Shown piece by piece: positions 1-64,000 of a stretch of DNA of 64,000 nt; within the stretch, counting starts at the first letter, position 1, and each line of letters starts with the position of its first letter. The notes below the pieces were generated by a model. It saw nothing but the letters and a program-made list of their open reading frames with translations. It made no database searches and was not told the DNA's origin. The DNA is from Gracilariopsis chorda (Eukaryota > Rhodophyta > Florideophyceae > Gracilariales > Gracilariaceae): positions 186,001-250,000 of the forward strand of contig NBIV01000078.1 in the NCBI GenBank assembly GCA_003194525.1. Reading direction: 5' to 3'. Made by a program: the position numbers and the translations under genes.

Positions 1-1
1 T

Positions 2-2579
2 CCGTACTATCCAGATCTCACAATGAAGTACAAGGCTCACATCAATGTTGAAAGAACCCAAGGTGGCAGCGCCGTAGCATATCTGATGAAGTATGCTTTC
101 AAGAGTGCCAAAGAACAGGATTTGGTTGTATCAAGTCGAACCGGAAAGCCAATCAAGTGCACAGAGCGACATGCTTCAAAATGAGATCAGGGCGTACATG
201 ACAGCGAGAGTGGTGGGCGCGGTTGAAGCTGCATGGAACCTCTTTGAGGTCAGGCATGTTCGCATCAATCCAACTGTACAGGCACTTGACATACATCTCC
301 GTGGAGAGCGACAGGTTTTGATTCGAAATGTAAGACTGCCTAGACGTCTGAAGTCTTCCCTCCTGGAAAGATATTTCAGAAGAACCTCCCGGTACCTGGA
401 CTTGGACTACATGAAATACTACGAGACTGTACGTGTATACGATAAGTTACCCCGCTCTGTACAAGAGTCTGACTCCACTCGGGATGGAGGAAGTCCACGA
501 ATGTATGTAGTGCAGCGATCCGAAAATGATCGAACTGTGACTCGAATTAGATTTGCTTCTCCCGCAAATCCCGAACTATTCGCTCTTCGAATATTGCTCA
601 TGAACTCTGCATTCAGCTCCTTTGATGATACGAAACGTGTTGGGAGCGAATCCTACTCAACTTATAGAGAAGCGGCAGTAGCCCGTGGGCTATACATCCA
701 TGGTGACGAGTACGAAACGGCTTTTGATGAGGCAGTAAGATACCATGCTACTCCTGCTGAGCTGCGTTACTTGGTCGTCACTTCCTTTCAACAAAGGATA
801 AATCGTAAAACTGTGATTGAAAAGCACGAACGAGCTCTAACTGCAGATATAACCGAGGGAAACCGAGCACAAAGAAGAGAAGAACTACTTCTAAGAATCA
901 TTGAGATTTCGGACAGACATGGCGGTCGGCTTATCAGAAATGATCCGTTCTTTCATTATACTGTATCACAACTTCATCTCAGAGAGAGCGAACTGAAATT
1001 AGCAGAGGAACAACCTGAAGTACGTTGCAGCTCTTCTTCGAGGTCCAGGCGAAGGTTAAAAGAGAGATATGATGATCTGAAAGAAGGCCAGAAGAAAGTT
1101 TTTGACAAAATAATGAGAGAAATACAATACCGAGATAGAATGGGAGAGTCTGAAAGACGCAACACACACGGAAGCGTTTTCTTCTTACAAGGACGAGCGG
1201 GGACAGGGAAGACCTATCTCCTATCTTTGCTGAGAGATATTGTTGAGCACGAAGGCTTATTGGTGCAGATGACAGCCATAACAGGTATTGCTGCTGCCCT
1301 ATATGGAGGCGGAAGAACTTCACATAGTTTGCTTGGATTGGGAGTTGATGACAACAAAGATTCGTGGAGTAGAGAGCGTCGGACAGTTTTAAAGTACGGA
1401 CCACGATCACAGAGAGCAGAATTAGTACGGAAAAATATTTTGCTGGTAACTGATGAAGCTTCAATGTGCCCGAAAATGCTCTTCGACATTGTGAACACCA
1501 TACTGAAGGACTTAAGAAACTCTACGAAAGACTTTGGAGGCATGGTCGTAGTTAAGGCAGGCGATTATATGCATCTGCTTCCAGTCGTTGCAAGAACGAG
1601 AACAGTATCCGAAAGGGATGGAACAATTCATGTTATTCCAGTGAGTCTCCTACGGGAGCTTCCATGGTACTCTTGCGAGCTTTGGGACAGAAGAGTCAAA
1701 GTTCTTCGCCTTACAGAACAGGTTCGTCAACAAGATGATCCAGTTTTTGCAAAAGGTTTGCTCACTCTTGGTCTTGGGGCGTTTCCAGCATCTGCAAGGC
1801 TCCCGCTTATGTCTACGTCAGATGTGCACGAAGCATACAAGTTGCTTTAGAAATGGTTTACAACACGGAAGAAAGAAGATGTCAAGCTCAACCGATTGAT
1901 TGTTGCGCCAACAAACCAATTAGTGGAGGAACATAACCAGAACGCATTGGAGTATTTCCCAGGAAGGATGTTTGACTTGAAGTATGCAACGACGATCGTT
2001 CCCAACCGAGGGCCAACCGGCGAAAAATTTCACACAAATAGTATCATTGGACCTGAACTGACGTATAATTACGCTCCAACTGGAGTCCCGCACCACCATT
2101 TGAAACTGAAGTTGGGTGTTCCTGTTATGGTGATTCGAAATGTACTTCATCCGCACTTGCTGAACGGAAAGATGTTTATCGTTACCAGCATTTCTCGCAG
2201 AGTGATTCGACTTTCGGGCATTGATGAACATGGGGAAATTCAACAAAGCTTTTTACTGCAACGTATTGAATTTGTTTTCGAGTTTGCAGATGTGAAAATC
2301 AAACGTCGACAGTTTCCCATCAGATTGGCATTTGCAGCAATTGTGCATAAAGCGCAAAGACAAACGCTGAAGAAAATGATAATTGACTTTCGAACAACCT
2401 TTTTTTCGCCGGTTCAGGTCTATGTTAGACTTTCGCGTGTCAGAACATCTGATGATGTGTTACTGCTGCATAGTGAAGACAAGACGACTCGAAATGCGCA
2501 GGATTTCCATCCAATGCCGGTGAGCATCAAAAACCCTGTTCTCCAAGAAGCTGTAGACTTTGTAGAGGGGCGTCACTAG
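2..2579 (+). pseudogene. Helitron Rep-helicase, C-terminal part (broken, enters from the left edge)
   Basis: This is the helicase half of a rolling-circle Helitron transposase; the HUH nuclease part would lie left of the window. Frame 2 (to the stop at 182) carries the Rep end with HINVERTQGG and AYLMKYAF. From about 115-170 the coding frame changes to frame 3, which runs from 93 to 2579. Frame 3 holds NEIRAYMTARVVGA, then a PIF1-like helicase: Walker A GRAGTGKT near 1193-1216, VTDEAS near 1447, LTEQVRQ near 1710, APTNQLVEEHN near 1903, HKAQRQT near 2345 and VYVRLSRV near 2420. A TAG at 1848-1850 interrupts an otherwise continuous frame. Motif VI has R where helicases usually have G (KAQGQT). 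The frame break plus nonsense codon make it a pseudogene, though fairly young. The decayed copy at 58-63 kb matches it from the Rep end onward. Confidence 0.88.
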
Positions 2580-2644
2580 TTTGACATAGTTTAGTTTATG
2601 CGTAAACCAAAATTTGTGCAGATATCTTATGCAAATTTTTGGCC

Positions 2645-2677
2645 GCGGCGCGAGGCGCCGCCTGCGGCCGAAGGCCG
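2645..2677 (+). repeat. Twin GC-rich hairpins behind the Helitron helicase
   Basis: Two adjacent hairpins with three-base loops lie 66 bases after the helicase stop. The first pairs GCGGCGC with GCGCCGC around GAG (2645-2661). The second pairs CGGCC with GGCCG around GAA (2665-2677). A T-rich stretch follows. The same pair, with changed bases, follows the second Helitron at 63321. Helitrons characteristically carry a hairpin just before their 3' end, so this is a candidate 3' terminal signal. I could not place the exact CTRR end. Confidence 0.6.
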
Positions 2678-2702
2678 TTTTTCCTTGTTTCTCAGTAAAG
2701 AA

Positions 2703-2830
2703 TAGTGTGGTCCACACTAACTACTTCTGCACTATAATAGTGTAGATTCCAATATAGTGTGGGCCAATGTAATTGATGTGAGGTGGTGGGAAATTGGCAC
2801 TTCTTTGGTATTGTGGTCCACATTGCAAAC
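2703..2830. repeat. Cluster of short palindromes built on TAGTGTGG
   Basis: TAGTGTGG-T-CCACACTA (2703-2719) is a perfect 8-bp inverted repeat. CACTATAATAGTG (2730-2742) is another perfect palindrome. TAGTGTGG recurs at 2755, and TGTGGTCCACA lies near 2815. The repeated TAG-plus-variable motif resembles the subterminal motifs of the pogo elements further right, so this may be the end of a related non-autonomous element. No coding region goes with it. Confidence 0.4.
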
Positions 2831-4195
2831 AGTGTTCACCTGTAGCTAGAGACGCAGGCACAAGCCGGGGGACGAAGAGGGACGCAATTGCCTGTCTCCT
2901 CGTCTGTCCTCTCTCCCCTGCGCCATACGAGTCCAACTACTGTTTACATATCTCCTGTAGGGCCTTTTGCGGCGCTCTGTAGGTCCTCAGCGCCCAAGGA
3001 GGCCTGGGGAGCTCTGCGAAGTCGCGGCGGGGCCGGATGCTTACGCGAGCTGTGACACGCACTGCAGCCTGGTACGACAACCAGTACCGTTCTGTTGGTT
3101 TCAAAAGCACCTATTTTATCAAACTGATAGTGTGTGTAACAACGGTGCAGCTAGACAGCAGCAAATGTGACGGAGCAAAGGGTTACCAACCTTAACAACT
3201 TGCATCAACTTGTCAAGGTATGTGATAAGTGTTGGCTCTATGGAATTGGGTGGACGTGGACGCAATGTGGGAACATTGCTTTTTTATTTGTTTTGTTTAC
3301 TGATAGCTCTTTGTAGTCTCAAGCTGATTTGCACAACTTGCCGTGGCGCTGGACGCCACCGCTGCGTGCATCTCCGCAGATAAATACAGTGAGCTGTGCA
3401 GTGTCTTGTCCCCTAGACCAGGACAAGAGGCTACACACATTTTGGGTACTGAACTTCCTCGTACGGAGAAGAGCTTCTTCAAACGAAGAGAAGTTGGAAC
3501 CCACATATTGTAGCTACAATCTCATCATCTCTCCACTGCACAAAGCTTCTATTCTCTCGGGTTGCTTTTGTTTCTGATTGTACAAAAAAGCAATTCCAAG
3601 AAGAAACGACTGCCGTTTGGACGACAATAATAATCTTACTGTTGACGATGATGACTTGAATTGATTGCTGACAATGTAGTTTGCATTGAAATTACCGTGG
3701 GATTGATCGGGATGCGCGAAGTTTGCTGACAAAGTGAAGGGCCAGCTAAAATGCATTGCGTGTTCTTCGTCGGATAATAGCAACAGATGAGTAGAAGTTT
3801 TATAACTTGAAAAAGAGGCAAGAGCTCGCAGCAGAAGAAGGAATCCAAGAGAGAAAGAACGCATAAATCAGGCATTTCATGCTTTTTCCAGACTTATGCT
3901 AACTTGATTTATAAATTTATAATCAGGAGGGATTCTGCTCCATAAATAAGACATTCTTGAGCTACCTTGTTACGTCCCCTAGCGAACAGCGTTTGGACTA
4001 ACTCTTGCTTCCATTGCTTCATGCCAGTTTTCAAACCACACAATATGCCATTCTGGAATAGGGATTTGTCTTCCATGTGTAACACAGACGTACCTCTCAC
4101 AAAAGGCTAATTCTGGAAAAATGTCGAAGTTGGAAACTGTCCTTCCAGACCTCATATCTTGGCCATACTGGCTCCGATTTCAAATCTAATCATCT
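2831..4195. other. Spacer with no gene seen
   Basis: Only short overlapping frames on both strands are present, with no recognisable motif, signal peptide or start context. I see no structural RNA. Confidence 0.5.
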
Positions 4196-4231
4196 CATCA
4201 CATTTGTCTCAATGAGACAAAGAGTGTGATG
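4196..4231. repeat. Long imperfect hairpin upstream of a transposase
   Basis: CATCACATTTGTCTCA (4196-4211) pairs with TGAGACAAA-gag-TGTGATG (4213-4231). That is 16 paired bases with a one-base centre and a three-base bulge. It ends about 128 bases before the first transposase ATG and could be a terminal or regulatory site of that element. No matching copy was found downstream of the transposase. Confidence 0.5.
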
Positions 4232-4358
4232 TGAAAAAGGCGGAACCTTCAAACAGTAGACGCGCGATACCAATAAAACCGTACTGGACGGTGTCATCTT
4301 TATTGCACATGAGCTTCTTTCCATTCCCCGTAGGTCACTGTTCCACACTCTTGAGACC

Positions 4359-5824
4359 TTGTTCCATCCACACATCTCTGCGATGGCTCTGTACATGCGC
4401 AAACAAGCCAACCGACTTCAAAAAAGTCGAGTCAGAGCGGGGCATCAACGAAAAATGAAACAAAACGCCGTAGTAATGCTCCAAGACAAAACCACTAAAC
4501 ACAAAATCCGCAATATCGTCACAGCCACCCATCTAAGCAAAAGCACAGTATATAACCTCCAACACCTTATCGAGAGAAAAGCGTACGACCGATTAAACCA
4601 ACAGCTTATTGACAATTCATGTTTACGCAAAGGAGCCCAAACGGTTTTAACTCACGAAGAAGAGAGTTTGATTGTTCACAGGTTGAAAGAGGCAGCAGAT
4701 CGCGGATTCGCAGTTGATAATGACACATTGAAGTATCTTATGGCTCGCGTAGCGGCTGACAGCAGAACAGGATGGAAAAATAATGTCCCATCAGACGATG
4801 CTGTTCGATCTTTTCGCGCCAGGCATAGAGATTTAACGTTCAAAACCCATTATCCGAAGGATAATGCAAAGCTGAAAGGAGAGACATACGAACACATTCA
4901 GACTTTCTTCGATGTGGTTGGTAAAATTGGTGAAGAAAATCCTGGTCTCCTTGATGATCCATCTCGGATATGGAACATGGATGAAACGGCTGTGGATGCA
5001 ACGAGGGGCAAGGCAACCAAAGCCTATGGCTCGAAGTCTTCAAACCAGGGCGGATGCAAGGTCGCCCAAAAGATGCAAGGTGTAGACAAACACATTACCG
5101 CCGTTCTTGTGTGCTCTGCATCTGGAAAAAAAGCCCCTCCATTCTATATCGTTGCCGGAAAAAAGTAATGCAGCACTGGATGGAACCCCTTCCTGGTATT
5201 TACAAGAAGAGCGCTGCAGTTTGTAACGAGTTCCAGCGGCCGAACTGGATGCCCGCCAATGCTGTGGTGAAGTGTACAGAAAATGGTTCGATGGATAGTC
5301 AGATTCTAGAAGGTTTCATGAAACACGTTAACAACTTTGTTCGAAGGCATGTTCCAGAATCGACTTCTTACCTTCTAACGATGGATGGGCACTCGTCGCG
5401 CAAGGGCATTCGCTGGGTTATGGAATGTGAGAAAAACCGATGTATCCCAGTTATCAAGCCGGCAAACACCTCACATATACTCCAACCGTGCGGCCACCGT
5501 ATCAAAAAAACATTAAAAGAACCGCTTCGATACCTAAGAGATCAGTTCGCACGCTCAGGACTTCCCGAGACTCGTACATCTCGATTCAACCTTGTGTGTG
5601 CAGTTTATGCACATCAGAGAATCTCCCCTCTAATCATCAATTTCTCTTTTGAAGTCACAGGCCTGTTTCCGTTCAAACCAAATTTTGCGAAAAGGTACAA
5701 ACGAGAGGATCCGGAAGAGGTTAGTGTGAAGATCGCTTTGGATGAAAACGTCGCGGACAGAACTCGCCATGTCCAAAAAGACGAAAAGATGCAGAAGTTT
5801 GCAGCAAAGCTCGTCACATTCTAG
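4359..5824 (+). pseudogene. DDE_1-superfamily transposase (pogo/jerky type), frame-broken
   Basis: A cut-and-paste transposase. The N-terminus is basic with a helix-turn-helix-like stretch (NIVTATHLSKSTVYNLQ). Catalytic segment 1 is IWNMDETAV and segment 2 is YLLTMDGHSSRKG. The third segment reads ANTSHILQPCGHRIKK, where the family has an acidic residue (QP-x-D); here it is Gly, which should abolish catalysis. The first frame stops at 5166-5168 and the protein continues in the -1 frame (second ORF 5054-5824). The break falls on A-AAA-AAG (5159-5165), so a one-base indel or a -1 ribosomal slip would join the halves. The start is either 4359 or the next ATG at 4383. No convincing terminal repeats were found. 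With the Gly substitution, decay is the simpler reading. Confidence 0.85.
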
Positions 5825-5976
5825 CAACGGGAACGAGCGATGTGATGGTATGACACAAACTTTTCCAACTTCTTCGAAGCGCAGGAACAGCCAGTAGCAT
5901 CATAATGTATACAATAACCCCAATTAAGACCGAGAAAGAGGTATTTGGAGACGTTCATTTGCAACCAAAGTAAGTC

Positions 5977-6372
5977 ATGTTAGACTGTGGAGCGCAAGCG
6001 GAACAGAAAACGGTAGGCCAGATGCTTGAAGAACGTCGAAAGAAAGAGGCTGATAAACGTGAAAAGGAAAAGAAAAATAATCTTGAAGTGCAGCGCAGGG
6101 CGATTGAACGCGAAAAGAAGGAAGCTCAAAAAGTGCAAAGTCAAGCACAAAAGTTTGCACGACAAGCGGAACATGCCGAAAAGCGAGCCCTTATGCACTC
6201 TTTAAAAGTTCGTGAACGTATTGTTAAGAGTGGAGTGTGCAGCGTTAGACGGAAGCGGCGGTCGGTTTGGGCTCGAAAGTTGGCGGGTGAGAAAGGGAGC
6301 TTGTTGGAAGCTATGCAGACGGCTGCGGAAGTTGTGGCGGACGTGGTATGCGGCGCTATGGGTGTTGAGTAG
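5977..6372 (+). CDS. Coiled-coil, Lys/Glu-rich reading frame downstream of the transposase
   Basis: A 131-residue frame. Roughly residues 13-75 are a highly charged heptad-like segment rich in K, E, R, Q and A, for example EERRKKEADKREKEKK. A basic patch (RRKRRSVWARK) and a short Ala/Val-rich end follow. It begins about 150 bases after the transposase stop in another frame. It may be the detached C-terminal tail of that transposase or a second gene of the same element. I recognise no family. The absence of stops over 395 bases together with biased composition argues that it was coding. Confidence 0.45.
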   Translation: MLDCGAQAEQKTVGQMLEERRKKEADKREKEKKNNLEVQRRAIEREKKEAQKVQSQAQKFARQAEHAEKRALMHSLKVRERIVKSGVCSVRRKRRSVWARKLAGEKGSLLEAMQTAAEVVADVVCGAMGVE

Positions 6373-7330
6373 AATCCATATTTAACCTGGAAACCGGTGT
6401 AGAGTTGATGCAGCAATCGGGAGCGGTGTTCAGAGGCTAGAGGGGGTCACGAAAGAAGTGGAAGGTCGTGATGTTGTCAGTTTCAGGAACGGAGTACGCC
6501 GGAGCGATTGCACAACATTTCAAAGGCTAAAATTAAATAGTTTCTGAGATATCTGGAGAACATTTGAAGAGTGTACAATTCAAGCTTTTTGTGAACGGTA
6601 CCTGTAGAGCCACGGAGCTCAGTAGCCAGGGCCATGTTCCGTTGTGTTTTGTATCTGCAAAGTCATAACTCAATTCACCAAGACATTACTTGAAAGTTAC
6701 TTTGATTCCAACAAGCTATTGCACTAGAGTCAATTTTGGCAGAAATAGAATCTGGATTTTCAGGGAAACGAAGATGTGTATATTTTTGAGGTGTTTTGCA
6801 GCGATCGCTGTAAAACTGCTGCTTCGTAGTCTTCGATACAGTTATCGAATCGGTTATTCTGACTCGCAACCATCAAGGACCGGAGGAAAGTCGACAGCAA
6901 TGAACAGTCATCAAGTACCATTGAATACTCACCTTCCCATCCCAGGAGCAGCATTGACGATTTTTTCTACGATGACGGGTCTTTTGCGCTGGCACGAAGG
7001 CAAGCTGTTTTGTACGGTATACAACCCAGACGGTAGGTTAGAAACCTGTAAGATAATTGATAGAGTAGAGTAGAATAGATTCAGAAGACCAGAGCTGACA
7101 ACAGCCTCTGTACGCAGCCGCATACGGAAAACCGTATTATCCTTTACTGCTAATCTTCAACTTGTCTATGTTCTGTTTAGGGTAGAGACCGAGACGGTGC
7201 AGTAGCTAGACTAAATAAACTCTCGAACTACCGGAACAGTCGGTTAGGTTCCACCCATGCGGGAGCTCACGTGAAAGTAAGGCCTACAGCCACACTTTCA
7301 CAAGCATGAAGTGCTTTTTCTTGCTCTCGG
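6373..7330. other. Spacer; one open frame of doubtful value
   Basis: An open frame on the plus strand (6690-7073) overlaps equally long frames on the minus strand and shows no motif. No other gene, RNA or repeat is evident. The right end is the TA target site of pogo element A. Confidence 0.4.
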
Positions 7331-7350
7331 TACAGGGGGGGGCTCCGTAA

Positions 7351-7388
7351 TAGTTCGCAATTCAATAGTTCGTTACGCCAATAGTTCG
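7351..7388 (+). repeat. Left subterminal motif triplet (TAGTTCG x3) of element A
   Basis: TAGTTCG starts at 7351, 7366 and 7382, which is 15 and 16 bases apart. These are probable transposase-binding sites. Element B carries TAGYGCAC at the same spacing. Confidence 0.75.
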
Positions 7389-7469
7389 CCATTTCGGCGA
7401 TGTCACGGATGTCCCTACGTGTACAAGTGTACACGAAACCCCTGCTGTAGCCCCGATCCCCGACCGTAG

Positions 7470-9292
7470 AACTGTACCCGCCCGCATCACATCCATTCCA
7501 TTTTCATCGCGACCGCGCCTACCAACATCTCCCGCACAATAGCGTCACTTCCTACCACCTCCGCGAAGGTCAGACGCAAACGTCTAACCCTGGCTGAGAA
7601 AAGGGACATCCTCGATGATCTATCGAACGGCAATACTGTGAAAGAAACAGCGATCCGCTTTGGATGCACGGAACGAACGATACAAAAGACACGCGCGCAG
7701 TCTGAAACCGTCCTAGCTGCTTTCCAACAGAGCGCATCGAACACGCAGTTTAAAGCGCTTCAAGCTCCACCCTTTACGGACATCGAATCGGGATTGTACA
7801 AATTTGTGCAAATTGCACGTTTTGCGAAACTACCGCTCTCAGGTTCCGTCCTACGTTGTCGTGGACTTCACATTCGTGACGTTCTCCTGAAGAAGGAGCA
7901 TCATGACGCCAAGTGACTTCAACTGGAGGCATTTTCCGCCTCCGCTAGGTGGCTCACAGCCTTCACGCGACGACACGCATTACGTTCGATACGGTTGCAT
8001 GGGGAGGGTGGTAGCGTCGTGGTTAAAGATGTATCAGAGGGGATAGCACGTCTACGGGAGCAGCTTGCCGACTTTGACGAAGCATTTATCTTTAATATGG
8101 ATGAGATGGGCCTCTTTTACAAGCTTTTCCCAAAGAAAACCTACGTCCTGTCTTCCGAGAACGACAAAAACCTGAGGGGGGCGAAGGCCATGAAGGCAAA
8201 AGCACGCGTTTCTATCTACTTCTGCACAAATGCAACTGGTACCTTGAAGGTGCCGATGAGTATCATTGGGACCGCAAAAAATCCTCGTTGCTTCCGGAAA
8301 GGTCGTCCCGCAGTGAAGTACTTCAGCCAGAAGAACGCATGGTCGGACTCTACAAAGTTTCGAGAATGGTTTTATTGTGTGTTCTTGCCTTTTATCCCCG
8401 GTAAAACTTCGGAGAATGTGGCCCTCGTCATGGATAACTGCGGCCCGCATGGAGCGGATTTGCTGGATGCCCGGGGCAAGTGTCTATTTTCACACTTCCC
8501 CCAAACTGTACATCCATTTTCCAACCGATGGATATGGGTGTGATTGCGGCTCTAAAGCTCAAGTATAAATCTCATTTACTGGAACGCATCGCATCGACAA
8601 TAGAAGACCGTGATATTCTTCGAGAGGGCTCCAAGAAAGTGAAATCTGGTTTAAAGGGTCTGGACGAGGGCCACGATCCGTATATGCTAGACGTGTGTGA
8701 CTAAATTTTTGAAGCATGGGAGGATATAACCGAGACCACTTTGGCTCGCTGCTGGATCAAGGCAGATATTCTTCCACGTGGAGCAAACAACAAGATAATA
8801 GGAATACATGGTAAGGTCAAAAAGGAGAAAAGAGTCATAGAAAATGAGGACATATCTTGTCTAGCCCGCCTGTTTGCAAGAACACAAGTTGACAGTTCTG
8901 ATTTCGTTACCCAATCGGGAGATAGTCGTACCAACGTCGCTGATATCCGGCGGTGGGTTAAAATAGAGGAAGAAGACGACGTGCGGGAAGCAATGGTCAA
9001 TGAGTCATTTGGTTAAATCGAAGAGGCTTTATTAGGTGTGGCTGCCACGGAAAATGAAGCTCTTAACGAAGCGGATCCCGTGGAGGAAGCAACGCAAACG
9101 CCAATGCTGCTACCGCCGCTTCGTAACGTTGCGAAGCTGTTTGAGGGAGTTGAAGACTTGGCAGAGAAAACGGGTGTTTTAGGAGCAAGTGAAGGGCTTC
9201 GGAGGGCTAAAAGAGCCTTTTTTGAGACCTGCCGAGAGCAAGGAAGGAAGAAGAGCCGGCAGACGCTCATTTCCGAGCATTTTAGCAAGTAA
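7470..9292 (+). pseudogene. Transposase of element A (CENP-B-like HTH plus DDE_1)
   Basis: The frame opens after a stop at 7467 without an ATG. The HTH segment reads KRLTLAEKRDILDDLSNG...CTERTIQKTR (about 7578-7690). The DDE domain keeps all three acidic segments: FNMDEMGL near 8092, ALVMDNCGPHG near 8421 and SIFQPMDMG near 8511. Breaks are TGA at 7914, a one-base loss near 8478 (continuing in frame 2), TAA at 8702-8704 and TAA at 9014-9016. The C-terminus ends in RQTLISEHF, matching RQTLVTEHF in element B. No start ATG remains in the open stretch. The protein would bind the subterminal repeats and cut at TA sites; this copy is inactive but could once have been mobilised in trans. Confidence 0.85.
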
Positions 9293-9320
9293 ATGTGATG
9301 TGCCAGCAAGGCTCTCTTGA

Positions 9321-9343
9321 TAGTTCGTACTGTCAATAGTTCG
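9321..9343 (+). repeat. Right subterminal motifs of element A
   Basis: TAGTTCG occurs at 9321 and 9337, 16 bases apart. The last copy lies 54 bases from the right tip, exactly as in element B. Confidence 0.7.
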
Positions 9344-9393
9344 TTTTCACTGGTCCTGGCATGGGGGTGAACTATTGAGGGTTACCTACTGTA

Positions 9394-10964
9394 GTGGGTT
9401 ATGCCTTGCTACCAGATGCTCGGAGTGTATACTCTGTCATTACCCTAAACCCAAACCACGTATAGATCATAGCAGCTCAAAGATGAACAAGAAATAATTC
9501 GTTTCGCTTATATATATGAATCGATTTGTACTAGAAAGAGAATTATCATTGCGTAACAGAATTGTGCCAGAATGTTCGAAAACGCAATAACGGATTCGTT
9601 ATTGACGACCTTGTACAAAAAAATCTCCTCCAACCATCATTTTGTCATGCTCAGGTAATGCAGGAGTAGAGTGAAGCAAAAAAAGCAAATTCTTGCCGGT
9701 TGGGAAAAATACCTATCTGGTCCTTTAGCGGCCAACAGCTCCTGTCTCCAGACGCCATGCCGAGATGATGCTGGAGTAGCCTGAAGCAGTGGAAAAAGAT
9801 TCTCGTTGGCCAGAAACAATACCTACTCAGTGTGTTAGCGTTGAAACAGCTGCGTAGTGGTATGCAAAGAGACAGATCAAAGACACTGGTAATCGGTAAT
9901 TGAAGCTTAGCTCATTTGTTTTACTCGCCGATTCCTATCCTAAGGCTTTCATAGCCATAAATTTGCCACTAGTGATATCTAGTCGTAGCTATAATCCCGG
10001 CCCTCGTCGAGGGAGTGCCTGTTTGGTCTTGACCCCAAGTGGCAACTGACTCAGATCAAGTCCTGGTTGTTCCCCATCCTACAAGGTGCATTAGTTCCAT
10101 TACTTTTCAAAAAACGTCATCAGTCTAGGTAGTGTAGTGCTGCTTTCTTCTCATGTCCCTGCCTGCATTGACCATGCCTGGGGCATTCATACCCCTTTTG
10201 CGCCTATCTGGCACAATTGCCACACAGTTGGAACCCTTATTCCAACAGTTATCAGCCATCCAACTTCTGGGGTGCGGCAGGTTCATGCGGAAGGCGCTCC
10301 AAACAAATCAAAAGCACGGCCGCCGTATTGCTGTAACCCAAATTTTTGCCGTCATCAACGATGGATGTATGTTGAGTTTTCCGCCATCTTTTTGAAATGT
10401 ACCCAAGAGATGCAATGGACATTTTGGTTTCTTTCGATCCCTACAATCTCTTCCATGAAACTATTTCGAGCCAAACGCATGACTTTCGTTTATTGTCCTC
10501 GGACAATCGAATGACAATGCACCAAACTCACTTGCAATAATACTGTTCACGCACAAGAGCGAAAGCGGGATCGCACTTGTTATTGACCGTCTCTTTCAGA
10601 ACCAGAACCCACGCACTGTAGATACTGGATCTAGAAGAGGTTCACTCTTGAAGTAAGCTCTATAAATACACATACTGGACGGGTGTGAGTAAACTTCTAT
10701 GGTCGTCACAGAAACTACTTTTTTGCAACCACATTCAGCACATTTGTGAATCAAGGCACACGGACCTGCGTCATGAGCGGTGCAGCGGGGCACTATCTTC
10801 TGAGAGCAGTGCCACATTTCGTTGCCGAATCTGTGATTGTTACCAGCGGGTGCCTTCTCTGAGATTTGGTGCGCATGCGAATGAATGACCTTACAACATT
10901 CTTGTGGACAGGGACATGTCGAAAGCAAATATCTATCACATGAGATCCTTGGACACATATGCGG
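9394..10964. other. Spacer with a degenerate direct duplication
   Basis: No convincing gene. A stretch of about 60 bp at about 9657-9720 recurs imperfectly at about 9768-9832. Both carry GGAGTAG..TGAAGCA and a later AATACCTA, with start points about 110 bases apart. The part next to 10965 is presumably 3' UTR of the minus-strand Kunitz gene. Confidence 0.5.
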
Positions 10965-11505
10965 TCATCCACACTCGGCCGCCATGCACTCCTGGTAACT
11001 GCCGAAACCCGGAGATACTACACAACCTCCATAAACAAAAGGCACGCAATTCTAATCGGCACACCACGTTCGTTGGTTAGTGATCAGAAAGCGCCGTACG
11101 TGATGCCAAGAAAATTAATGGTGCAGTAGTTACCTGTTGATTCTTGTCGTAGTAATAGCGCGGAAAATAGGCCATACATGGACCAGAGTCACCCACAGAG
11201 TAGCAGCCGAAATCAGCTCCGCGACCATGAGTTGGTACACTGACTGGCATATTGCGTCCGAGCACAGACGGATGAGCGTAGTGCAGTGGCACAAATGTGC
11301 TGGAGTGGTGGTAGACAGATGGAGTGGTAAAGCGATTGGTGGTCACGAAGGCTAAAAAAGCAACGCTGAGAACAACGGCTACGAGCAAGGCCGGATTCCA
11401 GTAGCGAAAGTGCGGGAAAGAATAGCTACGTGGCGCAGCACGTTGTTCAGGGCAAGGCTCGTTACTGGAGCCATTGATAGCAAGGTATTCGTGCGGCGCA
11501 GCCAT
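10965..11505 (-). CDS. Membrane-anchored Kunitz/BPTI-domain protein, two exons
   Basis: Exon 1 is 11505-11134, the intron 11133-11052 (82 nt, GTAACT..TTAG, phase 0) and exon 2 11051-10965, giving 152 residues. Residues 1-37 are a short N-terminal segment and about 38-56 a single membrane span (LLVAVVLSVAFLAFV). Residues 98-152 form a Kunitz domain. Its six cysteines are C101, C110, C126, C134, C146 and C151, with FPRYYYD and FVYGGC as in BPTI. The fifth cysteine sits one residue earlier than in BPTI. The intron splits the domain, and only splicing restores cysteines 3-6. The residue after the second Cys (P1 of an inhibitor loop) would be Met. The frame is open upstream to 11700, but the TATA box at 11571-11580 makes the ATG at 11505 the likely start. 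Expected role: a surface serine-protease inhibitor or an animal-like binding domain. Confidence 0.85.
11052..11133 (-). other. Intron of the Kunitz gene
   Basis: 82-nt intron with CAG/GTAACT donor and TTAG/AA acceptor, phase 0. Splicing completes the Kunitz cysteine pattern, which is strong evidence that it is real. Confidence 0.85.
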
Positions 11506-11570
11506 TGCAGAGGAAGGCGTGCAAAGTACAGATGGTGCAGGAGGTAGGAGGCGCGGCGGAGATGGCGCGG

Positions 11571-11580
11571 CTTTTATACC
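11571..11580 (-). promoter_or_regulatory. TATA box of the Kunitz gene
   Basis: GGTATAAAAG on the minus strand, about 65 bases before the chosen ATG at 11505. Confidence 0.7.
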
Positions 11581-12363
11581 GTCAAGAATCGCGATTGTGA
11601 TGGTGATGTCGAACCCATCTGCTTCCTTTGGGCACGTGCTTTGGATTCGATTTACCCTTGGGATATGGATTAAGTTATGTACAGGATGCTGATTATCCAA
11701 CGAGGAGATCGGCGCTTTTCTTCTCTCCCCGGAGAGTCGAGGCTGGTGGAACCGCCGGCCGCGCTCTTACAGTGCACAATAAAGAGTAACAGGTGGACAG
11801 CACTGCGCGAGCCAACTTGTGGCTCAAGTTGCGTCATTCACACCCAAAACCATTGGGGCAAGTCCTAGACCGCTTGCTTCCAAGATTTGCTTCCAATAAT
11901 AACGTCTGCTTCCAATGGTCTTGTCTCCCTCCAAGATCTTCTCCCACCCAACCTCTCCACATATATGGACACGAGAACGGGAGTAAGTTTCGGCAGTTTT
12001 TGAAGTTTTTTTTGCAGGTACACTTGTTTAGCGCACAGTGCAAAACGCTACGATCTCGAGGTGTACAGTGCGCGTCAATAATATAAGACAGGCAGCGTAA
12101 GAGACACGGGTTTTATTGCTGCGACAAAGGGCACATCACCTGAACAGTGAACCCTTTTGAAACGGAAAGTTTATGTCTACTGTGGTAGACATTAGCTGTT
12201 GAATTGATTGGACACAGAGTAAAACGATTGAAACAACAGCCACATGCGAACGCGACAAGTACTTGATTTTCTTATGTCTATCCTGGTATACATAATGTAA
12301 CTGTTTCTCCCTTCTTGCCCCCTTCCATCCAAAGGGGTACAGAAGGGGGCCCTTTATTTATAC
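11581..12363. other. Upstream region and spacer, no gene seen
   Basis: Contains three close GCTTCCAA motifs (about 11876-11920) and an isolated TTTAGCGCAC near 12028, like the end motif of pogo element B. No credible coding region. Confidence 0.4.
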
Positions 12364-12365
12364 TG

Positions 12366-12397
12366 TTGGAACGTGTGGCTCGTGCCGCACGTTCCAA
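12366..12397. repeat. 14-bp inverted repeat, possible outer LTR end
   Basis: TTGGAACGTGTGGC and GCCGCACGTTCCAA flank a TCGT loop with one mismatch. The preceding TG (12364-12365) could be the outer edge of the 3' LTR of the minus-strand copia. No second copy exists at the other end of that element, so the LTR assignment is unproven. Confidence 0.4.
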
Positions 12398-12671
12398 TCA
12401 GTGGACCAGAACAATTCTGCGTCCGTCTACACCGTCCCTCGAAAATAAGATAGCAGCTTAGTTTGCGAAATAAGTCTAACAGCCTAGATGTCTTGGTACC
12501 CGCCATTAAAAACCTGTACTGCAGCAAAACCGAATAGGCAAAAATCTGCAATCTAGGAAAAGGTACGGGCCCCTTTCGCGACTCTAAAAACACTAACATA
12601 TCTGGATTCGAAAACAAAAATTAAAAACAAAACTCAAACGTTAGCTACCTTGACGATATAGATACACATAC

Positions 12672-15600
12672 TTACTCAATGGATGTTTTGTTCCTAAGCC
12701 CACATAATATTGTGAGAACTTTCAATCGTTCCACCGGGAGTGACTTTGTGAATATATCAGCAGCTTGCGTGTCTGTCCTTATTGGCTTTATGTCAATGAC
12801 TTCAGTCTCAACAAGCTCTTTGATATGGTGATGTTTTAGAGCTATGTGCTTGTTCCTTTCAGAGACTCTCGGATTCTTAGCTATCGACAGCGCAGTCGAG
12901 CTATCCGAATATGTAGATATTGGATACATGTCCGGTTCATCGTCAAGGGCCTTTTCAGCGCTCAGCTCCCAGAACAGTCTTCGGAGCGAGGTCACAATTT
13001 TCCCACAGTACGACATATCCACATATTCAGCTTCACCAGACGATAAGGTAATTAGAGATTGCTTCTTAGTCGTCCACATAATTGGTGATTCGTTCACCTT
13101 TATTATAACTCCCGTCGTGGACTTCAGCGTTTCGCGGCATCCAGCCCAATCAGCGTCACAATACGCTTCCATTGGAGCCGTAGTGTTAGAGGGATAGAAC
13201 AAGCCAAGACTCTTCGTACCTTTGAGGTATCGTAACACTCTCTTCGCTAGTCCAACATGCCGCAAGCATGGGTCATGGACTTGCCTTGCCAGCATCGAGG
13301 CTGCGAACATGATGTCAGGCCTGGAGTTCACGGCCAAATACATCAAACAACCTACCAACTTCCGGTATCGGTTGTGTGTTCCTCTAGACACGGCGCGTTC
13401 TTCATCGTGGCGGCTGGTCAGATCTTCTTTGGTGGGCAGGGGTGTTTGAGAAACGTTACAGTTCTCAAGCCCATTCTCTTTTATTATCTTATCGATATAA
13501 CGAGTCTGGGTGACCATTATGCCTTGATCGTTTCGCTCGATCTGTAGTCCCACAAATGACTTTGCCTCACCAAGGAGCTTAACCTTGAACAGGTTTGTCA
13601 TCTCAGCCCTGAAGTCCTGGAGTAGACTATATGAGTTGCAGGCCATAAGAATATCGTCCACGACTATGACGAGTATTAGGGTACCACTCTTGGACGAGTA
13701 CAGGTATAGCCGACTGTCGGTGGTAGACTGTCTGAATCCCAAGCGAATCAACTCGCTGTGCATCAATGAGCCCCATATGTGTCCGGCTTGTTTCGCTCCA
13801 TATATCGATTTTAGGAGTAAGCAAACCTTTCCTGGGACAAAGGAGGATCCAGAGGAATTGGTTGGTTGCTCCATGATAAGAGGCTCATCTAGATCACCAT
13901 AGAGATACGCGTTGCTCACATCCATGGTCTCTAAGATCAAGCCTTGTGCTGCGGCTTTTGCGAAGACCATGCGGATGGTTTCGAGTCTCGCAACCGGTGC
14001 GTATAGGGTCTCAGGGTCAAAATCGATGTAGGGGCGTTGCATGTCGCCCCGTGCAACGCAACGTGCCTTAGGTAGAATACGAGGTGGGTCTTCGCTAAGG
14101 AGTTTGGCAATGAACCTCCAAAGGAATGGTAAAGGTTTCATCCCCGGCTTCCTGTCTACAAGCCTCCATGTCCCTCTTTCTACCAAGGCATTGTACTCCC
14201 TGTCGATAGCTTCGGCCCATCCTCTCATCTTCCGCGCTTCGTCGAAGTTCTTTGGGACTCTGCCGTCATCCCTAAGACCTTCGGAGCGTGAGAAGGATAC
14301 GAGACAGTGTGCCAGCGATGCATCGAGGTGTTCCTCGGAATCTTCATCCATGTTCACCTCGGCATGCTGCCTTCGGAGGGAAGAGAAGTCGATCAGGTCT
14401 TTGAAAGATGGTAGTTTGTCCTTGCTTACTTTGAAGTCTGCCTTGCGGCACTTTATTACTTTATCAGTCGATGGGATGTATACCCTGTACAAAGTGCGGG
14501 GACTTTGTATACCAACAAAGTTACCAGGAAGTGCCCGGGGTAGTAGCTTCTTATTCGGTGCGGTGTCTGATCTGTATATGAACGCATGTCCTGGCTGTCC
14601 AAACTTTAATAGGTTGGTGAAGTCAGGCTTCTCACCAAACCACAGGGTGTACGGGACTCTCATGTCTACCCGTTGGTTTGGTAGTCGATTCCTAAGATAG
14701 TTTGCGTGAGAGATTGCCTCTTCCCAGAGTTCCTGTGGTAACTTGGACTCAAACAGGAAGGTGCGGGCAACTTTCCAAAGATCTTGAATGGTCTTCTCCG
14801 CGACGCCATTTGATTGATGCGCATATGGTGGGGTGAATTCAAGGATGATGCCATTCTCCATCGCATATGTGACGAAGTCATCGGAGCGATTCTCACCCGC
14901 CCCGTCAAGGCGAACGCGGTACATTCGATTCGGAGGCACCTCGTTTTCCGCGCGAGCCTTGTACCAACGAATGGATTGGAAGAATTGTGTCTTTTTACTA
15001 AGGAAGTAAATGGCACTCGCCCTTGTCCTGTCGTCGATAAGGACTTGCATATATTTCGATCCTTGCAGCGAAGGTGGCGTGATGGGTCCGCTGAGATCGG
15101 TGTGAGTGAGTTCGAGGTTCCTGCTCACAGTTTTTTCAATTTGTTGCAGTGGAGCCCGTTTTTTTCCTGCTTGTATGCATGGGTTGCATATGATGTTGCG
15201 TACCTCCTCACTTGAGAATCGTGGTACCCCGTGAGATGTCTCAACGCACTTGAGTAGTTTGTCTCGGCCAGGGTGGCCGAGTTTCTCATGCCAGTCGTGA
15301 GGGTTGTCACCAATCTGTCGCGTCGCCATGTGAGCCATAGGGGAGGGTAAGGGGTTGGGAAGTGGGTAGAGTCCGTGTCTTGGCCTTGATGTGAAGAATA
15401 CCTCTCCTGTTCTCTTGTTTTTTATAATGAAGCTGGTTTCTGCCTCAGTGGAAAATTCGACGTCTACTTGTGATGCCAGAGTGGAGAGGGAGATTAGGTT
15501 GGAGTCGAAGCTTGGGGTATGCTTTGCTGATAACATCACACCGTTTGCGCCGAAAGGTAACTTTATTTTCCCAAGTCCCACGCTGTCGGATGTATTATCG

Positions 15601-16670
15601 CAAGTATTCACGGTTTGTGGTGGGGTTGTGTGATATTCCCAGAACAGGGACTTGTCTTTGATGAAGACGTGACTTGCTCCTGAGTCCAACCATGTCGGTG
15701 TATGATGCTCGGAATGTACGCTGGCGTTGGCGATCGCTAGGAATCCGCGGTGGTTTTGGTTTTGCTTGTTGTGGTTGTTGTTGTTGTTGCGGTTGGCATC
15801 CTGTCGATGGTTTCTTTATTGGTTAGTCCCGTTTCGGTTTGAATCCCACGAGCGGTTTGTGCTATTGCTCTTGTTTTTACCGTGTTGAGTGGTTTCCGAG
15901 GACTTGTTGTTGGTTTTCCTCCAGCATTCGGAACGAATGTGTCCTATACGCCCGCAGTTCCAACATATTACGCCTCTTTTCTTTGGCTTTGTGTGCTGTC
16001 TTTTGCCTTGTGAAGACTTCTTTGCGGCCGGGTATGGGTGTGTTCGGTCGTTTGGTTTCGAAGCCGTAGTGTTGTTTGGGCGATGAGCCCTACGGTCCAT
16101 TTCTGATCGCACTAGGGATACTACCTGGTCTTATTCCATATTTGTAGCGTCAGCCAGTAGTGTGATGGGCATCAGTGACTCTGGAAGGGAACGAAGTAAC
16201 GTGGCGGTCCTTTCCTTATCTGTCACTGGGTCGCCTAAGCGTGCGAGTTCTAAGAAAGTGGTTTCAAGGGTAATGAGGTGATTTTGTATGTCCTCACCGT
16301 CTTTATATGCCATGGTGCTAAGCTTTTGGCGAAGGTTCAACTTTGACTGTATGTTGTCCTTCTTATATGTGGCCTCTAGTTTGGTCCACACTTCCAAAGC
16401 GGAGCAGTACTCCCTTTCCAAGAGTTCTGATACAGCGACAATCGGCTGTGTTCCAAGGTTCTGCACGATCGCGGAGCGTGCTTTGCAATCGGCATCGTCC
16501 CAGCGCTTTCGGGTTGCTGCGCTTCCCTCTGTGGGTCGAGGTTCGGTGAGGACGAAAAGGGATTGCGATGAGTGCATGAGATCCCTTACGTAGATGCGCC
16601 AAGTGTAGTAGTCGGCGCTCCCCTGTAGTCGGGGTATTCTTTTATTGTCGTATTCTCGCTCTGTGTCCAT
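12672..16670 (-). pseudogene. Ty1/copia gag-pol polyprotein, broken only by two TAA codons
   Basis: One reading frame of about 1330 codons runs from the ATG at 16670 to the TAA after residue group NKTSIE. It is interrupted only by TAA at 16133-16131 and 15818-15816. Order: gag (RLQGSADYYTWRIYVRDL near the start); CCHC knuckle CWNCGRIGHIRSEC; Asn-rich linker; protease WLDSGASHVF; integrase zinc finger and core (HTDLSGP, DDRTRASAIY, PPYAHQSNGVAEKT); reverse transcriptase (NAYLYGDL, VVVDDILMAC); and RNase H (AYCDADWAGC, SSGEAEYVDM). Copia domain order (integrase before RT) is clear. No LTR pair was found. A TATA box lies only 45 bases before the ATG, too near to leave room for a 5' LTR remainder and primer site. 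Confidence 0.92.
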
Positions 16671-16714
16671 CGCGGAGTGTTCTCGACGCGAGACTTATCC
16701 AGAGGGGCAGATCG

Positions 16715-16722
16715 TTTATATA
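16715..16722 (-). promoter_or_regulatory. TATA box close to the gag start
   Basis: TATATAAA on the minus strand, 45 bases upstream of the gag ATG. It may be a host-like promoter of a captured polyprotein gene or a chance match. Confidence 0.45.
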
Positions 16723-16729
16723 CTTCACC

Positions 16730-17344
16730 GGTCCCCTACCGGGCGAGGGATCCTTCTGCCACTCTTTGAGTAGCCGGGCCCACTGACAAGAGATACTATC
16801 TCTGGTACCCTAAGGGTCAGACCCCTGGCTCCGACTTAGACTCTCTCGGTGAGATGCGCTTCCAGCTGCCTGTCTATGTCCTGCGCAATCCAGGACTAAG
16901 GTGCGTGCAACGTACGGATCGTCCAGGGAATGGTTAATGACCAGTAGATATGCCTTCACCAATACACTCCCTCTAGATCCTTGCGGCTGCTTGCGTGGCG
17001 AGATGTACTCCGTATAAAGTTCTTGTCCTTACTAAGATCCGGGCCGAACGACGAGACACCCTGTCCCCGAACGAGCGCAACACTCACCCCAGCGGAGCCG
17101 GTTATACGGCAAGTGCGCAACCCGCCGGTTTAGTTCAAGTCCCCAGTCGATTCCCAACCGGTATTCGGCTTGCGAATCTTAGCTCAGCCAAGTGCTAACT
17201 TCCCTTCCGGGGTAATAGCGGCGGAGGCCCTGTTCGGGACTTTTGTTCTCTCGTCTTATGTGTCGAACTTCCCTTACGGGGTAATCGGTGGCGAGGCCTT
17301 ACTCAGGTCTTACGGTTGGCTCTTACCCGGGTGCGATAGAGTGC
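16730..17344. other. GC-rich spacer with a 68-bp spaced duplication
   Basis: AACTTCCCTT-C-CGGGGTAAT at 17198 recurs as AACTTCCCTT-A-CGGGGTAAT at 17266, each followed by a similar GGCGGAGGCC/GGCGAGGCC stretch. No gene, and no tRNA that I could fold with confidence. Confidence 0.45.
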
Positions 17345-17622
17345 GTGCCGGGGGGTGGGGTGGGGGGGGGCACGCTCTTCTTTGTTGGTGTCCGCGGGGG
17401 GGGGGGGGGGAAGGTGGCAGACCGGGCGCACACTTGCCCTTGATGCTGGGCGGCGGGGGGGGGGGGGGGGGGCAGGGGGGGCACACTTTTCTTTGTCGGT
17501 GTCCACGGGGGGGGAAGGTGGCGGAGCGGGCGCACACTTGCCCTTAATGCCAGGCGGGGGGGGGGGGAAGGTGGCAGAGCGGGCGCAGACTTGCCCTTAG
17601 TGTGCCAGGGGGGGGGGGGGTA
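17345..17622. repeat. Minisatellite with long G tracts
   Basis: Three degenerate units combine G runs of 8 to 18 bases with the conserved blocks TTTGTYGGTGTCC, AAGGTGGCRGA and ACTTGCCCTT. Strand asymmetry is extreme, with G on the plus strand. The tract can be expected to form G-quadruplexes and to be length-unstable and error-prone in sequencing. Confidence 0.85.
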
Positions 17623-17908
17623 AACCCTTTCCGATCGGTGCCACGGGTTGTCGTGTACACGGATACGGTGTCTGGTACTTCGGCACCTCAATGCTCCGCG
17701 ACGCTGTAAGCGTGTCACGTCCACATGTGTATACCGTCTTTGCATCTTGTGACGCTCATATGCGTAAACGTCCCCCACCCCGTGGCGAACGTGTTAATGC
17801 TCTACTTCTTCAATAGCTCAACGACAGACTCGTTATTCCCACCGAGCAGGGATTACAAACACGAACGCTGGTGTATACTCGCTCGTAGACGTCATTCTCA
17901 TCGATATA

Positions 17909-19967
17909 CAGGGGGGGGTCTCATGAATAGCGCACCTTTTTTTAGTGCACTGGCCAGATAGCGCACATAAAGGGGGCTTGTCACAGATGTTGCCACGTGT
18001 ACACGTATATCCATTTGGCAAGGCAGAACACGCTGGTCATGTTCGGAGAGGTGCAAGCCGCGATCAAACTCAACTCGTCGCACAAATCAGCCATGGACAT
18101 CACCTCCACATCCCCAAAGCTTCACCGCACACGCTTAACTCTCTCGCAGAAAGCTGAAGTACTGCGACGTCTCAAACAGGGCGCCAGTCATTCACAGCTA
18201 CAAAATGATTTTGCTTGCTCGCAAAGGACAATCTGCCAGATCAAAGCACAACGTGAGACCATTAAAAATACCCTGCACACACCAAACAACGCATCCCGAA
18301 AGTCTTTCCACCTGCAAAGATTCCTAAATATTGAACAACGTCTCCATGAGTTTGTTCACATTGCCCGATCGGCTAAGATGCCAATCTCTGCAGTCACATT
18401 ACAATGCAACGCAATTGATATCAGGGGCAGCCTCATCGAATCGGTACAAACTGAAAAAGAGAAGGAAGAATTGGTTTCTTTCCAATCTTCAAACAATTGG
18501 ACCTGGGATTTAAGAGGTGGCACGCCATGAGGTCTATTCGCCTGCATGGCGAGGCTGGGAGCGTACCGCTCAGTATAATGGCAAAGGGCATAAGCAGGGT
18601 AAGGGAACAACTCAATAATTTTGAAGCGGATTGTATCTTCAATATGGATAAGACCGGCCTTTTCTTCAAGCTGTTTCGGAAGAGAACGTACGTCCTGGAA
18701 AGTGAAGACCGGAAGCCCTTGCGGAGAACTAAGAACATGAAGTCCAAAGCACACGTGTCCGTCTATGTATGCACGGATTCTACCGGATTACAAAACGTGC
18801 CGCTGGCTATCATTGGAGCTGCCAAAAATCCTCGTTGCTTCCGGAAAGGAGAACCCGCAGTGACCTACTTCAGTCAGAAGAACGCCTAGTCAGATTCTTT
18901 AACGTATCGGAGATGGTTTCTAGAAGTGTTTATGCCCTATGTGAGAAGATATACGTCCAAGAAAGTGGCGCTTGTGATGGACAACTGTGGTCCGCACGCG
19001 ACAGATGTTCTGGATGTTAATGGTCAGGTTACAATATTCACCCTTCCACCTGATTGTACCTCTCTATTTCAGCCCATGGATATGGGCGTGATAGCTACCC
19101 TGAAGGCGAAGTACAAATCCAAGCTCTTACGGAAGATATTAAGTACTGTAGAGGACAAGAAGCAGCTACGGCAAGCTGCAAAGAATATGAAACCGGGTAT
19201 GAAAGGCCTGGATGAAGGTCACGATTTGCATATGTTGGATGTCACCGAGCTGCTTCGCTCTGCATGGGAAAGTGTATCATCGAGGACTGTAGCGAGGTGT
19301 TGGACAAAGGCGGACATCTTGCCAAGATGCATGCAAGCTGATCTCGTTGGAGAGCACGGAAAAAGAGATCGCATAGATCACGCAGCTGGCGATGCTGAAG
19401 TGAGAAAACTCTGCACAATGTTGTCTAGTTTGAAGTTGGCTGCCTACCCTGCTTCTGATGTCGCTACCGATTTGAACGGTTTAGACACGGAAGATGCAGA
19501 GTGTGTGAGCAAATGGGTTTCTATGAAGATGATTTAGAAGTAAAGGAAGCTATGGTTAATGAATATCTTGATTCTATTTACGACGACAGTGGGTCACAAA
19601 AAGAGGGAGATGCAGTTAGCGGTGGAGCCTCGAGTGAAGATGATGAAGAAGTCTCATCGCAGAGGGCGCCCCATGTAACGTCAATGGCTGATGTTGGACG
19701 GGCCTTCCACGACTCCGAGGAGTACTGTGAGCAGGCAGGTGTTGATGAAGATTTGTATTACGTGCGCAAGGCGAAGTGAGTTTTGTATGACGTGTACAAT
19801 GAGGGACTCAAGCGGCGTAGGCGTCAGACATTGGTTACGGAACATTTTACGGCTTCGTAAAGGATCATAATGGATCCCTGTTTAGTGCTCCTTTGATATC
19901 GCACATTCGATTTAGCGCACAATAATGCTGTTTGGCATGGGGGTGCACTATTCATGAGTATAGACTG
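17909..19967 (+). mobile_element. Pogo-like DNA transposon B, complete ends, TA target duplication
   Basis: Flanked by TA at 17907-17908 and 19968-19969. The left tip is CAG plus a run of eight G, and the right tip ends CTG. CTCATGAATAG-Y-GCACC is shared as a terminal inverted repeat near both tips. Left motifs TAGYGCAC begin at 17928, 17943 and 17959. Right motifs begin at 19883, 19897 (TATCGCAC) and 19913. Total length is 2059 bp, as in element A. It encodes one broken transposase, and it borders gypsy remnants on the right. Confidence 0.88.
18039..19860 (+). pseudogene. Transposase of element B (CENP-B-like HTH plus DDE_1)
   Basis: Starts at the ATG at 18039. The HTH part (RLTLSQKAEVLRRLKQG...SQRTICQIK) is in frame 3. 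The frame changes near 18490 to frame 2, which carries FNMDKTGLF (near 18643), LVMDNCGPHATD (near 18975) and SLFQPMDMGVI (near 19060). All three catalytic acids are present. A TAG at 18887-18889 replaces a Trp conserved in element A (NAWSDS). A second frame change occurs near 19530. The acidic C-terminal region is Ser/Glu-rich and ends RQTLVTEHF after a TGA at 19777-19779. The protein is clearly homologous to that of element A but diverged, so they are different subfamilies rather than recent copies. Confidence 0.85.
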
Positions 19968-20139
19968 TAACCCAGGTCAGCGTCGGCTGACACCTGGGGT
20001 GGTTCATCACTAGTCCCATGAGGAACGCCTTGCGTTTTACCGCTACTGCAAAGTGCTGATTCCAGCAGGAGAGCCATGGTGAAATGTGCTGTTATAAAGG
20101 TGTTCTCCCTTCGACGGCTTCTTCTAACGGTTCCCATCC

Positions 20140-21393
20140 ACATTTTGCACTATGCCATTATCCATTAGCTGCTCAGGAATAATTCTCCCTGGCAACACCA
20201 ATAAATCAAGAGCGAGGGCACATCGCTCTCCCTCCTTATGTGGAGCTATGGGGGTAAGTAGAGTGGGTGGTGGGTTATGGTGGGTTAACTGGAACGGCGT
20301 AAGCCTTGGTATCCAGGGACTTAGTGTAAAGAGGTAGATTCGTTTTCTTCGGTAAATCAGATACAATACGATTTGAATGATGTAGAATTGGTGGACACGA
20401 AGGAGATGGAACTGTAAGCGGCTCTTCTGAGTCCAGATTACCATCGAACATATGCCTGGTATCAGGTGTTGGATGAAAATGAGAATATATAGTATCGTGG
20501 TCGCGTGAAAGCCCTTAGTGTTGGTCTTTAATGTCCAAGATGGCTGGGTCTTCATCAGCAAAAACCACGCGATAGGGTCCATCATCGATTGGATAAAGCT
20601 TATAACGATCTTCCTTTTCAGGATTATGATACTTCTCACAAAGGAAAACAAAATCATTTGTGTTAACCTGCCGTAGCGGTTGCCGGGTTTTGCCGGGCAA
20701 CTTACGATTGTAAGTAAGTTTAGCTTTGTCTATAGCTTTCGTGGTGCTAGATACCATCTTTTCTAATCATTCTCTCCAGTTTCACTTGCGTTAACGAGGT
20801 GAAGGGTACGCAGACAATGTCGGTTGAGCATAAATTGCAACAAATGGTGGAACTTGTGACAGCACCGACTCAAAATGTGAAAGGGACGTAACCCGATGTA
20901 CCTGAGTTTTCTAAGCATACGTAACTGCATCGATGTACAGGTCTCAATACTTCTGATTATCCGAAACATAGGATCCTAATGCGTATAGCATCGTACCATT
21001 AAATTGTTCAATTTACTCATTACCCTGCGGGTTATATGTAGGTAGAAACATATTACGAACATCGGGAATACAACATACTTCTTGAAAAAACTTTGACGCA
21101 AGCTGGGGACCATTGTCTGATAATAAATCGACGGATGGACCGTGAAAGAATACCCCGTGGGTGACAAAGACTTGTGCCACCACTGCAGCGGTAGTCCGTG
21201 TAGACGGTACCATCTGTACGAGTTTAGAAAACCGGTCCGTTATTACCCGCAGATAGGGGTCCCCTCGGGGTGTCTGATTGGCAAGACTACTAAAGACTAC
21301 ATTAAAGGCTTTTATGTTGAGCAGATGGATATCAACGGCCGTTGGGAAGGTTTTGCCTCATTAAGGTCTTACTTGGACAACGGAAAGTCATGA
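20140..21393 (-). pseudogene. Ty3/gypsy integrase fragment
   Basis: The minus strand reads ITDRFSKLVQMVPSTRTTAAVVAQ, then VDLLSDNGPQLASKFFQEV and FLPTYNPQGNE. These are the core motifs of a gypsy integrase (D..SDNG..F; TYNPQ/THPQ), near 21260-21010. A stop follows, then a C-terminal part (20757-20515) with KAKLTYNRKLPGKTRQPL and KLYPIDDGPYRVV, the usual integrase tail. A loosely open Pro-rich stretch continues to about 20140. Several stops and frame changes are present. No RT or LTR is attached. Element B is inserted close to its 3' side. Confidence 0.75.
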
Positions 21394-21526
21394 ATACTCA
21401 ACATGAAATTAACAAGCATCTAGCAATAGATGATTTTCGCCATCGCTCGGAACGTTCTTCAGCATCTGCAACGGTCATGAAATGGCCACGCACCTTCCCT
21501 ATCGCCATTGGCGCCTATTTATACCC

Positions 21527-21536
21527 ATATAAAACA
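21527..21536 (+). promoter_or_regulatory. TATA-like box, possible LTR promoter remnant
   Basis: CATATAAAAC lies about 115 bases before the ATG at 21649. Spacing and the downstream gag-like frame suggest a leftover 5' LTR end. Confidence 0.35.
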
Positions 21537-21648
21537 ATTTTCAGCCCTCCATTTATTCGTACAAACCTTCTGTCTTGGGTCTGCATGTACCCATCATGCC
21601 TCGTCGAGTTGGGAGCTGATTGCTACTGGTACCGTCTTCCAAATCACA

Positions 21649-21981
21649 ATGAACCTTTCCGGCAGCAACGCCCTAGCACAAACCCCCTCTGCACAGCAGG
21701 AATCCATCATCTCAATAGTGTCTCCTGAGAACCCTGTGGCTCCCCATCTGCCCTTGGCGGCTTCAATTCCAGCCAGATCCGTCCAGATTGAAGAAACCCC
21801 TCCAACTACAGCCCAAATCGCTATCCCTCAGCTCCGAAACCTCCGATTCAAAGATACAGCTTTCTATTTTACGAGGCTTAGCGTCAGTGAGCTTAAAGAG
21901 ATCTCGCAAAGCGCATCACCAGGGCTTCGTACCAGCCTAGTTGGTTTTCGACTGCTCCAGGATCCGAAACAATTTCCATAA
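21649..21981 (+). pseudogene. N-terminal gag-like fragment, truncated
   Basis: An open frame of about 110 codons from the ATG at 21649. It is Pro/Ser/Ala/Gln-rich at first and then holds LRNLRFKDTAFYFTRLSVSELKEIS. It stops where the oppositely oriented AT-rich copia remains begin. The position behind a TATA box and the composition suggest the start of a retroelement gag, but no diagnostic motif is present. Confidence 0.35.
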
Positions 21982-21984
21982 AAT

Positions 21985-24900
21985 GATGCAGAGCCAGAAA
22001 ATGATTTCCTATATTCTTTGCTCTCCCAACTTGTATCACTAATAATATGTAAAGTAGTATGTACATTTTTTCGGTTGAAAAGAGAATAATTCTTTGTCTT
22101 TTGAATATAACGCAATACTTTTGTGCAAGCTGTTCAGTAAACAAAAGAATGTCCTTCAGAAAATTGACTTTAAAGTCCTGCAGCAAACGCATGGTCAAGT
22201 CTCGTCCCAAGCATTGAGTGTATGACTGATCCAAAAACTTCTTGGTACGGAATATTTTCCAAGACCTTCTCTTCACTTGGGTTTCTCAAAAGGACATTAG
22301 CTTCAAGTAGCGTTTCAATACCGTTACAAAGTATCATATTGAATTTTTTTAGCACGGTTTCAGCATATATGTCTTGACTTAACTTCATTATACCATTTTA
22401 TTGATCATAGACAGTTTCAGTTCCCAGTATGTGACGAATATGACCAGGATTTTTCATTTCGAATTTAGGACTCAACTTTTGTTTGAGAGGTTCAAGTGCT
22501 GAGATACTCATACTTCCCATGACAATATCATCAACATACATTGCAAGATAAAGATTATGGCCTTCAAGATTCCCAATAAATAATTCATTGCTAGCAATAA
22601 ACTTCTTGAAAATCATTTCACGTAGTACTTGACCGATAATCTTGTACAAAGCCCTTGGTGCCTGGTTTAAGCCATAAATCAGCCATTCCAACTACGTACA
22701 TCTGATGAGTTCTTATTATCAATAAAGCCTTTTGGCTGCTCTAGAGAATTTTCTTCCTATGACAATCCATTCAAAACGTCTGTTTTGACATCCACCTGGG
22801 TGACGAACATTTTCTGTCGGAGGGCTGCTGCAAGCATAGTGCGCACGGAAGCCATACGTACAACTTAAGCGCAAGTTTTAAAGTTCTCAATTTCTTATTT
22901 TTGAAGATAGCCTTTGCAAACTAGTCTGGCGTTCACTATTATCTCCTGATTCTTGGTTTCGGGTATGACTTTCAAGACCCAAATCGGTTGCAAAACATGC
23001 ATTTCTGACTCTCGAGGGACCAGTTTCCATGTATTATTTTCATGGGGAGAATTGATTTCTTTATCCATTGTAGATGTCCAGTAGTTATTCTTAGTCTCTG
23101 ACAGAGCCTTTTGTACAGTTTTTGGTTTGCTTTCGTTTTTCACCATCATTACTGCACCGGCAGCAGTGTCCTCATATTCATCAGCATGTTCATGTCCATT
23201 CGTGATCCAAGTGGGCTGTCCCTGATCTCTTTCACTTTTTTGCGGAGTTATTTCTGCTTGCTCATTTTTTTTAAACTGTGTTGAATGCTTCAGAATTCTC
23301 TGAATCATTTTCTTCTGCAGGCATCTACAATATTTCTTGTTCTTTTGAGTCTTCTAGCTCAATGGAAATTTTGTCGCCCATAAAATTTTTTTTTGGAACT
23401 TTTAGAATTTTTGCAATTCTGCTAACTATCACTTGCTTTGCTTTATCTTTCATGGAGCGAGAGTTCTTCCCTTCATATCCCAAAAATGCGCAAAATCTTG
23501 ACTTCGCCTCTAACTTCTTTCTATGATCACATTGAATAAATAACTAGGTCTTACACCGAAATAATTTGAAATGGGAAATATTTGGTTTCCTTCTTAACCA
23601 TTTTTCGTGAGGGCCGCAACTGCCTAGAAGTTTTGTATGAAAAAAATTGCTCATGATATCCGGAGATTGGGTAGCTTGAACCCAAAGATGATCTAAAGAT
23701 ATCCTGAAAGTATAGAACAAATCTTACTTTTTCGAAAAGGGTTTGATAATTCTTTCAGCCACACTATTCTGTTGTGTTTTGTGTGCTCCTGTACACTTTT
23801 GCTTTAATAATTGTCGAACGTCTTAGTAAAACATTCTCCTTTTCTTTCACTCGTAACTCGTTTCACAAGAGTTAATTCTTGATTCTCCACGAAGATCAAA
23901 ATCTCTCTAGTCTTCGCCAATGCTTCGTTTTTGGTTCGGAGAAAATACACAAATGATTTTCTTGTGTAGGCATCATTGAAAGTTATAAAGTATAACTTTC
24001 CACCTTTCGATTTTGTACTCATAGGTCTACATAGATCAGTGTTTAGAAGATCCAATTTTCCCTTATATTGAAATTTTCCTAGCTAAGGAAATGTTTTTGA
24101 ACTCATTTTTCCAAGTGAAAATCCTTTCCAAGTACTTAAATCTTTTTTTTCGAGTTTTTCTGGAACACCTTCTGCAGTTTTGTACGAAACAGTTTGACTC
24201 AAGACAGATTTTCTTGCATTTCTTTGTCTGGTTTTTGCTCGGTTATAGTGGCTAAGTATGCGAAATAATTTTTTTTGACTTTATTGGAGCTTCTGAAGCA
24301 GTGAGTAGAATTTTCCTGCTTGACCTGAAAGAGTTTTGCATTCGAATGTTTAGATAAAACGGTGTACAATCCATTTTGAGAATAAACATGTGTCCACATT
24401 CATCAATATTTCCAATAGATAAAATGCTTTTAGCGCTTTACGAGCCAAATAAAACATCTTGCACGGGAATTGTCTTCTGGTATCTACCCATATGAACTTC
24501 TATCAGAACATTTCGTTTTTCTATTAATTCCACTGAAGTTTCATCTCCTATTCTGCTGATAATCGGCTCGATTCTTTTCAAAGCTTCCTCAGTACACCAA
24601 TTTTGATCTCATGGGAAATGATAAACCACAGTCTATATCCCATGTTCCGAATATTTCGTGTTGGTCTTTTTCATCTATCAGAAAATTTCCAGGGAACGTA
24701 TTACTCGTGTTGGACTGTGTAAAATTTTTCATACACTTATTCCAATTTCTACATTTTGCAGTTTTGTGCCCTTTATTTTCACAATAATATGACTTAAAAG
24801 GATTTTTTTTCATAGTTGCTCTTCTCTTGTAGAATACTTTCCAATTTTGCTTCATCTTCAGTCAAAGTTTTTCTGGACTTTTCACGGAAAAGTCTGGTGT

Positions 24901-25720
24901 GGCTTTCCTCGATACTTAGAATTTTATCTATATTTTGTAGTGTGACAGCTTTTCCAAGTCACACGATAAGCTTGACTTACTCTTTACTCATGGGGCATCA
25001 GACTTGTTCTTATATAGACGTCGATGTACTTTGGACTTATCTACGAGATACTATTACTTCAGGACACAATTCAATATGACACGTAATCTGTAAACCTGGA
25101 AACAGAATGTGTAGAATGTAGACACCAACGTAAACAATTCAATACCTATGTCAACAGCCAAAATTCATTGCTTATTGGTAAGCTACGTAGTAAACGCATA
25201 ATATATTCATTTTATTTTCTTGTCCACCCCAAGCTGTTGAATGTTTTTGAGGCGTTTACTTCTTCAATGTGCGATTTGGCTGATTCTCTTCTGCGGGGCA
25301 TCTTTTTACGTAAAACGCTCTTGCGTATCCAGTTTGTTTGCCATGTTTTTATTTTCATAACTCTTTGCTAATGCTTGCTAGGCTTCTGTATCGGTTTTAC
25401 ATGAATCAACATAGACTATTTCAATATCATCAACTCATAAACATATGACAGTAAATGCCTTAACATTTGCAGTAAAATTACTTGTTTCTTCCGCCACTGT
25501 TTTCCAGTATTTGTTTTTCTTTTGTTAGTCTTTTCTGCAAACTTTCCAAGAAAAGTAACTATTTCTTTTGAGGACTTCTATCTTAAAAGCACTCTACTGA
25601 TCTTTATCCATTTTTCTTGTTTTCGAGAGTTAATAATGTTTCCCAATTCTGCCCAGTTCTGGAGGCAGAATGTTTGAAATTTTGATTGTCATAGTGTACA
25701 ATTTTTGAATTTTTTGTACG
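21985..25720 (-). pseudogene. AT-rich Ty1/copia element, heavily decayed
   Basis: Reading the minus strand from right to left: gag-like text with LLRSLPISNEFW (near 25190); a zinc knuckle remnant YYCENKGHKTAKC, in which the first Cys appears to be lost (near 24780); pre-integrase segment ENSTHCFRSSNK (near 24300); integrase LLNTDLCRPM and FVYFLRTKNEA (near 24050-23930); RT entry KNNYWTSTMDKEINS and TWKLVPRE (near 23080); YGLNQAPRALYKIIG and AMYVDDIVMGS (near 22670-22510); and a C-terminal RT piece near 22380-22170. Many stops and frame changes. The region is much richer in A/T than the flanking elements, so it has a different origin or a long mutational history. Confidence 0.8.
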
Positions 25721-27344
25721 TCGTCGAACTTTTGCGGTGTTGTTCAGATTTCTTGCAGCCGACTTTTAAGCTGTTTTACTAACGATCATAGTAATTTAAG
25801 CGTAAGCTCGGCCCAGAACCTGTTTTAAAATGTGTAGTATAGAGCTTAAAATATATTACAGTAAATGTAATGTTGATTTATATCGATCATTTGGCTTGAT
25901 TTCTATCATACATCAAACCTGTTCTAAACGTTTTACTGTTATAGTGGTTTGATAATACCCTTTGATGTTGTAGAATATGTAATACTTATTATGATAACGC
26001 ATTAAAACTATTGTAAGCAATTCTTCTATACATTGTTTTAGAACAATCTGTACTATTTTATTTTGTAGTTGCTTCTAAGTAATTTTTATTTTTTTTACAA
26101 CAGCAACTGCTCCCAATTGAAGGCCAGAGTAAGACTGCAAATCTGTACATTTTATTCCGCTGATATTCGCTGCCAAACACTAGTGAAGGTGTAGAGCGTT
26201 TACTGAACGAGAGAGGCATGCAAGCCAATGTTTCGGAAATGCGGCTCTGCCCACAAGTTGTTCTGAATTTAAAGAGAAAACGAGCAATTAGTCATTCAGT
26301 ACTGTTACTGTTGTGAATCGGACAACGTACTAAGATCTCAAGAAGAGGCGAGAAACACGTAGAAGTTGACACGGACCCCGCTAAGTTGTGCGTGTTCATA
26401 AGTACAATACTACTACCTCTAGTAGCCGAATGGTCACGTAGTATCCCTAGGTAAACCACCCCAAATCCTTAGGGGAAACCAGAAGCTCCCGTCAGATTTG
26501 TGCCGTATGTTGTCGTTGTACCTGACGTCCTCCCACTGCATAGACGAGAATGAACATCAATCAGTTGTCAGACGTTCAAACCATAACTGTACACGACGTA
26601 CCAACAGATGCTCGTGGGCCGCGGTTGATCGTGCCTAAGTGCGACGTTCAGTGTTGCGTTTACAATGTTGCGCATTAGAACGTTAGCCATTGTATTTAAG
26701 AAAAGAAAAGATATGCTCTGAGACTACGTACAGAGAAAGACGGGAAGAGAAGCACAAATACGACGTAAATGCAGTCAGACAAACCAGCAGAGGAGACGCA
26801 AGGATGTGAGAGAAAGTCAGGTTGACAAGCTGCGCAAGATGTTCAACGGATGCCGACCAATCAGTTGTACTGCTTATGATACGCCGCTTTTAACAGAGCG
26901 TTGCTTTTTGAGAGGTGATCCTCAATCGTCCTAACACTTATAGCGTATGCTGTGCCGCTTTGCGTGACAATCGTGGGTGCTCCCATGGACTTGAGAGAAG
27001 GTGATCTGGACACCTTCCTAATCAGGATCCCCACTCCCGTTTTGGTCTCTTAACGGCAGCAGTGAAGGCCACGCTCCACGCAATTTTACAAAGGGTGCCA
27101 CGCTCCAGCTTCAGCTCCAATAAAAAAACGTCTTTGACTTTATCAGATATCTATTACTGTATCCGAGAAGCTCGATGAGGGATACAAGGGTACTATCAAA
27201 TTCCTATTTGCATAACCGTGTAGATTAGATACTTCCAAAGTGACTCTTGGCGTACTTGAGGCCATACATTTCATCCAGTTTTGTATGTCGTCTTCAATAG
27301 ACTTGCAAAGCGATGCAGAGCGAAGCGATTTATAGAATCGAACC
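25721..27344. other. Gene-free spacer, AT-rich on the left
   Basis: No coding region longer than background and no repeat pair that I could match. From about 26200 the base composition returns toward that of the host-gene regions. Confidence 0.5.
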
Positions 27345-28022
27345 CTACATATGATCTAGTGTTACTCTGGTGAAATGGCGGCCGCGGAATATTTTCACCG
27401 CCGCAACCTGATGGGGAGAACAGGTCCTCTGTGTCCCAGGATAAATGAACGCATACAAATTGTTTCCTTCTTCATGGTTATCAGTCCGACGCATCCCGAC
27501 AACCACATGAGCCATTCCTTGCTGTTGAGATCCATGCCAGCCGGCGTGTAGTTGTATACTAGTTCGCCCTGTCCATAATCCATCACGACGCGCCTTGTCG
27601 AAATCCACCACTACCTGCTCATCGCCGCCATTCTTTGAACTGTCACCCAGCCATCGAAGGTATTTACTGTTTTTGCCACATTTGAATCCAACATTTGCGC
27701 CCAGAAATCGCGTACTGGTATCCAAGTCTCGCTTACCAGACTCCCACCAATACGTGATCACCATTTCCCATTGCCAGAGCTCAGAGTTTTTCAACAAGAA
27801 CGATCTCTCCGGCAACGAGCATGAAAAACCATTGTCCTCTTGTCCCGAATATGAGCATCGCCTCACACTGCAAAGGTGAGCCAAGTTGGAGCGGCGGCAT
27901 TCTCGTATAGGCATTCGACTATTTTTGTAGCATTGGTTTGGGCAGATATCAAATACGGGAGGATCTTCGGTGAACACACATATAATAAGCACAAAGAAGC
28001 AAAGCAATATGAAATTATACAT
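27345..28022 (-). CDS. Secreted protein of unknown family
   Basis: 225 residues from the ATG at 28022. The start gives a clean signal peptide (MYNFILLCFFVLIICVFT). The frame is open to 28295, but a TATA box at 28121-28128 lies downstream of that longer start, so it cannot be used. The mature part has cysteines in ICPNQC, REC, HLC, RRC, FSC, FKCG and RTCSP, plus aromatic segments WQWEMVITYWWES and GLWTGRTSIQLHAGWHG. It ends VTLDHM. No internal stop or intron is seen. I do not recognise the family. It is probably an extracellular or wall-associated protein; this is inference from the signal peptide and the cysteines only. Confidence 0.7.
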   Translation of the reverse strand: MYNFILLCFFVLIICVFTEDPPVFDICPNQCYKNSRMPIRECRRSNLAHLCSVRRCSYSGQEDNGFSCSLPERSFLLKNSELWQWEMVITYWWESGKRDLDTSTRFLGANVGFKCGKNSKYLRWLGDSSKNGGDEQVVVDFDKARRDGLWTGRTSIQLHAGWHGSQQQGMAHVVVGMRRTDNHEEGNNLYAFIYPGTQRTCSPHQVAAVKIFRGRHFTRVTLDHM

Positions 28023-28120
28023 ATTGTGACGCTTGATGAGAGTTGATAATCGACTTTCAACACAACAGAGCAGAGTTGCAGACGAAAACCGAATATCGAA
28101 CAGGTCTGGGGAGTGCTCTG

Positions 28121-28128
28121 TTTTTATA
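28121..28128 (-). promoter_or_regulatory. TATA box of the secreted-protein gene
   Basis: TATAAAAA on the minus strand, about 100 bases before the ATG at 28022. Confidence 0.65.
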
Positions 28129-28483
28129 TGCAAAACGAAAAATGAATTGCAGGCAAAGAAAACGAGGATTTGTTGCCAACATGCGCTGTAGCCTTGGGAC
28201 GCCATTGGTTGCAGCATTCGTGCAAGAAACACAATACAGAAAGCACATCCTAAAAGGACCCCTGCATTGACTATGGAGGTAGAGTTAAACAGCAAAATAA
28301 TTCATTTATCATCGTTCACTGGTTCTAAACTCGTTTGTATTTATTTTCGTTTTGAAACAATATAGATGAACGTAACTCGATACTATAATCATAAGCGCAG
28401 AACCATTCGAAAATCGAATCATCTCAAAAAGAGGTTCTGATCAAGTGAAGGGACAGAATGGTAAACGAAACTAGGCGCGCAAG

Positions 28484-28503
28484 GTGTCAGTTTGGCCTGA
28501 CAC
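28484..28503. repeat. Short hairpin beside the copia 1 insertion site
   Basis: GTGTCAG pairs with CTGACAC around TTTGGC, about 50 bases left of the copia target duplication. Confidence 0.4.
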
Positions 28504-28555
28504 TGATATTTTGGTCGGTGCAACTGGGTGTCAAAGTGAGCAGCGCGATGAGCGG

Positions 28556-28929
28556 TGTTAACTCACCCTGACTCAGCGCCTTTTGTGTCAGGCGCTGAGC
28601 AGAAAGAGATGGAACAGACCATCTCACCATCCTTGGGGGTGGTGAGAAAGCGTCTGGCCTTCTCACCATCCCCTAGGATGATGAGATGGCCTGCTTACAA
28701 TACCGCTTGGCATGCAGACCCGTAGGATTTCATTGTAGTCGAGAAAGACGAGTAGCGTCTTTCTCTACACTACAAAAAGGGAGGAAGAGAGCTTGATCGT
28801 CCTCAACTCTCTTCCCCAACCCATCTTCTTCATCAACTATCATCTACCTAAGTAAAACCAATTTGGGTTTTTCGATACTAGTCGTAACTACCGCTGTATC
28901 GCTTTTCATATAATCGAGTTTTATCGACA
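28556..28929 (+). repeat. 5' LTR of copia element 1
   Basis: Contains the palindrome TCAGCGCC..GGCGCTGA (28573-28598) and an alternating series CTCACCATCC, GTGGTGAG, CTCACCATCC, GGATGATGAG (28623-28685). A stem GAGAAAGACG / CGTCTTTCTC (28741-28765) lies just before the TATA position at about 28771. It is followed directly by TTCCGGAATTA rather than a TGG-type primer site. Confidence 0.93.
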
Positions 28930-28966
28930 TTCCGGAATTAATCGGAAGCTCGTTATCTTGATTAAA

Positions 28967-29762
28967 AGTAAGTTCAAATAAGCTCTCTGCAAATTTGATA
29001 AATTCTGTTTATTGTAATACGGCGTTGTTAAGCTACGGCGAAGGACGTATAAGACATGATTACTAATTTACACGATTCTTCTATTTTCTAATTTGCACAG
29101 TGGCTAATTTCTATTGTCAAAGTATAGTCCCTCGTAACCAACCAGGGCCTACTGTTGAAGTAGTTCAACACTTATACCCTATCAAAGTGGAGGAACCCGC
29201 CACTCCATCACCGCACTTTACATTGCTGGATAATCAGCCGCCGCCACCGCTCCAACTATTGGCACCGACCAACAATCAACCAACAGCCAATCAGAAGCCG
29301 AAACGCACACCGGTGCTGCACCAGCTCGTTGACAGTGACGTCGACAGCGAGCATTTCACACCGCCCCGCCGGCACCCCAGTGTAATTGACCTCGAGGCAG
29401 AAGAAGTACCCGTACCACGAGTCCCACGTGGCAGACCGACGCCGAAACCCAAACCTTTCATACAAAAACTTCGTGTTAAAAAGGGCAGACTGTATCGGGA
29501 TCGTTGCCAACCGAAACCACGTAGCCGCAACGTGGCCAGATCAAAGAGATTTTGCAAACTGTGTGACATACAGTGCAATTCTGCCAAAACGTACTTCGAC
29601 CACAAGCAGTCACGCGGTCACAAGACACGTTTACAGAACAAACGTGATCCTCCGTTCTGCAAAACGTGTGACCGTCATTTTGAGTCACACCACCACCTCA
29701 ACCGTCACCTAAACGGCAAAGATCACCATAAGGTGCTTTACCGTAAGAATTTAAATAAATAA
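28967..29762 (+). CDS. Extra ORF of copia 1: double U1/matrin-like zinc-finger protein, start codon made by splicing
   Basis: The leader intron is 28968-29100 (GTAAGT, branch-like TACTAAT at about 29060, TTTGCACAG). Joining A28967 to TG at 29101-29102 makes the ATG, and codon 2 begins at 29103. The unspliced RNA has no ATG for this frame. The protein is about 220 residues. The N-terminal two thirds are Pro/Gln-rich and then basic (about residues 110-150). Two zinc fingers of the form C-x2-C-x12-H-x5-H follow: FCKLCDIQCNS...HKQSRGH and FCKTCDRHFES...HLNGKDH. This spacing is that of U1-C/matrin fingers, which bind RNA or DNA. It lies before gag, which is unusual for copia. Element 2 carries a homologue and fragment 3 the same intron and its N-terminal part, so it belongs to the family. 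It may handle RNA splicing, export or packaging. Confidence 0.82.
28968..29100 (+). other. Leader intron of copia 1
   Basis: 133-nt intron, donor AAAA/GTAAGT, acceptor GCACAG/TGGCT. Donor, branch-like region (after ACGTATAAGAC) and acceptor position are conserved in all three copies. Confidence 0.75.
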
Positions 29763-29890
29763 ACTTCCATTTGCTTTTACGCTTTACTTCAAAACCTATT
29801 AGTAGTGTCTGATAAAGATAGTATTTTCTTAAAACAAAGACACTATAGGTAATAACTAAAAAGAACAGTACAGTTACTAGTTAGTACACT

Positions 29891-31494
29891 ATGCCTCCAC
29901 TTAACGGAAACTTCACAACTAATGTCAGGTATGCCAACCCACAGCAACGACAATTCATAGAGTTCATTAAGAACATTCAAGAGAATAATGCCGATGCTGA
30001 ACCTGCGCACATTATTGAACTTTTGAGAACAGGGTACCCACCAGACAAATTACTCACATATTCTATTTTGAGTAATGGGTTGTTAATGCGTAAGCTCGCA
30101 AAGTTCCTAGAAGATCGAGGAATAACTCTTGCAGAACACGAAAGTAATCACCTCTTGAAAAGAATAGCTAAAACTATTTTCGAGGTATCAAACCTAGAGG
30201 ATGCTTTCGCTGCAATAGATTTATTCGAACAGACCCCATCTTCTGCCCCGAACAGCCGCAATCAACCAGTCAGGAACACCGAACCACAAGAGACCGTCGA
30301 AGCTGAGACGATACGCGATGCCTCACCAAGCAAACGTACAATTGAGCAAAACCGCCAACGTCAGCCATGGCGCTCTCCAATAGCCAACAATGAACCACAA
30401 ACAAACTTTGGAGACCAGCGAGACAAGATCGCTCATTATATTGCCTCTCGTTTCAAAGATGAATCTTCCAAATTCTCAGGGGCTCTTGGCGAATGTTGGG
30501 AGGAATTTCTAAGCGATTATAAGTATGCCGCTTTAGATTACAATCTATCCAACCACCAAAGACTCCAATACTTGCACCATCTCTTGCGTGGAAATGCAAA
30601 ACGGTTTTACGTACAAAACGTTGATGGCAGAGTGCGAAGCTTCAGGGAAGCTTCAGCAATCATGGAAAAGGAATACAACTCTCTCTCCCGTCAGAACCGC
30701 ATTGCTATCTATCTACGCAACCTACGAATCCAGAAATTTGCTTCAAAGAGCTCTTCATTAAGCGACGCTTTGGAGAAACTCCATGAAGAAATTTCCAAGT
30801 TGTCTCCACAAGGCCCTATGCACTGCCGATCCGAGCGCAACCGGATTGAATATTTACAGAATGCTGTTATTGGCATTCATGGGCCCGAGACGCCTGCAGC
30901 AGAGCCAATGCGGGACTAATTAGCTATCACGAACTTTATGGACAGTTGGAAGCCGCAATTCAACTAGATCAGGAAGAGAAAATCGGTCGCATGCGAGATC
31001 AGAAAAGTCTTCAGTTAGACTCCCTCTCTACCGAAGATTTCCAGAACCCCGACACGACTGAGACGTTTTATGCTGGCCAATCTCGGTACACACGTCATCC
31101 AAATTCCACGAACAGGGCAAAATATCGTCAATCCAAGAACAAGCGAAACGTTAACTGTTGGAATTGTGGTAAATTTGGACATGTGATAGCTGAGTGTAGG
31201 CAACGCAAGGACCTCACCAACACTGCCGCCAACCGGGTGCAATATTTGCAACGTAACGGCTGTAAGGATCAGAACAAGGCTTTGAAACGCGTTTTATACG
31301 AAATCTGTCAACAGCTCGAAGAATCTAGTGATTCCGATGAGTTTGAAAGTGCTGAAACATTCTTTGCATGCAATGGCGATGCAGATTTTAGTGAGGGCAA
31401 CGAAAATTCATATCCTTCTGAACAATTCTTTGCGTCCAACTTTGGAACGCAAAGTAGCGAGCCATCCCTCTCGAACTGCCTTGAAGATTTTTAA
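29891..31494 (+). pseudogene. Gag of copia 1 (one frameshift)
   Basis: Starts with MPPLNGNF at 29891. The capsid region continues to about 30870, where a one-base loss changes the frame. The unchanged frame stops at 30917-30919, and the true continuation (ARDACSRANAGLISYHELYGQ) is in frame 1. The nucleocapsid part has the CCHC knuckle CWNCGKFGHVIAEC (about 31159-31200). An acidic tail ends at GAT TTT TAA (31486-31494). Element 2 has its own indels in the same stretch at other positions, so the capsid break is decay rather than a programmed shift. Confidence 0.88.
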
Positions 31495-34400
31495 GTGGGA
31501 GTACTAATGATTTCTGCCGTAGTGCTCCTCCCAAGCAGCAGAACAAAAAGGACCAGACAAGTCCTCCAACGGCTCACCACGAATCATTCGTTTTTGTACA
31601 CGTAAGCAAGCACGATACAGTTCACACACACCTCGTTGGAACCTTATCGACATACATAGCGTAAAGACGAGCTCATTTGACAAAAAACGACGTGAATTTC
31701 AAGGCGCATGCCTGGACTCTGGCGCACAACAATCCGTAGTGGGAAAGCAACAAGCCCACGCGTACTGTAAACTTGTTGGCATTCCATTTAAGCCGAAACA
31801 ATCCAACAAAGCTTTCAAATTTGGAGATGGCGTATACTTCAGCCGTGGAACCATGCAAGTCCGCATTCCAATCCCTGGCAACACTTTTCTTCCACTAGAA
31901 ATTGATGTTGTTGACGCCTCAGTACCGCTCCTTATTGGACTCGACATCTTGGACTTACACGCTCTTGTACCGGACAACGTGGAAAACATGCTTATCAATA
32001 AGAAGCTCAATTGGTCAATCCCAATCACGCGAAAATTCGGTCATATGTACTTAGAATGGGACTTCTCTGAGACACTTTACACAAAGAGTGAACTCCGCAA
32101 GATGCATATGCACTTCTACCATCCTAGCGCAAGCAAGCTTTTCAACTTGATCTCCCGAGCAAAGCCAGAAAATGCCACACCTGAGACCAGGAAACTCATC
32201 GAGCGTATATCAAAATCATGTGCCACGTGCCAACGTTTCACACCCCGGCCACAGTCCTTCCAAGTATCCGTTCCAGGCAAAATAATATTCAACAGTGAAA
32301 TTGCTTTGGATCTTATGTTTTTGGACAAAATACCGGTACTACACGTTGTTGATACACAAACGCACTTCAGCTCTGCAGTATTCCTTAAGAGTCAAACCAC
32401 CGAAGCGATCTGGTACGCATTTCTCAGTTGTTGGGCAACACTTTACACTGGATATCCGGACAGAATGAAACTGGATAAAGCCAGACAATTTACATCCGCT
32501 CGATGGAAAGAACTGACGAGCATGGCTGGAATCACCTTACAGTTCTCAGGCGTTGAAAGTCACAACTCCCTTGGCCCAGGCGAACGATATCACGAACCCT
32601 TACGACGTATATACAAAAAGATCCGTTACAGTGAGCCCGATGTACCTATCGCACTAGCCCTTCGTCTTGCTGTAAAGGCTATGAACGATACAGTGAACCC
32701 CGAAGGACTTGTACCTTCACTACTTGTATTTGGAGTTCTTCCCCGCTTCCCGCCCTTTAGCACAGAACTTCCAAATCATGAGGAGCGAATGAGAGCTCTT
32801 CAACTCGCGCGCACCGAAATGGAAACCATCACCTCGGAGCTTCGTTTGCGTCGAGCAATCGTCGCTCGCATTCCATCTGCCGCAGCAACAAACTTGAAAG
32901 TTGGACAAGAAGTTCTAGTTTATCGAGAGAATCTGAAGCCAATAAAATGGACTGGACCATACAAAATTGTGAAAATTGACGACAAACAAATCTACATCAA
33001 CCGCAATGGCGAAACAGTCCAACATTCTATTGCGCAAGTCAAGCCCTTCTATCGTGACGAACTAATGAACAACCTTCATATTTGTCTACAACCAATACTT
33101 CCTAGTGACTTTGAACTATATGATGTTCAAATCATTGAAGTGTTAGGTCCTTCCGATGAACGTCGGAACCTACCAGCATTCAGTGAAGCCAAACGAAAAG
33201 AGCTGGCAGGATTAATATCCCGTGGAACGTGGAAAGTCATCAGAAAGGACGAAGTGTCAGAAGATGCCAACATTCTCACTGGCAGATTTGTGCTCGCCAT
33301 CAGAAATCCAGAAACTGATGAAGAGATATTCAAAGCCAGATTTGTCGCCCAAGGGCACAAAGATCCCGAAAAACCTCTTCTTGTACATAATTCTCCTAAT
33401 CTGCGACAATATTCAACCCGAATTCTCGTTATTATCGCCGCTATTCTTGGATATAGAGTATGGAACACAGATGTTCGCCAAGCATACTTACAATCCGCCC
33501 AGAAGCTCATGCGTAAAGTATATTTGAAACCTCCAAAAGAATTAGTTATTCCACCAGAAATGTTGTTGGAACTTCTTCGCCCTCTATATGGACTTTCAGA
33601 CTCTGGAGACTATTGGTACAGAACAATAACCACCCATCTGAAAGAAGACCTAGGAATGAAACCGACAAAGGGAGATCTGTCATTATTTATGAGACACGAA
33701 CAGTCAAAGCTTATTGGCTTAACCGGTGTTTACGTAGATGATCTCCTCCAGTGTGGAAACGAGCAGTTCCTGCAACAGGCAAAACGCACCGTTCAGAAAT
33801 TTGAATCAAAGGACTTGGAAATGGATTGTGCTCTATTTGCAGGCGTAAGATTGCGCACAATAGACAAAGGATTCTCACTCAGTCAGAAACATTATACCAA
33901 ACGATTGCGAATTCTTCCGAAAGATTGCACCTTCTCCGATTTCCGTTCTCTGAGACATAAACTTGCTTGGTTAACTCACACGCGACCAGACATTTGCTGT
34001 GCTGTTAACATGGCTGCTCAAGTTACGGAACCTTCTTTCTCAAAGGAAGATGTGAAAAACATCAACAAAGTCGTAACGCATATTCAGCAGACTCAGGACG
34101 TAAGTCTGAATTATGTTAAACTTGATGTCAATTCACTTCATCTTAAGGTATATTCCGATTCATCAATCGCCAACAACACAGATAACTCATCCCAAATCGG
34201 ATTCATCATTCTTCTCGTGGATAAGTTTGAAAACTGCAACATTCTTCACTTCTCAAGTCACAAAAGCCGGCGCATTACCCGATCCGTTCTCGGAGGAGAA
34301 CTATACGCATTTGCAGATGCCTTCGACGTTGCTTACGTTTTCAAACATGACTTAGAGTCAATACTCGGAAAACAATACCAATCACAATGTTGACTGACTC

Positions 34401-34665
34401 AAAAAGTCTATTTGATGTAATAACAAAAAGCTCATCGACATCTGAAAAGCGACTCATGATCGACATTTCAGCAGTTCGTGAAGCCTACTCGAACCATGAA
34501 ATCTCCGATGTTGGATATGTCACTTCCAATAACAACCCAGCCGATTCATTTACAAAAGTTAAGAACTGCGATGCTTTGAACCAACTACTAGTAACCTCAA
34601 AATGCGTTTTAGATATTGAACAATTAGTAATTCGTGAACCAATGCGACAATTGTTAGCCGTATGA
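31491..34665 (+). pseudogene. Pol of copia 1: protease, integrase, RT, RNase H (two frameshifts)
   Basis: The -1 frame after the gag stop opens with FLSGSTNDFCRSAPPK. A one-base loss near 31543 moves the frame to that of the long ORF (31739-34393). Protease: CLDSGAQQSVVG near 31712. Integrase: zinc-binding HMHFYHPS..CATCQRF, core LDLMFLDKIPVLHVVD, LDKARQFTS and E in GVESHNSLGPGERYHE. RT: NTDVRQAYLQ and VYVDDLLQCG near 33735. RNase H: KVYSDSSIANN and GGELYAFADA. A further one-base loss near 34370 puts the RNase H end (MLTDSKSLFDV...ADSFTKVKN) in frame 34387-34665. Copia domain order is intact. Confidence 0.9.
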
Positions 34666-34678
34666 AAAGAGAAGGGAG
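34664..34678 (+). other. Polypurine tract of copia 1
   Basis: TGAAAAGAGAAGGGAG lies directly before the TG of the 3' LTR. It is the expected plus-strand primer. Confidence 0.8.
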
Positions 34679-35052
34679 TGTTAACTCACCCTTACTCAGC
34701 GCCTTTTGTGTCAGGCGCTGAGCAGAAAGAGATGGAACAGACCATCTCACCATCCTTGGGGGTAGTGAGAAAGCGTCTGGCATTCTCACCATCCCCTAGG
34801 ATGATGAGATGGCCTGCTTACAATACCGCTTGGCATGCAGACCCGTAGGATTGCATTGTAGTCGAGAAAGACGAGTAGCGTCTTTCTCTACACTATAAAA
34901 AGGGAGGAAGAGAGCTTGATCGTCCTCAACTCTCTTCCCCAACCCATCTTCTTCATCAACTATCATCTACCTAAGTAAAACCAATTTGGTTTTTTCGATA
35001 CTAGTCGTAACTACCGCTGTATCGCTTTTCATATAATCGAGTTTTATCGACA
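34679..35052 (+). repeat. 3' LTR of copia element 1
   Basis: 374 bp, with six single-base differences from the 5' LTR by eye. TATAAAAAG at 34894-34902 is intact here. Confidence 0.93.
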
Positions 35053-35476
35053 AGCGGAGTAGGAATTCAACTGGGCTGCCTTGACAAGTTGTTGAGTCGC
35101 CTCTACCAGCTCTCTAATTTGACAAGAGGCTTTCTATCTGGTCGCCGTGGAAATACGATTGCAAAGCGATCTGGTTTACACGTGCAGTGGAAGTAACTAA
35201 AAATGTTTTAGAAGTGCGTAAAAGAACGGGTTTATCACTTGAACATTTGCCTTTCTTCTTTTCCAGCGACCTCCGCTACCTCAGCGACCCCGTCGATTGT
35301 TCACGTTGTTACAGAGGAATAGTATCAGTGGGGCATTAAAATAATACAGCTCTTTCGGGCGACTTGAGAATTGGTCTTTTCTTGTTTATTTTGTATTGCA
35401 CAGTCGCAAGCTGTGGCGCATGTGTGTCCACCGTGGCAATCAGCGGTACAGTATACAACGGTTTTGACTGCTGTAA

Positions 35477-35695
35477 ATGAGAAGACACTCAAAAGTCGAT
35501 CAGTGGAAGCTTGTGTTGTCGTCAAAAAATGTTCGGTCTGGAGTTGTACCGTACAAGTTGACGAGAGAAGCTCCAGCCGTGTACATGTGCATATCTTCTG
35601 TGTTTGTATTACTAATGTCTGCTCAGCGCACCGGGCCTTTTCTGATACGAGAAGAAAGTCTCGCCGATTCCCTCCTGCGCGAGTTTACCTTGTGA
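35477..35695 (+). CDS. Small single-span membrane ORF, doubtful
   Basis: 72 residues. A basic N-terminus (MRRHSKVDQWKLVLSSKN) precedes one hydrophobic stretch (AVYMCISSVFVLLMSA) and a polar end (REESLADSLLREFTL). Layout resembles small mitochondrial inner-membrane subunits, but I recognise no family. A longer overlapping frame exists from 35371 in another register. It lies between the copia 3' LTR and the 3' end of the LPMO-like gene. Confidence 0.3.
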   Translation: MRRHSKVDQWKLVLSSKNVRSGVVPYKLTREAPAVYMCISSVFVLLMSAQRTGPFLIREESLADSLLREFTL

Positions 35696-36142
35696 CCGTG
35701 TTCCAAATGGTATAGCAGATACCGTTTACCATGTGCGAAAAAAGAAAGCGCTTCCGGTTTTGTCTAACGCATTCCGCAAAACACTCCGATCATGACCTTC
35801 GAGCTCTCTCCAGACAATGCTGAACGCCAACCGACGGGCTGTTTGGTTGCTGTTGTGCGGGTTCGACTCGAGCTTTTTCGTTAACACGCAGCAGCTTCAG
35901 ATTTTAATTACACAGGCGTACACAAAACCATCGTCTTGTTCGAATACGTATTCATATCTATCGATGAAGTAACTATTTACAACGCAGTCGATTGCAAGCC
36001 CGTCCTAGACGTGTACCGGCGCCTGCTCCACCACGTAGAGCATGGCGCTCCAAAAACGTTGACAAAACGTCTTTGCACAAACACAAACGTCCACGTGGAC
36101 AAACTACATTGCCAACAACACCATCAGCCAAAACGCTCATGC

Positions 36143-37462
36143 TCACTGCTTGAGCATGACGGTCACCTGAATGCTTTCGCCAGCCGCCTCCGCACCGACC
36201 GTGATCTCACTGTTCACGGTCTTGTTATCCCAATAAAACGGCACCTCCGACGAATCGCGGTACAAAAAGTATGGTGCATTTCGTCCCGTGTACACTCGTT
36301 TGCCCTGCAAGTAGAAATCCACTTTTGAAACCGGCTTATTCACAACTGCCTCGATTGCAATGCGCGAGTAAACACTGATATCAATTACACTGCCGTTTCG
36401 CATGGTGCGACTCGGAATCTTATCGGCCCAAAGCAAAAGTTGTTGGAATACACCTGTACCAAGTTCACCGTTGCGCGCCTTTCGTCTTCCGTAGCTGAGT
36501 TTGGTCACTTTGGCTGTAGCCTTGGGAGGAGGTGCAGATCTTCCACCGCTGTTGTACGGTTCGATTGCAATATCTGCACACTGATAGTATTCCTCCGTCA
36601 TTCGCTCAGGGCCGCCGCAGGGAGCTTTCCGTCTTGCCACGCCTCCGATAGCATCACCTTGTCCAACACAGGTTCCCCAACTGGGTCGATCCGGTCCATC
36701 AAAGTAGTCCAGTACTCCAGGCGGGTTACAATCATTGGCGGAAACCCAATACCACTGCAACACACAATGCTTGCAATGCCAGTCGAGGGGCAGTTGAAAT
36801 TGTGCATACTGTGGCGGGTAGTAGTCGTAGCCAGACATAATATCGTGAGAACACGGGACGTACCAACGACCGGGATAATTTCGATCTATGGGTCCACATT
36901 TGTACGACTTTCCCGAATCACACTCCGCGTTCGGCGCGCGGTTGAGCTGCATACACGCACCGGACGTGAAGCAGCTACGAGAGATATCTCCGTTTGGACA
37001 CTTTGCAGCATCGCATAGGTGAAGCTCCATAAAGCCGTTATGATGAGCAGTGATGACGGTTGCGATTCCCACGGTGCCTCCCTGTCGATAGCGTGATACA
37101 ATGGTTGCATTGTAATAGAACTCGCCGCCCTTGAGATGATCCTGCGTTCGCCAAACGGCGTCACCGCATACGCCGGCGCGCCAGATGAATTTGGGGTCAT
37201 ATGGGTCGTAGGGCGTCCAGCCTCGAGCGCCGGCGGCGACCTGTTGCGATTGCATGCCGGTCAGTGTGGAGCTGTTTTTGACACCGGCTGGAAAGAGCGC
37301 GTAGTAGTCGCGCGGGGCGTCGTCGTCGACGGTGGACGGAATGAATTCGGATTGAAGAAAGGCTCCGCGCTGTCGCGGTTGGACCATACAGCCGTGGGCG
37401 ATGACCAGCGGCGAAAGACACGAGAGCAGCGCGAGGAGAAGGAGGCTATGGAGCGAACTCAT
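36143..37462 (-). CDS. LPMO-like chitin-binding type-4 secreted protein
   Basis: 439 residues, intronless. The signal peptide (residues 1-22, ...CLSPLVIA) is followed by His23 (HGCMVQPRQRGAF). A mature N-terminal His is the hallmark of the copper 'histidine brace' in lytic polysaccharide monooxygenases. The second brace His is H140 or H141 in TAHHNGF. Further family motifs are GVCGD (98-101), HCKHCVLQWYWVSANDC (229-245) and EEYYQCADI (290-298), with an axial Tyr candidate. Paired cysteines occur throughout. Residues about 345-439 form a separate beta-rich domain (SVYSRIAIEAVVNKPVSKVDFYLQGKRV...). It best resembles AA15-like LPMOs, or red-algal proteins annotated chitin-binding type 4. Likely role: oxidative cleavage or binding of a wall polysaccharide. 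The substrate cannot be told. Confidence 0.85.
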   Translation of the reverse strand: MSSLHSLLLLALLSCLSPLVIAHGCMVQPRQRGAFLQSEFIPSTVDDDAPRDYYALFPAGVKNSSTLTGMQSQQVAAGARGWTPYDPYDPKFIWRAGVCGDAVWRTQDHLKGGEFYYNATIVSRYRQGGTVGIATVITAHHNGFMELHLCDAAKCPNGDISRSCFTSGACMQLNRAPNAECDSGKSYKCGPIDRNYPGRWYVPCSHDIMSGYDYYPPQYAQFQLPLDWHCKHCVLQWYWVSANDCNPPGVLDYFDGPDRPSWGTCVGQGDAIGGVARRKAPCGGPERMTEEYYQCADIAIEPYNSGGRSAPPPKATAKVTKLSYGRRKARNGELGTGVFQQLLLWADKIPSRTMRNGSVIDISVYSRIAIEAVVNKPVSKVDFYLQGKRVYTGRNAPYFLYRDSSEVPFYWDNKTVNSEITVGAEAAGESIQVTVMLKQ

Positions 37463-37670
37463 GTTTGCCGGAGAGCTGCGCGAGAGAGACGGACGTTTGG
37501 TGGTGTTGCGATTCTGCTGAGTGTCGGCGAAGCTTTTGAAGTGGCGGAGCCATTGACTTGCGGCGCGACGGCGGTTGTTGACGTGGCGCGCGGGTAGGCG
37601 CGGACATGGGCGTTGAGCGTCGTGGCGTTGCGAGGACGCGGCGGGAAGCGCTCATACGAGTGGCGCTTTG

Positions 37671-37676
37671 TTATAG
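37671..37676 (-). promoter_or_regulatory. Possible TATA element of the LPMO-like gene
   Basis: TATAAC on the minus strand, about 209 bases before the ATG at 37462. The other gene promoters here have a TATA box 65-100 bases before the ATG, so this one would mean a longer leader. Confidence 0.35.
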
Positions 37677-37689
37677 TGACAGCCACTGC

Positions 37690-39557
37690 TGCGCACTATT
37701 TTTAGTTGGATCTAATTGGGTGAAGGGCATCTTTGTTTGGTACGTGTCGTGCTGACGAAGTTCTGCGCTTTCGAATATTATGTGTTGTGATCGAATTTGT
37801 GTTAATGGTAGTTGTGCTAATGGCAAACCCGTTTATATATCAACAAGGCATCGTTTACGTTGCTGTTTCTAAACTTCACAATAGAAAATGTTAGATAGCG
37901 ATACTGCATCTTACGTGAGAACCAGAACAAATGGTTTGTACATGTCAAGTCTGATATCGGGTATACTAATTGTTTTAGGCACATTTCCCTCCTAGAGAAA
38001 AAAAAAGTATTGTATGCTTGCGCCAGTACAAAAGGGCAAGCACACATTGCACACACGGCCACTGTAACAGCAACGCACAGTAACTTACCAATCTTGTAGC
38101 ACAGTCTGCTATTTAGATAGGCTAGCTGGGAGATATACAAAAGAGTGTGAGCTCACCTTCCCCTCCATCTGGAGAAGGCCACACTTCATTCACCCTCATA
38201 GTATGTATTACATCCACATCTTCTTGCCAAAGCCTACTACTAATTTTGTACTCCAGTCTCCTCTGATGAAACAAGTCCTTTCAACCGCCATCTAGGCAAG
38301 TACGCTGAGAACCTTGATGGTCCAGGGCCGTCTTGCACTCCTCAAGGAGGTAATGCTGAAGGTCAACCTGGCTTACGCCGCCAACTTTCCTACGATTATT
38401 GTTGCCCCTTGAACTGATCTACAATCTTATAAGCTCCGTTTCATTCTAGCTATGCCGACAGAGGCTCACAGTCTGGTATTTTACCTCTATTTTTATCCTC
38501 TCAGCTCACGTGCACGTCTTTTTCAAATATATTTTGCTATGAGAATCCCGAGTGGAACGTTGAAGAGTTATCTTGAAAGTAGTTCTTTCAAAAGCTTCAT
38601 ATTTGCAAACGCCTCAGATACATTCACATCTGCCAACTGTCAAATATGCAACAGACCACCCCACTGCGGCTGGCTCTGTCCGCCACGATAACGAAATTAG
38701 GTACAACAGGTCTAGCAGTTTCCGTCAGGAGTACAAGAGGCAGGCACATGGTCTCGTAGAAAAAATGAAATCAGCGTCTGCACAGCTGCGCGATAACTGT
38801 CGTACATGTCCAACTCGAGATGCCAATGTTGCGATGCACATTGTGAATATGCAAAGAATTCTTAACACAAAAGTATATTTACTGCAGGGCTACGGCACCA
38901 TTTGTGTGTGTGTGGTTACGGGCACGTGCCCCTAATTCCAAGGCAATGGTATTCGCTTTCTAAAAGTAGAATGCTAATTATCTATTCGACGGCTAAATTC
39001 CCCTAATGACCCAATCGTACCTCCATTTGGCACCATTTGTGCTCACTACCAACAGTACTCCGTTGCACGGCATTACGCACAAGAGGAGGAGAACAGTTAG
39101 AATGAGAAACTTCAATCTATCTTTCACATGAGGTGGATCACTTACCAGAAAAAAGTCTAACACTTCAATTGCTGCTCTACAATTTGTAAACGTGCTGAAA
39201 TTCTACTTTCCGTAGTCGAAACCTTTACCCGCTAAAGTCCATTCAGTCTTAACTGACACGCTCTAACTACAATCAACTCCCTGTCTCTTCGGCGCACCCT
39301 CCATTGAGAATGAAAGCATTGTTCCAACATTTCTATAAGCTCAACTTCACAGTGAAACTGACCTTACCGGCATATACACGCAGGTAAGCGCAGTGAAATT
39401 CGTCCTGTCAATTTTACAGGGCCATGCACAAACGCTGGAATGTTTGACGTGCTAAGAATTACTCGTTCATCGCATCCCTTTGTCGTAATCCTACGCTTAC
39501 ACATCGAACATGGACCACTGTATTCCGTATAAGTGTATGTCTTGGAATTAAATGAAA
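37690..39557. other. Spacer; no gene assigned
   Basis: Open frames at 38452-38691 and 38573-38935 overlap in different registers and show no motif. TGTGAGCTCACC near 38146 resembles the start of the copia LTRs but nothing after it aligns. Confidence 0.4.
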
Positions 39558-39938
39558 TGTGACTTCTGTGAGGACTTAGGTGTGCTCACCGTCCTTATCA
39601 GACGGTGAGACACAAAGAAATGGACCAGACCATCTCACCATCCTTGGGGATGGTGAGAAAGCGCCTTGCCTTCTCACCATCCCTAAGGATAATGACATGG
39701 CCTGCTTACAATGCGGCATGCATTGATGCGTGCATCTAGCTTAGTCCGAGGAAGACGAGTAGCCTCTTCCTCTCTCTACTATAAAAGGGACAGAACAGAG
39801 CGCAACCCCAGCCTCTGTTCTCAACCAACTTAACTCCAACTACTTCAACTTTTGTTGAAGCAAAGAAATTTTCTTTTTTGGGCTGTCTTTAGCTATTGCT
39901 ACAGACCGCCTCTTTTTTTTACGTATTAATTCACGACA
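39558..39938 (+). repeat. 5' LTR of copia element 2
   Basis: Starts TGTGACTTC and ends TCACGACA. Contains the palindromes CTCACCGTC / GACGGTGAG (39585-39609) and CTCACCATCC / GGATGGTGAG (39634-39657). The stem GAGGAAGA / TCTTCCTC (39748-39772) lies just before TATAAAAG at 39780. Followed by TTCCGGAATTA. Confidence 0.9.
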
Positions 39939-39982
39939 TTCCGGAATTATCCGTGGATAATCGTAGAGGATTACTGTATACA

Positions 39983-40738
39983 AGTAAGTCATTCGACACC
40001 CAAAGGATTGAAAAATTTTGTTGGTGTTAACTACGCGTGGTCAACTAATACGTATAAGACGTAACTACTATCCACACATTTTTTCCAATTTATATCCTTT
40101 TAGTGTCCATTCAGAATATAAATACATTGGCTCGTAAACAGTCAGGCACTGTCTTTATTCATAATTCAATCAATCTTACGGTAACCGTAGAGCATCTGGC
40201 CTCCCCGCATCATCACCACCTTGCCGTACTACGAGCGCCACCAACCAATCAGCAAGGACCGAACATATTGGACCATCTGACCCCTTCGCAAGTCTACAGT
40301 GATTCAGAACCAGGCCACCACTCAACTATATCCAGCTGCAAGCCTCCAAGTGTCTTTGACCTTGAAGCAGAGGAGGAACCCGTGCTCGGCCACAGCCAGA
40401 CATCACCAGTGCTAGTGCAACCAAGCACCAGTGCAATCGGAAGGTCCACGAGAAAAAACCCAAGTTTTTGGCTGACAAATCACAACCGCTGAATAAAAAC
40501 GACACGTGTGGCGCATGCCAAACGCTTTTGCACTTTGTGCAAAATTCAATGCAACAGTACAAAGACATTCTTTGACAACCTTCAATCAAAAACACACCGC
40601 AACTGCGTGCAGTGCAAGCGCACTCCATCTTACTCGTCTACCTGTTACCGCTCATTTGAGTCCCATCATCAATTGGTACGTCACAATAACGGCAAAGCAC
40701 ACCACAATGTGCTTTATAATCACAATTTAAATATATAA
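39983..40738 (+). pseudogene. Extra zinc-finger ORF of copia 2
   Basis: Leader intron 39984-40103 (donor CAA/GTAAGT, acceptor CTTTTAG/TGTCC). Splicing joins A39983 to TG at 40104-40105 to form the ATG, the same device as in element 1. The N-terminal part is open to a stop at 40490-40492. The zinc-finger part continues to 40738 with FCTLCKIQCNSTKTFFDNLQ and a second finger (SFESHHQLVRH) that has lost cysteines. Homology to element 1 is clear in the acidic FDLEAEE block and in the fingers. Decayed. Confidence 0.75.
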
Positions 40739-40875
40739 ACACTCTTGGTTTTGTCTTTTACGTCAACTTCACTTATCACTATTAAAAAGCTATTGAAGTA
40801 AAAGTAACGTAAAGATTAACACAACTCTATAGTACTTAAGCATACAATAGGTTGTAATACTTGACATAGTTCATC

Positions 40876-42477
40876 ATGCCGCCCCTTAACGAAAATTTGA
40901 CTAGCAACATAAGATATGCAAATCAGCAACAACGACAATTTATCGAACTCATTAAGAAGATTCAGGAAAACGATACCGCAGCAGGGAGTGTTCAAATAAT
41001 TGAATTTCTAAGAACTGAATACCCTCCAGACAAGCTATTTACTTTTACAACTTTAGTTAATGGGCTGCTTATGTGCAAGTTCGCAAAGGTTTTAGAAGAT
41101 CGTGGAATTAATCTCGCAGAACATGAAAGCGGTAATCTCTTGAGAAGAATTGCCAAAACGCTTTTTGAGGAGTCTAATCTTGAGGATGCTTTCACAGCTA
41201 CAGATTTATTCGAACAAACGCTGGCGCCTGCCCGACCTTCACGACAGCAAGCCTTGAGATATGCTGAAGGAGAAGAAGACACCGAGGATGAGCAGCAACG
41301 TGAGCTCTCACCTCCAAAACTTGTTAATGAACAAAATCGCCAACGCCAGCCGTGGCGTCCTCAAACCCTCAACATTGAGCCACAGAATAACTTCAGAGAC
41401 AACAGAGATAAGCTTGCGCATTTCATTTCGTCTCGATTCAAACATAACTCTTCGGAATTTTCCTGAGCTCTTGGTGGGTGCTGGAATAAGTTTCTGAGCG
41501 AGTAAAAATACGTTGCCTTGGATTACAACCTATCGCATCATCAGAAATTTTATTATTTACACCATATTTTGCGTGGAAAAGCAAAACGATTTTATATAAG
41601 ACATATTGATGGCAGAGTGCAAAGCTTTAGAGAAGCTTCAGCAATGATGGAAAAAGAGTACAATTCGCTCTCTCGTCAGAATCGCATTGCTGCCTACCTT
41701 TGTAATTTACGAATTCAGAAATTCGTGTCAGAGAGTTCCTCATTAAGTGCCACATTGGAGAGACTCCACGAAGAAATTTCGAAATATGCCCCGCAAGGCC
41801 CATGCACTGCCGCCCAGAATGCAGTCGCATTGAGTACTTAGAGAATGCTGTAATTGGTCACTCTCGGGCACGAGATGATGCAGCAGAGCCAATGCGGGAC
41901 TGATTAGCTATCAAGAACTTTATGGACAGTGGGAAGCCGCAATTCAACTGGATCAAGAGGAGAAAATTGGTCGTATGCGAGATCAAAAGAGTCTGCGCTT
42001 AGACTTAATCTCCACCATTGATTTCCAAAACCCCGACACGTTTGAAGCCTTTTTTGCTGGCCAATTTCGATACGCACGCCATCTGCGTTCCACAAACCGG
42101 ACTAACTTTCGTCAATCCAAAAGCAGACGAAATGTTACCTGTTGTAATTGTGGTTAATTAGGACATGTTATTTCCGAGTGCAGGCAACGCAAGGACCTCA
42201 CCAACAATGCCGCCAATCGTGTGCAATATTGGAACTCACCGGCTGCAAGGATCAGAACTACGCTTTGAAACGCGTCCTATATGACATTTGCCAACAGCTC
42301 GAAGATTCCAGTGATTGGGATGAATTCGAAAGCGCGGAAACATTTTTTGCTTACAACGGCGAGGAAGGTATTAGTGCACACAACGAAGACTCTGATCCTT
42401 CCGAACAATTCTTTGCGTCGAATTTTGGAACGCAAAGTACCGACCCCTTTTTCTCGAACTGCCTCGAGGATTTTTAA
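40876..42477 (+). pseudogene. Gag of copia 2, multiple breaks
   Basis: Starts MPPLNENL at 40876. Breaks include TGA at 41464-41466, TAA near 41503, a one-base loss near 41800 and stops in the zinc knuckle (CCNCG-stop-LGH). The end is GAG GAT TTT TAA (42469-42477), the same T5-AA junction as element 1. It aligns to gag of element 1 along its whole length. Confidence 0.88.
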
Positions 42478-45400
42478 CTGGGGGTACTTATGAACTCTGC
42501 CGTAGTGCTGCTCCCAAGGAGCAGAAAAAGAAAGGACCAGACAAGTCCTCCACTGGGTCACATCGAATAATTCGTCTTTGTACGCGCAGGCAAGCACGTT
42601 ACAGTTTCCAAACACCTCGTTGGAACCTTATTGACATTCACAATGTGAAGACAAGTTCATTCGACAGAAAACGACGTGAATGTCAGGGCGCATGTCAAGA
42701 CTCTGGCGCAGAACAATCCGTAACAGAAAAACAACAGGCCCAAGCGTGTTTTAAACTTGTAGCCATTCCATTAAAGCTGAGCCACTCCAACAAAGCCTTT
42801 AAATTTGGAGATGGCGTATACTTCAGCCAAGTAACTATGCAAGTACGCATTCCATTGCCTGGAAACACTTTCCTTCCACTAGAGATTGACATTTTTGACG
42901 CATCTGTCCCTCTTCTTACTGGTCTAGCCACTTTGGTTCTACCTGCTCTTATACCTGACAACGTGGACAACATGCTAGTCAACAAGAAGCTCAACTGGTC
43001 GATACCAATCACAAGAAAATTCGGGCATATGTACTTAGAATGGAACTTCTCTGAGATTTTTTACACCAAGAGCGAGCTCCGAAAAATGCACATGCACTTC
43101 TACCATCCAAGCACAAATAAGCTTTCCAACTTGATCTCCCGAGCATAGCCAGAAAATGCCACACCCGAGACCAGAACACTCATCGAGCGTATCTCAAAAT
43201 CATGTACCACGTGCCAACGTTTTGCATCTCAGCCACAATCCTTCCAAGTATCCATTCCAGGCAATATAAAATTTAACAGTGAAATTGCTTTGGGTCTTAT
43301 TTTCTTGGATAAACTGCCAGTTTTACACGTTTTTGATACACAAAGGCACTTCACCTCTGCAGTATTCCTAAATAGTCAAACCAAAGAATCAATCTGATAT
43401 GCATTTATCAGTTATTGGGCAGCATTATACACCGCTTATCCAGACAGGATGAGAGTGGATAAGGCCAGACAATTCAGACCGCTCGATGGAAAGAACTGAC
43501 AAGCTTGGCTGGAATCACTTTTCAATTCTCAGGCATCGAAAGTCATAATTCCCTTAGAACTGCTGAACGGTACCATGAACCCTTACGTCGTATCTACAAA
43601 AAGATTGGATACAGCGAGCCTGATGGCCTCGTCACCTCAGCCCTTCGACTTGCTGTCAAGGCTACGAAAGATACAATGAATCCCGAAGGACTTATACCTT
43701 CACTACTCGTGTTTGGAGTTCTTCCTGGCTTTCCAGCGTTAAGCACAGAACTTCCAAATCATAAAGAGCAAATGAGAGCTCTTCAAATTGCGCGCACTGA
43801 GAGGGAGACCATCACTTCCGAGCTTCATTTGCGCCGTAAAATCGTCGCTCGCATTCCATCGGCCGCACCGACAAGCTTGAAAGTTGGACAAGAAGTTCTA
43901 GTTTATCGAGAAGATTTGAAACCAATAAAATGGACTGGACCCTACAAAACTATAAGAATTGATAACAAACAAGTCTTTATCAATCGCAATGGTGAAACAT
44001 TCCAACATTCTATTGCACATGTCAAACATTGTCATCGTAACGAACTAATGGAGAAACTTCATAGTTGTCTCCAAGCAATACTTCATAGTTATGTTGAACT
44101 CTATGGTGTCCCAATCAATGCAGTGTTAGGTCCTTCCGATCACCGTCAGAACCTAGCATCATTCAGTGAAGCCAAACGAAAAGAGCTGGCAGGACTAGTA
44201 TCCCGCGTAAAGTGGAAAGTCATTAGAAAAGATGAAGTGTCAGAAGACGCCAATATCCTCACTAGCCGCTTTGTGCTCGCCATCAAAACTTCTGAAACTG
44301 ATGAAGAAATCTTCAAAGTCAGATTTGTCGCCCAAGGGCACAAATGCCAAGAAAACAGTTTTCTAGTGCACAATTCGCCTAATCTAAGACAATATACAAC
44401 CCAAATTCTCGTTACCGTCGCCACTATTCTTGGATATAGAGTATGCAACACAGATGTTCGTCAAGCATACTTGCAATCCGCACAGAAGCTCATGCGTAAA
44501 GTATACCGGAAGCCTCCAAAAGAACTGGAACGTCCAGGACATATGGTATTGGAACTTCTCCCCCCTCTTTATGGACTTTCAGACTCTGGTACCGAACATT
44601 AACAACTCATCTGAAAGAAGACCTAGGAATGAACCCGACGAAAAAAGATCTGTCACTGTTTATGAAACACGGACAGGCAAAGCTCATTGGGTTAACCGGT
44701 GTTTACGTAGATGACCTCCTTCAACGCGGAACCGATCAATTCCTGCAACAGCCAGAGATCACCGTTCAGAAGTTTGAAGCAGAGGACTTGGAAATGGATT
44801 CCACTTTATTCGCAGGCGTCAGAGTACGCACCACCGATAATGGATTTGTCCTAAGTCAGGAACATCATGCCAAACGATTGTGGGTTCTTCCAAAAGATTG
44901 CACTTTCTCTGATTTCCTTTCATTGAGACATAAAATTGCTTGGTTGACCCACACGCGACCAGATATTTGTTGTGCTGTGAACATGGCTGCTTCAGTTTCG
45001 GAGCAATCTTTTTCAAAGGAAGATGTGAAAAACTTCAACAAAGTCGTAACACATGTTCAGCAAAGTCAAAGCGTGAGCCTGAAATATGTTAAAATTGATT
45101 TCAATTTACTTCACCTCAAAGTATACTCTGATTCATCATTTGCCAACAATGCAGACAACTCATCTCAGATCGGATTCATTATTCTTGTCGTGGACAAGTT
45201 TGACAACTGCAATATTCTTCATTTCTCAAGTCACAAAATTCGACGCGTGACCAGATCAGTTTTAGGAGGAGAACTATACGCATTTGCAGATGCATTCAAT
45301 ATAGCTTACGTTATCAAACACGACTTAGAGTCAATAATTAGGAAGAAAATTCCAATCACAATGCTCACTGACTCCAAAAGTTTATTTGACATAATAAGAA

Positions 45401-45627
45401 AAAGCTCATCGTCATCTGAAAAGCGACTAATGATCGACATTTCAGCAGTTCGTGAAGCATACTCGAACCATGAAATTTTTGATGTTGGATATGTCACCTC
45501 CGACAACAACGCCGAATCTTTCACGAAAGTTAAGAACTGTGATGCTTTGAACCAAATTATATTTACTTCCAAATGCATTTTGGATGTTCAACAATTAGTT
45601 ATACGTGATTTTCTGCGACATTTGTAA
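42474..45627 (+). pseudogene. Pol of copia 2, multiple breaks
   Basis: The -1 frame is open without interruption from the gag stop through CRSAAPKEQKKKGPDK into the protease (42645-43148). The protease motif is ACQDSGAEQSV. Integrase is broken near 43147 and 43390-43500. RT and RNase H follow in 43505-44602 and 44629-45627, with VYVDDLLQRG near 44705, KVYSDSSFANN and an intact RNase H end (ITMLTDSKSLFD). Copy 2 shows the unbroken gag-pol linkage that copy 1 has lost. Confidence 0.88.
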
Positions 45628-45649
45628 GCAATACAAAAGCAGGAGGGAA

Positions 45650-46020
45650 TGTGAAAACGTAGGTATGCTCACCGTCCTTATCAGACGGTGGAACACAAAG
45701 AAATGGACCAGACCATCTCAACATCCTTAAGGATGGTGAGAAAGCGCCTTGCCTTCTCACCATCCCTAAGGATAATGACATGGCCTGCGTACAATGCGGC
45801 ATGCATTGCTGCGTGCATCTAGCTTAGTCCGAGGAAGACCAGTAGCGTCTTCCTCTCTCTACTATAAAAGGGACAGAACAGAGCGCAACCCCGTTCTCTG
45901 TTCTCAACCAACTTAACTCCAACTACTTCAACTTGTGCTGAAGCAAAGAAATTTTCTTTTGAGGGCTGTCTTTAGCTATTGCTACAGGCCGCCTTCTTTT
46001 TTACGTATTACTTCACGACA
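45650..46020 (+). repeat. Second LTR of copia 2, shared with partial copy 3
   Basis: 371 bp, TGTGAAAACG...TCACGACA. It is followed by TTCCGGAATGATCC, i.e. the start of an internal region, not host DNA. Confidence 0.88.
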
Positions 46021-46522
46021 TTCCGGAATGATCCGTGGATAATCGTAGATGTTTACTGTTCACAAGTAAGTCATTCGACACCCAAAGAATTTAAAAATTT
46101 TGTTGGTCTTGACTACGGGTTGTTAACCAGTACGTATAAGACGTAATAACTAACCACACATTTTTTTATTTTATATTCTTTGTGTCCAATCAGCATATAA
46201 CTACAGTGGCTCGTAACCAGCAAGGCACTGTCTTTATTCATAGTTCAATCTATCTTACGGTAACCATAGAGCACCCAGCCTCCCTGCATCGTCACAACCT
46301 TGCCGTACTACGAGCGCCACCAACCAATCAATAATGACCGAACATATTGGACCATCTGACCCCTTCGGAAGTCGACAGTGATTCAGAACCAGGCCACCAG
46401 TCAACTGTATCCAGCTTCAAGCCTCCAAGTATCTTTGAACTTGAAGCCGAAAACGTACCCATGCCCCGCCGCTGCCAGACATCACCAGTACCAGTGCAAC
46501 CAAGCACCAGTGCAATTGGAAG
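46021..46522 (+). pseudogene. Copia copy 3: leader, intron and N-terminal part of the zinc-finger ORF
   Basis: Same leader as copies 1 and 2. Donor CACAA/GTAAGT at 46066, acceptor AACTACAG/TGGCTCG at 46206, with A46065 plus TG 46207-46208 again giving an ATG. The frame reads ARNQQGTVFIHSS and is stopped by TAA TGA near 46330. Homology to copy 2 ends near 46522, so the copy is truncated before the fingers. Confidence 0.8.
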
Positions 46523-46529
46523 CTCCTCC

Positions 46530-49500
46530 ATACGTGCTGCACTGCAACCATGGTTACAGACTTCTTTTCAGAGAAGTGGCGCCAATGCCATATAGCTTGG
46601 GTACAACTGTTCAATGAATATAATTCGAACTGCAGTTGAATGGAACTACAAAGATCCAAAACAAATGTGGGTTCTGGGGTTCTCACATCTGCTTTGCGTT
46701 CGCCGAATTCTTGTCGCTCTTTTATGTATTGCGTAAGCTTTGCTGCTGAACTTCAAGACCTGTATTCAAAAAGGGGAACATGTCAGCAAGTAATTTGATT
46801 GTGGGCCACCAGAGTTTGACTTGTACGGCAATATATGGCCATATAGGGCTATTTCTGAAATCTCTGGATGATGTCGAAAAAGTAATGCTTTTGTTTCCTG
46901 ATCATCTAAAAACTATCGATCAATACGTGCAGTGTATGCAGGAGCATGAAGAACGATTACGAAACGCTCCTACTCAGCAAATACTAGGATTCGATGTATA
47001 CTTCGCACCACAGAACAATATTTTTTCCGATAAGACAAACCCAAAAAAGCGGTAAACTGGAGATGGTTATTGGAATCGGATCAATGTTGACAACACATAT
47101 CAGTCTTCCGGACTATTCAATCTCTGTAGATCAATCGCAAAACGTGAGCGGACCATTGCTGGCCGTCATCTGGCGGCAAGAGTCAAGTATTTTGCACACC
47201 GTGGACAGGTATTTGACACCGCAAAATTGCCTCCTTGAGGTATTATGGAGCTACCCCCTCTGATCGCTACTCATGGCACACTAGAAGTCCACATATTGTG
47301 AAGACAAACATTGACCACAACTCTGCATCTCACGACACAAGCTCAAAGAGAAGTCCATCACAAAACTACGTCGATTCTTATGGAACTGAATCTGGGGAAA
47401 GAACAGAACTTACAGCTGGAGATGACGAAGGACGGACAAAATTCGCAACCGAGGGTGAATCTATTCAAGGGCAAGACGAACTTATTTTTTATCTCAATCA
47501 ATGGCTGCAGGAAGCAAGGCGCTATTCTCAGCTGCTTCGTCAACTATTGGTGCTATTGGACGCCCAACCCATCAGTATCTTAGTTCAAGGAATGAATATA
47601 TGTTGAAATTTGTAGCAGAATTTGTTCATGATGCTGAGGTTGCATTACCGAACACTCCTTCACTTCCCCATCCGTATCATGCCGAATTCTCATGAATTTC
47701 ACAAATTATCGGCCATTATGCAGTACAAGGAGCAGCACTCCCTCGAATGATGCCACAGGAACAGTTCAGTCTACTGATGAATCTGGAGATGAAACCAGCC
47801 TCTTAGAATGCCGACCTTTGGAAGCTTTTCACGACAGTTTGGAAACCTCCGTTTCTCTACAGTTTTCCGAAGATGTAGAACAGAAGCTGTCCTCTTCAAC
47901 AAGTAGGGAAAACAGCCACGAAAGCGACAATACACCAGATGTACCACGGGACACGAATATTACACGTTCGCCGGCCGCAGACTGTGAGGCATATGTTAGG
48001 GATGCACCAAACCTCATTGCCAATACTATTAATAATGAAGATTTATTGAGATCCGCCAACCCAGACGCAGATGATGAACAAGCGGCACCGGAGCAGCAGA
48101 CATCAATTAGCCAGGTAGAGAACTCACACAAGTTGATGTAACAGGAGATACTGAAAGATCTAGAGCCAGTTTAACGTTTGTGTCATGTGTTTACGACGAC
48201 TTCAAAGCGCATTATAGGCTTGAAGATGACAGTGATGGCTTAGAACCCCCCATTCATGGCTCAGATCATCGGAAACCGAAAGAGGTGGTAGCCGAGCTCT
48301 TTCCAAAACTACATGAAAAGAGTAATGCGGACGACGGCGGTGAAGCTACTCCAACAAATATGGAAATATTTTTGACCTTGACAGTTCTACGAATCATGCG
48401 GAAGAATCACAGATCAGCAAAACTACTCTAAGATCAGATGACAAAGTATACATGAGTTTCATGCACGAATTGCAATCCAGTCACGAGTAGGACGTGGAAG
48501 GACGTCGAGGATTAGACTTGCGTTTCAGCGAGCCGGAGAAAGCTCACCTGGTTGCTCTAAAGCGGCTCGGGTTTGAAGGAAACAAGCTGGAGACGTCTCA
48601 TAGGGCAACACGAACACGATAAAGAACTTAAGAGACGAAACATTTCAACTCACTTCAATTCTATCGTACTAGTGTAATAGTTGATGAAGATAACCTAATC
48701 TGATCTGAAGTATACTTTCCGGTGTGTGACGCCGATCAAAAATACGCCAAACTTGGACATGTACCATGTCTCATGAAGGAAGAAGATGAAGTACTTCAGA
48801 GTGACCTAGAGGATATCGAATTTACTTTACAGAAAGAACATCAGGAGTGGGAAGTACAACTGAAAACACTGGTGGGTACCGTTCTGTCATCGGCCTGTTT
48901 CTTAGCAGAATGAAAGTTCGCACGTCATATGGAAGAGGGATTGAAACTTACACAGGATGAGCAAGACGAAAGACATGTAGAAGTGCGTGACCTAGACCAA
49001 GAGCTGAAGAAGCGAATGTGGACGTGAAAAATTGAACAAACTAGAAATGGAGAAGAGGGGCGAAGGTTTGATTCAGAAATCATGGCATTGGATGTTTCGC
49101 ATCAGAAAGAAAGCAATACGGTCTTTGATTTACTTGAGTCAGAAATAGACACCCTAGTCTTGACGCTTCAAAGTACAGAGGAAGAAGAGCGCGTGGTACT
49201 TTTGTTGCGTAATGAATCAAGCTTAGGGTGTGGACAAATAATAATCGATGTGGAGGATTTATTGAATAGTTATTAACAACTGGAGAGCAAAGAGGATCAT
49301 CAAGAAGACCAGGAGGAAGAAGAAATATATCAAAACATTCCTGAAAGGAATGATTTACAGGAAGAGTATGTCATCAATGAAGAGCAAGTGGAGTTCTACG
49401 CAGATTTGTATGCTACAGAGTCAATTAAGTACGCCCAGGACGTAGCCGAACATTTAATAGAAGGCATGCCGCGCAAAGAGATGAAACTTCTGGTAGTGTC

Positions 49501-50890
49501 CAAATAAGGCGATATCTGTACAAGGTCGCGGAAGAAAACGAAGTTTCTTCTGAATCTCCGTCAAACTGTGCGTCTTCGTTCATTCAGTATCAAGCCAGGC
49601 GTTTTTCTCCGCAGAGTGTTTCAAGTCCCGTTCTCCCATCCGTCAATGTGCATGATGGTACACGGCCCCCACTGAAAGAGATTGCAGGGAATTCTGGACT
49701 ATCCGTCAGTTCTGGATTCGCATCCCTCTAGGAATTACAAAAAAAAGGACTACTTTGAGCAGACTAAATCCAGTCCATGAAGTAAAGATCAAAAATTGCT
49801 GCTTAACGGCGCCCCCGAAGATGCCAGTAACTTGGGAAATCTTTCAGTTGAACTGAGTTCTCTCAATATTACTTTCTCAAGGAAGTCTGTTGACGACTTA
49901 ATGAGTAATCCCAGGTCCACGAGCACGCTTCATGCTCTCATCCAAAGAATATAGACAGCGAAAGCATCAACTTCTCGTTGTATGTCAGATTCCTTAGAAC
50001 AAAGAAATCCTAACGCCATAGCATGGTTTGTCAAAACATCATTAGAACTATTCTAGTGGTTTTGGGGCACCTGCACCGAGCTTCTGCGCATATTCGCATT
50101 CTCGATAGAGAGATAACTATCATTTGTCACTTCTGTGAAGTACAATACCGTGTTGCTGATGTTATTTCAATGGAAGATTGTACCGATGTGATCCTCACCT
50201 GTACGCAGTTCTATAGAGATCGAGAGGCCATCCTCGAGGGTGCGGTTTGTGTCTTGTACTGTTTATAGCAGGATGTCGACAGAGAAACCTTGGTGAGGAA
50301 AAACGAGAATGCTCTAAGACAACTTGAAAGGATCGACAATCTACTCAACTCAGCCGCCGAGCAGGAACGCAAGCATCGCATCCGGGCTCAGCACGCCAGA
50401 TTGATTGTTAATCAAGTTCGTTTGCAGCAAAAAGGAGTCAGTCGACACTTGCTTCTCAGCAAAGATGTCGCAGCATCTCAGGAATAAATTGCTCCACTAA
50501 AGCTTAGAATACGGCCTTCACATGCTCTCTTCTGTTCTCGGTTGAGTGAATTGAAATCGAAAGGAGTGGTCTGAGTACATTGACAAAGAAAAGCAAATTA
50601 AAGTCCCAGCTACATCATGCAACGTTAAAAGGGTTTAATGCAGATCGCGAAAGGGTTGCCGGTGACCCTCAACGTCAAGATCAATTGAAATCCACGTTCA
50701 ATGTTTTTATAGGAGTGCAAACCTCTTTCTACTAGCCGCTTCATTAGCTTTAACCGCAGTAACTACGCTGATAGGAACCAGGTTATTCCAAAATAGCAAG
50801 GTGTCATACAATGGTAACAGATATGAACAGATATCGCAACCACAATCAGCTTCCAATGAACTCATACCTCGAGCCTGGTGAAGATTCCAC
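46530..50890 (+). pseudogene. Large decayed coding region: coiled-coil protein with C-terminal membrane anchor
   Basis: A chain of plus-strand frames changes register repeatedly (46780-47055, 47235-47606, 47692-48141, 48180-48431, 48722-48913, 49082-49500, 50023-50487, 50560-50890). They share an acidic, Glu/Asp/Ser/Lys-rich composition and heptad-like text, for example EDIEFTLQKEHQEWEVQLKT. Near the end ADRERVAGDPQRQDQLKS passes by one frame change into a hydrophobic span, LFLLAASLALTAVTTLIGT (about 50720-50776), then a short polar tail and a stop at about 50885. It looks like one or two large genes that have lost their function. I recognise no family. Direct neighbours on both sides are mobile-element debris. 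Confidence 0.45.
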
Positions 50891-51163
50891 ACAGTGGAGG
50901 ACGACGGCTGCTTCTCTGAAAGTAGGAGTGGATGAAGTAAAACCACTGTATCCTTGGTACAGATGGTTTCTCATGTTACATTGAAAATGCGTTGTCTGTA
51001 TTCTGAACGCGTTCCTGTTCTTCATCTTGATAGAGAAAACGATTAAGTTGTTTTGATTTCGTGGCGATGTCCACTTGCCTGATTCACTGTTTGTTCGCCT
51101 GCAAAGATCGGAAGCAGCACTTGAAAGCTTCTGATATTCCAATCGCGCTTAACATCTACGCAT

Positions 51164-51666
51164 CTACGCAGCTAGACCAATCACGTCATAATGTCGCCGA
51201 TCTTTTTCGTTTCTTTCTTTTTCCATCTTCAAGCGTTCCTGTTCCATGTGGAACCGGTTTTGTTCTAATAGTTGACGTTCTTTCGATTACTGGAGAAGAA
51301 AAACTGTCATTTCGTCAACAAAGTTAGAAGCCTGCATACGTCGAACGCATTTCCTGCTCGGAGATTTTGAGCTATAGGTTCCTCCATCACTTTGCACTGC
51401 GATAGTCTTGCGTTTTATGGCCATCATGCGTATTTCTTCACCGGCATCAATTATTTTCTTCTCATGTGCACAAAGCTCTTCCTTTTCTACGTTCCCCGCT
51501 TCTGCTTTTTCATCCATTTCAAGAATAAGATGATCTAGCAGCACTTTTTTTCACCATACTCGTCAACAATTCCAGTTGCGGGCACATTTCGCCTATTTTC
51601 CTCTCTTTGTATAGCGACAAGCCTTTTCAATCGGTCGACGAGCTTATTTTGTGATGGAAGATCCAT
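51164..51666 (-). pseudogene. Coiled-coil protein fragment, one frameshift and one stop
   Basis: From the ATG at 51666 the frame reads MDLPSQNKLVDRLKRLVAIQ. At a run of seven A (51551-51545) it passes into the -1 frame (LLDHLILEMDEKAEAGN). A TAA at 51289-51287 interrupts it, after which QLLEQNRFHMEQERLKMEKE continues in the same frame to 51164. The Glu/Lys-rich tail resembles C-terminal coiled coils of Myb/SANT-like accessory proteins of DNA transposons, but the DNA-binding part is missing, so this is a guess. The frame junction again falls on A-AAA-AAG. Confidence 0.4.
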
Positions 51667-51718
51667 ATAAAAAAACGTCAATAAGGACAACTGAGTTAGT
51701 TCTTGGGTCTTTTTTGTC

Positions 51719-51726
51719 TATAAAAG
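51719..51726 (+). promoter_or_regulatory. Strong TATA box with no clear gene
   Basis: TATAAAAG is followed by a Pro/Thr-rich then hydrophobic open frame (to 52087) that has no ATG. This is probably a promoter inside a solo or decayed LTR. Confidence 0.4.
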
Positions 51727-52089
51727 GCGCCGGAAGTTGGCTTCTGCTCCAACTCCGGCCACCACACCACCCAGCTCAACCCCAACCCCCAGGGTTCAAC
51801 CAACATCAGCAGTCCTGTCTGTAGGGGTAGCAACCTTGGGCTGGGTTCTTTCAACTACTTTCCTTTGGCCGGTCCGTGTTGCCGGCCTCCAACCAACAAC
51901 CCTCCATATCTTGGTGTTTCTTGGCCTTGGGTTCTCCTTTTTTTCTATAAGTTTTTATCTGTTTGATTCTGGAGAACTGCCTCTGGATCGTTCATATTTA
52001 TTTTTATACTTCGTTTTGGGCTGCTGTGTTCACCGAAAAAATCATACATTGATCAAGCCATTCAGCGTGAGATTTATTGTGGATTAATC

Positions 52090-52827
52090 GCAGGTGTTGG
52101 ACTTGGAATCGCTCTGACTCGTCCCATTATTCGGTTCTTGTTTACGTTTGTCTACTTCGGTGTTTTGAAGGCCTACACTTAGTCATTGTTGGTGGCTAGC
52201 GCTCCTTGTTTTGCTACGAAGAGGCTATTGTTTTTGTTTTATTTTGGATTGTAATCGCCGCGCTGTTTTTACCACCAAAATGGCGTCTTCAATTAGCAGT
52301 AGCTAGGAGCAGCCGGTAGTGAAGTACTTAGTCGCCGACGCTTGGAGCTTCTCAGTACACGAGCGGACAAGAATGGCATGAACCCAAGTCCCTAGTCTTG
52401 GATCCTTTCTCGGATTTCCGAAATTAGTGCATGACTTGCTTCCCCTCGCCCTTCCGAGGGCATTAACCGCCAACCGCTTACCCATGATTACACGTTCCGT
52501 CGCACATCGCAGTTCAGGATCTCTATAGGACAATCGCCACGGCAAGCGGCACCCCTTCGTATAAGGTTATTTGTGCGGATCACCGCGAGCTACTGAATCC
52601 CTTCAGGGAAATATTGGTGATAGCACACTGGTGTGTGGCGTGCCTTATTTTTTTGCGACTTTTCAGCCCAGAGGCAGTACTGACATTACGTCGGCAGTGG
52701 TGACTTCGGTAGCTCCAAGGTCCTTTACCGCACTTTATGCACCGGTCTTGAGCGCGATATATCCGATTCTAGGATGGGTTGTGAATGTCAGCGGGTCCCT
52801 AGCAGTCGCCAAAGAGTTCTTTTCCGA
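52090..52827. other. Spacer with an open frame of unknown meaning
   Basis: The plus-strand frame 52571-52867 reads PYFFATFQPRGSTDITSAVV and ALYAPVLSAIYPILGWVVNV. I recognise no family. No repeats were matched. Confidence 0.35.
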
Positions 52828-53820
52828 TCAGGGAGGGCGCATTCTTACTGAGAGAGGCAGCTTTTGAGGAGTTGTTTTTGTTCCTTTATTGCTTCGATCC
52901 CGACGAGGAAGTAGAACATGGCAGATGTCCCTCATTCCACTTCTCAGAAATGTACACTGTAGGGACGTAGTAGTAGACTTCAGCCATATTGGGAGGTGTA
53001 CCATCAGGGTAGCGGACGGAGAGCTTCTTCTTGAAGAGGACTGGAAGGGTGAGCTGGAAAAACGTAAACGCTTCGGTGACCCGGGTGTTACAGATGTCTC
53101 CCAGCTCGCGAAACTTCGTGACAATTCCCTAGAGAGAGCCTTCACTAAATCACAACCAAATGAGCTGGACCCTGGCAAGCCCCGGTTCGTTATCGCGGAC
53201 AAATTCAGAGAGCATTCTAGACTGCAGTTCGTCGAGTTTCTGGAAGCTCGTGCCTTCTCGGGTTGAACGAGAGTACCAATGATCTGCCTTGTCACGCAAA
53301 CGCAGGAGACGATTCGCACTTCCTGTGAGTCGGTGATGGAAGGAAAGAGACCGGTGAATTTTTGAACCTTCGAAATGACAGATCAGACCTTGATCAAGGT
53401 TCGCTCGCTGTCACGTCCATGGTATGTGGAAACGTTAGAAGACTTCAGAACCTGTAGGAGAGAAGTAGTTGAGCCAGAATGGTTTCGAACGTCCGGCACT
53501 TATTCTTTGAAAAGCTCTCCTAAAGGAACTGGAGGTGGTAATATAGGTCCAGTTGGGTCATCGAGGCGGTTGTGCAACGCCTGCAGCTGATAGACTACCA
53601 TACGAATCGGTGTTTGTTGTTCCTTAATCATCGACAGGAGCGCTGTTGGAGGAAGTTCGGAGCCTGAGCAGTTGACATTGAGCTCCATGGCGGCCGTGTT
53701 TCCGAGATTGGCAGGTGGAATCTGGTTTGCAGTGCCTACAGAGTCCAAATGAAAGATAGGGGCAGGTGATGGCGCCGCTGATGAAATATGAGCATGGGTA
53801 GCTGGAGGCTGCGTTTGCAA
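52828..53820 (-). pseudogene. Possible Ty3/gypsy gag remnant
   Basis: One minus-strand frame from 53820 to 52828 has only two stops, at 53500-53502 and near 53386. It contains a Pro-rich N-terminal part, then STYHGRDSERTLIK and SKVQKFTGLFPSITDSQEVR, which resembles the start of a gypsy gag, followed by a Ser/Arg-rich stretch. No zinc knuckle or protease follows. A competing plus-strand frame (52889-53266) overlaps it. Confidence 0.4.
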
Positions 53821-55600
53821 TACCGGTTGAGAGCGAGAGCAATGAGGGGAGATGGCTTGAGACGGAGGAGTCGGAGTGGCAACTCGACGACCGAGTATGG
53901 ACTGACAGGCCAGTGGCCTGCGGAAAAAGTTACTTTGTTGCGATAATGAGTACCAGCTTTAAGGAACGGAACCTGATACTACCAAATGTAATACAGAGAG
54001 GAGATTAAGGGTGTAGGATGATGGTGTCTATTGTATTGGAACGCGCTCGCAAAGGTTTATCGCACCTTGCGACTCATATATGCATAGTTACCGCATCGCG
54101 GCGGACGTGCGTGATATATGAATCGGATGTCAATTACCCGACGCCGAGGTTACTTGCCCAATTTAAAGGATATTAGTTTACTTGTCACGTTCGCACACAT
54201 AGCACGCGTGTAACTCATCGTTGCACCTATTATTTAGGAATAGCTATATTCTATCTATCTAATTTAGTATAGTTGCCCGAAAGAGGGCCGGCCTGGACTA
54301 TACTTAGGAGGCGACCGCGACACCACCACGGGAAGTTAAACACAACAACCGAGTGTTCTGCTGTGACTCAGGAGCTCCTGATAATTAGTAAAACCCATCG
54401 GAGAGCCAATGCCTGGTGCGGGACTAGTTACCCCACCTCTTGGCATCTCTAACTGCATTACACGTCGCGTTACCATCCGCACTGCGTGTTGTACTATATC
54501 TTCTATATTTCCCCTGATACAGGCAGCACCCCCGTGTTCGCCGGTGATTCCGTATTTCTTTCTGGCTTGTCTCGTGCTTATTTTCCAGTTATACCGTACA
54601 ACTGCACGCCCGTCCTGACGGTGAACCTCGGAAGTACACCCGACTAGCGCACCCACCGCAGGTGGCTCTGTTTACTGTTGCTACCACTTTACAGAGGAGG
54701 GTACGAACGCCTTCGCCTGTCTTTCACTTTGCAGGGTATTGCACCACATCGATAGGTTCGAGGTCTGACTGGCTGGCTGGGCTATCATCAGGAGCGGGCC
54801 AGGTCGTGCCTCTTCATTTACATTGCTGCTGGAAGAGGGGTTGTAGCTAAGGTAGGTTACGCTGTGACGCAGTTCTAGCCTGTAGCGTCACGTGAAAGTA
54901 TTGTAGTGACAGTAAGAGGCAGTCTAGTTTGTAATATCGACTTGTTAGTTATACTACGTGTATTGCATTCGCACAATGCTCATGGTAGCGTAATATCGGT
55001 GGGCATGGGCATAGATTCCAAGATTTTTAAGTGCAACAACAACGTCCTACAGAGCACTCCGCTTTCAGTTGGACCTGACAGCGAGAACGGCGAGTGACGA
55101 CAGAATACGCAATGCTGCTTCAAGAAGAAAGCTTCTCGTATTATAGGTAGAATCTCCTACCCGGAACCTTCCAGGGTAAAACAATTACGACCCTTGTATT
55201 GTAAAATTGTGATTAGTTTTTGAGTAATAGGCTAGGAAGAACGGCATTAAGCGGCGAGCAACGCTGCGTGCTGGCAAACAGGGGTGATTTCGAGAAATAT
55301 GCAGGTCGTGTCTTCCCCCTATCGCTCGCAAATGGCTTGTACACAAAAAACGGCGGCGAGAGTGACTACGGAGTTTAGATAGCTTGGTATCGCTCGCAAA
55401 AGCCCTCTACAATAATAAAGCAGCGACAATCACAGTGAAATTTTGATATAGTTGCAATTTTACCCTCAGCACGTTCCTGAGTATTTGACAATTCAGGCAT
55501 CTGTGTCAAGTACAGTGCATTGTAATTAACTGACACTGCAAAAATAAACGCATTGCTAGCCAATTTATGGCGTGGTTGCCATAGAATCTAAGTTGCCAGC
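53821..55600. other. Spacer, nothing assigned
   Basis: Short overlapping frames only. No motif, RNA or clear repeat seen. Confidence 0.45.
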
Positions 55601-55639
55601 AACTGAGCACCAACAGCAGCTCACATAAGCAGCAGCCAA

Positions 55640-57480
55640 TTACCTTTCAACTTTGTTTTTGCTCCTGCTGCTGCTATGGAAATTTCTATATAGACAGAAG
55701 CCTTTGCAATAGAATAGAGTTTTCCACGAGCAGATGGAGGCATGAAAGCCTGTTTATTGACAAATAATGTCATTCAAGCAACAATCATTTCTGAATAATT
55801 CAATAAATCGTCATATTGAAAAGGAAGATATACGAGTTTGAATCCATCTTTGACTCGGCACAGTAATGCAGGCTCTGCAAGCTACACTAGATCCAAAAAT
55901 GGGAGGTATGGATCCAAACGAGCATTACTGGCACTTCCGTAAGTATGATTGGCTGTGTCCTTTGCAATGTGGCAGAGTGCACATCCAGTGCAAAGCAGCA
56001 GCACTTGCAGCGAGAATCAATGAAGATTGATATTTGTTGCTGCTGCTGCTGTTTTTTTCTGATACTGCTAAAACAGTACAAACTTAGCGCCAAACTTTAG
56101 CACAGTGCTCTAACTACCGGTGTGCATGAGTACTGTAGCAGTAATGTTTTGGGGCATACGCGCTACTCTGGCAACTTACACTGCTCTCCATCTCAACAAC
56201 CCCCGTACTGTAACGAATTGCTGAAGGATGAGGGGAGGGTACTAGATTGGCGGGAGGCGTTGTACCAAAAACTCTCCTTCCAAGCTCCCTTCATTGCATA
56301 TAATTTCTAATTTTACGCAACGCCTCCCCGCCAATTAAAAACTTCAGCAGTGGCAGAACCAGAACTTAATGCTTATTGGCTGCTGCTGCATGTTGCCTGT
56401 GCCTGCTGCTGAGTGGCTGGCACTACAGTAAATGACTGCAGTGCCAGCCAGTTGCAATCAAGTGCAATTTGATCGCCATGTGTAAATCAAATTTAGAGTT
56501 GTGCCTCTACTACTTTTTCGGATCCACCGACCAATGCTTGACTCTGGTGCAGCATGGAGAACCTTCTTTGCTGTGCCAAGCCAAAGCCGGATCCGAAGGC
56601 AAATTTTTTGACTCTCCATTTTTAAGCATTTGTTCATGTATGAGGGGACGCTATTGAATGAATGGAGGCGTTGCGCCTATAAACCGCCTTGCATGCCCCT
56701 CCACGCCAATGCAATAATCTCATTTGGAGCAACGCCTCCCAACCATTACAAAAAATCAGTAACAGCAGCGGCAAAACCAACTGTGCGCTGGCTGCTGCTG
56801 TACCTTGATTGCCTCCTTGCTGCTGAGTGGCTTACACTGCATGAATGACTGCAGTGCCAGCCACTCAGAAGCAAACAGGCTTTGCCAAATGGCTTAAGCG
56901 ATCATTCGCTTTTTAGCGCAGCTGCGCATTGCACTGGATATGTTAGTCAAGTGCCGACTATAGGTTCTCACGTCTCTAAGACATTCTGGGCGCTGCGGCT
57001 CTTATTGTTTTTCAGGCCTTATGGCCGCGTTAGCGTGCGAATGAGGGCTGCAGATCCCCCAATGTCACTACTATTCAGCGACACGCAGCGCTACCCTCGG
57101 CCGAGGGCCGCTTCTACTTTTTTCTCCCCTCATAAGCATTTATTTACGTACAAATGGTGTGTTGTCGACAGATACGAGGCGTTGCGCTACAACAACGCTT
57201 CGCACGCCCCCGTAAGCGCATGCAAAAACTGTTTCTGGTGCAATGCCTCCCTGCCTCTCCAAAAAAATCAGTAGCAGCAGCGGAGCGTACAGTGCATGGG
57301 CTGCCACTGCATGTTGATTTCCTAGTAGCAGCTGAATGGCTTGCACTCTAAAAATGACTGCAATGCCACCCAATTAGCACTAGCTGGCTTGGGTGACACG
57401 TAGCAGGCGTTTTGCACTCTGCTAGTGCAGGACAATGCCCGGAGTATATATACTGCACTGGCGCAGTGCAAAAAGCGTCT
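55640..57480. repeat. Foldback repeat family with CTG/CAG-rich arms
   Basis: Three copies carry GGAGGCGTTG, a 50-70 base loop and CAACGCCTCC: 56246-56335 (arms extended to ATTGGCGGGAGGCGTTG), 56664-56739 and 57176-57250. Each is followed by a CAG/CTG-rich tail ending in a second inverted repeat around ACTGCAGT (TGGCTGGCACT..AGTGCCAGCCA in the first copy). Copies 2 and 3 also share the flank CTCATAAGCATTTRTTYAYGTA or a close variant. A further foldback (GCGTTTTGCACT / AGTGCAAAAAGCG) lies at about 57409-57476. Probably a MITE-like or structured non-coding family. Confidence 0.65.
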
Positions 57481-58150
57481 CCCTTGCTTACGGTAACCAC
57501 TGTTTTACATTCCATTTCAGGCTTGGCCAATAGCGCAGTGTCGTAAACTTTTGCTACTTTGGGCACTGTTGCTGACCATTGACCTAGGCAAAGCGGATCT
57601 CCTGTGCAGGCGCTACAAGAGCAACCCACTGAGTACCACGGATCCGGAAAAGTTCAGGTGCTCTTCTGCTGTATACTGGTCGTGTAACGGCAATCAAAGA
57701 TGTCTGAGGGTTTCCCGGACCTAATACCAGCTTGCAGTGGACGGTCCGGGGTGGCCGCCGTGTCGTTCATCTTGGGGCCGGATATCGCACTTTGTTGTGT
57801 GAGTAAAGGGACACCAATCCTTTGAACTGGACGCGGGTTACGCATAAAATGGCTTGAAAACTAGCTGGGCACACTCTACCCGTCATACTCCAACAGGAAT
57901 GTGTCGAGAGTCCCTATGCTGCGCACAACTTCATCTGGTAAATATAAGACTTGCAGCATTTTTTTAATCGCTTCTGCAATTAAGCCTAGTGGGGGCAAAT
58001 CAACAAATTGCAACCACATTTTTCACTTTCAACTTTGTGTTATAATGAAAATTATTCTGGAACTCTGGCAAAAGTTTTAGCGGTATAAAAAACTGGAATT
58101 GATTATTTTAATTTTGGTAAATTATTATGACGGTAGGAGGTCCACGTACG
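57481..58150. other. Spacer, AT-rich toward the right
   Basis: No gene seen. The stretch from about 57950 to 58130 is clearly richer in A/T. Confidence 0.4.
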
Positions 58151-58179
58151 GTCTCCGGTGGAGACTGAGTAATCTCTGG

Positions 58180-61100
58180 ATGTGCCAGAGCAAACTAGGG
58201 AGGTATTAAACCCAGTTCTGGAGGTGCGAGAACGAAATCAGGCGGTGCAAGGCAAAACGCTGAAGGCCGTCGGCGTGGATAGTGGATTATCAGGACCACG
58301 ATCTGGAAGAAGACGGCGATTACCACTTCTTCCGGCTCCGGATGAGGTGTGGGCAAATGAGAACTGAGCGCACGTTTACAGACCCATTGATTGAGCCGTG
58401 GACGAAGACTAAATTACTTCTGTATCTACGCCGGCTGTAGCGGCAGATAGCACAAGCGCCGCTGGTTCCAGTGGGTCCGTTGCTACAGGTGTACCATCTT
58501 CGTGCCGAATACCTGGATTTCTGGAGTTTTTGAGAGGCCTGCCGAGTCACATTCCTCCGCCTTCGATGCCTCTCCCTCTTCCAACTATGTCTACAGAACA
58601 AATACCCGTTGCGATTAAGTGGAAGAGGATGAGATAATTCCTGCTTCCTCACAGCCACCGCAGTGGCCTGCTTTGCTGCGGGCTGCACATCAAGAAGAGC
58701 AGATGCCTGTTGCTATGGCCGTTGAAGAAGACGACACCACTCCTTCTCCCCTACAGCCACCATCACAGCATCCAGAGCATCCGCAGAATCTGCACCAGTC
58801 ACAGCAACAGCTTGATAGGACGGTCATGTAGTCTGCTGGGCCTTCTGATGGAGGACTCTATCACGTTTACTATTCGTGAAATCCCGTGGCAGCTAAGGTG
58901 AGGAATCATCCGGCATTCTATGCAAGTGTGCCGTAGTCAGGCGCTTCTCACTGCGGGTCAAAGGCGATGCGGAAAGTTCGGCGAACACTCACGCACCCTC
59001 TCCTCCTGCAAGCACCCGAACTTGACATTAAAAATTCATTGCTTTAAATATTGCGATTTTGTTTTTCTTGACAAAGAGGCCACTGCAGTGTGCTGTGGAA
59101 TGAGAAGAAAGTCAAGATGGGGCGTCACGTTCCGCAGAAGGCATAGAAGCGAGTTGGTTCGCAGTCCTTATATTCTGACAGTTTTTCACAGCCATTTACT
59201 CAACTTGAATACACTCTTTGTCACAACGAAAGCATTTTTGAACATTTCGTATGTGACAGAAGGCGGTGCCTCCTTCCTCAGACTTGAGGGCAACGCAGCT
59301 CTCGCTCTCCCCGAGCAGAACCAGAACAACACACGCCACAGCTTCCTGTGAGGTACCAATCCGCCTTTCTTGGACCTATCTCACTATGCGCGTGCCAGGT
59401 TTCGTGCGTTCATTCAAGACAGCAACGTACCACACATCGTGTCAAAGTTTTACGATTTGATACAGCCCAAGCCCGACGCTGTGCGCCAGCGGTAGCGATC
59501 CATGTTTAGCAAGCAACAACAACAACAAAATGCGGAGACCGCCGTAGATATGACCGTAAAAGCAGCGGAATAGGAAGCATTCGTACGTGGAAACGAAGGA
59601 ACCCGAAGTGACTCAGTCAGTGCTCCTGATACAGGGGCTGGACCTCTCCTTGAAGATGCTCATGGTAGGGGGCCAACAATGATGAGAAAGCTCGTCGTGG
59701 ATCCCACTGGCCTATACCGAGTAGAGTCTCAAGTACTGCGCTTGATAGAAGAAACCGTAACAGAAGAGCACACCGTAGTGACAACAGCCCCTGATGTAGC
59801 TGGAGCTGGAGCGACTGAAAATGCCGCAAACAATGTGCAAGTGCGGTACGGACTTCTGAAACCCGAGTCCAAACTTGCAGAGATAGGGCACTTTCCCTCT
59901 TCTCTACCCGTACTGCAATCAGCAGGAGCTAGTTGACATCGGCGTGTTTCTGGATGAAAGCAACTCCATACAGCGGAGCTGAGGTATCAGCGTCAACGAA
60001 TGGAAGCTCCAAAAGCCCACCTGGGCTGAAGACGAGAAGAGACGACTGTACTCAGACAAAATCCTTCTGCACACTGGACCGTAGATGCAGATTTAGATGC
60101 TTTGCATCCACAAAACGATCGAGGATATTTGACTGCGGTTCCTGGATAGAGAAAAACAGGCACGCACCATCCCAGTTCACACAAATGGGACTGATCTTTC
60201 TGCCCGAGGACTCGGTCATCTCAGCAGAGTACTGGAAGAACAAGCGCTTGGATGTACTGGAAATCGTGGCACGGAGAGGACCGTCTTCTCTGTTCATTAA
60301 AATCACCATGAAATTTTGGCGAGAGAACATCCAACGCCTTGGGGTGGACACCAGCGATCATAGCGCATTTATGGCACAGAGTAACCGCCCTCGACCATTT
60401 GACCGACCGGATCTGCTTGCGACGGTGTACTTCCAGTACCCCAATGGTTTCATGAAGGATTTAGAGAAGAACTCGTAGCACATCTTTGGAATGAAGTGCT
60501 AGGGGCCTGCATCAAAGCTTGAGTTTCGAGAACGCAATGTGCCTCATCACCACCTGATTTTGTAGCTCGAGGAGGGTAGGATTGGAGACATTGATGTGAT
60601 CGACGAGCTGAAGCGTGCATAAGTTCCCCTTCCCGATGACGACGATGCGTTGCGTGCCCTCATTTGCTCCATGCACAGGCACTGCCACTCCACCTATTGC
60701 CGGAATCGTGCTAGGCAGTGTAAGTTTCGATACGACAGCAACATGAGTGTACCGAAAAAGTACATTGACGAAGGCCTGAATCGCGTGATATGCCGCAGAG
60801 GCAAGAATACCACAAGGTTGTTCTGTAAGCCCAACTGACCAAGACGTACCGCTCACATATCAACGTAAAACGCACGCAAGGAGGGGGCGCAGTGGCCTAT
60901 CTGATGAAGTACGCCATTTGGCAGCCCAAAGCTCTGGAGGTGGTGCTCAATGTGAGTGACGCTAATGAGACAGGCACGCAGAACGAGCAGCAACAAGAGC
61001 CGCAGCTGCAGAACGAAATTCGAGCATACATGCGAGCGCGTATGGTGGGCGCCGTCAACGCAGCCTGGAGAGTTTTTGAGTTTCGCCTTGTTTACATCGT

Positions 61101-63189
61101 ACCCAAAGTAGAGCCACTGGCCACTGGCTTGGAACGAGAGAGAATGTTTCCGCCGAGAGGTCCAACCAGCTCCTTTCTGCATCGCAGCCGTCTACGCTGG
61201 AGAGATATTTTGCAACGCCAGAAGCATATGCAAACCTCGACTTCCTCTCTTATTTTGAAAAGGTGCATTTGTACCGCACGCTTCCTGCACATTTGCTTAA
61301 TCAAAACGACGGTGACAGCACTCAGGTGCCCACAGACGCCTGCCATCGGCCCATTTACATTGTAGAGGGCACGAAAGACGAGCAGTGCGTCGCAAGGATC
61401 AGAAGTGAGTCAGGGTCAGACATTGAGCTGTTTGTTCTTCGCTTGCTGCTCATGAATCACGGCTCGAGCTCCTATGAAGACGCAAGGGCGTTCAACAGAC
61501 AGCAGTATGGAACCTATCGTGAAGCGGCGATTGCAACCGGACTGCTAGTGGACGGAACCAAGTTTGATATTACGTTCTACGAAGCAGTGCAGATCTACAG
61601 CACGCTCTCCAAGCTACGACGTCTGGTTGTTACATTATATCAGCAAGGGGCAGACCTAGAGAAAATGGATGTCGACAAATGGGAGGCGCTATGTACTGAA
61701 ATACATACAGGCGATGAGCAGCAATAGAAGCAAGGAATTTGTCGACGTGAGATGGAGATCTTAGAACGGAACCGTGTACAACTGCTACGACATCGCAGCT
61801 TCTTCTCCCATCACCTACAGCAAAATGCTGCTGCATTGACTGAGACGAATCGAGCTACAACACCTCGAGACGCACGAGTTGTGCAAAATGCTTCGACGTT
61901 GCAGTCAAGGTACGTCACCTTTACACCTCGCCAACGACAAGTCATTGACACAATCATTGCTGCATTGAAACAACGATAAGCGCTGCAGGAGTGAAAAAAC
62001 ACTGCGAGAAAGGTGCTTTTTGTGCAAGGATCCGTAGGAACTGGGACGACATACGTGGTCAACCTCCTTCGTGATATCACTGAGTCGGAAGGAATGCTCG
62101 CCGAAAAGACTGCTACAACAGGCATTGCAACATCGTTATACGAAGTTAGTCTCACTTCAAATAGCCTGCTTGGACTTGGTGTAGCTGATAAGGACAGTAA
62201 AAGCAGTACTACAGCCACGTTGTCCAAGTACGGTCCGCGTTTTCAACTTTCAGAACTGCTACGCAAATAAAACTGCTCGCCTTGTATGAGGCTTCCATGC
62301 TTTCGCGTAAGCTCTTTGAACACATTGGTGCGTTGCTCAAAGATGTTCGCTGCAGTGGAGTGGAAACAGCGCCTCCGTTTGGGGGCTCGACCATCGTTCT
62401 ATCCGGCAACTACTCTGATGCTTCCAGTTGTCCTGCAGGTATACATGGAGGCTGAGCCCAGTGGGAAATAATTGCCATGGAAGAGTGATATATGGAAATT
62501 ATGCTCAAGCCAAGTGCTGTATCTCACCGAACAAGTACGCCGAGCCGATGATCCTGCATTTGCACCGCTGTCACGGTCCATTGAACGCAAAACTACATCC
62601 AACAACGCTCCAATACCACCCAGATCTACAGGTGGCATGCAAACCGCTTACTAGTTCCTGTGGAAGTTGTTCACAATACAACGCAAGGAGGATGTGGATC
62701 TCAGCAAATTGCTCATTATTTTCACAAACCAGTTCTTCGAAGAACATAATGCGGCAGCGCCAGATCTGTTTCTTTTAAAGCGCTTCACTCTTCCGTCAGT
62801 GATGGCTGCACATCCCGATCGTAGAAAGAACACACAGTCCAAAATCGTCCGTACTATCGTTCCTGAGTTTGCATATTAGTATGCCCCTACTGAAGTATGG
62901 CTGCACAATGTGGATTTGAAGATTGGTGTGCCAGCTATGATCATTGGGAACGTGTTGCATCCCGCTGTGGTCAGTGTAAAGCAGTTAGTGGTCGTGCGTG
63001 TACATTAGTTTTCCATGCGGGTGACTCAATGTGACGAAAACGGACAGGTGCTGGAACGACAGCTCTTGCATCGTATGAACTAACCATGTGCTGCTCTTGC
63101 ATGACCGCCGCTTACACCTAGGAACTCGCCAACAATTGGATCCCATGCCTAGGGCTATTGCAAACCCAGTGCTCCCTGAAGCAATTTAG
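58180..63189 (+). pseudogene. Helitron 2, Rep-helicase, heavily decayed
   Basis: The N-terminal part is uncertain. It is recognisable from RFRAFIQDSNVPHIVSKFYDL (near 59390) and LLKPESKLAEIGHFP (near 59850). The Helitron-like N domain is LDVLEIVARRGPSSLFIKIT and DRPDLLATVYF (60246-60430), followed by the HUH-type PHHHLIL (near 60545) and the Rep end HISTKRTQGGGAVAYLMKYA (60858-60918). NEIRAYMRARMVGAVNAAWRVFEF matches Helitron 1. The helicase has a damaged Walker A (GSVGTGTT, Lys lost, near 62034), then LTEQVRRADDP and IFTNQFFEEHN. At least ten stops and frame changes. Same orientation and family as Helitron 1, but much older. Confidence 0.82.
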
Positions 63190-63320
63190 TTCTGCATACT
63201 TCGACAATCGTAATGATATTTCTTACGTTCATCATTCATTGAATTAAAATACTAGCTTTTCTGCTTTTGCTTTCTCCACTTTTTGTTTCATCCCAACGCT
63301 TTTTATCACTCCTCCACCGT

Positions 63321-63351
63321 GGCGCGAAGCGCCGCCCGCGGACGAAGCCCG
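63321..63351 (+). repeat. Twin hairpins behind Helitron 2
   Basis: GGCGC-GAA-GCGCC (63321-63333) is followed by GCGGAC-GAA-GCCCGC with one mismatch. Position and architecture match 2645-2677. AATAAA follows at about 63365. Confidence 0.6.
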
Positions 63352-63535
63352 CCTTCTCTTTTTAATAAAATGCACGATTTGATGTTTTTGGCCCAAACCG
63401 TGCCAGCATATGAAAGTGTGCTTCATGTTTAAATGTTTGGATGTTTTCGGTGTGCCAACTCTTTTCACCAATGATAATCAAACGCTTTGGACAACCAAAA
63501 CATTGCATAGTCAGGTTTGTGAGGGCTCAAGCCTC

Positions 63536-63601
63536 GGCCCTACCACTCTTTCCTGCAGGCAAGATGCAGACGTCGCAAATGCAGGAAAGAGTGGCAGGGC
63601 C
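63536..63601. repeat. 22-bp inverted repeat with 22-base loop
   Basis: GGCCCTACCACTCTTTCC continuing to TGCA (63536-63557) pairs with TGCAGGAAAGAGTGGCAGG continuing to GCC (63580-63601), with one mismatch. No coding region explains it. Confidence 0.6.
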
Positions 63602-64000
63602 AAAGGGCGTTCTTACTCTTGTTGTGATGTAAAGGTAGGGTAAAGCTGGTGCCATTGAAACAGCGCGCAGTAAAGCGCATCGGCGACAAAAGTGGAAATG
63701 TATTCCGTCCCGAGCAGCAAGTATGACTTGTTCCACAAGTGGATGTCCTTCACCTGCAAGTGCAGCACGAGTGAAATAAATCTCGCCATTGGCTGCGTTG
63801 TAATAGTGCACTGATTAGCAGTACTGGTGCGTGGGATATTATCTTTGCGCAGATTTGCGACTCCCAAAATTGCATCATCGGTTGTGACGGGTTTGACCCC
63901 GGTTTCGTCACGTTCGCGACTCCGTTTGAGATTTACTTCGTCTATGCAAGTCGTTTTCTTTGACATTTGTGTGGTGCAATGCCCCAAAGGGGAAAAACAC
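63602..64000. other. Right edge, no gene assigned
   Basis: Open minus-strand frames (63527-63811, 63613-63987) overlap in different registers. The longer contains MARFISLVLHLQVKDIHLWN but no known motif. They may continue beyond the window. Confidence 0.35.

Follow-up and report, generated by a model that had tools for sequence, protein, structure and literature searches.

Gypsy of Drosophila belongs to the Ty3/gypsy elements, and its Env product is encoded downstream of pol. The start codon of its env subgenomic RNA is assembled by splicing, with AT supplied by a donor in the gag region and G by the env acceptor (PMC2585583). In Rice tungro bacilliform virus (RTBV) and the badnaviruses, long ORFs are free of AUG, about 900 nt are scanned to the polyprotein, and another protein is made from spliced RNA (PMC5902531). 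Partial splicing of the RNA of Drosophila copia and barley BARE1, both of the copia superfamily, alters the product that is translated (PMC3735527), and extra ORFs can lie on either side of gag-pol (PMC7264820). Red algae are known to harbour copia elements, namely the GalEa-like PyRE10G and CoPorcru (PMC3587641, PMC2806351); a text search of the main texts of these two papers for "splic" gave no occurrence. Further related literature includes PMC5408684 along with the two red-algal papers.

Here we describe, in a 64,000-nt stretch of Gracilariopsis chorda DNA (the window), a copia LTR retrotransposon that probably carries a start-codon switch operated by splicing. In the mechanism that we propose, a single transcript would begin in the 5' LTR. 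Removal of a leader intron of 65-133 nt would join the last exon base, A, to TG, creating the sole AUG ahead of gag, and the spliced RNA would direct synthesis of ORF1, a small basic protein with two zinc fingers of the matrin/JAZ type. We infer that splicing occurs and that it is partial. Were the intron retained, this stretch would offer no AUG in any frame, and ribosomes would scan about 1.1 kb, passing over the ORF1 codons, until they met the AUG of gag; gag and gag-pol would then be translated from the genomic (unspliced) RNA.

The features of the three copies in the window are collected in Table 1. Copy 1 has the TG...CA pair of LTRs and the flanking agcgg repeats of a Ty1/copia element, and its pol ORF (listed at 31739-34393, with the frame disrupted near the 3' end) has the corresponding domain order in Pfam, with rve at 197-271, its 30.0 bits lying slightly below the 32.6 cut-off, followed by RVT_2 at 508-722. 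One pol relative is annotated in Porphyra umbilicalis. The gag frame of copy 1 diverges from its relatives near residue 329, and an open frame of 536 aa is present in several other copies; copy 1 is not an intact element, and its own gag is broken. Gag ends in GAT TTT TAA (31486-31494 in copy 1, and L109:1123-1132), and pol follows in the -1 frame with an overlap of about 10 nt, possibly by a -1 frameshift at a U run. Copy 1 is adjoined by an LPMO_10 (lytic polysaccharide mono-oxygenase) gene on the minus strand (36143-37462), which matches proteins of Agarophyton chilense (75%), Gracilaria domingensis (67%) and Gracilariopsis chorda (54%). Its closest named relatives, those of Agarophyton chilense and Gracilaria, place the host with the gracilarioid red algae and not with the oomycetes. 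At 93-2579 the window has what we take to be helicase-like ORFs resembling those of Helitrons.

Table 1. Features of the three copia copies in the window; introns are predicted from splice signals.
Feature	Position	Strand	Remarks
Target-site duplication agcgg	28551..28555	+	matched by agcgg at 35053-35057
5' LTR, copy 1	28556..28929	+	TGTTAAC...TCGACA; 98% to 3' LTR over 300 nt
Exon 1, copy 1, untranslated, post-LTR	28930..28967	+	ATG-free; last base A28967 would be base 1 of the start codon
Predicted intron, copy 1, 133 nt	28968..29100	+	GTAAGT donor, block ACGTATAAGAC, branch-like TTACTAAT, CACAG acceptor
ORF1, copy 1	29101..29762	+	220 aa once A joins TG; zf-met and zf-C2H2_jaz zinc fingers
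Spacer from ORF1 stop to gag, copy 1	29763..29890	+	ATG-free
gag, copy 1	29891..31494	+	CCHC zinc knuckle
pol region, copy 1	31495..34678	+	frame -1 to gag; integrase, then RVT_2 reverse transcriptase, copia order
3' LTR, copy 1	34679..35052	+	followed by agcgg (35053-35057)
5' LTR, copy 2	39567..39938	+	start approximate
Predicted intron, copy 2	39984..40103	+	A39983/GTAAGT ... TTTTAG/TG
ORF1, copy 2, decayed	40104..40492	+	129 codons from the created ATG, then stop
LTR common to copy 2 (3') and copy 3 (5')	45650..46020	+	start approximate
Predicted intron region, copy 3	46066..46206	+	homologous acceptor lost; second in-frame ACAG/TGG at 46206

The sequence-only reading of this DNA had placed an A/TG junction in each of the three copies. 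For copy 1 it was exact to the base: A28967 is followed by GTAAGT from 28968, CACAG runs to 29100 and TGG begins at 29101, the joined sequence reading ATG GCT AAT and continuing for 220 codons. The junction of copy 2 is equally exact (A39983/GTAAGT and TTTTAG40103/TGTCC), its ORF stopping after 129 codons. For copy 3 the donor A46065/GTAAGT stands, but 46206 is not homologous to the acceptor of the other copies. At the position that is homologous the sequence is TTCTTTGTGTCC, in which AG is lost, and the site that had been assigned to this copy is a second in-frame AG/TGG found slightly deeper in the ORF in group B, the copy 2-like elements defined below; from it, ORF1 of copy 3 is a broken frame of 42 codons. 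The acceptor position, said to be conserved in all three copies, is thus not conserved in copy 3. The intronic block ACGTATAAGAC was also described as conserved, which is correct for groups A and B, both of which have it, but in the third family there is only a similar, altered stretch upstream of CTAAC. At 29048-29070 of copy 1 and at equivalent positions in both groups, ACGTATAA lies a few bases upstream of the branch-like site, and it is altered in family C; it is possibly a splicing regulator, a packaging signal or a site for the ORF1 protein.

Copies 2 and 3 have one LTR in common, so that copy 3 follows copy 2 as the second member of a tandem pair. Group B leaders repeat head to tail about every 6.1 kb, both at 39567-46600 in the window and on contigs C1040, C673, C520, C312, C1017, C1058 and C136 of the same genome. 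Some small contigs may be largely built of tandem B units, which may reflect unequal recombination, one-LTR circles or an effect of assembly.

The genome (91.3 Mb in 1081 contigs) contains at least 114 ORF1 matches. From 108 loci and the window we obtained 78 distinct copies extending from the leader to the start of ORF1, 11 of them in group A (copy 1-like) and 67 in group B; this sample was gathered partly with intron-bearing queries, and in the tandem-array survey 40 of 62 candidates were scored, of which 30 became loci. Donor GT is present in 9/11 group A and 57/67 group B copies, the homologous AG/TG in 10/11 and 54/67, and a second in-frame AG/TG in 61/67 of group B, where the branch-like TTACTAACC is found in 50/67. 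Five of the 67 group B matches start at or beyond the donor, and their donor letters are meaningless; the remaining 73 copies cover the donor, with GT in 65, A/GT in 62, the homologous AG/TG in 62 and either acceptor in 71. ORF1 reaches at least 205 aa in 23 of the 78 copies and is shorter in 55.

It had been asked of further family members whether A/TG is always kept. In the 23 copies with the longer ORF1 it nearly is: donor GT and A at -1 (A/GT) are each found in 22, the homologous AG/TG in 21 and one or other acceptor in all 23. There are exceptions. In C231 and C254, both with a near-full ORF1, the homologous acceptor is gone and splicing would depend on the second site, and the match of C15, also near-full, starts beyond the donor. 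A genomic ATG is found at the first acceptor in C245 and C50 and at the second in C59, C190 and C228; in these five copies ORF1 is shorter than 120 codons. The combination of a GTAAGT donor, a TACTAAC or TACTAAT branch-like site, a pyrimidine-rich tract and YAG supports a real intron, whose removal would supply the only AUG of ORF1, in line with the suggestion that ORF1 would be a product of spliced RNA only.

Searches with gag extended the comparison to distant copies, C30, C195 and C34 being 32% identical over most of the query and C4, C10 and C63 41-45% identical over part of it. The leaders of this third family, C, carry a related two-finger ORF upstream of gag, and its junction has A followed by GTAAGTATT (donor GTAAGT), then CTAA(C), then CTAG/TG in frame, with an intron of 65-67 nt, half the length of that of copy 1. 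Six copies were fetched and five of them cover the leader: both sites are intact in two, the donor in three and the acceptor AG/TG in four, L110 reading AG/CG at this position. A donor-gap-acceptor pattern run over the genome gave five exact matches (including the two intact C copies), all of them in frame, by coordinates, with an ORF1 match, and the reversed control gave none. Judged by sequence, the layout common to three diverged families is more than chance and, because it has been kept across them, no sequence accident.

The layout also bears on a different origin of ORF1, in which it would be translated from unspliced RNA from a weak GUG formed by the acceptor G and TG, splicing being rare or absent. 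The unspliced RNA does have GTG at the start of ORF1, since wherever the acceptor is AG/TG the genomic sequence reads GTG in frame, and a weak AUU start ahead of AUG-free ORFs has been described in a pararetrovirus (PMC5902531). However, translation from GUG leaves unexplained the conserved A/GTAAGT donor, the branch-like site and the pyrimidine-rich tract, as well as the identical layout of family C with an intron of half the length, and we consider it very unlikely.

The region upstream of gag avoids ATG. We counted ATG from the end of the LTR to the gag ATG, about 950 nt, and compared the counts with 200 dinucleotide shuffles in the 43 of 78 copies whose donor and gag start were both recognised by pattern. 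All 43 fell below the shuffle mean, with 0-7 ATG against 10-14 expected and at most 4 of 200 shuffles as low; the opposite strand has 10-23. No ATG at all occurs in this stretch in 18 of the 43, which lends support from the sequence to the earlier suggestion that gag would be made from a separate, unspliced RNA. Of the 23 copies whose ORF1 reaches 205 aa or more, 18 were included in a further count: nine leaders have no ATG, five have one, two have two, one has three and one has five, and ATG ranks first or second among the depleted trinucleotides in 17/18. The stretch of gag just downstream (602 nt in L059, 950 nt in the others) is not depleted, with 13-18 ATG against 9.6-13.5 expected, and the stretch from a TATA-like box to the leader is ATG-free in 16/17.

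The avoidance extends through the coding region itself. Beyond the start, no Met codon occurs in three ORF1s, those of copy 1 and two group B copies, nor does an ATG in either of the other frames, against 2.3-3.0 out-of-frame ATG expected from synonymous-codon shuffles (31, 56 and 93 of 2000 as low). The claim that the ATG exists only in spliced RNA agrees with this: the upstream ORF has no internal AUG in any frame and none at its start when unspliced, and the A/TG junction would supply one. The longest ATG-free stretches on the plus strand of the window, 835 and 789 nt, are in the leaders of copies 1 and 2; copy 1 has a single private ATG, located in its intron. The copies of family C are decayed, and two of the five show little ATG depletion. 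Their ATG counts and shuffle means are 4/14.5, 6/13.9, 8/13.2, 13/15.3 and 9/13.1, with 0, 1, 7, 54 and 17 of 200 shuffles as low, respectively; 26 of their ATG columns are private to one copy and five are shared.

Another copia element on the minus strand of the window (12672-16670) lacks ATG over the 950 nt leading up to its gag-like ATG, where 8.0 would be expected, and a 1056-nt ATG-free stretch (16670-17726), partly of C-rich repeats, directly precedes that ATG. No ORF1-like gene was seen in the leader of this element. AUG-free leaders are therefore not peculiar to the family that bears ORF1, and AUG avoidance indicates scanning to gag rather than, by itself, a switch. Scanning to gag may be more widespread here, in which case ORF1 would be a passenger hidden in a scanned leader.

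In group A the created AUG is flanked by A at -3 and G at +4, and in group B it reads CCA-AUG-U. By the usual rule the former is a strong start context and the latter a weak one; splicing would supply a start of unequal strength in the two groups, and the weak context in B means that gag could also arise from spliced RNA by leaky scanning. This would be the only source of gag if the leader intron were removed constitutively, leaving a bicistronic spliced RNA with ORF1 made from the created AUG and gag by leaky scanning. The weak AUG of group B and the absence of AUG within ORF1 would both let ribosomes pass, but the created AUG of group A is in a strong context, and new copies must derive from intron-bearing RNA: a query consisting of exon 1 only was followed by an intron-like stretch in 38/38 loci, and a search of the genome with three junction patterns (A and B junctions, at most 3 mismatches) found no intron-less copy. 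The genomic footprint of spliced RNA is thus absent, as packaging of unspliced RNA only would explain. Moreover, 13/14 introns are ATG-free, which would matter only if unspliced RNA is translated; with 0-1.9 ATG expected in each, this is weak evidence, mildly favouring translation of that RNA. We regard constitutive removal as unlikely. A second splice from the leader to gag was also considered. No conserved acceptor could be made out by eye upstream of the gag ATG in two copies, and such a splice would leave the avoidance of AUG unexplained.

ORF1 is a zinc-finger protein of 210-220 aa encoded in an ATG-poor leader, with Pfam matches to zf-met (4.5e-9) and zf-C2H2_jaz (2.5e-7), both above the cut-offs. 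A search of solved structures gave no close one (best E 0.0079). Among 5.8 billion proteins there was one match, P0001, 97% identical, which cannot distinguish an ATG from a GTG start, and neither ORF1 nor the pol relative P0002 found a match in scans of viral contigs. Comparison of copy 1 with the older group A copies C35, C95 and C10 gives dN/dS of about 0.2 at dS 0.8-1.0, and with C237 0.29, showing at the level of codons that ORF1 has been under purifying selection. Among C35, C95 and C10 themselves the ratio is about 0.7, as in decaying copies, and in group B pairs it is 0.36-0.97. These higher ratios, the many near-identical B copies in tandem arrays and the 55/78 copies with ORF1 below 205 aa are what one would expect of a relic, whose layout the copies inherited from a common ancestor and whose ORF1 product has lost its function or never had one. 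The low ratio between copy 1 and the older A copies argues against this, as do the protein identity of about 50-55% between A and the better B matches and, in family C, a homologous ORF1 whose splice layout is the same; a relic is extremely unlikely.

The type of finger and the basic middle part suggest that the ORF1 protein probably binds the RNA of the element. We also considered, as a doubtful extension, that ORF1 is a Rev-like factor, or one that feeds back on splicing, and comes from spliced RNA only. The protein would bind the intron of its own element, for example at the ACGTATAA-like stretch a few bases before the branch-like site, and would slow splicing or export and package intron-bearing RNA, so that the element would switch from the synthesis of ORF1 protein to that of Gag-Pol and genomes. 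If this is true, the created start codon would report the state of a switch by which a non-retroviral copia element regulates itself.

In the splicing-operated switch that we favour, the protein made from an RNA would depend on a single splicing event. For red algae, the layout provides a clear and testable way in which an accessory gene placed before gag could be expressed, and ORF callers that require an ATG will miss genes of the ORF1 type. In open-licence full text, outside which most subscription papers lie, we found no description of a splicing-made start combined with AUG-free leaky scanning.

As in gypsy env, splicing would make the start codon of a retroelement gene other than gag-pol. 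In the gypsy RNA as described the codon is split AT/G, whereas here it is split A/TG, the ORF is in the leader upstream of gag, and its coding region is AUG-free. As in RTBV, there is a long upstream ORF without internal AUGs through which ribosomes would scan; in the account consulted, however, RTBV ORF I has a weak AUU and ORF II a leaky AUG, both on unspliced RNA, while here the upstream ORF is AUG-less unless spliced. Splicing of copia and BARE1, as reported, yields a Gag-only RNA, and here it would yield an RNA for an accessory ORF. The likeness to PyRE10G and CoPorcru, also copia elements in red algae, is one of superfamily and host group. The elements with extra ORFs (PMC7264820) likewise have an additional ORF, no splicing-created start being apparent in the part of that source drawn on. 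A splicing-made start codon and an AUG-free coding leader are thus each known separately; the present analysis adds that the leader encoding ORF1 is AUG-poor, and the red-algal element would combine the two devices.
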